From Polyangiaceae bacterium (GTDB lineage: Bacteria; Myxococcota_A; Polyangia; Polyangiales; Polyangiaceae), in contig JAPYTK010000037.1 in the NCBI GenBank assembly GCA_029941785.1, forward strand, positions 1 to 33,479: a stretch of DNA of 33,479 bases, given 5' to 3'. The stretch's first letter is position 1, and the number at the start of each line of letters is the position of its first letter. A model generated the notes under the pieces. That model had not been told where the DNA came from. It saw only the letters and a program-made list of their open reading frames with translations, and did not search any database. The translations under genes and the position numbers were made by a program. Positions 1-33,479 of the stretch are shown piece by piece.

Positions 1-2
1 CC

Positions 3-2165
3 CCGGTACTGACTGTGGCCACCGACGTTGTCCTTGTTGAGGCGCTTGTTGAGGTGGAGGCCCTCCAGCAGAAACTCGATCGCGCCCGCGATGAGCGCGT
101 TGTCCTCGCCGACGTCGAACGGCTGGACGGCATGGTCGTACGGATCCACAATTTGCTCGAGGATAGCGATGCTCACAGCGCGGCGCGTGGCTTGGCGGAA
201 GGTCAGGTCGCGCGGCTCGATGGCGATGAAGATGTCGCGATAAAACGGTTCGATCAAGCGCTCGTGACGGCGCGGGCGAACAAGCAACGAGCATGGACAT
301 GGCGTGTCCTCGAGGCGCGCGGCCAATTGCACGCGGCGGTCGGTCGCGAAGACGACGCGCGTCAGGATCGCCAGCAGGCCTTGGAGATTCTCGAGGACAT
401 GGCCACCGACTTGCCTCGCGATTTGCGCGAAGTGTACTGGAGCGAACCGCGCCGACGTTTTTTGCGGAAGCGTGAAGTCGCACCTAGCCAACGAAATGTA
501 GAGCTAATCATCGTGGATGCCGACGAACCAGAACCTGATGACCCGACCTGCCTCGCCGAGAGCGACCGAACCGATCGTGTGGGCCGCATACTCGAAATCA
601 ACCGGCAGATCGCGGGCGAACACGATCTGGAGCGTTTGTTGGAGACGGTGACCGATCACGCGATCGCGCTCGTCCGTGCGGAACGCGGATTCGTGCTGTT
701 ACGTAGTCGAACGGCCGACAATAAACTCAGCGTTCACGCCGCGCGGGAGAGTGACGGAAGCGACCCCCACAGCCGCTTCTCCCACAGCGTGGCCTCCAGA
801 GTTGTGGCGACAGCCGAGCCCTTCGTTGCTGTCGATGCTGCCGGGGATGGTCGGGTTTCGCAGTACGTGTCCCAACATTCCCTCAGTTTGCGATCGGTTG
901 CATGTGTCCCCATCCGGTCGCGAACGGGCCGAACGATCGGTGCCCTGTACCTCGAGACTCGCCTGCGCGCGGGCGGGCAGTTTCGTGGTGAGCTACCCAC
1001 CTTGCTCGCTTTTGCCGACCAAGTCGCCATCGCCATCGAGACGGCGCGGCTGCTTGGTGAAAATCGTGCACGTGCGGAGCAACTGGCGAAGGCGAACGTC
1101 GAGCTGGAAGAGGCGCGAGAGAAGCTCGAGCAAGCGCTCGGACGAAAGACGGAGCAGCTCGAGCATACGCGGCGTAACCTGCGCTCGGCCCGGGCCGTCC
1201 TGAGGTCCCATTTTGGTTATCAGGGGATCGTGGGCACCAGCTCCGCGATGCGGCAGGTGTACGCCATCATCGAACGGGTGAAGGACAACGACGTGCCCGT
1301 CCTGTTGATCGGGGAGAGCGGAACGGGCAAGGAGGTCATCGCCCGTGCGATTCACTCGGCGGGTTCGCGCAGCAAGCAGCGCTTCGTTGGCGTCAACTGT
1401 GGCGCCATTCCCGAGCACTTGCTTGAGAGCGAACTCTTTGGCCACGAGAAGGGGGCCTTCACTGGTGCGGACCGCGAACGTAAGGGGCTTTTTCGTGAGC
1501 TCGACAAGGGGACGATTCTCCTCGACGAAATTGGCGAGATGCCTGAGAAGATGCAAGCGAGCTTGTTGCGCGTGCTGCAGGAAAAACGGGTGCGGGGCGT
1601 AGGCGGAACGCAAGAGTGTCCGATAGACACCCGGATCATCGCGGCTACACACCGCGACCTGCAGGTCATGGTGAGCGAGCGACGTTTTCGGGAGGACCTT
1701 TTCTATCGGCTCGACGTGATCACCATTGCCGTGCCGGCACTACGGCAGCGCCGAGACGATATTCCGCTGCTGGTCGACTACTTTCTTCGCATGTTTGCGG
1801 CTCGGTATTCACGGGATAAGCGCTCGGTTTCCAGGCAAGGGATGAACGCCTTGATGGCCCACGAATGGCCGGGCAATGTTCGGCAGCTTGAGAATGTTCT
1901 GCTCAATGCGTGGATCCTCAGTGATGCGACCGAGTTGGGTCCGGAGGATTTTGAGCTTCCCCGAAGCTCGTTGATTCCGCATCGTCCGCGCCATGGGGTG
2001 GCACCGCCCTCGGGGACGACCGTGCAGAGCCGAGAGGAACGCGAAAAGGATGAAATTCTTCAAGCGTTGGAAGCCAATGCCTGGAATCGTGCCCAAGCTG
2101 CCAAGGACCTCGGCATTCCGCGCCGGACGTTCTATCGGCGGCTCAAGAAGTACGACATCCAATAG
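3..2165 (+). CDS. GAF/sigma-54 activator (Fis family), 5'-truncated by the window edge
   Basis: This is a sigma-54-dependent transcriptional activator. The frame is open to the left edge, so the N-terminus is missing; a GTG at 15 is only an internal candidate start. Counting from 15, residues 1-150 are helical and TPR-like, about 190-345 form a GAF sensor domain, and 350-395 are a coiled coil. The AAA+ domain follows, with Walker A GESGTGKE (433-440), the sigma-54 contact loop GAFTGAD (480-486), Walker B TILLDEIG (500-507) and GNVRQLEN (620-627). A Fis-type helix-turn-helix ends the protein (about 680-716). All ATPase and sigma-54 motifs are intact. Myxobacteria have long activators of this kind in which a Ser/Thr kinase and AAA module precede TPR-GAF-sigma54; the truncated start with TPR-like helices fits that, but this is inference. 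The gene converges on pyrG with a 58-nt gap. Confidence 0.93.
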   Translation, partial: PVLTVATDVVLVEALVEVEALQQKLDRARDERVVLADVERLDGMVVRIHNLLEDSDAHSAARGLAEGQVARLDGDEDVAIKRFDQALVTARANKQRAWTWRVLEARGQLHAAVGREDDARQDRQQALEILEDMATDLPRDLREVYWSEPRRRFLRKREVAPSQRNVELIIVDADEPEPDDPTCLAESDRTDRVGRILEINRQIAGEHDLERLLETVTDHAIALVRAERGFVLLRSRTADNKLSVHAARESDGSDPHSRFSHSVASRVVATAEPFVAVDAAGDGRVSQYVSQHSLSLRSVACVPIRSRTGRTIGALYLETRLRAGGQFRGELPTLLAFADQVAIAIETARLLGENRARAEQLAKANVELEEAREKLEQALGRKTEQLEHTRRNLRSARAVLRSHFGYQGIVGTSSAMRQVYAIIERVKDNDVPVLLIGESGTGKEVIARAIHSAGSRSKQRFVGVNCGAIPEHLLESELFGHEKGAFTGADRERKGLFRELDKGTILLDEIGEMPEKMQASLLRVLQEKRVRGVGGTQECPIDTRIIAATHRDLQVMVSERRFREDLFYRLDVITIAVPALRQRRDDIPLLVDYFLRMFAARYSRDKRSVSRQGMNALMAHEWPGNVRQLENVLLNAWILSDATELGPEDFELPRSSLIPHRPRHGVAPPSGTTVQSREEREKDEILQALEANAWNRAQAAKDLGIPRRTFYRRLKKYDIQ

Positions 2166-2223
2166 CGAGACAGCCCATCGAAGGAGCCAGCGCCTCCGAT
2201 CGTCGATTCCGTCCGCTGTTCGC

Positions 2224-3960
<1,737 letters not shown>

Positions 3961-4001
3961 TTAGGGCACCACGGCGTGACGTCAACAGCGCTCTTGCCCC
4001 G

Positions 4002-4030
4002 TCTACAAATCTTCTGGTCGGTGCTAGGCT
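4002..4030 (+). promoter_or_regulatory. Candidate sigma-70 promoter for the FAH-like gene
   Basis: TCTACA (4002-4007), a 17-nt spacer and TAGGCT (4025-4030), with TG one base before the hexamer (extended -10, TGCTAGGCT). The same nonamer precedes the gene at 19293. The ATG lies 14 nt downstream and has no clear Shine-Dalgarno sequence, so the leader would be only about 8 nt. Confidence 0.4.
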
Positions 4031-4044
4031 GCGCCGAGTGATAA

Positions 4045-4941
4045 ATGCGCCTCGCACGACTACGAAAAGCCGACCTCGCGACGCCCATCGTTGCGCTGTT
4101 TTGTGACGGTGCCTATTACGATGTGGCCGAGCTGGAGGCCCGTTGGTTCGCGCGCCGCCCGCCGCTCGGTGGTGATTTTTTCGAGCGCGTGGTGTCACGC
4201 CGCGCTTCGGGGCTGCGGGAGCTTTACGATCGGCTCTTCTTGGGCGATCGCCCAACCGAGGCGCGGATTGTAGCGGGCGAGTACCTTCCTCTTCCGCCCA
4301 CTGCTGTGGACCGGTGCTCGTTGTTTCAATTCGGGCCGGTCGATGAGGCGCCGGAAGAGCCTCGGGCCTCCGTGGGGAACAGCCGTGCGCTCGTCGGCGA
4401 TGGCTCGCCGGCCGTTTTTGGTGGTGGCGGCCCGGCGGCGTGCGAAATTGGCCTGGCGGTCGTCCTGGCCGAGGACATGAGCTTCGCGACGCCCCAGGAG
4501 GCACAGGAGGCGGTCCTCGGCTTCGGCCTCGTGGTCGATTGGCATCGCGGCCCGCGAAAAGCGGAGGCAGCGGAACGAGGTCTGGGCCTCGCGACCCACT
4601 TCGGTCCGGATCTGGTGGTGCGCGATCGGGGCACAGCTCTGGTCGCCGAGGCGATGCTCACCGTCGATGTTGGAGGCCAGCAGCGCGAGGTCGTATCGGC
4701 TGTGTGCGCTTTCGAGCCGAGTGAGGCACTCAGTTATCTGAGCCAACGCTGTGCCTTGCGCGCGGGAGATGTCGTCGGTCTGGGCGCCATGATGGCCCTC
4801 GAAGGGCTGAGCTTCGGTGAGCCGGTGGACGTGTCGTGCAAGGTCTCGACTTGGCGCACGCGACAGCGACTCCGGGCGTGGGCAGCCTGCGGGGCGCCAC
4901 CGGCGAACTGGCGTCGCACGGGTGGTGGTCCCGAGGTCTAG
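4045..4941 (+). CDS. Fumarylacetoacetate hydrolase (FAH)-like protein
   Basis: The 298-residue protein resembles the FAH family, whose members hydrolyse or decarboxylate C-C bonds in aromatic degradation intermediates using a divalent metal. The N-terminus (MRLARLRK) and the C-terminal GDVVGLGAMMALEG stretch fit the fold, as does the central block around ACEIGLAVVL (132-141) and VVDWH (163-167). Canonical members bind metal with an E-x-E pair plus Asp. Here the pair reads Glu134-Ile-Gly136, so the second Glu appears lost, while Asp165 could be the distal ligand. Activity is therefore uncertain. The last base-pairs overlap the convergent gene: both TAG stops share one CTAG. No pathway neighbours for aromatic catabolism are visible. 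Confidence 0.75.
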   Translation: MRLARLRKADLATPIVALFCDGAYYDVAELEARWFARRPPLGGDFFERVVSRRASGLRELYDRLFLGDRPTEARIVAGEYLPLPPTAVDRCSLFQFGPVDEAPEEPRASVGNSRALVGDGSPAVFGGGGPAACEIGLAVVLAEDMSFATPQEAQEAVLGFGLVVDWHRGPRKAEAAERGLGLATHFGPDLVVRDRGTALVAEAMLTVDVGGQQREVVSAVCAFEPSEALSYLSQRCALRAGDVVGLGAMMALEGLSFGEPVDVSCKVSTWRTRQRLRAWAACGAPPANWRRTGGGPEV

Positions 4942-5471
4942 AAGGTACCACCCACGCCCAGGCCCATCGCCGGCGCTCGCGTGGCGGTGGGCAGAGAGAT
5001 GGGGCTGAGGTGGTAGTCGAGCGCCGTCGTCGCCGGGGCGTCCGCCTCGGTCGTCATGAAGACCCCTTCGGCCACCACCGCGAGCCCGCCGGCCTGGGCC
5101 AGTCCACTGAGGACGAGCAAGATGCTGCGCAGGGCGAGGCTGGCGTCACAGTCGGGGTTGTCGCTGGGACAGCCTCCTTCGGCCAGTGCAAGCCAGGGGC
5201 CTGCGACCGGAATGTACAGCCGCTCGGATCCCGGAACCTCGGGCCAAGAGGCCGCTGCTCCGGCTCCGATGCCATAGGCTGCAGCCGTCAAGCCCAAGCC
5301 TCCCGCGATGAGCTTGGGCCGCACCGAGGAGGGCGGGTAACGCCGTGGTTGTTCAGCGACTGTCGGCGATGCGCCCCCCGCAGCCTCTTGGGCTGCCGCC
5401 TCGGTGGACGTGGCAGCCAGGCCGAGAGCCATGACGGCGCACGGGACGGCCAATCGGGGCGAGCGCAGCAT
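4938..5471 (-). CDS. Exported two-TM hypothetical protein
   Basis: I do not recognise a named family. The frame is open to 5570, but the ATG at 5471 is preferred because it starts a clear Sec signal peptide (MLRSPRLAVPCAVMALGLAA, cleavage near AAAQE) and avoids overlap with the upstream lipoprotein gene, which ends at 5477. The mature protein (178 residues with the signal) has two hydrophobic segments, about 53-75 and 117-140. Between them is a short Cys pair (GGCPSDNPDC) and the phrase LYIPVAGPWLAL. The layout resembles many short membrane proteins of unknown function in myxobacteria. It probably forms a two-gene unit with the lipoprotein upstream (5-nt gap). Confidence 0.7.
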   Translation of the reverse strand: MLRSPRLAVPCAVMALGLAATSTEAAAQEAAGGASPTVAEQPRRYPPSSVRPKLIAGGLGLTAAAYGIGAGAAASWPEVPGSERLYIPVAGPWLALAEGGCPSDNPDCDASLALRSILLVLSGLAQAGGLAVVAEGVFMTTEADAPATTALDYHLSPISLPTATRAPAMGLGVGGTF

Positions 5472-5476
5472 CGGTC

Positions 5477-5947
5477 CTAGTCTTTCTTCGAGAGGTCGAG
5501 CTTGTAGGTGACCGTCTTGCTGCCTTCGAAGGGGGGAATGTACTCGCCCATGAAGGCGTTCTTGATGCATTGCTGACCTTGATCGGAGCCGACCTGAAAA
5601 TCGACGCTCAGCTTCACTTCCACCGAGCGACCCTTGGGTCCGTCGAATGTGACGTAGACCTCACCCTCGGTTTGAGGTGTTTCCGGCGCGACGGTCGCGC
5701 AGTTCACGGCTTTGCGGCGGCTTCGTTCGAGCACGATCTTCGCCGCTTCTTCATCGAACTTCAGAACGTCGTCTTCGGCGCCGTCGTCGATCTCCTCCGT
5801 CGAGTCGGTCTCCTCGGTGGCCCCGGCATCATCTGCCGTCTTTGCGGCTTTGTCCGGTCCGCCACAGGCTGTGACGGCGGCGAGGCCAGCGACGAGCGCC
5901 GCGAGCGAAACAACTGCTTTTAAATGATTCCCCAACCCGATATCCAT
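5477..5947 (-). CDS. Lipoprotein with AgmX/TonB-like C-terminal domain
   Basis: This is a 156-residue lipoprotein. The start at 5947 is chosen over the longer frame (to 6025) because GGAGGAG sits just upstream and because it gives a signal peptide ending in the lipobox AVTAC (Cys28). An acidic linker rich in Asp, Glu and Thr follows (about 35-65). The C-terminal part contains a strand-rich domain ending in QCIKNAFMGEYIPPFEG and KTVTYKLDL. That pattern (Cys, aromatic-rich helix, PPF, terminal strand) resembles the C-terminal domain of AgmX/PglI-type gliding and TonB-like proteins of myxobacteria. That assignment is by pattern only. The gene is divergent from the D,D-carboxypeptidase. Confidence 0.75.
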   Translation of the reverse strand: MDIGLGNHLKAVVSLAALVAGLAAVTACGGPDKAAKTADDAGATEETDSTEEIDDGAEDDVLKFDEEAAKIVLERSRRKAVNCATVAPETPQTEGEVYVTFDGPKGRSVEVKLSVDFQVGSDQGQQCIKNAFMGEYIPPFEGSKTVTYKLDLSKKD

Positions 5948-6017
5948 TTGCACTCCTCCGAGAGGCTTGGTCAACGTTTGGGCTAGTAGTACTGTCAGAG
6001 ACGGGGATCTGCAAGAC

Positions 6018-7529
6018 ATGGGCATACGGTACGGCTTCAGGGCAGGTCGATGGCGTCGATCGCTGCTATGGCTGGTCGCGTTCGGACCGGTGGCCTTGGC
6101 TACGCCAGGGCCGCTGATCGCTTCACCTCAGCCGTCAAACCCGTCGGCCGCGTTGGCGGCCCAGAAGCGTCTCGCTCCGGCGGTGAAGCGGCTCGTTCAC
6201 GCGGTCAGAGCCAAGAACGGAAAACTCAGTCTCGCGGTGCGCGAGACGGAGACCGGCACCCTTTGGGCAGGGCACCAGACGAATCTCCCCGTCAATCCCG
6301 CGTCGAACGTGAAAATCCTCACCGCCTGGGCGGCCCTACGCATCCTCGGTCCGGGGCATCGCTATCTCACGAGCCTTCACGGCCAGCTGGCGGAGGGGGG
6401 ACATGTGTCGCGGCTCGCCATTGTCGGAGACGGCGATCCCGACTTGGAGATGCGGCACCTGTACGAGATGGTCGCGCGGGTCAAGCGGGCCGGCCTGCGC
6501 TCCGTTGGGGACATCGTGGTCGATCAGAGCGGCTTCGATGGACAGCACGTTCCACCCGCCTTCGGGCAGCAGCCGGATGAATGGGCGAGCTTCCGCGCTC
6601 CGGTGGCGGCGGTGTCCTTGGCGGGTAACACGGTGATGTTCGAGATGCGTCCCGGTGCGGTGGGGAGGCCCGGCCATCTCGTGGTCGTCCCCCGCGGCTT
6701 TGTGACCGTGACCGGGCTTGCGCAGACATCGGCGGCCAGCAAGCGGCCGGCTCTCCGTCTGAAGCTGAAGGCGGATGGCCGGCGGGTAAAGGCGACCTTG
6801 GGAGGTACCCTTCCCGTGGACGCGACGGTCGTGCGCATATGGCGGCGGGTCGCCGATCCCACGCTCTTGGTTGGTTACGGCTTGCGCACCGTATGTGAAG
6901 ACTTGGGGATCGAGGTGAAAGGCAAGGTCAAGACGGGGTCGGCCGCAGGCGCGAAGGAATTGAGCCGTCACCGCTCCCGACCGCTGGCGCGCTTGCTTCA
7001 TGCGATGGGAAAATACAGCAATAACTTCTACGCCGAGATGGTGTTCAAACGCCTGGGCGCTCCAATTGGCGATGGCAAGCCCGCATCCTTCGAGCGCGCG
7101 GCGGTCGCCGTGCGCGGGCTGCTCGAACAGGCCAAGCTCGATACGGCGGGCCTACGACTGAAAAACGGATCGGGTCTGTTCGACGCCAACCGCATCAGCG
7201 CGTCACTGATGACAGCGGTCTTACGGGAGGCCTGGCGCGACGGGCGCGTGCGCCCAGAGTTGATGTCACAGCTCGCGATTGGGGGGACGGACGGGACCTT
7301 GCAGTCGCGGTTCAAGGGGCTGCGCGAATCGCGCATGGTGCGGGCCAAGACGGGCACGCTGGCGCAGGTGAGCGCGCTATCGGGGTATGTGACGGGCGAG
7401 CGCCGCACGCTGGCTTTCAGTGTGCTCATCGATGACGTGCGCGGTCACGCGGCCGCGTTTCGTCAGGATATCGATGCATTCGTCCGCGCCGTCGCCGTGG
7501 AGGCCGATCGCGCTCGAGCGAAGCGGTAG
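6018..7529 (+). CDS. dacB: D-alanyl-D-alanine carboxypeptidase/endopeptidase (PBP4, S13 family)
   Basis: This periplasmic penicillin-binding protein trims or cleaves peptidoglycan stem peptides. The 503-residue protein from the ATG at 6018 starts with a signal peptide (RRSLLWLVAFGPVALA). All three active-site motifs of serine peptidase family S13 are intact: Ser96-x-x-Lys99 (SNVK), Ser334-Asn-Asn336 (SNN) and Lys444-Thr-Gly446 (KTG). The long insertion between the first two motifs, typical of PBP4, is present. The length fits the family. The gene is divergent from the lipoprotein at 5947 with only about 70 nt between starts, so their promoters must be close or overlapping. Confidence 0.95.
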   Translation: MGIRYGFRAGRWRRSLLWLVAFGPVALATPGPLIASPQPSNPSAALAAQKRLAPAVKRLVHAVRAKNGKLSLAVRETETGTLWAGHQTNLPVNPASNVKILTAWAALRILGPGHRYLTSLHGQLAEGGHVSRLAIVGDGDPDLEMRHLYEMVARVKRAGLRSVGDIVVDQSGFDGQHVPPAFGQQPDEWASFRAPVAAVSLAGNTVMFEMRPGAVGRPGHLVVVPRGFVTVTGLAQTSAASKRPALRLKLKADGRRVKATLGGTLPVDATVVRIWRRVADPTLLVGYGLRTVCEDLGIEVKGKVKTGSAAGAKELSRHRSRPLARLLHAMGKYSNNFYAEMVFKRLGAPIGDGKPASFERAAVAVRGLLEQAKLDTAGLRLKNGSGLFDANRISASLMTAVLREAWRDGRVRPELMSQLAIGGTDGTLQSRFKGLRESRMVRAKTGTLAQVSALSGYVTGERRTLAFSVLIDDVRGHAAAFRQDIDAFVRAVAVEADRARAKR

Positions 7530-7661
7530 CCTCGCATTGCGTTTGCGCTCGAGTGGGCGGCGGCGTGAATTTCAAGGATTTTTTGGGGTGGTGAATAGGC
7601 CGTCGCGTTTGCCGGGGCCCGCTGTGGGTTTGTGGCAAAGTCGCTGCGGTGGTCGAAGCGG

Positions 7662-7689
7662 TTGGCAATTGCGCCCCGGCGCGTTAAGA
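7662..7689 (+). promoter_or_regulatory. Candidate promoter of tRNA-Arg(UCG)
   Basis: TTGGCA (7662-7667), 16-nt spacer, TTAAGA (7684-7689), ending 11 nt before the mature tRNA. The preceding 7530-7661 holds no gene that I can support. Confidence 0.4.
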
Positions 7690-7700
7690 GGACCTCACTC

Positions 7701-7777
7701 GCGCCTGTAGCTCAGCTGGATAGAGCGTCGGACTTCGAATCCGAGGGTCAGGGGTTCGAATCCCTTCAGGCGTGCCA
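7701..7777 (+). tRNA. tRNA-Arg (anticodon UCG)
   Basis: A full cloverleaf. Acceptor GCGCCTG pairs with CAGGCGT (G1-U72 wobble), followed by discriminator G and an encoded CCA. The D arm is GCTC/GAGC with GG in the loop. The anticodon stem TCGGA/TCCGA encloses CTTCGAA, giving anticodon UCG, which reads CGA codons. The T arm is AGGGG/CCCTT with loop TTCGAAT. It stands alone between dacB and the convergent yccF-like gene. Confidence 0.97.
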
Positions 7778-7854
7778 CGGCATCATTGCAGAAAGTCTGA
7801 CCTTCGGCACCGTCGGGCTCGGGGGAGAGCGGCCATGTGCCGCGCTGCTCAGCC

Positions 7855-8241
7855 TCAGCCGTCGACGCGCACCTTCTTCCCGAAGGGGGAGAGGGCGAGC
7901 ATGCCCAGCTTCAGATGCTGCAAGGCGAAGGGGATGCCGATGATGGTGATGGCGGCGGCGAGTCCCAGGGCCATGTGACTGAGAAAGATCCACACGCCCG
8001 CGACGAAAAACCAGACGATGTTCATGATGGTGCCGAGGCAGCCTCCGCCCGCCGCACTCGCGTCGTGCTCGATGCGCTTGCCGAAGGGCAACAGCCCCAA
8101 ACCCGCGATCTTGAAACATTGCACGCCGAAGGGGATTCCGACGATGGTCAAGCAGAGCAAGAGTCCCCCGAGCAGATACTCCGCGAAGATCAGCCATCCG
8201 CCACCAAGAACGACCCACAAAATATTGAGCAGGAGTCTCAC
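7855..8241 (-). CDS. YccF-like inner membrane protein
   Basis: A 128-residue membrane protein with the two-fold repeated pattern of the YccF domain: an N-terminal hydrophobic pair followed by TIVGIPFGVQCFKIAGLGLLPFG, and a second copy with TIIGIPFALQHLKLGMLALSPFG. Proteins with this domain sit in the inner membrane and their function is unknown. The frame runs open to 8544, but that would span the tRNA-Arg(UCU) gene antisense. The homologous start should lie at VRLLLNILWVVLGG, so I use GTG at 8241; GTG at 8259 is an alternative and neither has a strong ribosome binding site. The gene lies between two tRNA-Arg genes on the opposite strand. Confidence 0.8.
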   Translation of the reverse strand: MRLLLNILWVVLGGGWLIFAEYLLGGLLLCLTIVGIPFGVQCFKIAGLGLLPFGKRIEHDASAAGGGCLGTIMNIVWFFVAGVWIFLSHMALGLAAAITIIGIPFALQHLKLGMLALSPFGKKVRVDG

Positions 8242-8287
8242 GCCGTCCAACTTGCGCACGAAAGAGGAGGAGCGCAAGGGATCGGGC

Positions 8288-8315
8288 TTGCGCTTGCCCG
8301 CGACCGGAGTAGTCT
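8288..8315 (+). promoter_or_regulatory. Candidate promoter of tRNA-Arg(UCU)
   Basis: TTGCGC (8288-8293), 16-nt spacer, TAGTCT (8310-8315), ending 10 nt before the tRNA. The same -35 hexamer precedes tRNA-Lys (17109). The site overlaps the 5' region of the divergent yccF-like gene. Confidence 0.35.
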
Positions 8316-8325
8316 CGCGGCGATT

Positions 8326-8399
8326 GCCCCCGTAGCTCAGCTGAATAGAGCAGTGGCCTTCTAAGCCGACGGTCGCAGGTTTGAGTCCTGCCGGGGGTG
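8326..8399 (+). tRNA. tRNA-Arg (anticodon UCU)
   Basis: Acceptor GCCCCCG/CGGGGGT with discriminator G; the following bases are CCCA, so CCA is not encoded in register. The anticodon loop CTTCTAA gives UCU, which reads AGA. The D loop is AGCTGAATA (A at position 19 instead of G) and the T loop is TTTGAGT (U at 56 instead of C), so the conserved G19-C56 tertiary pair is replaced by A19-U56. The anticodon stem GTGGC/GCCGA has a G27-A43 mismatch and a U28-G42 wobble. The paired 19/56 change argues for a functional gene, with a somewhat weak anticodon stem. Confidence 0.93.
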
Positions 8400-8404
8400 C
8401 CCAA

Positions 8405-9613
8405 TCAGGGAGCGCTCGCGATGGCGACATGCAGCAGGTTGGCCCCACCGATGGCGGCGGGCTCGCTCCACGTGCCGTTGTCATAACGCAGGTGCACCGC
8501 CGCGCCGTTGACGACCGCGGCGAGCTCGGCCTCCGCCGAACCACTGCCCTTGGCGAGGGACGGGCTGGAGTCGACGAGGACGTCCGCGCCCGCGACCGCT
8601 TGGGCGGGGCTCCAGGTTGGCGCGCTGCCGGAGAAGAAACGCGTCACGTACGCTCTACTGTCGGAGCCTCGGTAGCTGAGGAGGGCGTCGCCGCCAGCGA
8701 GCCCGATGATGGCGATGGCGTCGGTCGTGAAGACGTCCGGATCGATGATCGCCGGCTCGCTCCACTCACCGCTGCTGGCGTAAGACCACATGATCTTGGT
8801 GTGCTTGGGGTCGATGACCTCGTTGTGCGTGTAGACGATGAGCCAACCGGAACTTCCTTCGAGCTTGACGATCGCTGGCGGATCGAGCGTCCTGCTGCCG
8901 CCGACTGCTTCAGCGGCTAGCCAACTGTCGGCGCTGCGCGTCTGCACGTACACTTTTTGGTCGTCGCCGCTGAACGCCACGGTAGGCTCATCGCTCTTCA
9001 CATCGAGCCGCGGCGGCGTTGGGCCGTAGCTTTGCGCGTCGCCTGGTGGTTCGACGGTTTCGTCGGTGGGTGACCAGGCGTTCGGCGCGTAGCGGGCGTA
9101 GTAGTGCTTGTAGTTGCTGCCCTGAAACACGAGGTGCATGGCGCTGTCGCCGGCGACGAGCGACGGTGCCGAGCGCGTGGTGATGGTCGGCCCGATGACA
9201 TCGAAGCCCTTCCACAGCGCGCCTTCGAAGTGCGCGACGCGCAGCAGGTCGTCCGCGGAGCGATGAACGGCGGCCAACGCGCTCCCGTCGAGAGCCATGG
9301 CGATGCTGACGGCATGGCTCGAGTTCTCTTGGTGCGTCGTCGTGATCCACCCCTCTCGGGCGTTGAACTGGCCAAGGATCCCGCCGTTGGGCCCGCTGGC
9401 GACCATCACCAACGCTTCCGTTGCAACGCCGCCTCCTTGGCTACTGCTCGAGGGCTTCTGCCCGCCGCTGCCCCCGGCGCCGGTCGCCGCGCCCGATCCG
9501 TCGCTGGCCGACCAAGAGGAGCCGCCGCCGCCAGAGGTGGTCGCCGTCTCACCGCCGCCGCACGCGGCGAGCGCGACACCCAAAACGAAGACCCCCAGCG
9601 TGTTGCTGTTCAT
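8405..9613 (-). CDS. Lipoprotein with sialidase/propeller-like repeats
   Basis: A 402-residue exported lipoprotein of unknown function. The signal peptide ends in a lipobox with Cys18 (GVALAACGGG), followed by a Gly/Ser-rich linker to about residue 62. The rest consists of repeating short strands with recurring W-S-x-P or W-S-E-P phrases (NAWSPTDE, GEWSEPAI, PTWSPAQA, GTWSEPAA), spaced as in six- or seven-bladed sialidase-like beta propellers. No catalytic Asp-box set is evident. A -10-like TATACA lies 6 nt before the ATG and there is no Shine-Dalgarno sequence. The stop codon is 5 nt from the convergent tRNA-Arg(UCU). Confidence 0.8.
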   Translation of the reverse strand: MNSNTLGVFVLGVALAACGGGETATTSGGGGSSWSASDGSGAATGAGGSGGQKPSSSSQGGGVATEALVMVASGPNGGILGQFNAREGWITTTHQENSSHAVSIAMALDGSALAAVHRSADDLLRVAHFEGALWKGFDVIGPTITTRSAPSLVAGDSAMHLVFQGSNYKHYYARYAPNAWSPTDETVEPPGDAQSYGPTPPRLDVKSDEPTVAFSGDDQKVYVQTRSADSWLAAEAVGGSRTLDPPAIVKLEGSSGWLIVYTHNEVIDPKHTKIMWSYASSGEWSEPAIIDPDVFTTDAIAIIGLAGGDALLSYRGSDSRAYVTRFFSGSAPTWSPAQAVAGADVLVDSSPSLAKGSGSAEAELAAVVNGAAVHLRYDNGTWSEPAAIGGANLLHVAIASAP

Positions 9614-9619
9614 GAATCG

Positions 9620-9625
9620 TGTATA
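9620..9625 (-). promoter_or_regulatory. Candidate -10 element, possible leaderless start
   Basis: TATACA on the minus strand, ending 6 nt before the ATG at 9613. No good -35 is seen at 17 nt. Confidence 0.3.
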
Positions 9626-9710
9626 GCGCGCCGGGTCGCGTGCAGGCGGGCGAATGGTGCGCCCAGTCGTTTAGATTGCGACCACTCTCTATCTTTGTTA
9701 GGTGGAGACG

Positions 9711-11507
9711 ATGACTCCTGGTTTTGATCTCATTCTCAAGTCCGGGCGCGTCTTCGACGGCGGTGATCGCCCATCGAAAATCGCGCACGTTGGGATCCGC
9801 GATGGCGCCGTCGTCACAATTTCGGAGACCCCACTCGACGAACGGGGCGCGCGCGTGATCGACGCGACCGACAAGTGGGTGATGCCGGGCTTTGTCGATA
9901 CGCACACCCATTACGATGCGGAGCTCGTTGCCTCGCCTGGCTTGACGGAGTCCGTGCGTCACGGCGTCACGACGGTACTCACCGGCTCATGCTCCCTCTC
10001 GATGGTGCACGGCGATGCGCTCGATTCCGCGGATCTCTTCTCGCGCGTCGAGGCCTTGCCCTACCAGCCCGTGCTCGACATTCTCGAGACACAAAAGCGA
10101 TGGCATGACGCACGCGGTTGGGCGCAGCGACTCGAACAGAGCGCTCTGGGGCCGAATGTCGCGAGCATGCTTGGCCACTCAGACGTGAGAGCCTACGTGA
10201 TGGGACTCGACCGCGCGACAACACCCGGGGAACGTCCAAGCAAGGACGAGCTCGACCGCATGGCGGCCCTGCTCCACGACGCGCTCGACGCGGGGTTCCT
10301 CGGTCTTTCCACGATGACCAATCCCTGGGACAAACTGGCCGGTTCGCGTTATCGCTCCCGCTCGCTGCCGAGCACCTACGCGACCTGGGGCGAGTACGGA
10401 GTGTTTCATCGTGTGCTTCGTGAGCGTGGACGTATTTTGCAGAGCGCGCCCAATCTCAACACGAAGGTAAACATTCTCGCTTTTTACTTCGCCAGCGCCC
10501 CGTGGCTGTGGCGCAAGACCTTGAAGACCTCGTTGATCTCGGCGGCGGATCCGAAGGCGTCCCCTTGGCTCGCCAAGCTTTTCAGCGGGATCTTCCATTG
10601 GTTCAATCGCTTGCTGGGTGCCGATCTCACTTGGCAGGCTGTGCCCGGGCCGTTCGAGATCTACGCGGATGGCATCGATCTGGTGGTGTTCGAGGAGTTC
10701 GGCGCGGGCGCGGCGGCGATGCATCTCGCGGACGAAGTCGAACGTAACGAGCTTCTTCGAAGCGAGGCCTATCGCCGGCGTTTTCGTGCCGACTTTGAGA
10801 AGAAATTCTCGCCTCGGATCTGGCACCGTGATTTCCACGACGCCGAGATCGTCGGCTGCCCCGATCCGGAGGTCGTGGGAAAGAGCGTCGGGCAAGTGGC
10901 CGACGAGCGAGGCCTCGACGCATGTGATGTGTTTCTCGACCTGGTTGTCGAGCACGGCAAGGCCTTTCGGTGGAAGACGGTGCTGGCCAACCATCGGCCC
11001 GATGTGCTCGCGAAGATGCTCTCCCAACCGGACGTCCACATCGCGTTTGCCGATTCGGGCGCGCACCTTCGCAACATGGCTTTCTACAACTTTCCATTGC
11101 GTTTCCTGAAGAAGGTGAAGGATGCGGCCGACGCGGGCACTGCGTTCATGTCTTTGGAGCGTGCCGTGCACAAATTGACCGGCGAACTTGCGGACTGGTA
11201 CGGCATCGACGCAGGCGCTCTGCGCGAGGGGCACCGCGCGGATATCGCTATCATCGATCCTGAGGGCTTGGACGAGTCGCTCGAGGCGTACCACGAGGCG
11301 GACATGCCAGAGATGGGGATCAAGCGCATGGTCCGCCGCAACGATGGTGCGGTGCAGGCGACGGTCATCGGTGGCCGGGTCGCGTTCGAGACTGGCCGCT
11401 TCAGCGAAGACTATGGATCGACCCGCTACGGTCGCTTCCTACGGGCCCACACGGAGAATCGGGAGCCCCTGCCGCGCCCCACACAGGAGTTGGCGGTGAG
11501 TGCGTGA
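9711..11507 (+). CDS. N-acyl-D-amino-acid deacylase (amidohydrolase family)
   Basis: A 598-residue metal-dependent amidohydrolase of the D-aminoacylase group, which releases D-amino acids from N-acyl derivatives; the exact substrate cannot be read from sequence. The beta strand after the N-terminal domain carries the metal motif His65-Thr-His67-Tyr-Asp69 (GFVDTHTHYDAE). A C-terminal active-site motif ADSGAH has the catalytic Asp at 448, and the C-terminal segment returns to the small composite beta domain (HRADIAIIDPEGL). The ATG at 9711 is preferred over the GTG at 9702 because AGGTGG is spaced 5 nt before it. The stop overlaps the start of the TetR gene (GTGA), implying translational coupling and probable regulation by, or of, a related substrate. 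Confidence 0.88.
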   Translation: MTPGFDLILKSGRVFDGGDRPSKIAHVGIRDGAVVTISETPLDERGARVIDATDKWVMPGFVDTHTHYDAELVASPGLTESVRHGVTTVLTGSCSLSMVHGDALDSADLFSRVEALPYQPVLDILETQKRWHDARGWAQRLEQSALGPNVASMLGHSDVRAYVMGLDRATTPGERPSKDELDRMAALLHDALDAGFLGLSTMTNPWDKLAGSRYRSRSLPSTYATWGEYGVFHRVLRERGRILQSAPNLNTKVNILAFYFASAPWLWRKTLKTSLISAADPKASPWLAKLFSGIFHWFNRLLGADLTWQAVPGPFEIYADGIDLVVFEEFGAGAAAMHLADEVERNELLRSEAYRRRFRADFEKKFSPRIWHRDFHDAEIVGCPDPEVVGKSVGQVADERGLDACDVFLDLVVEHGKAFRWKTVLANHRPDVLAKMLSQPDVHIAFADSGAHLRNMAFYNFPLRFLKKVKDAADAGTAFMSLERAVHKLTGELADWYGIDAGALREGHRADIAIIDPEGLDESLEAYHEADMPEMGIKRMVRRNDGAVQATVIGGRVAFETGRFSEDYGSTRYGRFLRAHTENREPLPRPTQELAVSA

Positions 11508-12118
11508 CGGCGGCCGCTCCCGCCGTTCGCTCGACCCAAAAGCAGAGGCGAGAGGCGACCATCGGCAAGTTGCTCGATGCGACCATCGAGTGCCTCATAG
11601 AGCACGGTTATCGCGACACCACCATCGGCCGTATATGCAAACGAGCTGGCGTGTCGCATGGCGGCTTGTTTCGACACTTCGCGTCGCGCACGGCGCTGCT
11701 TGCTGCTGCGACCGACGAGATGTCTCGCCGTCACTTTGACCAGCTCACGGGCTTGCTCGCGCAGCTGCCCAGGGGTCAAGCGATGGCCGAGGCGCTCGTG
11801 TCATTCATCCGCCGCGCCACACGGGAGCCTCTCGCAGCGGCGTGGCGTGAGGTCATGGTCGCAGCGCGGACCGATGATGTGCTTCGGGACGCGGTGCGAC
11901 CGGCGGTTCAGCAGTTCGAGGACACCATCTTCGAGATGGCGACCGAGCTTGCGGGCGAGCATGGCGATCGGGGCGCGCTCGGTACCTTGCTTCTGAGCAT
12001 TTTGCACATGTACGACAGCGAGGCGAATACGGTCCGCATCGTCTTGAACGAAGACATCGAGCACTCGCGTTACGACTGGGCGGTCAAGCTGTTGCTCGAC
12101 GAGTTGCAGCTCCCTTGA
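11504..12118 (+). CDS. TetR/AcrR-family transcriptional regulator
   Basis: A 204-residue regulator with an N-terminal TetR DNA-binding domain (about residues 12-62): LDATIECLIEHGY, then TTIGRICKRAGVSHGGLFRHF, the usual helix-turn-helix with its GLFRHF signature, and the adjoining LLAAATDEM helix. The remaining 140 residues form the ligand-binding helical domain; the ligand is unknown. GTG at 11504 shares 4 nt with the TGA of the deacylase, so the two genes form one transcript. An autoregulated pair in which the regulator responds to a deacylase substrate or product is plausible but not shown. Confidence 0.9.
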   Translation: MTAAAPAVRSTQKQRREATIGKLLDATIECLIEHGYRDTTIGRICKRAGVSHGGLFRHFASRTALLAAATDEMSRRHFDQLTGLLAQLPRGQAMAEALVSFIRRATREPLAAAWREVMVAARTDDVLRDAVRPAVQQFEDTIFEMATELAGEHGDRGALGTLLLSILHMYDSEANTVRIVLNEDIEHSRYDWAVKLLLDELQLP

Positions 12119-12121
12119 CTG

Positions 12122-12135
12122 CCGCGCCAGCGCGG
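12122..12135. other. GC hairpin between convergent genes
   Basis: CCGCGCCAGCGCGG forms a 5-bp stem with a CCAG loop in the 22-nt gap between the TetR gene and the YjfB-like gene. There is no U tract, so a terminator role is uncertain. Confidence 0.3.
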
Positions 12136-12140
12136 AGCCG

Positions 12141-12338
12141 TCAGGCGTAGGTGTTAACCAGCGTCCCTTGTGCGGCCGTCGGCGCGGGCGGGGCGGCAGC
12201 GGAGGCGATGAGCTTGAGCGCTTGTTGTCCTTGGAGGCGCGTCGAGTCCAAGACTTGTTTGGCGACCTTCACCGAAGCATTCGATTTTAGCTCTGCGTGA
12301 CTCATTGCAGAGCCGAGCGCGGTGAGTCCTCCTGCCAT
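12141..12338 (-). CDS. Small YjfB-like putative motility protein
   Basis: A 65-residue protein. The pattern TALGSAMSHAELKSNASVKV followed by AKQVLDS and LQGQQALKLIASA, with a short GTLVNTYA end, fits the YjfB family (putative motility proteins of flagellate and gliding bacteria, function unknown). The frame is open to 12704, but that extension runs antisense through the next gene. I chose the ATG at 12338; GTG just upstream at 12356 is an alternative and no good ribosome binding site supports either. No flagellar or gliding genes are adjacent. Confidence 0.6.
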   Translation of the reverse strand: MAGGLTALGSAMSHAELKSNASVKVAKQVLDSTRLQGQQALKLIASAAAPPAPTAAQGTLVNTYA

Positions 12339-12465
12339 GTAACGGAGAACGGCCACTTTGCCGAAAACTTGAGAATTTTGGTAGGCGAAGGTGCGCCGAA
12401 GTAGGCGCGGATGGACGGGCGAGAGGGGCGTCTGGAGACAATTCGTGACGGCGAGCCACTTGCCC

Positions 12466-12495
12466 CTGGAAAGTCGATACCACAACGCGGATAAT
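12466..12495 (+). promoter_or_regulatory. Candidate promoter of the SNF2/RapA-like gene
   Basis: CTGGAA (12466-12471), 18-nt spacer, GATAAT (12490-12495). The start codon at 12532 has its own ribosome binding site, so the leader would be about 30 nt. Confidence 0.3.
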
Positions 12496-12531
12496 CCGTT
12501 CCCGTCGTTGCCAGGCGGGGAGAGACTATCG

Positions 12532-15500
12532 ATGAATTGGAACGGAATACTCGAGCATCTGACGGTTGGCCGTTTGGTGAAACTAGCGGAAGGTGTCGGC
12601 TTTAGCGGGGTCACGAAACGTCGGAAAGCCGAGCTCGTGCAGACCTTGTCCGACGTCCTGGACGAGGCCCTCAAGTACGAGATTCTGTCGCTGCTCAGTG
12701 ACAAGGAGTTACGAAGCGTCGCCGCGAAGAACGATGCCTCCTTGGTGTCGATACGACGGCACGAGTTGATCGGTGGCCTGCTCGAGGGGGATCACGAAGC
12801 GGACACGTTGCCGCTCGACATCGGTTGTTTCATGATGCCCGATGCGCGACGTCTGGATTTGCCGATTGCGGCGCGTGCCCAGACGGACGTCGAGTTGATC
12901 CCTTCGCGGCCCATTGGCGCTGAGGCGAGCCTGCTCTTTGAAATCCAGCAACGGCTTCGCCGACCGACACTCAGGCGCGCCTTTCTCGTCGCGACGAACA
13001 CCCGGTCGCCGATGCTCGCGCAACTTCTCGGGCAAGGTCTGGACGACTTCATCGAGAGCGCGGTCAGCCACCGGCGGGCCGAGGGGGACGGCCCTCTCGT
13101 TACCATCGTGCTCGACGGCGAGGAGCCCGGGCTCGACAAGGGCGAGATTGGTCAGGTTCTCGTGTCGTTGGCGCGCGAGCTTCCCGACCGGGTGGCCTTG
13201 CGCCTCTCGCGTGCGGGCCATCGGGTTAATGCGACCGTGTTTGGCTTCGAAGAACTGCTGCCTCAAGGGGGGTACTTCTCGGCCATCGTCGGATCGGGTG
13301 GACGCAAGTGGACCGGAGAGCGTGGTCGTTTGGCCGAGGCGAGCGTCTTGCTCAGTGGCTACACGGGCGATGGTGGCGCGCCATCGGAATCGGTGCAGAG
13401 CTGGGTGCGCAGTACCGTTCACGCGTCTCGTCGTCTGGAGACGGACGGGCTCGCTCCCTTTGGGGATGCGGCCTGGGCGAGTCGAAAGATCGCCTACAAG
13501 CGCTCGTTTGACACCGGCCACGAGCTTCGGCTCAAGCATTTGGCAGAGAAACTCGCGCGCCGCGGCCGATTGGCCGGCGCGATGTTCGATCCCAGCTCCC
13601 TTCATCCGCCTGCCAACAACCAGATGATCGCCCTCGCGCTGGCGTCTGAGGCGGGCTGTCAGGGTGTGCTGCTGTGTGACGAACCGGGGATGGGCAAGGG
13701 CGTCGAAGCTGGATTGATCTTGGCGCGGGAACTGCGCCGCCGCCGTATTTTTGCGTCAGAGGATGCGGTGGATCGCCGCCGAGCCTTGGTGGTCGCGCAA
13801 GGTGCGCGCCATGCCGATTGGCGTGAACAGCTCGAGGGTTTCTTCGGTCTTTCGGTCTACGCATGTGGCGTCGACGGTTACCGGGTTGGCGCGGCGCGAG
13901 ACGTCGCGGTGACGTTGGTCACGCCGAGCGAAGTGGCCGCAGGCTGGGAGCGCTTTCAGGAGGCCGACGTGCTCGTTGTCGACGACGCTCATCTTTGTGA
14001 CGACACCGAGCTGGCGGCCCTTGCTTCGATACGGCGCAGTGCTGACATGTGCGTGGTCGTGACGAGCGCGCCGGTTCACAGCGACGTGTCGGATGTGTGG
14101 GCCTTGGCGGCTCTCGCCGATCCCGACGAGGCGTGGGACGCGTTGAGCGATGTGGACGAGCACCACGCCGAGCTGGGCGAGGCTTTGCGTGGCATGACGG
14201 CCCGCAGTCATCGGGACGTCCTGCTCGACGAAGCGCTGATCGGGACGCGCCGGGTGGTCGAGCACGTCGTGAAGCCGCACCGAGACGAGGCAGCAGCGTT
14301 CCTCGAGCTACGGTGCATGCGCAGCGATTACCTCCAACGAAGTGGCGAGGGTTCGGCCTGGGCCTTCGTGTCGCTCGAGGAGGCCCTCGAGAGTTCGCCG
14401 CAGGCTTTCCTTTCCCAATCATGTTTGTTGTTGGGCGAGTTGGAAGGCCTCCGGCCGGCAGGACGTGAGCGTGACGGGTCCTACGGCGCGCTTGAATCGT
14501 CGAGCTATTTCCGCCGTCGGCTGCGCTCCGTTCGCGAGAAGTTACGTTCGTCTTGCCGTCCTGATGCGTCAACCACGGCGAAAGAAGCCGAGCTGTTGGC
14601 TCAGCTGGCGACGATGGCCGGCAAGCGGGTCATCGTGTGCACGCGTTACCGGGCGACTCAGCAGCGGCTGGCGACCGTGCTCGGTCGCTCGAGGCTTTGC
14701 GGTGCGGTCGAATTGCTCGATAACGGCGCCCGTCGATCGGCGCGTCGCCAGAGCGTCGATTCGTTCATCGAGCTCAGCGGTCAGCGTTCGTCGACGGGCG
14801 GACCTGCGGGCGTCCTGATCTGCACCGACGACAGCACCGAGGGGCTCTCTTTGGCGCACGTTTCCCGCACGCTCGTCAATTACGACATTCCCATCAATCC
14901 TCAGCAGCTCGAGCGCCGCGTGTCGCGAATCGAGCGTTACGGCAACGGGGGAGAGGTTCAGGTCCTCAATTTGGCTTTCGCGCCGGTGAAAGGAGCGCCT
15001 TCCCTGGCCCGCCGCTCGCTTGGCGCGGCGAAGCTCTTCGACATGGAGGAGCCGCAAGGTAGTCGCCGAGCTTCTCTGTTCGAGATTCCGGCCGAGGAAA
15101 TCGAGCGGGCGCTCGTCAGCGAAGCGGAGCCGACCCTGTCCCTTGCCGAGCCGGGCGATGACTCGGCCATCCAACAACTCGAACTGTTGCTCGAAGGCGG
15201 CATCCCCGATTCGGTGCAGGTTTCGGTTGAACGGCTCCAGCAGATCGATCGGGCCTACCGCGAGGACTTGCGTGGATTTTGGGAGCGGGTCTCGTTTGGC
15301 CAGCAGCCCGGTGGCGGTGCGTCGCATCACATTTTCGACCGCGTTCAGCTCGCTTTGTTGCAGGGGCAGGTGGGCGCGCTTTGCGCAGCGGGCACGCCGC
15401 TCGACGACTGTCGCGACTACCATCTGGTCTTGGGGCTGCGCTTGCTCTACGAGTCGGTCGAGAGCGTCGGCGACGATGCCCCGCTCGAAGAGCAGTGGCT

Positions 15501-15993
15501 CATCGAAGACGAGCAGGTCTATCTTTGGGCTGTTGGATCGAGTGGCGAATTGAGCGATTGGGCTGCCGTTCTTCTCGAGGGAGGCCAAGTCGAGGCGCCG
15601 CCCGACAAGGCGGCGACGGTGGTTGGGGAGGATGTGATCAAGCACTTGCTCGCCCAGAAGGCGGACATGGAAGGGGCCGACAAGGATGCGGTGCCTCTCG
15701 GGGAGTGGAGCGCACGTGCCCCCAAGGGCATGGCGCAACGAATCGGTGTCGCGAACAAACGTGCAGAGGCGATGGCGGTGGGCCGCGTCGAAGAGTTAGG
15801 TGCGGCGTGGTCGGTACACCACGAGGCGCGGCTCGCGCGGCTCGCAAGTCGAGTGGAGCGGGCCACGGCAGCGGGTATCGAGGAGGAGCATTGTGAAGAC
15901 CTGCGAGCCGCGTTTACGAAGGAGCAGCAGCGCTTGGTTCGTTTTCGGCACCATGTGCTCGGTACGCAGCTGTTTGCGGTATTGCACGCCTGA
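12532..15993 (+). CDS. SNF2/RapA-type helicase-like protein with degenerate ATPase and PLD-like domains
   Basis: A 1153-residue protein. The ATG at 12532 is chosen over the longer frame because GGGGAGAG lies 7 nt upstream. Residues 9-41 and 55-85 look like two tandem SAP/Rho-N-type helix-turn motifs. Residues about 140-290 resemble a PLD-like fold (AIVGSGG at 251-257, EASVLL), but the HxK motif is replaced by His230-Arg-Val-Asn. The rest is SNF2/RapA-like. Motif I is DEPGMGKG (383-390, Gly replacing the Thr after Lys389), motif II DDAH (484-487), motif III TSAP (511-514), motif V CTDDSTEGLSL (764-774) and motif VI ERRVSRIER (794-802). Motifs V and VI match RapA well; I and II do not. It may be a pseudo-enzyme or slow ATPase acting on nucleic acid or RNA polymerase. 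No methylase or nuclease partner is adjacent. Confidence 0.8.
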   Translation: MNWNGILEHLTVGRLVKLAEGVGFSGVTKRRKAELVQTLSDVLDEALKYEILSLLSDKELRSVAAKNDASLVSIRRHELIGGLLEGDHEADTLPLDIGCFMMPDARRLDLPIAARAQTDVELIPSRPIGAEASLLFEIQQRLRRPTLRRAFLVATNTRSPMLAQLLGQGLDDFIESAVSHRRAEGDGPLVTIVLDGEEPGLDKGEIGQVLVSLARELPDRVALRLSRAGHRVNATVFGFEELLPQGGYFSAIVGSGGRKWTGERGRLAEASVLLSGYTGDGGAPSESVQSWVRSTVHASRRLETDGLAPFGDAAWASRKIAYKRSFDTGHELRLKHLAEKLARRGRLAGAMFDPSSLHPPANNQMIALALASEAGCQGVLLCDEPGMGKGVEAGLILARELRRRRIFASEDAVDRRRALVVAQGARHADWREQLEGFFGLSVYACGVDGYRVGAARDVAVTLVTPSEVAAGWERFQEADVLVVDDAHLCDDTELAALASIRRSADMCVVVTSAPVHSDVSDVWALAALADPDEAWDALSDVDEHHAELGEALRGMTARSHRDVLLDEALIGTRRVVEHVVKPHRDEAAAFLELRCMRSDYLQRSGEGSAWAFVSLEEALESSPQAFLSQSCLLLGELEGLRPAGRERDGSYGALESSSYFRRRLRSVREKLRSSCRPDASTTAKEAELLAQLATMAGKRVIVCTRYRATQQRLATVLGRSRLCGAVELLDNGARRSARRQSVDSFIELSGQRSSTGGPAGVLICTDDSTEGLSLAHVSRTLVNYDIPINPQQLERRVSRIERYGNGGEVQVLNLAFAPVKGAPSLARRSLGAAKLFDMEEPQGSRRASLFEIPAEEIERALVSEAEPTLSLAEPGDDSAIQQLELLLEGGIPDSVQVSVERLQQIDRAYREDLRGFWERVSFGQQPGGGASHHIFDRVQLALLQGQVGALCAAGTPLDDCRDYHLVLGLRLLYESVESVGDDAPLEEQWLIEDEQVYLWAVGSSGELSDWAAVLLEGGQVEAPPDKAATVVGEDVIKHLLAQKADMEGADKDAVPLGEWSARAPKGMAQRIGVANKRAEAMAVGRVEELGAAWSVHHEARLARLASRVERATAAGIEEEHCEDLRAAFTKEQQRLVRFRHHVLGTQLFAVLHA

Positions 15994-16017
15994 CGAGACG
16001 CTCCGTGTTGGCGCGCC

Positions 16018-17001
16018 TTAGCTCGCCTCGTCGAGTTTGGCTCGAAGGAAGTCTGCGACCTCAGCGGTGGCTTTCTCTCCTTCGGGCAGGATGTCGCCGA
16101 AGAGGTGAAAGGCGTGGATCATCTCCGGGTAGATGGTCGATACGACCTCGACGCCATGTTCTTTCGCGCGTTCGATGATGCGCGTGGCGTCGGCGCACAG
16201 TGCCTCGGCCCCGCCGGCGTGAACCAATAGCGGCGGCAGCCCGCTCATGTCGGCGTGAAGTGGCGAGGCTAGCGGATCGCGACGCTGGTGGTCACCGACG
16301 TAGCGGCGGGCGTAGGCCTCGAGTGTCTTGCGGTTCAGGAAGTCGTATTTTGTGTTGGGATCGACCGTGCTGCCGGTCATCTCCAGATCGACCCAGGGTG
16401 AGATCACCGCCGCTGCCGCTGGCATGGCCTCCCCGAGATCGCGCAACCGCAATAGCAGCGCGAGCGTCAGACCGCCGCCTGCCGATTCCCCGGCGATCAC
16501 CACCCGATCGGGAGGGTGACCATGCGCGAGAACGTGACGATACGCTTCGAGGGCATCATCGACCGCGGCAGGGAAGGGATGTTCGGGCGCCAAGCGATAG
16601 TCCACGGCAAAGCCGGTCACTCGGGTTTTCTGCGAAAGTCGCGCGATGAAGTCCCGGTGGGTGTCGATCGAGCCGATCGAGTAGCCACCGCCGTGCAGAT
16701 ACAACAGGACCCCCTCGCTCTCCTGGTCGTGGTGGAACCACTCCGCAGCGATGGACCCGGGGCCGACGCGGACGGGCCGAAACTGGCACTGCCTGGTGGC
16801 TGGGGTAGGCCGTAGGAAAGCCGTCGCTGCCTTGCGCTGAAGCGAAAGCGGAAGCCAGGTGGAGCGTCTGGCGTAGTGATGCAGGAGCATGGCCAAGGTC
16901 TCGTAGCGCGCGTCCCAGCTCGGGAGCATGGGCCCGCGCAGCCTCCGCCGAAGCTGAACGATCCGATGAATCCCCCGCGCGAACCACCAGACCGCCGACA
17001 T
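16018..17001 (-). CDS. Alpha/beta hydrolase, HSL-type esterase
   Basis: A 327-residue carboxylic ester hydrolase of the hormone-sensitive lipase family, with the oxyanion-hole motif HGGG (103-106), the nucleophile elbow GESAGG (171-176, Ser173), and the RLAPEHPFPAA block just before it. His296 (in MIHAFH) is the likely catalytic base; the acid is probably Glu266 or Asp271 in GAEALCAD. The substrate is unknown. The frame is open to 17157, but the ATG at 17001 matches the usual N-terminal cap helices and is preceded, 7 nt upstream, by TAGGCT, a -10-like hexamer also seen before two other genes here. There is no Shine-Dalgarno sequence. It converges on the SNF2-like gene with a 24-nt gap. Confidence 0.92.
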   Translation of the reverse strand: MSAVWWFARGIHRIVQLRRRLRGPMLPSWDARYETLAMLLHHYARRSTWLPLSLQRKAATAFLRPTPATRQCQFRPVRVGPGSIAAEWFHHDQESEGVLLYLHGGGYSIGSIDTHRDFIARLSQKTRVTGFAVDYRLAPEHPFPAAVDDALEAYRHVLAHGHPPDRVVIAGESAGGGLTLALLLRLRDLGEAMPAAAAVISPWVDLEMTGSTVDPNTKYDFLNRKTLEAYARRYVGDHQRRDPLASPLHADMSGLPPLLVHAGGAEALCADATRIIERAKEHGVEVVSTIYPEMIHAFHLFGDILPEGEKATAEVADFLRAKLDEAS

Positions 17002-17008
17002 GCTCGGG

Positions 17009-17014
17009 AGCCTA
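17009..17014 (-). promoter_or_regulatory. Candidate -10 element of the esterase, possible leaderless start
   Basis: TAGGCT on the minus strand, 7 nt before the ATG at 17001. The -35 is weak. Confidence 0.35.
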
Positions 17015-17108
17015 GAGCGAGCGTGGCCTCTCGGCGATGGAAATGACCGCCGAACACCGTCGATTATCGCAAAATCGAGGATCTGGCCCGGGGGGCTCAA
17101 AAAGACTG

Positions 17109-17137
17109 TTGCGCTGTCACCTCGCCTTGGGTAACAA
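17109..17137 (+). promoter_or_regulatory. Promoter of tRNA-Lys
   Basis: TTGCGC (17109-17114), 17-nt spacer, TAACAA (17132-17137), 13 nt before the mature tRNA. The spacing is ideal for sigma-70. Confidence 0.5.
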
Positions 17138-17150
17138 CCGGGCCCCCGAC

Positions 17151-17223
17151 GGGCCATTAGCTCAATTGGTAGAGCAGTGGACTCTTAATCCATTGGCTGA
17201 AGGTTCAAGTCCTTCATGGCCCA
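17151..17223 (+). tRNA. tRNA-Lys (anticodon CUU)
   Basis: Cloverleaf with acceptor GGGCCAT/ATGGCCC and discriminator A; CCA is not encoded. The D arm is GCTC/GAGC with TTGGT in the loop, the anticodon stem GTGGA/TCCAT encloses CTCTTAA (anticodon CUU, AAG codons), and the T arm is TGAAG/CTTCA with TTCAAGT. The gene is followed immediately by a strong terminator, so it is a single-gene transcript. Confidence 0.97.
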
Positions 17224-17231
17224 CCCCGTAA

Positions 17232-17257
17232 CCCGGCAAGACCTGCCGGGTTTTTTT
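17232..17257 (+). terminator. Rho-independent terminator after tRNA-Lys
   Basis: CCCGGCA (17232-17238) pairs with TGCCGGG (17244-17250) around loop AGACC, followed by seven T (17251-17257). Confidence 0.93.
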
Positions 17258-17282
17258 ATTTCCGGGTGGTGACGAGTGGCGC

Positions 17283-17870
17283 CTATGCGGAGGAGCGCTT
17301 TGCCAGATAGAAGGCGCGCGCGCCGCCGACGGCGAGTACGAAGGCGACGGCGAGCAGTCCTACATCGAAGACCAGGTCCTCCTTTTTCTTCTTCGCGGCG
17401 GCGGTCGGCTCAGGAAATTCGACCACGAGTCCCGCGAAACCGGGGAACCGTTTCTTGATACCGGCTTCGAGGGTCGGGAGGCTCGATACGGGGAAAAACT
17501 GACCGTAGGGCTCGCACGGGATGGCTTCCTTGCCTCGCAGCATGGCGCACGGCGCGTAATAGAGAAGCGGGATTTGGGCGTAATCGTGACCACTCGCCGG
17601 CTTGGCATATCCTCGCTTGACGAGGGGAACGATGCAGTCGGGCCGCCCATCGACCGGGGATCGATCATCGAGACGACAGATGGCGTTGCGGACGGTGGTA
17701 TTGCGGTAGGGTCTTTCGGTGGGCGGGGCGTCGATATCCCACACGGACGGTGGGGCCATGGCGTCCTCGATCTTGGCGCCGACTCCGAGCACCAACAGGG
17801 CTGCGCCCATGGCGAACATGGTGGCTCCCACGGCCATCGTTCTGCGTCTCCGGGTCGAGCTCATCGTCAT
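17283..17870 (-). CDS. Two-TM hypothetical protein
   Basis: A 195-residue protein with no family that I recognise. A hydrophobic segment at about 12-33 (after an Arg-rich start, SSTRRRRT) and a second at about 167-188 flank a roughly 130-residue soluble domain with five Cys and the phrase PLLYYAPCAML; an Ala/Lys stretch (TAAAKKKKEDL) precedes the second segment. This suggests an extracytoplasmic domain held by two membrane helices. The ATG at 17870 is supported by TAACCT located 7 nt upstream, in the -10 position for a leaderless transcript; the ATG at 17864 is the alternative. It is divergent from the lipoprotein at 17946. Confidence 0.7.
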   Translation of the reverse strand: MTMSSTRRRRTMAVGATMFAMGAALLVLGVGAKIEDAMAPPSVWDIDAPPTERPYRNTTVRNAICRLDDRSPVDGRPDCIVPLVKRGYAKPASGHDYAQIPLLYYAPCAMLRGKEAIPCEPYGQFFPVSSLPTLEAGIKKRFPGFAGLVVEFPEPTAAAKKKKEDLVFDVGLLAVAFVLAVGGARAFYLAKRSSA

Positions 17871-17877
17871 GAGCCGC

Positions 17878-17883
17878 AGGTTA
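17878..17883 (-). promoter_or_regulatory. Candidate -10 element, possible leaderless start
   Basis: TAACCT on the minus strand, ending 7 nt before the ATG at 17870. Confidence 0.3.
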
Positions 17884-17945
17884 ATTGAAGGATCGGAGTG
17901 ACACACTCTCGATCATGCGTGCCTTGCAGGTTACCATCTGGATTG

Positions 17946-19169
17946 ATGGCTCATTGGCTTCGAACGATGTGTGCTGCCGTGGCGAGCGCTGGGCTCTTGG
18001 CTGTCGTGGCTTGCGGCGACACCGTCAACATCAACGCGCCTCCTGCGACGAGCGCCGGCGGGCAAGGTGGCGGCGCGGGCGGAGAGGCGAGCGTCGCCTC
18101 CGGAGGCTCCGGACTCATCGACCCGCAGTCCTGTCCCGAGGGACAATTCGCGACCGGTTTCGACTCGGGGGGGCTCATCGAATGCGCGGCGCTCGATCCG
18201 TCGCGAGTGACTCGCGCCGTTGGCGAAGACTGTTCGGTGTTTTGGGGGTGGCGCGACGACTGCAGCGGTTGCGACAGGCGGCCAAAGAAGTGGGGCAGCG
18301 TCAACAGCGTGAGCTGCGAGAACGGGCGCGGTGAAGACAGCACCTGCATCGAAGCCGATCTCGGAGGGGCCAAGCTTCCGCTCTTCGGCCTCAACACCAA
18401 CGGCAACGTCAACGGTGATGATAAGTTCTACTTGGGCACGCTCTGCTCCCAGCTTGGCGAATCGGGTCACGTCGGCCCATGCAAAGACGGAGAATTTGTG
18501 AAGCACGTTTCCGGTGGCGTGGTGGAGTGCGTGAGCGGGGACCACCTCTACATCGACTATTTCCAAACGCACTGCTCGCTCTATCTCGGTTGGCTGGACG
18601 GCTGCGAGGGATGCGTTGCTGATCCGAGCAAATGGGGGCGCATGCTTGGAACGAGCTGCCAGGATGGCGCTGGCGATGACAACATTTGCTACACGCCCTT
18701 CCTCCACGGTTCGTGGGTTTCCCTCTTTGGCTTGAACACCGATGGGGATGTCGATGGCAACGACATGTTCTACGTTGGCATGCGTTGCGACGAGGCCGAG
18801 CTGCAGAGCGCCGAGACTCCGGGGCCGTGTCCGCCGGGCATGCTCATGACGGGGATCAAGGCGGACGGTAGCTTGACCTGCGCCAGCCCTGCACCGCAGA
18901 TGCACCCCGCGGTTCGGGACAACTGCTCGCTTTACCTCGGCTGGCGGGACAGCTGCGATGGCTGCACCGATCCACCGAGCAAATGGGGGCGCGCGAGCCA
19001 CGGGGCCTGCGAAATTGGTGCTGGCGCCGACAACGCATGTGCGGATCTGACTCTCGATGGACAGCCCGTCACGACCTTGGCGATCAATACCGATGGCAAC
19101 GTGAACGGTGACGATAAGTTTTACGTCGGATGGCAATGCGTCGAGCCGAGTTCCGATCCCCCGGGCTAG
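17946..19169 (+). CDS. Lipoprotein with three Cys/Asn-rich tandem modules
   Basis: A 407-residue exported lipoprotein of unrecognised family. The ATG at 17946 gives a signal peptide ending in the lipobox AVVAC (Cys23), then a Gly/Ala/Ser linker. Three modules follow, with key cysteines at about residues 96, 210 and 327 (repeat lengths 114 and 117). Each has C-S-x-x-x-G-W-x-D-x-C-x-G-C, then a P-x-K-W-G-R-like turn, then N-T-(N/D)-G-x-V-(N/D)-G-(N/D)-D-x-F-Y. The Asp/Asn/Gly-rich stretch looks like a possible Ca2+-binding loop, though that is inference. Before each module is a shorter C-x-x-G ... G-x-x-x-C unit (CPEGQF, CKDGEF, CPPGML). The gene lies in a run of extracytoplasmic proteins. Confidence 0.75.
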   Translation: MAHWLRTMCAAVASAGLLAVVACGDTVNINAPPATSAGGQGGGAGGEASVASGGSGLIDPQSCPEGQFATGFDSGGLIECAALDPSRVTRAVGEDCSVFWGWRDDCSGCDRRPKKWGSVNSVSCENGRGEDSTCIEADLGGAKLPLFGLNTNGNVNGDDKFYLGTLCSQLGESGHVGPCKDGEFVKHVSGGVVECVSGDHLYIDYFQTHCSLYLGWLDGCEGCVADPSKWGRMLGTSCQDGAGDDNICYTPFLHGSWVSLFGLNTDGDVDGNDMFYVGMRCDEAELQSAETPGPCPPGMLMTGIKADGSLTCASPAPQMHPAVRDNCSLYLGWRDSCDGCTDPPSKWGRASHGACEIGAGADNACADLTLDGQPVTTLAINTDGNVNGDDKFYVGWQCVEPSSDPPG

Positions 19170-19256
19170 CGTTCCCTCGGAGGAAGTGGCTCTGCAGTCA
19201 AGAGCTGTCGCCCTTCGGTTTTTCGCCATCGGAGCGAGCCGCCCCGGCAGCCGCGC

Positions 19257-19285
19257 TTGGGATTGCCCGGTCCTGCTGCTAGGCT
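19257..19285 (+). promoter_or_regulatory. Candidate promoter, leaderless
   Basis: TTGGGA (19257-19262), 17-nt spacer, TAGGCT (19280-19285) with an extended TG, and the ATG at 19293 exactly 7 nt downstream. No Shine-Dalgarno is present, so transcription could begin at or next to the A of ATG. Confidence 0.5.
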
Positions 19286-19292
19286 TTCATTC

Positions 19293-20459
19293 ATGAAGCG
19301 CTGGACAGCGGTGGCGGCATTAAGCCTCGGTCTTCTCGCGGCGGTATCGTCGTGCGGTCCTGACGCAGCGGAGCCCATGTGCGACCCCGGAACGGTCGTG
19401 TTCTGCCGTTGCCGGGGCTTTGAGGCCGGCGACAAACAGTGCTCTGCCGCGGGGGATGGCTTCGGCCCCTGTCAGGTCGATGGCGCGACCTGCGATGAGA
19501 TCCCCGAGCCGCCCACTACGGGATCGGGAACGAGTGCCTCTTCGGGCTCATCGATGAAGCCGCCCGCGCCGGGTGAACTCTACGCGGCCTGCACGGCGCA
19601 GACGGACTGCAAGCCTGAACTGCAATGTGAGCGGGGCTATTGCACGAAGAGCTGTTTGAGCTACGAGGAGTGTGCGGCCGGCGACTGCGTTCAGAAAGAC
19701 GGCATGACCCTGTGTTCGCCTTACTGCCTCGAACAGAAGGGCTGCGCAAGCTACGGCGACACCGTGTCCTGTGGCTACACCGGGGCGGCGGTACCGGTTT
19801 TTGATGTTGTCGTGTGCGCAGATTGGGGGGTACCGGCCCTACCTCCGGACGGATACCCGCCCAGCGGCAATTGCGACACCGATGCGCGCTGTCACCTCGG
19901 CTTTACAGGCAAAGAACGGGTTTGCGGACCGGGCGGATGTGCGGACGGTTGTCATATTCAATCCGATTGTGCCGACGCGAACGCGAGCTGCAGCTCGGAC
20001 GGAAGCTCCCTTGGCACATGCAAGGCCGAAGCGACTGGCGGCGTCGACGCCTGCCCGGGGTTGCAGGTGACGGTCGACCTCGGGGCGAACAGTACGCACA
20101 AGCTCATCGGCGACACCTCGCTGTTGAGGAAGCCCGCGGAGGCGACAGGCGTTTCTCAAATGGATTGTTTTTTCTCGACGAACGAAACCGAGGAGGCGAT
20201 CTACCAGGTCACCGCCGCGGATACGGGCAATCTGGTCATGCTGCTGTCACCGGGCCCTGCTTTCGATTCGCAGCTCTACGGACGAACGGGGACGTGCGAC
20301 AGCGGAGAGCAGGTCTTCTGCGAAGATGAAATCGGCGACGGCACGGGCGAGATTTACGAGCACGCCATGAAGGCCGGGGAGGTCGTGTGGATTTTCGTGG
20401 ACGGATGGGACGGATCCGAAGGGCCGTATGAGCTGGAGTTCGATTTCTCTAGTCCGTGA
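19293..20459 (+). CDS. Cysteine-rich lipoprotein with PPC-like C-terminal domain
   Basis: A 388-residue lipoprotein. The signal peptide ends at the lipobox VSSC (Cys21). A Cys-rich part follows at about 30-70, then a Ser/Pro/Thr linker, then a second Cys-rich block of roughly 20 cysteines (for example TDCKPELQCERGYCTKSC) at about 95-250, and finally a 120-residue beta domain in which FFSTNETEEAIYQVTA and VVWIFVDGWDGSEGPYELEFD recall the bacterial PPC domain used in secreted enzymes. The function is unknown; a surface or extracellular binding protein is likely. It ends 11 nt inside the convergent kinase gene. Confidence 0.75.
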   Translation: MKRWTAVAALSLGLLAAVSSCGPDAAEPMCDPGTVVFCRCRGFEAGDKQCSAAGDGFGPCQVDGATCDEIPEPPTTGSGTSASSGSSMKPPAPGELYAACTAQTDCKPELQCERGYCTKSCLSYEECAAGDCVQKDGMTLCSPYCLEQKGCASYGDTVSCGYTGAAVPVFDVVVCADWGVPALPPDGYPPSGNCDTDARCHLGFTGKERVCGPGGCADGCHIQSDCADANASCSSDGSSLGTCKAEATGGVDACPGLQVTVDLGANSTHKLIGDTSLLRKPAEATGVSQMDCFFSTNETEEAIYQVTAADTGNLVMLLSPGPAFDSQLYGRTGTCDSGEQVFCEDEIGDGTGEIYEHAMKAGEVVWIFVDGWDGSEGPYELEFDFSSP

Positions 20460-22170
20460 TCGCGCCAAGCCTCGTCGCGATCTCGCTCGCGCTCGGTCGC
20501 TTCTCAGGGTCGAGATGAACGCCGGCGGCGATGAGTTCGCGGATCGGCGGGGTTAGCGCAGCATGGTCGAGAAGGGGCGTGCGGCGCGTGCGAAGGAGCA
20601 TCGCGTGATAGATGCTCTCGGCGTCGAAAGGGTGTTCGCCCGTGAGCCACTCGAGCATGATCGTGCACAGCGCGAATACATCGCTGCCCGCTGAAGCAGG
20701 CTCTCCGCTGAGCTGTTCGGGGGCCATGTACAGTGGCGTGCCGATGAGGGCGCCTGTGGCGGTGAGGGAACTGTCGAGCTGCCGGGCGATTCCAAGATCC
20801 ACGATGACTGGACCGCGCTCGGGGTGCAGGATGATGTTGGCCGGTTTCAGATCGCGGTGGACGACTTCGGCGGCGTGCAGTGCGGCGAGGCCCTCGGCCA
20901 TGGTCTGAACGAGGGCGACGATTTCCTTTCGCTCTCCTGGGCGGGAGCGCATGCGTTGGTCGAGGGGTTTGCCGGGCACGTACTCCATCACGGCTGCGAG
21001 CACATCGCCCTCATCTATTAGGTCGTAGCCCGCCACGATGTGGGGATGGCGCAGCGCGCGCATCAGCCGCACCTCGCGCACGAAGCGTTGCCGTGTCTTG
21101 GCGGATGCTGCGTGGTGAAGGCTCTTGATGGCAACGTGTTGTTCCAGTTCACGATCCCATGCGAGGTGAACGCTGCCAGCGGCGCCTTGGCCGAGTTGGC
21201 GCTCGGCGCGGTAGCGGCCCCGTTGCCAGAACTTCGGTGCGGCCGTCTGTTTTCCTTCGATCGGGCGGATGAGCGTGATCGCGCGCGTGGCCTCGGCTTT
21301 TGTGGAGATGGTCGTGAACAGCCGGCGAAGTCCTTCGTGATCTCGGCGGATGTCTTGGAGTCGCCAAATCTCCTCCATTTGTGCGACGAGCTCGCGCATC
21401 GTGGCCGGACGATCTTCGATCGCGCCCGCGGCGAGTCGACTGTTCAGTCCGACGAACTTCTCCATGAGCTCTTGGTCTTCGGGCAGAGGTTGTCCGCGCA
21501 CGATGCGTTCGAGCACTTGGGTGTGCGGTAGCCGTGTCAGAACGGGGATGAGCAGCTGGTACAGCGCGTTGATGTCGCCACGAATGCTGGGTGGCTCGCC
21601 GTATGCGACCTCGGGGGCGACCGTCGTTCCTTGCCATTGTTGATCGTTGAGTCGCGGTTGGGTGTTGAAGGAATCCCCGTATCCCCAGGTCCAGAGCTGA
21701 CCGTCGCGACCGATGAGAAACTTCGACCAGGCGGTGACGGCCATGCAGAGGGGAAGCCCGGTCGAATCTGCGAGGGTGTCGTGCGCGTGCGCCATGGGCT
21801 GACTCAACTGGACCATGGCGGCAGTGAACTGAGGCCAATGGATGGGCGTGCCTTCGGCTTCGAGCAGGGTGATCGCGGTGTGGATGTCCATGACCCCATC
21901 GCAGGCGAGGGCAAGGATATCGACCTCTCCGACGCGATCCCGAAACAGCACCTTGGCGATCATCGGGTGGTCGAGCTGCCGATGGGCGAGCTCGATGCCG
22001 TCGAGACGCAGACTCAGCTCGGCGGCGTCTGCATCTGGGGCGCCGGTCAAAGCCAGGACGGGCTCACCGGTCCTGTGGTCGTGACAACAGTAGGGGTGGA
22101 TGGAACCCACGGGCGGGAGCGGGGTGGCCCCGGCGAGGCGGCCCAACCACAGATCGCGTGCTCCCTCCAT
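20449..22170 (-). CDS. Pseudokinase-Ser/Thr kinase fusion
   Basis: A 573-residue protein with two kinase-like domains. Residues about 1-290 have a kinase layout but lack the catalytic motifs: no HRD, and the DFG position reads WGYGD (about 162-166); the later APE (185-187) and the subdomain IX Asp (GDINALYQLL) are kept. This is a pseudokinase. The second domain (about 318-573) is intact: Gly loop GQGAAGSV (327-334), Lys349 in VAIK, HRDLKPAN (438-445), DLG (458-460, in place of DFG) and GTPLYMAPE. It probably phosphorylates Ser/Thr and may be controlled by the pseudokinase, which is inference. The ATG at 22170 is the only start, with no ATG/GTG/TTG upstream in frame; 77 nt separate it from the peroxidase gene. 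Confidence 0.9.
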   Translation of the reverse strand: MEGARDLWLGRLAGATPLPPVGSIHPYCCHDHRTGEPVLALTGAPDADAAELSLRLDGIELAHRQLDHPMIAKVLFRDRVGEVDILALACDGVMDIHTAITLLEAEGTPIHWPQFTAAMVQLSQPMAHAHDTLADSTGLPLCMAVTAWSKFLIGRDGQLWTWGYGDSFNTQPRLNDQQWQGTTVAPEVAYGEPPSIRGDINALYQLLIPVLTRLPHTQVLERIVRGQPLPEDQELMEKFVGLNSRLAAGAIEDRPATMRELVAQMEEIWRLQDIRRDHEGLRRLFTTISTKAEATRAITLIRPIEGKQTAAPKFWQRGRYRAERQLGQGAAGSVHLAWDRELEQHVAIKSLHHAASAKTRQRFVREVRLMRALRHPHIVAGYDLIDEGDVLAAVMEYVPGKPLDQRMRSRPGERKEIVALVQTMAEGLAALHAAEVVHRDLKPANIILHPERGPVIVDLGIARQLDSSLTATGALIGTPLYMAPEQLSGEPASAGSDVFALCTIMLEWLTGEHPFDAESIYHAMLLRTRRTPLLDHAALTPPIRELIAAGVHLDPEKRPSASEIATRLGAITD

Positions 22171-22247
22171 CAGGAGCGTGGTTTGAGCGATTCGTCGCTC
22201 CAGGTCAAGCGTTTCGCGTCGCTCGAGTACACCCTGACCGAGTCGCT

Positions 22248-23003
22248 CTAGGGCGCCGGCTTGGCGATCTCTGCTTCGATGGCCTTGACCACCTCGTTAT
22301 CCTTGAAGTTCGTCGAGTTGGGGTCTTCGCCCCAATAGGTACTGCTCGGCCACTGTTGGATGAAGCTCCCGTCCCGTCCGACGAGGTATTTGTGGAAGTT
22401 CCACGCCGGATCCGTCGCGCCTTGACTGAACAACCAGCTGAAGACGGGTTGGGCGCTCGCTCCCTTGACCTTGTCGGTGGCGAACTGATCGAACGTGACC
22501 ATGTACTGGTCCGTGCAATCATCGATCTCGCCGTTCGTGCCGCCTTGGTTGCCGAAGTCGTTGCTGAAAAAACTGAGAACATGCAGGCCCTGGGCCTTGT
22601 ACTGATCCTCCAAAACTTGGAGGCCCGCCATTTGCGGGGTGAAGCCTCACAACGCCGCGGTGTTGACGATCAACACCACCTCCCCTCGGTAGCTGCACAT
22701 CGACTTGTCGGGACCCAAGGGGAAGAGCTTGGCGGATTTCTCGTAGAGGCTTCCGGCCGCTGCAGGGGGGTCGCAATCCATGCCTGAGTTGCCTCCCATT
22801 CCGGTCGTGCTCGACGAGGCGACCATGCTGCTCGAGTTCGCCTGCGAACTGTTGTTGCTGCTTTGAGCGTTGCTGACCGAGCTGCCCCCCGACCCGCCCA
22901 CGCCAGCGCTAGACGTCGATGTCGGTGACGACTCGATGGGATCGCTCCCGCACGCGGCGACGAGCAGAACGCTCGCGGCCACACCGTAATTAAGTTTTAT
23001 CAT
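22248..23003 (-). CDS. Glutathione peroxidase-like lipoprotein; in-frame TGA probably selenocysteine
   Basis: A 251-residue peroxidase, read through one in-frame TGA at 22647-22649. A signal peptide ends at lipobox Cys18 and a Ser/Gly/Asn linker runs to about 75. The peroxidase domain then reads VVLIVNTAAL-(119)-GFTPQMAGLQ, matching the family motif in which the catalytic Cys or Sec follows the NTA(S) stretch. Codon 119 is TGA; the frame continues intact to TAG at 22248. Trp201-Asn202 (AWNF) keeps two catalytic-tetrad residues; the Gln position reads Asp149 (SNDFG). Cys163 fits the resolving Cys of thioredoxin-dependent peroxidases. ATG 23003 has a GGAG ribosome binding site. A hairpin at 22607-22623 is a bSECIS candidate. 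An alternative is a simple Cys-to-stop mutation, which is less likely as nothing else is damaged. Standard callers would split it into two ORFs. Confidence 0.85.
22607..22623 (-). promoter_or_regulatory. Candidate bacterial SECIS element
   Basis: CCTCCAAGTTTTGGAGG on the minus strand folds into a 7-bp stem with loop GTT. The loop starts 31 nt after the TGA and its first base is G, both within the known bacterial SECIS limits (loop about 16-37 nt from UGA; G in the first two loop bases). Confidence 0.55.
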
Positions 23004-23144
23004 GGCTTGTCTCCACTGACAGGCAGAGTACACCACGCACGACCGATCGGCCAGCGAGCTAGACGGGCGTGCGCGAGCGGCTCGCACTGGCTTTGGTGGG
23101 AGCCGAGGATCTCACAAATTGCAGCAGTCACTCGGTACGGGGGC

Positions 23145-23150
23145 TATAAG
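23145..23150 (+). promoter_or_regulatory. Candidate -10 of msrB
   Basis: TATAAG, 7 nt before the ATG; a TTGCAG at 23119 is 20 nt upstream, a little long for a -35. Confidence 0.35.
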
Positions 23151-23157
23151 GCGGAAG

Positions 23158-23559
23158 ATGAAAGACGACGAGGCCTACCGCGACAAACTGACCCCGTTGC
23201 AATTTCGCGTCACTCGCGAAAAGGGGACAGAGCGGGCCTTCTCGGGCGAGTACGAGAAAGAAAAGGGCTCGGGTGTGTACCAGTGCATTTGCTGCGAAAC
23301 GCCGCTTTTCAGCAGCCAAGCGAAGTACGACTCGGGGTCTGGCTGGCCGAGCTATTTCGCCCCGATCGATGGCGCCCCCGTCGTCGAGACCAGCGATGAC
23401 GCCTTTGGTATGCGGCGCACGGAGGTCAGCTGTGGTCAGTGCGATGCCCATCTCGGGCACGTCTTTCCCGACGGTCCACCGCCGACGGGCCTTCGCTATT
23501 GCATCAACTCCGCATCGCTCAACTTCACGACCGAGACGCCAAGCGCGGCTCAGGACTGA
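23158..23559 (+). CDS. msrB: Peptide-methionine (R)-S-oxide reductase
   Basis: MsrB reduces the R-epimer of methionine sulfoxide in proteins. The 133-residue protein has the whole domain: [20 protein letters not shown], then Cys pairs for structural zinc (CICC and CGQC), [18 protein letters not shown], and the catalytic Cys in [11 protein letters not shown]. In some organisms this last position is selenocysteine; here it is Cys. The protein lacks a signal peptide and should be cytosolic. It is divergent from the peroxidase gene with a 154-nt intergenic region and overlaps the convergent mfd stop by 10 nt. Confidence 0.97.
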
Positions 23560-26500
23560 ACGCAGTTCGCCAGTTCGTGCAGGAGTCGCTGCGTAGCGGC
23601 CAAACCATCCGCCATGCCTTCTGCGGCGTCGAAGCGTCGCGTCAGCCGCATGTCGGGCGTGAGCTGCACGCTCTGTGGGTGACGGCTGACGTGTGCGGCC
23701 AATACGGCCCCGTCGAAGGGAGCGTCTTGGTTGAGATGCAGAACCACTTTGCGGGAGCTGGCTTCGCAGCCCAACACGCGTAATTGACGCAACTCGGTCT
23801 TGAGCGCCATGAGGTGCAGCAATCGAGCGGCGGCCTCTGGGGCCCGTCCGAAGCGATCTTCGAGTTCAGCACCAATGGCATCGACCTCCTCTGCGTCGAA
23901 GGCTCCGGAGAGGCGCTTGTAGATCGATAGACGGATCCCCATATCGGCGATGTACGTCTCGGGAAGCAGAGCCTCCACGTCGAAGGAGAGTTCGGGGTCG
24001 ATGTCGTGTAGGAACGGTTCACCGCGCAGTTCATGCACGGCTTCGTCGAGCATGCGGCAAAACAGATCGAAGCCCACCGTTGCGACGGCACCGCTCTGTT
24101 CGGCTCCGAGGAGGTTGCCGGCGCCACGCAATTCGAGGTCGAGGGAGGCGATCTGAAAGCCGGATCCCAGATCGGTGTAACGCTGAATGGTCTCGACTCG
24201 CGTTCTTGCCTCGGCGCTCAGCGCTGCGGAAGGCGGAACGATCAGGTAACAGTAGGCGCGCTCCGAAGACCGTCCAACCCGGCCCCGTAGTTGGTACAGT
24301 TGGGCAAGCCCAAACATTTCCGCTCGATCGATGATGATGGTGTTGCAGCGAGGAATGTCGAGACCATTTTCAACGATCGCGGTCGAGCACAGGACGTCGA
24401 AGTCACCGTCGATGAAGTCTCGCATCGTGGTCTCGAGCCGTTGCTCATTCATTTGGCCGTGGGCGAGCCGAACCTGCGCGTGCGGAACGAGCCTTTTAAT
24501 CATCGCCGCACGTTCGGCCAGGCCGGATATACGGTTGTAGACAAAGTACACTTGGCCGCCGCGGGCCACTTCGCGGGTGATGGCTTCGGTCAGCACGGTG
24601 GGATCTTGGCGGGTCACGATGGTCCGGACGGACCGGCGGTCTTGGGGAGGGGTCGTGATGAGGGACAAGTCGCGCAGGCCGGCGACCGACATCTGCAAGG
24701 TTCGCGGGATGGGGGTCGCCGTCAGGGTCAGCGCGTCGACGTTTTTCTTTAGCGCCTTGAGTCGTTCCTTGGCGGTGACGCCGAAGCGCTGCTCTTCGTC
24801 CACGACGAGGAGACCGAGCGCCTTGAAGTGCACGTCTTTGGAGAGCAGTCGGTGGGTTCCGATCACGATGTCGACGCGTCCTTCGCGAAGGCCCCGTGTC
24901 GTGGCCTCTTGTTCCTTTTTGGTCTGGAAGCGACTCAATTGAGCGATGTTGAATGGGTAGGGCGCCAGTCGCTTGGCGAAGGTGATCGCGTGTTGTTGGG
25001 CGAGCACCGTCGTCGGACACAGCAAGGCGACTTGGCGGCCCGACATGGCCACGCGGAAGGCGGCGCGCAATGCAATCTCCGTCTTGCCAAACCCGACGTC
25101 GCCGCAGACCAGACGATCCATCGGTCGTGGGGACTCGAGATCGGCGGACACTTCCTCGAGGCAGCGCAGCTGGTCTTCCGTCTCCTCGTAGGGAAAGGCC
25201 GCCTCGAAGGTGAGGTAGTCCGTGTCGCGTTCAGGAACCGGGATGCCGACGGCAAGCTGCCGCTCAGCGTAGAGCTGCATCAACTCGTCGGCGATGTCCC
25301 GGGCTTTGCTGCGCGCGCGTCCTTTCGCGCGGGCGAAGGACTGCCCTCCGAGTCGGTCTAGTTTCGGTTTGGCGTCGCTGCCCCTCAATTTTTGCAGCTG
25401 ATTGAGGCGGTAGACGGGCAGGTAGAGTTTGTCCCCGCCGTGGTACTCGACGCACATCAGATCCACCGTGCGGTCTTGAACTTGGCGATGAACGAGTCCG
25501 AGGTAGCGTCCGATCCCGTGCTCGGTGTGGACGACGAGGTCCCGTTCGCGAAGTGAGCGGAGGTCATCGGAGAAAGTCTGCTTCTTGTGTCGGCGACGGC
25601 GAGCTTGGCGGCGGGGGGTCTCGCCGCCGAAAAACTCGTTGTCCGTGAGCAGGACGATGCCGTCGTGCTCGGCGACGACTCCACGTGGTAGCGGAGAGAC
25701 GATGATACTCACCGGGGCATCCTCATCGGCTGGTCCCGCGCTCAGTGCGCTGGTCAGATCGGAGGAGCTGTCGGTGCGGAGAGTATGGTCGGCGTGAAGG
25801 CGGTTGTTCAGTAGGACGGAGAGACGATCGGCATTGGTGGCTGAGCGGGCCGTGATAATGACGCGCAGTCCTCTTGTTTGCCAGCCGCGAATGGCATCGA
25901 GAAGGGGATCGAGGGTTGCGGTTTGCCCCTGCGATTTGCGCTGGGCTGCGAGGTGGGACAGGAGGTGGCTGTGGTCGGAGCTGCCGAGGCTCGGGGTGTC
26001 GGCGGTTGCGCGACCAAACGACGCGATGATGTCGGGATCTTCTCCTACGATCGGTGCACTGGTCATGCTGAGGGTCTCACGTCCAATGAGCCACTCGGCG
26101 ATATCCGCTGGGTCTGAATACAGGTCGTCGATGGGGTAGCAGGGCGTGCCGCTTCGCCCGGCCTCCTCGTGTTCGGCGCGCGCATGGGCGTCTTGCAGGG
26201 CGCCGGCGATGCGTGAGGGATCGTCGAGCACGACGAGCGCGTCTGTCGGTATCACGTCGGTGACGTCCACGAGCGGACCGAAGGCTGGCAACAGCGCGTC
26301 GGTGCCAAAGAGACGTCGGCCCTCCACCAAGTCATCGATGAGCTGCCGGGTCTTGGCGCTTGGCCAGTCGCAGGCGTCGCAGCGATCGCGCAGCCGCTGT
26401 TTGGCCTCTGCATCTGGGACCTCCCAAGCGCGGGCGGGGGGCAGGAAGATCTGCGCGTGGGTCTCGATTCGTCGCTGCTCTTCCGGGTTGAAGGACTGAA

Positions 26501-27158
26501 TGGACTCCAGCATGTCGCCCACGAGTTCCAGTCGTAGCGGTTGCTCAGACCCTGGGGGCCACACGTCGAGCAAGCCTCCGCGGACGGCGAATGTGCCAGG
26601 ATCTTCGACGAGCGGTACCCGAAGGTAGCCTCCACGAACGAGCCGTCGGGACAAAGTGTCCAGGCATACGACCTGCCCCGTTGAGAGCGAGTCACTCCGG
26701 TCGCGCAAGTGTGCGGTGGGTACCACCTTCTGAAGCAACGCGGGAGCGGACAGCAGCGCGACCGACCAGCGCGGGCCGTCGGAGCCTTCGCGGCGTGACG
26801 CCGCAAGTTGAAGCTGGGTGGCGAGACGCCTCTGCTGGAGGCGGCGGTCGGGGATCACTTCGGCGTATACGCTGTTGCTCGGCGTCTCGAGCAAGATGCA
26901 CGGCCGAGTGTTTGTGCGTCCGCCGGCGTCGGGTGGCGCGAGACATTCGATTTCCGCTTGTGCTAGCTGCGCTCGCGTTCCGGTATCCGTCAGAATGACC
27001 AGCGGTCGAGTGCTTCGCTTGACCCAATGATGGCAGAACAAGGCCAAGGCGCTGCCGCAGGCGTAAGTGGCTCCCCAATGCTTCGAGTTGGCCTCGGATC
27101 GGGGAGCATCGATCTGCTCGATCAGTTGCGCAACGGACAAGAGAGGAGGGGCAGTCAT
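23550..27158 (-). CDS. mfd: Transcription-repair coupling factor
   Basis: Mfd removes stalled RNA polymerase at DNA lesions and recruits UvrA. The 1202-residue protein has the complete architecture: N-terminal UvrB-like domains, an RNA polymerase interaction (CarD-like) domain around 540-605 ([14 protein letters not shown] ... [15 protein letters not shown]), the SF2 helicase domains with Walker [10 protein letters not shown] (Lys692), DEEQ (787-790), a TATPIPRTL motif and a conserved motif VI region ([11 protein letters not shown]), and a C-terminal TRCF domain (about 1040-1140). The frame is open to 27212; the ATG at 27158 gives the usual N-terminus. There is no Shine-Dalgarno. It is divergent from the PilZ gene. 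Confidence 0.98.
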
Positions 27159-27325
27159 CGGAAAATTGTGGCGCGTCACGCTTAATGAAGTCGCGATGCA
27201 GACGCATGCCATGGCTCAGTCGCTAGGTGAACGACAAACTTGGCCGTTTCCTCCTACACGCCGTACCGAGGCCATAGACCCTGTTTATCGGCGAGGCGGC
27301 CGAAGGGGCCCGGGAGGACAGCTAA

Positions 27326-29419
27326 ATGACCGTGGACGAGAGCAACCAGCGCGACGAGCGCATCGACCGGAGGGACGCCAATACGCCGCGCGTCCAGTAC
27401 GAAGCGCTTGTGGAAGTTGGTGCAGGATCGACCGGGGGATTCGAGGCTGAATCCGTCGATGTTTCGGTCGATGGAATTCGACTCCGTACGGCTTATCTGC
27501 CGCAACCAGGCGAGGCTCTCGTGTGTCGCTTCAACGGGGTTGGCGGCGAGATCGTCGCAGAGGGTCAGGTGAGCTGGTGTCGCCAAGAGGATCGCGGTGG
27601 CGAATTCGGCGTTCGCTTCACGAATCTCGATGCCTATGGTGCACAATTACTCGAGGCGATCTGTCGCCCCGAGGAGCCGGATCCTATCGCGTTTGACGGG
27701 GCCCCGCCGGGGTCGCGCGTTCGTATGCATATCGAGGGCCTCGGTGCTCCCATGCGCGCTCGCGTACGCGACGCAGCACGAGGCGAGGTTCTGATCGGAT
27801 CCAACCTGGAGTTCTTGCGTGTTGGCCGTGACGTCCAGCTGGAAGAGTTGGATGGCGGAACCAAGCGCACGGCGCAGATCGAGCATGTGGCGGTCGACAT
27901 CGATCCTGAGAGTCGTGTTCCGCAACTCGTCGTCGCTCTGCGTTACGAAAGAGCGGTCGTCGAAGGCGGTGAGGAGCAGCTCAATACGCCAGTCCATCAC
28001 TCACAGGGCGGTGCCCATTACGCTCCGCTCCCGCAAGGTGGGCGTCCGCCCATGCGCGCCGATGGTACGCCAGAGCCCGCGGTGATCGATGCCGAGCACG
28101 ATTCGTCGACCCACGGGGAAGTCTACGCGGCTCCGCCCATCTATCAGCGGCATGTCGATGCCTACGCTCCGGGAAGCATGCCGGCGCCGTACACGGCAGG
28201 ACCCGAGCCGCACTCCGCGGCGAGTCCACCTTCACGCAGTTCGGACGCGCCGGTCGTCGACGCTGAGGCGGCCCCCCGAGTGAATCGTGGCGCCAACGAT
28301 GGGGACGAGCACACCTCGGTAGGATTCGGCGATCGGTTGCGGGATGTGGTAAGCCGCATCGGCCCACCGCTCGCAAGCATGGGCCATGGCGCCAAGGGGG
28401 CGATGAGCGCCGTTCTACGTACCGTGCGTGAAAAGCGCGGCGCCAGCGTGTCCAAGGCAGCGGAGCGGTCCAAGGTCAACGGGCCGAAGCGCACCACCGC
28501 GCCGCCGCCATCGGGTGCGCTTCGTAGTGATGGCAAGCGCTTGTTCCGTGAGCAGATTGCCGAAGCGAGTCCTCCTCGGAGCCTCGAAGGTGGAACGGCG
28601 CCGAACCGCAAACGCGCCGTTTTCGGTGCCGTTCTCGGGATCATGTCGGTGGTTGCGATCTACGCGGTCGCCGATCACCTGAGCGGTCAGGACTCCGATG
28701 GCGCCAGCGCTGTTGCGGCCGTCGATGGCCAGGCGCCAACACCTCAGCTGGCCGCTCCGGCGGCGGCAGGGCAAGCTGGTCCGGTGGGCATCGGGCAAGG
28801 CGTCACCGTGCTTCCCGGCGGGACACCACCCGGAGCTGGTGCGCCGGTCGCAACGGCGAATGTCCCGCTCTTCGGTGCGACACCGCTGTCGACGACCGAA
28901 GCTGTGCCGCCCCCACCTGGCGAAGCTACGTTGCGGGAAGCTGGCCGAGCGGGTGCACTGCCGGCACAGCCCAAAGCCGAAGAGGCGACGAAGCTACGAA
29001 GGGATTGGGGCGTGGGGGCGGTGGAGGATCCCAACGTCATCCGTCTCAAGATGGACGGGAAAATCAGTGGCGTTGCCGGCGCGGAAGGAGCTACGGGCTT
29101 TACCGTCGTAATCCCTGGCCGCAAATCGATCTCCTCCGCAGCGGGCCTTGCGCGCAAGGATCGTCGTATCGACTCGGTCAACGTCGTGAACTACCCCGAC
29201 CGAGCAGAGGTTACCTTTCATTTCAAGGGTGAGATCCCGCCCTTCGTGGTCAAGGCGCGAGGCAAGCGCCTGATCGTCGAACTCGGTCAAGCCAAGAAGC
29301 GAAAGAAGAAGAAGGCCAAGAAGCGAAAGAAGCGAAAGAAGAGCAAGAAGAGCAAGAAGAGCAAGAGTCGCGCGAAGAAGAAGAAGACCAAGAAAAAACG
29401 TCGACGTAAGAAGAGCTGA
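27326..29419 (+). CDS. Tandem PilZ - TM - AMIN-like - polylysine protein
   Basis: A 697-residue protein with no exact family that I know. The ATG at 27326 has GGGAGG 8 nt upstream. Residues about 14-115 are PilZ-like, with Asp45-x-Ser47-x-x-Gly50; the Arg motif is spaced RRDANTPR, so c-di-GMP binding is uncertain. Residues 121-220 form a second PilZ-like barrel (SRVRMHIEGLGAPMRARVRD, PQLVVALRY). A Pro/Gly/Ala-rich linker leads to a single membrane helix near 431-452 (AVFGAVLGIMSVVAIYAVA). A Pro/Ala linker follows, then an AMIN-like domain at about 565-655 (VIRLKMDGKI ... PFVVKARGKRLIVELG), ending in 42 residues that are almost all Lys/Arg. I infer a cytoplasmic c-di-GMP sensor tied to the periplasm or envelope; AMIN domains bind peptidoglycan in pilus and amidase proteins. 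Confidence 0.75.
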   Translation: MTVDESNQRDERIDRRDANTPRVQYEALVEVGAGSTGGFEAESVDVSVDGIRLRTAYLPQPGEALVCRFNGVGGEIVAEGQVSWCRQEDRGGEFGVRFTNLDAYGAQLLEAICRPEEPDPIAFDGAPPGSRVRMHIEGLGAPMRARVRDAARGEVLIGSNLEFLRVGRDVQLEELDGGTKRTAQIEHVAVDIDPESRVPQLVVALRYERAVVEGGEEQLNTPVHHSQGGAHYAPLPQGGRPPMRADGTPEPAVIDAEHDSSTHGEVYAAPPIYQRHVDAYAPGSMPAPYTAGPEPHSAASPPSRSSDAPVVDAEAAPRVNRGANDGDEHTSVGFGDRLRDVVSRIGPPLASMGHGAKGAMSAVLRTVREKRGASVSKAAERSKVNGPKRTTAPPPSGALRSDGKRLFREQIAEASPPRSLEGGTAPNRKRAVFGAVLGIMSVVAIYAVADHLSGQDSDGASAVAAVDGQAPTPQLAAPAAAGQAGPVGIGQGVTVLPGGTPPGAGAPVATANVPLFGATPLSTTEAVPPPPGEATLREAGRAGALPAQPKAEEATKLRRDWGVGAVEDPNVIRLKMDGKISGVAGAEGATGFTVVIPGRKSISSAAGLARKDRRIDSVNVVNYPDRAEVTFHFKGEIPPFVVKARGKRLIVELGQAKKRKKKKAKKRKKRKKSKKSKKSKSRAKKKKTKKKRRRKKS

Positions 29420-29454
29420 AAGACGGCGCCCCGAACGGGCGCCGTCTTCGTTTT
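29420..29454 (+). terminator. Rho-independent terminator after the PilZ-AMIN gene
   Basis: AAGACGGCGCCC (29420-29431) pairs with GGGCGCCGTCTT (29437-29448) around loop CGAAC, followed by CGTTTT. The 12-bp stem begins one base after the stop codon. Confidence 0.9.
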
Positions 29455-29462
29455 GTCGGTCT

Positions 29463-29918
29463 TCAGATGTGAAGCTGCGTCTGATCTGATTTTTCGGCCT
29501 TCTCCGGCCTCTTCTCTTTCTTCTTCAAACGGGCGGTCGGCAAGTCGCTCATGCCTCCTCCTTCAGGCCGGACACTCCCGACGGGTGCGTGTCCTCGGGC
29601 CAGGCATACGTCGTGGGCCTTGACCTCGGTGCTGAACCGCGTGGTGCCGTCCTTGACGTAACTGGTCGTGCGCAATGTTCCCTCGACCATCACCTGTGTT
29701 CCCTTGTTCAAGAGCGCGGCCAGACCTGTCGCGCGGTTGCCCCACAAGATGACGCTGTGCCATTCGGTGTGGTCCTTCCACTCCTCCTCTTTGTTCTTGA
29801 AGCGTTCGCTCGTCGCAAGTCGAAAGCGTAGGTACGGCGTTCCGAGCGCCGTGTGTTTGAGTTGTGGATCCTCGCCGAGATTCCCCAGTAGATAGACCTT
29901 GTTCAATCCTTTGCTCAT
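29463..29918 (-). CDS. ssb: Single-stranded DNA-binding protein without the acidic tail
   Basis: A 151-residue SSB with the OB-fold in residues 1-105 (GLNKVYLLGNLGEDPQLKHT, TEWHSVILWGNRA, LLNKGTQVMVEGTLRT, TRFSTEVKAHDV), Trp residues stacked for ssDNA binding. The C-terminal linker is Lys-rich (LKKKEKRPEKAEKSDQTQLHI) and lacks the conserved acidic DDDIPF-type tip that recruits partner proteins in most bacterial SSBs. AGGAAG lies before the ATG at 29918. It is the last gene of comM-recA-ssb, 19 nt after recA. The basic tail suggests a specialised SSB paired with the adjacent RecA; a housekeeping SSB elsewhere is expected. Confidence 0.95.
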   Translation of the reverse strand: MSKGLNKVYLLGNLGEDPQLKHTALGTPYLRFRLATSERFKNKEEEWKDHTEWHSVILWGNRATGLAALLNKGTQVMVEGTLRTTSYVKDGTTRFSTEVKAHDVCLARGHAPVGSVRPEGGGMSDLPTARLKKKEKRPEKAEKSDQTQLHI

Positions 29919-29937
29919 GATGTCTTCCTGTTGTTAA

Positions 29938-30948
29938 TCACGAGGCGACGGCCGCCTGTGAAGACTCTTGTTGCTTGACGACGGCTTTCCGAATGGCGCC
30001 CGCGAGCGTCTCGGTGCCTATGAGACAGTCCCGCGCCCGCTCCTTTCCTTGGCCCAAGGTTTTCCCGTCGAACGAAAGGTACGCTCCGCGTTGAGTGATG
30101 ACGCCGGTGTCGACGCCCTGCTCGATGAGGTCCGTCGTCGCGTCGATGCCTGTGCCCCAACGAATGTCGAATTCCGCGAGACGAAACGGTGGCGCACATT
30201 TGTTCTTGATGATCTTTGCGCGAGTTCTGGAACCAACCAAGGCGTCGTCTCGCTTGATCGTGCCGATGCGCCTCACATCGACCCGCACGCTCGCGTAGAA
30301 CTTGAGCGCGTTGCCCCCGGTGGTCGTTTCGGGGTTGCCGAAAACGACTCCGATCTTCTGACGGAGTTGATTGACGAACATCAGGGTCGTGTTGCTCTTG
30401 AAGCTCACGGACGTCAGCTTCCGCAAGGCCTTGCTCATCAGCCGCGCGTGGAGGCCCATCTGCTGGTCCCCCATCTCCCCATCGATTTCGGCTTGTGGCG
30501 TGAGAGCGGCCACCGAATCGATCACGATGAGAGCGATCGTGTTTGAACGCGCGAGTGCTTCGCAAATCTCCAGAGCCTGTTCGCCGCTGTCAGGTTGGGC
30601 CAGGAGCAGCCTGTTGGGGTCGACGCCGATGGCTTTGGCGTAAGTCGGGTCGAAGGCGTGTTCGGCATCGATAAAGGCGGCGACGCCATTGGTCTGTTGC
30701 GCTTGGGCGATGGCGTGTAAACACAAGGTCGTCTTGCCAGAGGACTCCGGGCCGAAGATCTCGACGATGCGGCCGCGCGGATAACCTCCCGTGCCAAGTG
30801 CCTGGTCGAGCGAGATCGAGCCAGAGCGGATCACGTCGATTTTGCTTGCTTCTGTCGTATCTCCGATAGGCATGAGGGCCCCTTTGCCAAAACGCCGCTC
30901 AAGGTCGTCGATGAGTTTCTTGATCGTCTTCTGGATGTCTTTCGTCAT
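29938..30948 (-). CDS. recA: RecA recombinase (short C-terminus)
   Basis: RecA pairs homologous DNA in recombination and the SOS response. The 336-residue protein has the full core: Walker A GPESSGKTT (66-74, Lys72), the MGDQQMGLHARLMSKALRK block, VIDSVAAL, the L2 region (FVNQLRQKIGVVFGNPETTTGGNALKFYASVR), and KAPPF-like KCAPPFRLAEFDI. Compared with typical 350-residue RecA it lacks the acidic C-terminal tail and ends QQESSQAAVAS. It lies between comM (29-nt gap) and ssb (19-nt gap), so the operon links strand exchange, a DNA-handling ATPase and ssDNA binding. Myxobacteria can carry two RecA copies; this may be the second. Confidence 0.97.
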   Translation of the reverse strand: MTKDIQKTIKKLIDDLERRFGKGALMPIGDTTEASKIDVIRSGSISLDQALGTGGYPRGRIVEIFGPESSGKTTLCLHAIAQAQQTNGVAAFIDAEHAFDPTYAKAIGVDPNRLLLAQPDSGEQALEICEALARSNTIALIVIDSVAALTPQAEIDGEMGDQQMGLHARLMSKALRKLTSVSFKSNTTLMFVNQLRQKIGVVFGNPETTTGGNALKFYASVRVDVRRIGTIKRDDALVGSRTRAKIIKNKCAPPFRLAEFDIRWGTGIDATTDLIEQGVDTGVITQRGAYLSFDGKTLGQGKERARDCLIGTETLAGAIRKAVVKQQESSQAAVAS

Positions 30949-30977
30949 GGTCTTCTTTCTTTGGATGAAACGAGGAA

Positions 30978-32528
30978 TTAGCTGGAGACGTGGGGCCTGG
31001 AGTCACGGTCGAGACAACGGAACTGAATCGCTTCGGCGAAGTGATCGCTGCGGACCGTGTCGCTGCCGTCGAGGTCGGCGACGGTGCGAGCGACTCGCCG
31101 CAACTTTTGATAGCTGCGCATCGACAGTCCCATTTTTTCGACTGCGCGCTGGAGCAAGCAGCGGCCCTTGGCGTCCGGCTTGGCGAAGCGGTCGAGGTCG
31201 CTGCTGGAGAGTTTGGCGTTGAACGGCGCGAGGGTCTGGCCTCGTTTGACGCGATCACGTTGTCGGTCGCGCGCCCGGACCACGCGCGCGCGAACCGTCG
31301 CCGAGGATTCACCGCCTTGCCCATCCGAGATGTGCCGAATGGTGAGTGCGGGGAGAATGACGTGCAGATCGATTCGGTCGATCAAGGGACCGCTGAGCCG
31401 GTTGCGGTAGCTCTGGATGCGATCGGGACTGCAGCGGCAGCGGGTCGGGTCGCCGGCGTGTCCACACGGGCACGGGTTGACGGCCGCCACCAACATCGGT
31501 TGTGCGGGAAAGACGGCTCGACTGCGCGCACGACAGATCGTGACCTCGCCGCTGTCGAGGGGCTCACGCATGCTCTCGATGGCGCGCCGCTGAAACTCGA
31601 GAAGTTCGTCGAGGAACAGGCAGCCGTGATGGGCCAATGAGATCTCGCCGGGCCGCAGCGGTTGACCTCCGCCCAGGAGCGCGGCGGGGCTGATCGTGTG
31701 ATGAGGGGCCCGAAATGGTCGCTCCTGCAGGAGGCCTTGCCCGTGTTCGAGCAAGCCCGCCACGGAGTGGACGGCGGAGACGGCGAGGCTCTCCCGGGGC
31801 GTCATTGGGGGCAGGATGGTGGGCAGCCTCCGCGCCAACATCGTCTTCCCTGCACCGGGCGGGCCAACCATCAATAGGTGGTGGGAGCCTGCTGCGGCGA
31901 TCTCCAGCGCTCGCCGGGCCGTGGCCTGTCCGCGGACCTCGGCCAAGTCGACCTGTGACGAAGGTGCGCACTTGGCTTCCTGCGGTGTGGCGAGGGCGAG
32001 CTCGACTTGTCCGTTGAAGTGGCGAACGACCTCGTTCAGATGCGAAGCGGCACGTGTCGTGAGCCCGTCGATGGCAACGACTTCGGCTGCATTGTCGGTG
32101 GGAACGACGGCTTGCTTGAGACCGCGGCGTTGTGCGCCGAGCAGCGCGGGCAAGGCGCCGCGAACCGGTCGTAGTTGTCCGGTCAGCGAGAGCTCGCCGA
32201 GCAACACCGTGTCCTTCAAGCGACCACTCGCTACTCGGCCGAGGGCGGCGAGGACGCCGATTGCGATAGCGAGGTCGAAGGCGCTGCCCGTTTTTCGGAG
32301 GTAGGCCGGGGCGAGGTTGACCGTGATGACGAACTCGTTCAGGTCCACGTCGAGTTGTCGCAAGGCTGCCCGTACGCGCACGCGGCTTTCGCGGACCGTG
32401 ATCTCGGGCAAGCCGACGATGCTGAAGCACGGAAGTCCCCGACCCGAGTCGACCTCGACCTGGACCAAATGAGGTTCGAGACCACACAGGGTAACGGCGA
32501 CCGTAGAGGCTTGCACGCTCCCCCTCAT
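30978..32528 (-). CDS. comM: ComM/YifB-family Mg-chelatase-like AAA+ ATPase
   Basis: ComM promotes branch migration during natural transformation. The 516-residue protein has the Lon-like N-terminal domain (FSIVGLPEITVRESRVRVRAAL, GELSLTGQLRPVRGALP), a Mg-chelatase AAA+ domain with Walker A GPPGAGKT (Lys228) and Walker B CLFLDELLEF, the cysteine cluster NPCPCG ... CRCSP, and the C-terminal Mg-chelatase domain (MRSYQKLRRVARTVADLDG). The ATG at 32528 is used; a GTG at 32516 matches the usual family start but has a GGGGGAG only 1 nt before it. It is the first gene of comM-recA-ssb and is divergent from the EamA transporter. Confidence 0.96.
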   Translation of the reverse strand: MRGSVQASTVAVTLCGLEPHLVQVEVDSGRGLPCFSIVGLPEITVRESRVRVRAALRQLDVDLNEFVITVNLAPAYLRKTGSAFDLAIAIGVLAALGRVASGRLKDTVLLGELSLTGQLRPVRGALPALLGAQRRGLKQAVVPTDNAAEVVAIDGLTTRAASHLNEVVRHFNGQVELALATPQEAKCAPSSQVDLAEVRGQATARRALEIAAAGSHHLLMVGPPGAGKTMLARRLPTILPPMTPRESLAVSAVHSVAGLLEHGQGLLQERPFRAPHHTISPAALLGGGQPLRPGEISLAHHGCLFLDELLEFQRRAIESMREPLDSGEVTICRARSRAVFPAQPMLVAAVNPCPCGHAGDPTRCRCSPDRIQSYRNRLSGPLIDRIDLHVILPALTIRHISDGQGGESSATVRARVVRARDRQRDRVKRGQTLAPFNAKLSSSDLDRFAKPDAKGRCLLQRAVEKMGLSMRSYQKLRRVARTVADLDGSDTVRSDHFAEAIQFRCLDRDSRPHVSS

Positions 32529-32588
32529 TACACGCGGCGTGCCAACGGCTAGTGGCGCGTAATCATGCGCACCATCCCGCTATGCGAT

Positions 32589-32623
32589 CTGGCGCCCGCC
32601 GTCGGCCCGCCTGGCGCCCGCCG
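32589..32623. repeat. 13-bp direct repeat, 22-bp period, in the comM/EamA intergenic region
   Basis: CTGGCGCCCGCCG occurs at 32589-32601 and 32611-32623. The 22-bp period places both copies on the same helix face, as for a regulator that binds tandem sites. They lie 61 nt from the comM start and 53 nt from the EamA start. Confidence 0.6.
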
Positions 32624-32676
32624 GATTCACGTGCGTGCTTGGGTGCGCGGCCGTGGCGGTGTACAGGCCTCACACC

Positions 32677-33479
32677 ATGAGCGGGATCACCATCGGCATT
32701 GCTTTCGGTCTGGTGGCCAGTTTCGGTTGGGCTTTTGCGAACGTGTACATCCAGCGCTCTGCCCGGGCGATGGGATCGCTACGCTCGATGTTCTGGGGGC
32801 AGCTCGTCGGCGCGCTCTTTCTCGCCCCCTTTTTCCTCCTCTGGCCTATCGGCCAGGCGCCGGTGCCCCTCTCTTGGCTCGCCGTGGGCGGGGCGGCGAG
32901 CGCGCTCGCGTACTACTCGATGTTTCGTGCCTTCGGGGGCGGACCCGTCAGCGTGGTCAGTCCGATCGTCTCGGGCTGGTCGGTGGTGAGCTGCCTGCTC
33001 GGCGTGCTGTTGTTCCACGAAACGGTGGGGCCGCTGCGCGCGCTCGGTATCGCCTTGGTCGTCGGCGGAATGGGAGCCATTGCGGCGCTCAATCCGAAAG
33101 AGGGAGGCAAGGGGGCCTGGAAGGAGCCCCGGTTGAGGGTGCTCGCTTGGGCCTTAGCCTCCTGTGTCGGCTTTGGCGTCATGGTCGTATCGTTTCGTCC
33201 GCTCGGCCGTGCACTCGGCCCGGTCGGAGCGCTGCTCGGCGTGTGGGGTGCGCAGTGGTTCTTTCTCTTGCCGGTGATCTACAGTCGTCGCGGCGGCCAT
33301 CTGCTTCCTCCGGCGGCCACCGATTTCGCGACGTGGCGCTTGGTGATCGCCGTCGGGGGCTTCGAGGTGCTGGGGTTCCTCGGCTTGGAATCGGGGATCC
33401 GTCATGCGCCGATCGTGGTCGTGAGTCCCGTGGCCAGCACGAGCGCTCTGGTCACCGTGCTCATCGGGTATTTTTGGCT
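32677..33479 (+). CDS. EamA/DMT-type transporter, 3'-truncated by the window edge
   Basis: A membrane protein of the drug/metabolite transporter superfamily. The ATG at 32677 opens a frame that runs to the end (267 codons). About eight or nine hydrophobic segments are visible, including IGIAFGLVASFGWAFANVY, PVSVVSPIVSGWSVVSCLLG followed by ETVGPLRALGIALVVGGM, and in the second half PIVVVSPVASTSALVTVLIG, where the two EamA halves show the usual internal repeat (VSPIVSGWS ... VSPVASTSA). The substrate is unknown. The C-terminal part is missing. Confidence 0.85.
   Translation, partial: MSGITIGIAFGLVASFGWAFANVYIQRSARAMGSLRSMFWGQLVGALFLAPFFLLWPIGQAPVPLSWLAVGGAASALAYYSMFRAFGGGPVSVVSPIVSGWSVVSCLLGVLLFHETVGPLRALGIALVVGGMGAIAALNPKEGGKGAWKEPRLRVLAWALASCVGFGVMVVSFRPLGRALGPVGALLGVWGAQWFFLLPVIYSRRGGHLLPPAATDFATWRLVIAVGGFEVLGFLGLESGIRHAPIVVVSPVASTSALVTVLIGYFW

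Follow-up and report, generated by a model that had tools for sequence, protein, structure and literature searches.

A very divergent SNF2 protein from a Polyangiaceae bacterium with replaced residues in its ATPase motifs

P0001 encodes a protein of 1153 amino acids which, in the reading that we favor by a modest degree, is a lineage-specific, very fast-evolved RapA/HepA-like SNF2 (SF2) protein that has been retained without normal motor chemistry. The helicase descent and the losses of catalytic residues fit the descriptive class of pseudohelicases, although inactivity itself is something that we infer. The window, that is, the whole stretch of DNA analyzed here (33,479 nucleotides), is an entire contig of a draft genome of 6.03 Mb that is 99% complete. 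A preliminary description of this DNA, based on the letters alone, had held that the protein keeps its shape and has lost its chemistry; this stands for the SNF2 core, which combines a confident two-lobe model with non-canonical motifs I, II, III, V, and VI, but not for the phospholipase D (PLD)-like part that was proposed along with it. The features are collected in Table 1.

Table 1. Features of P0001 and its upstream region in the window
Feature	Position (nt)	Strand	Basis
P0001, gene of the divergent SNF2 protein, 1153 aa	12532..15993	+	ORF call; frame intact
Sigma-70-like promoter match, TGGAAA-17-GATAAT	12467..12495	+	consensus match only
Shine-Dalgarno-like GGGGAGAG, 7 nt 5' of ATG	12517..12524	+	sequence
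SAP/Rho_N-like helix-loop-helix, residues 7-41, weak	12550..12654	+	sub-threshold profile matches, low-confidence models
PLD-like region of the preliminary description, residues 130-280; GSGG at 13291-13302	12919..13371	+	assignment unsupported
SNF2 core, two RecA-like lobes, residues 361-820	13612..14991	+	Pfam, structure matches, AlphaFold
Motif I, CDEPGMGKGVEAG; K389 kept, T390 to Gly	13675..13713	+	alignment
Motif II, VLVVDDAHL; D484 and H487 kept, catalytic Glu485 to Asp	13969..13995	+	alignment
Motif III, VVVTSAPV; consensus LLLTATPx	14053..14076	+	alignment
Motif V, VLICTDDSTEGLSLAHVS; consensus T-E/D-AGGEGINLQFC	14812..14865	+	alignment
Motif VI, NPQQLERRVSRIERYG; R796, R799, R802 kept; Q795 to Arg, G798 to Ser	14896..14943	+	alignment
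C-terminal long helical hairpin, residues 1067-1152	15730..15987	+	AlphaFold, pLDDT mostly 80-90

The SNF2 core can be recognized both in sequence and in predicted structure. Pfam Helicase_C was matched with an E-value of 1.5e-6, while the Pfam SNF2 domain stayed below threshold, and RapA was the top sequence match among solved structures (residues 377-811, E 3.4e-7). With 61 aligned homologs, AlphaFold modelled residues 361-820 at a pLDDT of about 90, and its confidence was poor for most of residues 1-360 and 920-1066. Two RecA-like lobes with SNF2 topology were found in the model. The fold comparison proposed in the preliminary description gave Z scores of 21-26 against the SNF2 ATPases INO80, ISW1, CSB, ZorD, and RapA, the value for RapA being 21 over 431 residues, and the assignment to a SNF2-like core with decayed catalytic motifs is borne out by the confident core model and the 61-homolog alignment.

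In SF2 helicases, the Walker lysine binds phosphate and the Walker threonine coordinates Mg, the glutamate of motif II is catalytic, and motif III is the coupling motif. P0001 was aligned with the 61 homologs, and a column was taken as conserved when at least 85% of them agreed. Motif I is DEPGMGKG in P0001 vs. DEVGLGKT in the homologs, and motif II is DDAH (within VVDDAH) vs. DEAH; the threonine and the glutamate are each present in 61/61 homologs, which puts the two substitutions far beyond chance. Both departures were correctly read in the preliminary description. Motif III is TSAP vs. TATP, motif V is STEGLSLA vs. GGEGINLQ, and motif VI is ERRVSR vs. EQRIGR. Motif Ia is altered as well (P to Q, and Q to D ahead of the tryptophan), and its changes and those of motif III had been missed. 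The view that motifs V and VI are well kept was overstated: TDDSTEGLSLA stands against T-E/D-xGGEGxNLQ and ERRVSRIERYGN against EQRIGRxHRxGQ, and only arginines, EG, and NP survive across the two motifs. At positions fixed in all 61 homologs, P0001 carries the substitutions T390G, E485D, A512S, T513A, Q775A, Q795R, and G798S, while Q364, D383, K389, W430, D484, H487, E770, R796, R799, and R802 are retained. Overall, it differs at 35 of 84 conserved core columns, compared with 20 of 86 in the next most deviant homolog. As to the signatures of an active ATPase, Walker A GK[T/S] is absent (GKG), DExH is absent (DDAH), and the motif VI arginines are present.

Among 123 homologs, motif I ends in GKT in all 122 in which it is readable. 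The homolog searches in the genome collection did not require the threonine or the glutamate, and therefore this contrast is not an artefact of the search. The assembly carrying P0001 is a fragmented draft; a sequencing error is nevertheless an unlikely source of the Walker glycine, because no fewer than two base changes separate its codon, GGC, from every threonine codon (ACN). In a search with the peptide DExG[LM]GKGxEA, P0001 was the sole match among 377 genomes of the phylum. GKG was found in two phage SNF2 proteins among 2.9 million viral contigs, each with an intact DECH or DEAH motif, against at least 120 GKT matches. One of the two (L199, 8779-10608, plus strand, on the 367 kb viral contig IMGVR_UViG_3300010049_000009) is a SNF2 helicase with ADEMGLGKG, DECH, and its other motifs intact; the other (L200, minus strand, frame 1-1443) combines GKG with DEAH, and its remaining motifs are recognizable as well. 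Replacement of the Walker A threonine by glycine in SNF2 proteins is thus very rare but not unique, and since the phage proteins have a canonical DExH, loss of the threonine is by itself no proof of inactivity.

The regions flanking the core are less readily assigned. No sequence match, PADLOC included, was obtained for the N-terminal 370 and the C-terminal 320 residues. Two SAP-like motifs had been proposed at the N-terminus, of which the one at residues 7-41 persists as a weak candidate: the Rho_N match there reaches 14.6 bits (E 0.032) against a Pfam cut-off of 24.9, phrog_2724 matches in the SAP-like region at E 0.1, and a helix-loop-helix appears with low confidence in two predicted models. 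The second motif gained no statistical support in a repeat test, in which 480 of 2000 shuffles reached an equal score. With regard to the degenerate PLD-like domain, the GSGG string is indeed present at residues 254-257 and, as had been stated, HxK is missing; no HxK...GSxN pattern occurs in P0001. On visual inspection, the succession VNATVFGF...FSAIVGSGG...EASVLL is reminiscent of the HxK...GSxN half of a PLD domain, and a single-sequence model (pLDDT 37), in which helices and strands alternate, is roughly compatible with this fold. However, residues 130-280 scored no better than shuffled sequences against either of two profiles, one built from 35 PLD domains and the other from four PLD-SNF2 proteins, and a fold search with the same model returned nothing below E 0.001. 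A PLD domain in P0001 is therefore unsupported, though not disproved.

Several features of the locus indicate a real gene. The promoter-like match was observed once against 0.3 expected in shuffles and ends 36 nt before the ATG at 12532; the frame is also open 5' of this ATG, with a GTG at 12391, but it is the ATG at 12532 that the Shine-Dalgarno-like site precedes by 7 nt. Codon preference resembles that of the housekeeping neighbors over the entire length. Nonsense mutations account for about 3.5% of the single-base changes possible in P0001, and its 1153 codons contain no stop. As the frame has stayed open on a branch along which about two-fifths of the conserved core positions changed, the protein can be argued to be in use, and the open frame together with the neighbor-like codons argues for selection on the reading frame over this long branch, an argument that concerns the whole frame of a single sequence and not individual residues.

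The neighboring genes encode a sigma-54 activator, CTP synthase, FAA hydrolase, D-Ala-D-Ala carboxypeptidase, and an amidohydrolase with a TetR regulator, and also an alpha/beta hydrolase, a protein kinase, Mfd, SSB, RecA, and a YifB/ComM ATPase. PADLOC detected no defense system adjoining P0001 on the contig; its sole matches in the neighborhood were to the kinase domain encoded by a gene at a distance of 4.5 kb, and an ordinary Ser/Thr kinase would produce them too. The window also holds tRNA genes for Arg-tcg (7701-7777), Arg-tct (8325-8403), and Lys-ctt (17151-17225). The last shares seven bases with the initial codons of the hydrolase ORF called at 16018-17157, so the start of this ORF probably lies further in. 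Long frames of 207-432 aa at 8408-9613 and 17283-20459 gave no Pfam, NCBIfam, or PADLOC match, with DUF3040 below threshold, and two of the frames, on opposite strands, compete by overlap at 17898-19229. Mfd, SSB, RecA, and YifB/ComM are clustered at 23550-32528, where a gene with a PilZ domain lies between those of Mfd and SSB.

Searches with the N-terminal part, the C-terminal part, or full-length P0001 found no ortholog in the family (108 genomes), the order (183), or the phylum set (377). Single-protein scans, which reach close relatives only, gave none in the genomes of 84,980 species or in viral contigs, and searches of plasmids and phages returned core paralogs or nothing. An alignment-based scan yielded 80 core paralogs, all with a canonical motif I. 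Since the more distant homologs are all GKT/DEAH, the loss of the motifs is placed on the branch of P0001. This terminal branch measures 6.3 changes per site in the tree, compared with a median of 0.29, and owing to its length the placement of P0001 in the tree is unusable. The same genome has three further SNF2 matches well above the Pfam cut-off. A diverged syntenic ortholog was also considered and rejected, as genome G001 keeps the amidohydrolase-TetR pair but lacks this gene; the RapA-like genes of relatives have neighbors that differ from those of P0001. Judged by tree branch lengths, the cores of two DpdE-like SNF2 proteins encoded in two Polyangiaceae genomes, L027 and L028, lie near those of L146-L148 from viral contigs (summed branches about 0.2), and the two proteins, which come from two genera, are nearly identical to each other (about 0.007). 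This suggests either mobile transfer or viral bins that contain host sequence.

In the favored reading, duplex DNA would be bound in the SNF2 cleft, as is assumed from the fold, perhaps with the aid of the N-terminal SAP/Rho_N-like module. ATP may still be bound through the Walker lysine, the motif II aspartate, and the motif VI arginines; with the Mg-coordinating threonine and the catalytic glutamate both replaced, hydrolysis would be slow or absent. Retention of the former residues and change in the latter and in motif III fit a low ATP turnover. P0001 would then act with some partner as a DNA clamp, a scaffold, or a nucleotide-gated switch rather than as a translocase. All three elements of this reading, namely the loss of hydrolysis, the binding of DNA, and the role as a clamp, are what we infer. 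As a counter-point, the step from glutamate to aspartate is conservative, and with the lysine and the arginines still in place activity may persist. A bolder proposal, to which we give only limited credence, is a new bacterial family of SNF2 pseudo-translocases with large unrelated ends, in which P0001 would be an ATP-gated, non-hydrolyzing DNA clamp that recruits a partner. Replacement of both Walker positions seems to be rare in natural SNF2 proteins, given the single match to the pattern in the 377 genomes, and a true pseudo-translocase would separate the gripping of DNA from its pumping and provide a natural test of the residues needed for each. As a singleton, P0001 is more of a curiosity than a system, an odd one-off of the familiar SNF2 kind.

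It is conceivable, though distinctly less probable, that P0001 is a divergent yet active SNF2 ATPase which tolerates the Walker glycine and the aspartate through compensating changes in the core. K389, D484, H487, and the three motif VI arginines are retained, the substitution in motif II preserves the acid, and the two phage proteins carry GKG beside an intact DExH. Such tolerance would have to cover motifs I, II, III, V, and VI altered together, and none of the 122 other readable homologs has GKG.

The remaining explanations are weaker still. P0001 could be an orphan factor directed against invaders or phages that descends from a SNF2 protein of the DISARM, Dpd, or PLD-helicase type and uses its inactive core as a nucleic-acid sensor. 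This would account for the PADLOC and NCBIfam matches, which are mostly to defense SNF2 proteins (DrmD, E 6e-24; DpdE; BrxHI/HII), and defense genes typically show fast evolution, presence in a single genome, and long ends without relatives. This origin, which had also been raised in the preliminary description, appears rather improbable: the matches are limited to the shared helicase core, the curated full-length models for DISARM, Dpd, and PLD-helicase proteins are missed by hundreds of bits, the terminal regions have no PADLOC match, and no defense operon surrounds the gene. Still less probable, indeed very much so, is a functionless gene decaying toward loss. The many lost conserved residues, the failure to find an ortholog, and the long branch would agree with decay, but the 1153-codon frame is intact and its codon usage is normal over the whole length, a promoter-like match and a Shine-Dalgarno-like site precede it, and the core fold is confidently predicted.

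Among known systems, RapA, the RNA polymerase-associated Swi2/Snf2 protein, shares the SNF2 core and is the nearest solved structure by sequence, which is the one basis for the association with the polymerase that had been suggested; the gene context offers no link to it. RapA has GKT/DEAH and is an active ATPase, in contrast to GKG/DDAH in P0001, which scores 39.6 bits with the NCBIfam RapA model against a cut-off of 576. The ends of P0001 share no similarity with RapA. RapA has N-terminal Tudor-like domains; the N-terminal region of P0001 has no sequence match and a low-confidence model. The top genome-wide core matches, at 22-31% identity, come from Bacillota and Myxococcota and are YqhH-like and short RapA-like SNF2 proteins (L064-L100, L002-L010), but these have one-half to three-quarters of the length of P0001, canonical motifs, and other ends and neighbors. 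DISARM DrmD, DpdE, and BrxHII resemble P0001 in the core, and the resemblance extends to the SSP.A helix that lies between the two lobes. However, P0001 stays far short of their cut-offs (84 bits against 610 with the curated DrmD model, 77 against 500 with that of DpdE), it has no partner genes and no DISARM neighbors nearby, and the relatives of these groups read here have intact catalytic motifs. The PLD-helicase anti-phage protein (NF042964) has an extra region of similar size ahead of its SNF2 core, but P0001 scores 38.9 bits against 1100 and shows neither HxK nor significant PLD similarity. Precedents come from other families. PriA of Deinococcus radiodurans, with poor matches to motifs I and II, binds DNA and neither hydrolyzes ATP nor unwinds (PMC4504706), and inactive Swi2/Snf2 domains were described in PglZ and DndH (PMC12839542). 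Like P0001, these proteins are helicase-derived and have eroded motifs, with a role on DNA kept or proposed; however, PriA has lost the Walker lysine that P0001 keeps, and the Swi2/Snf2 domain of PglZ consists of one shortened lobe, whereas P0001 has two.
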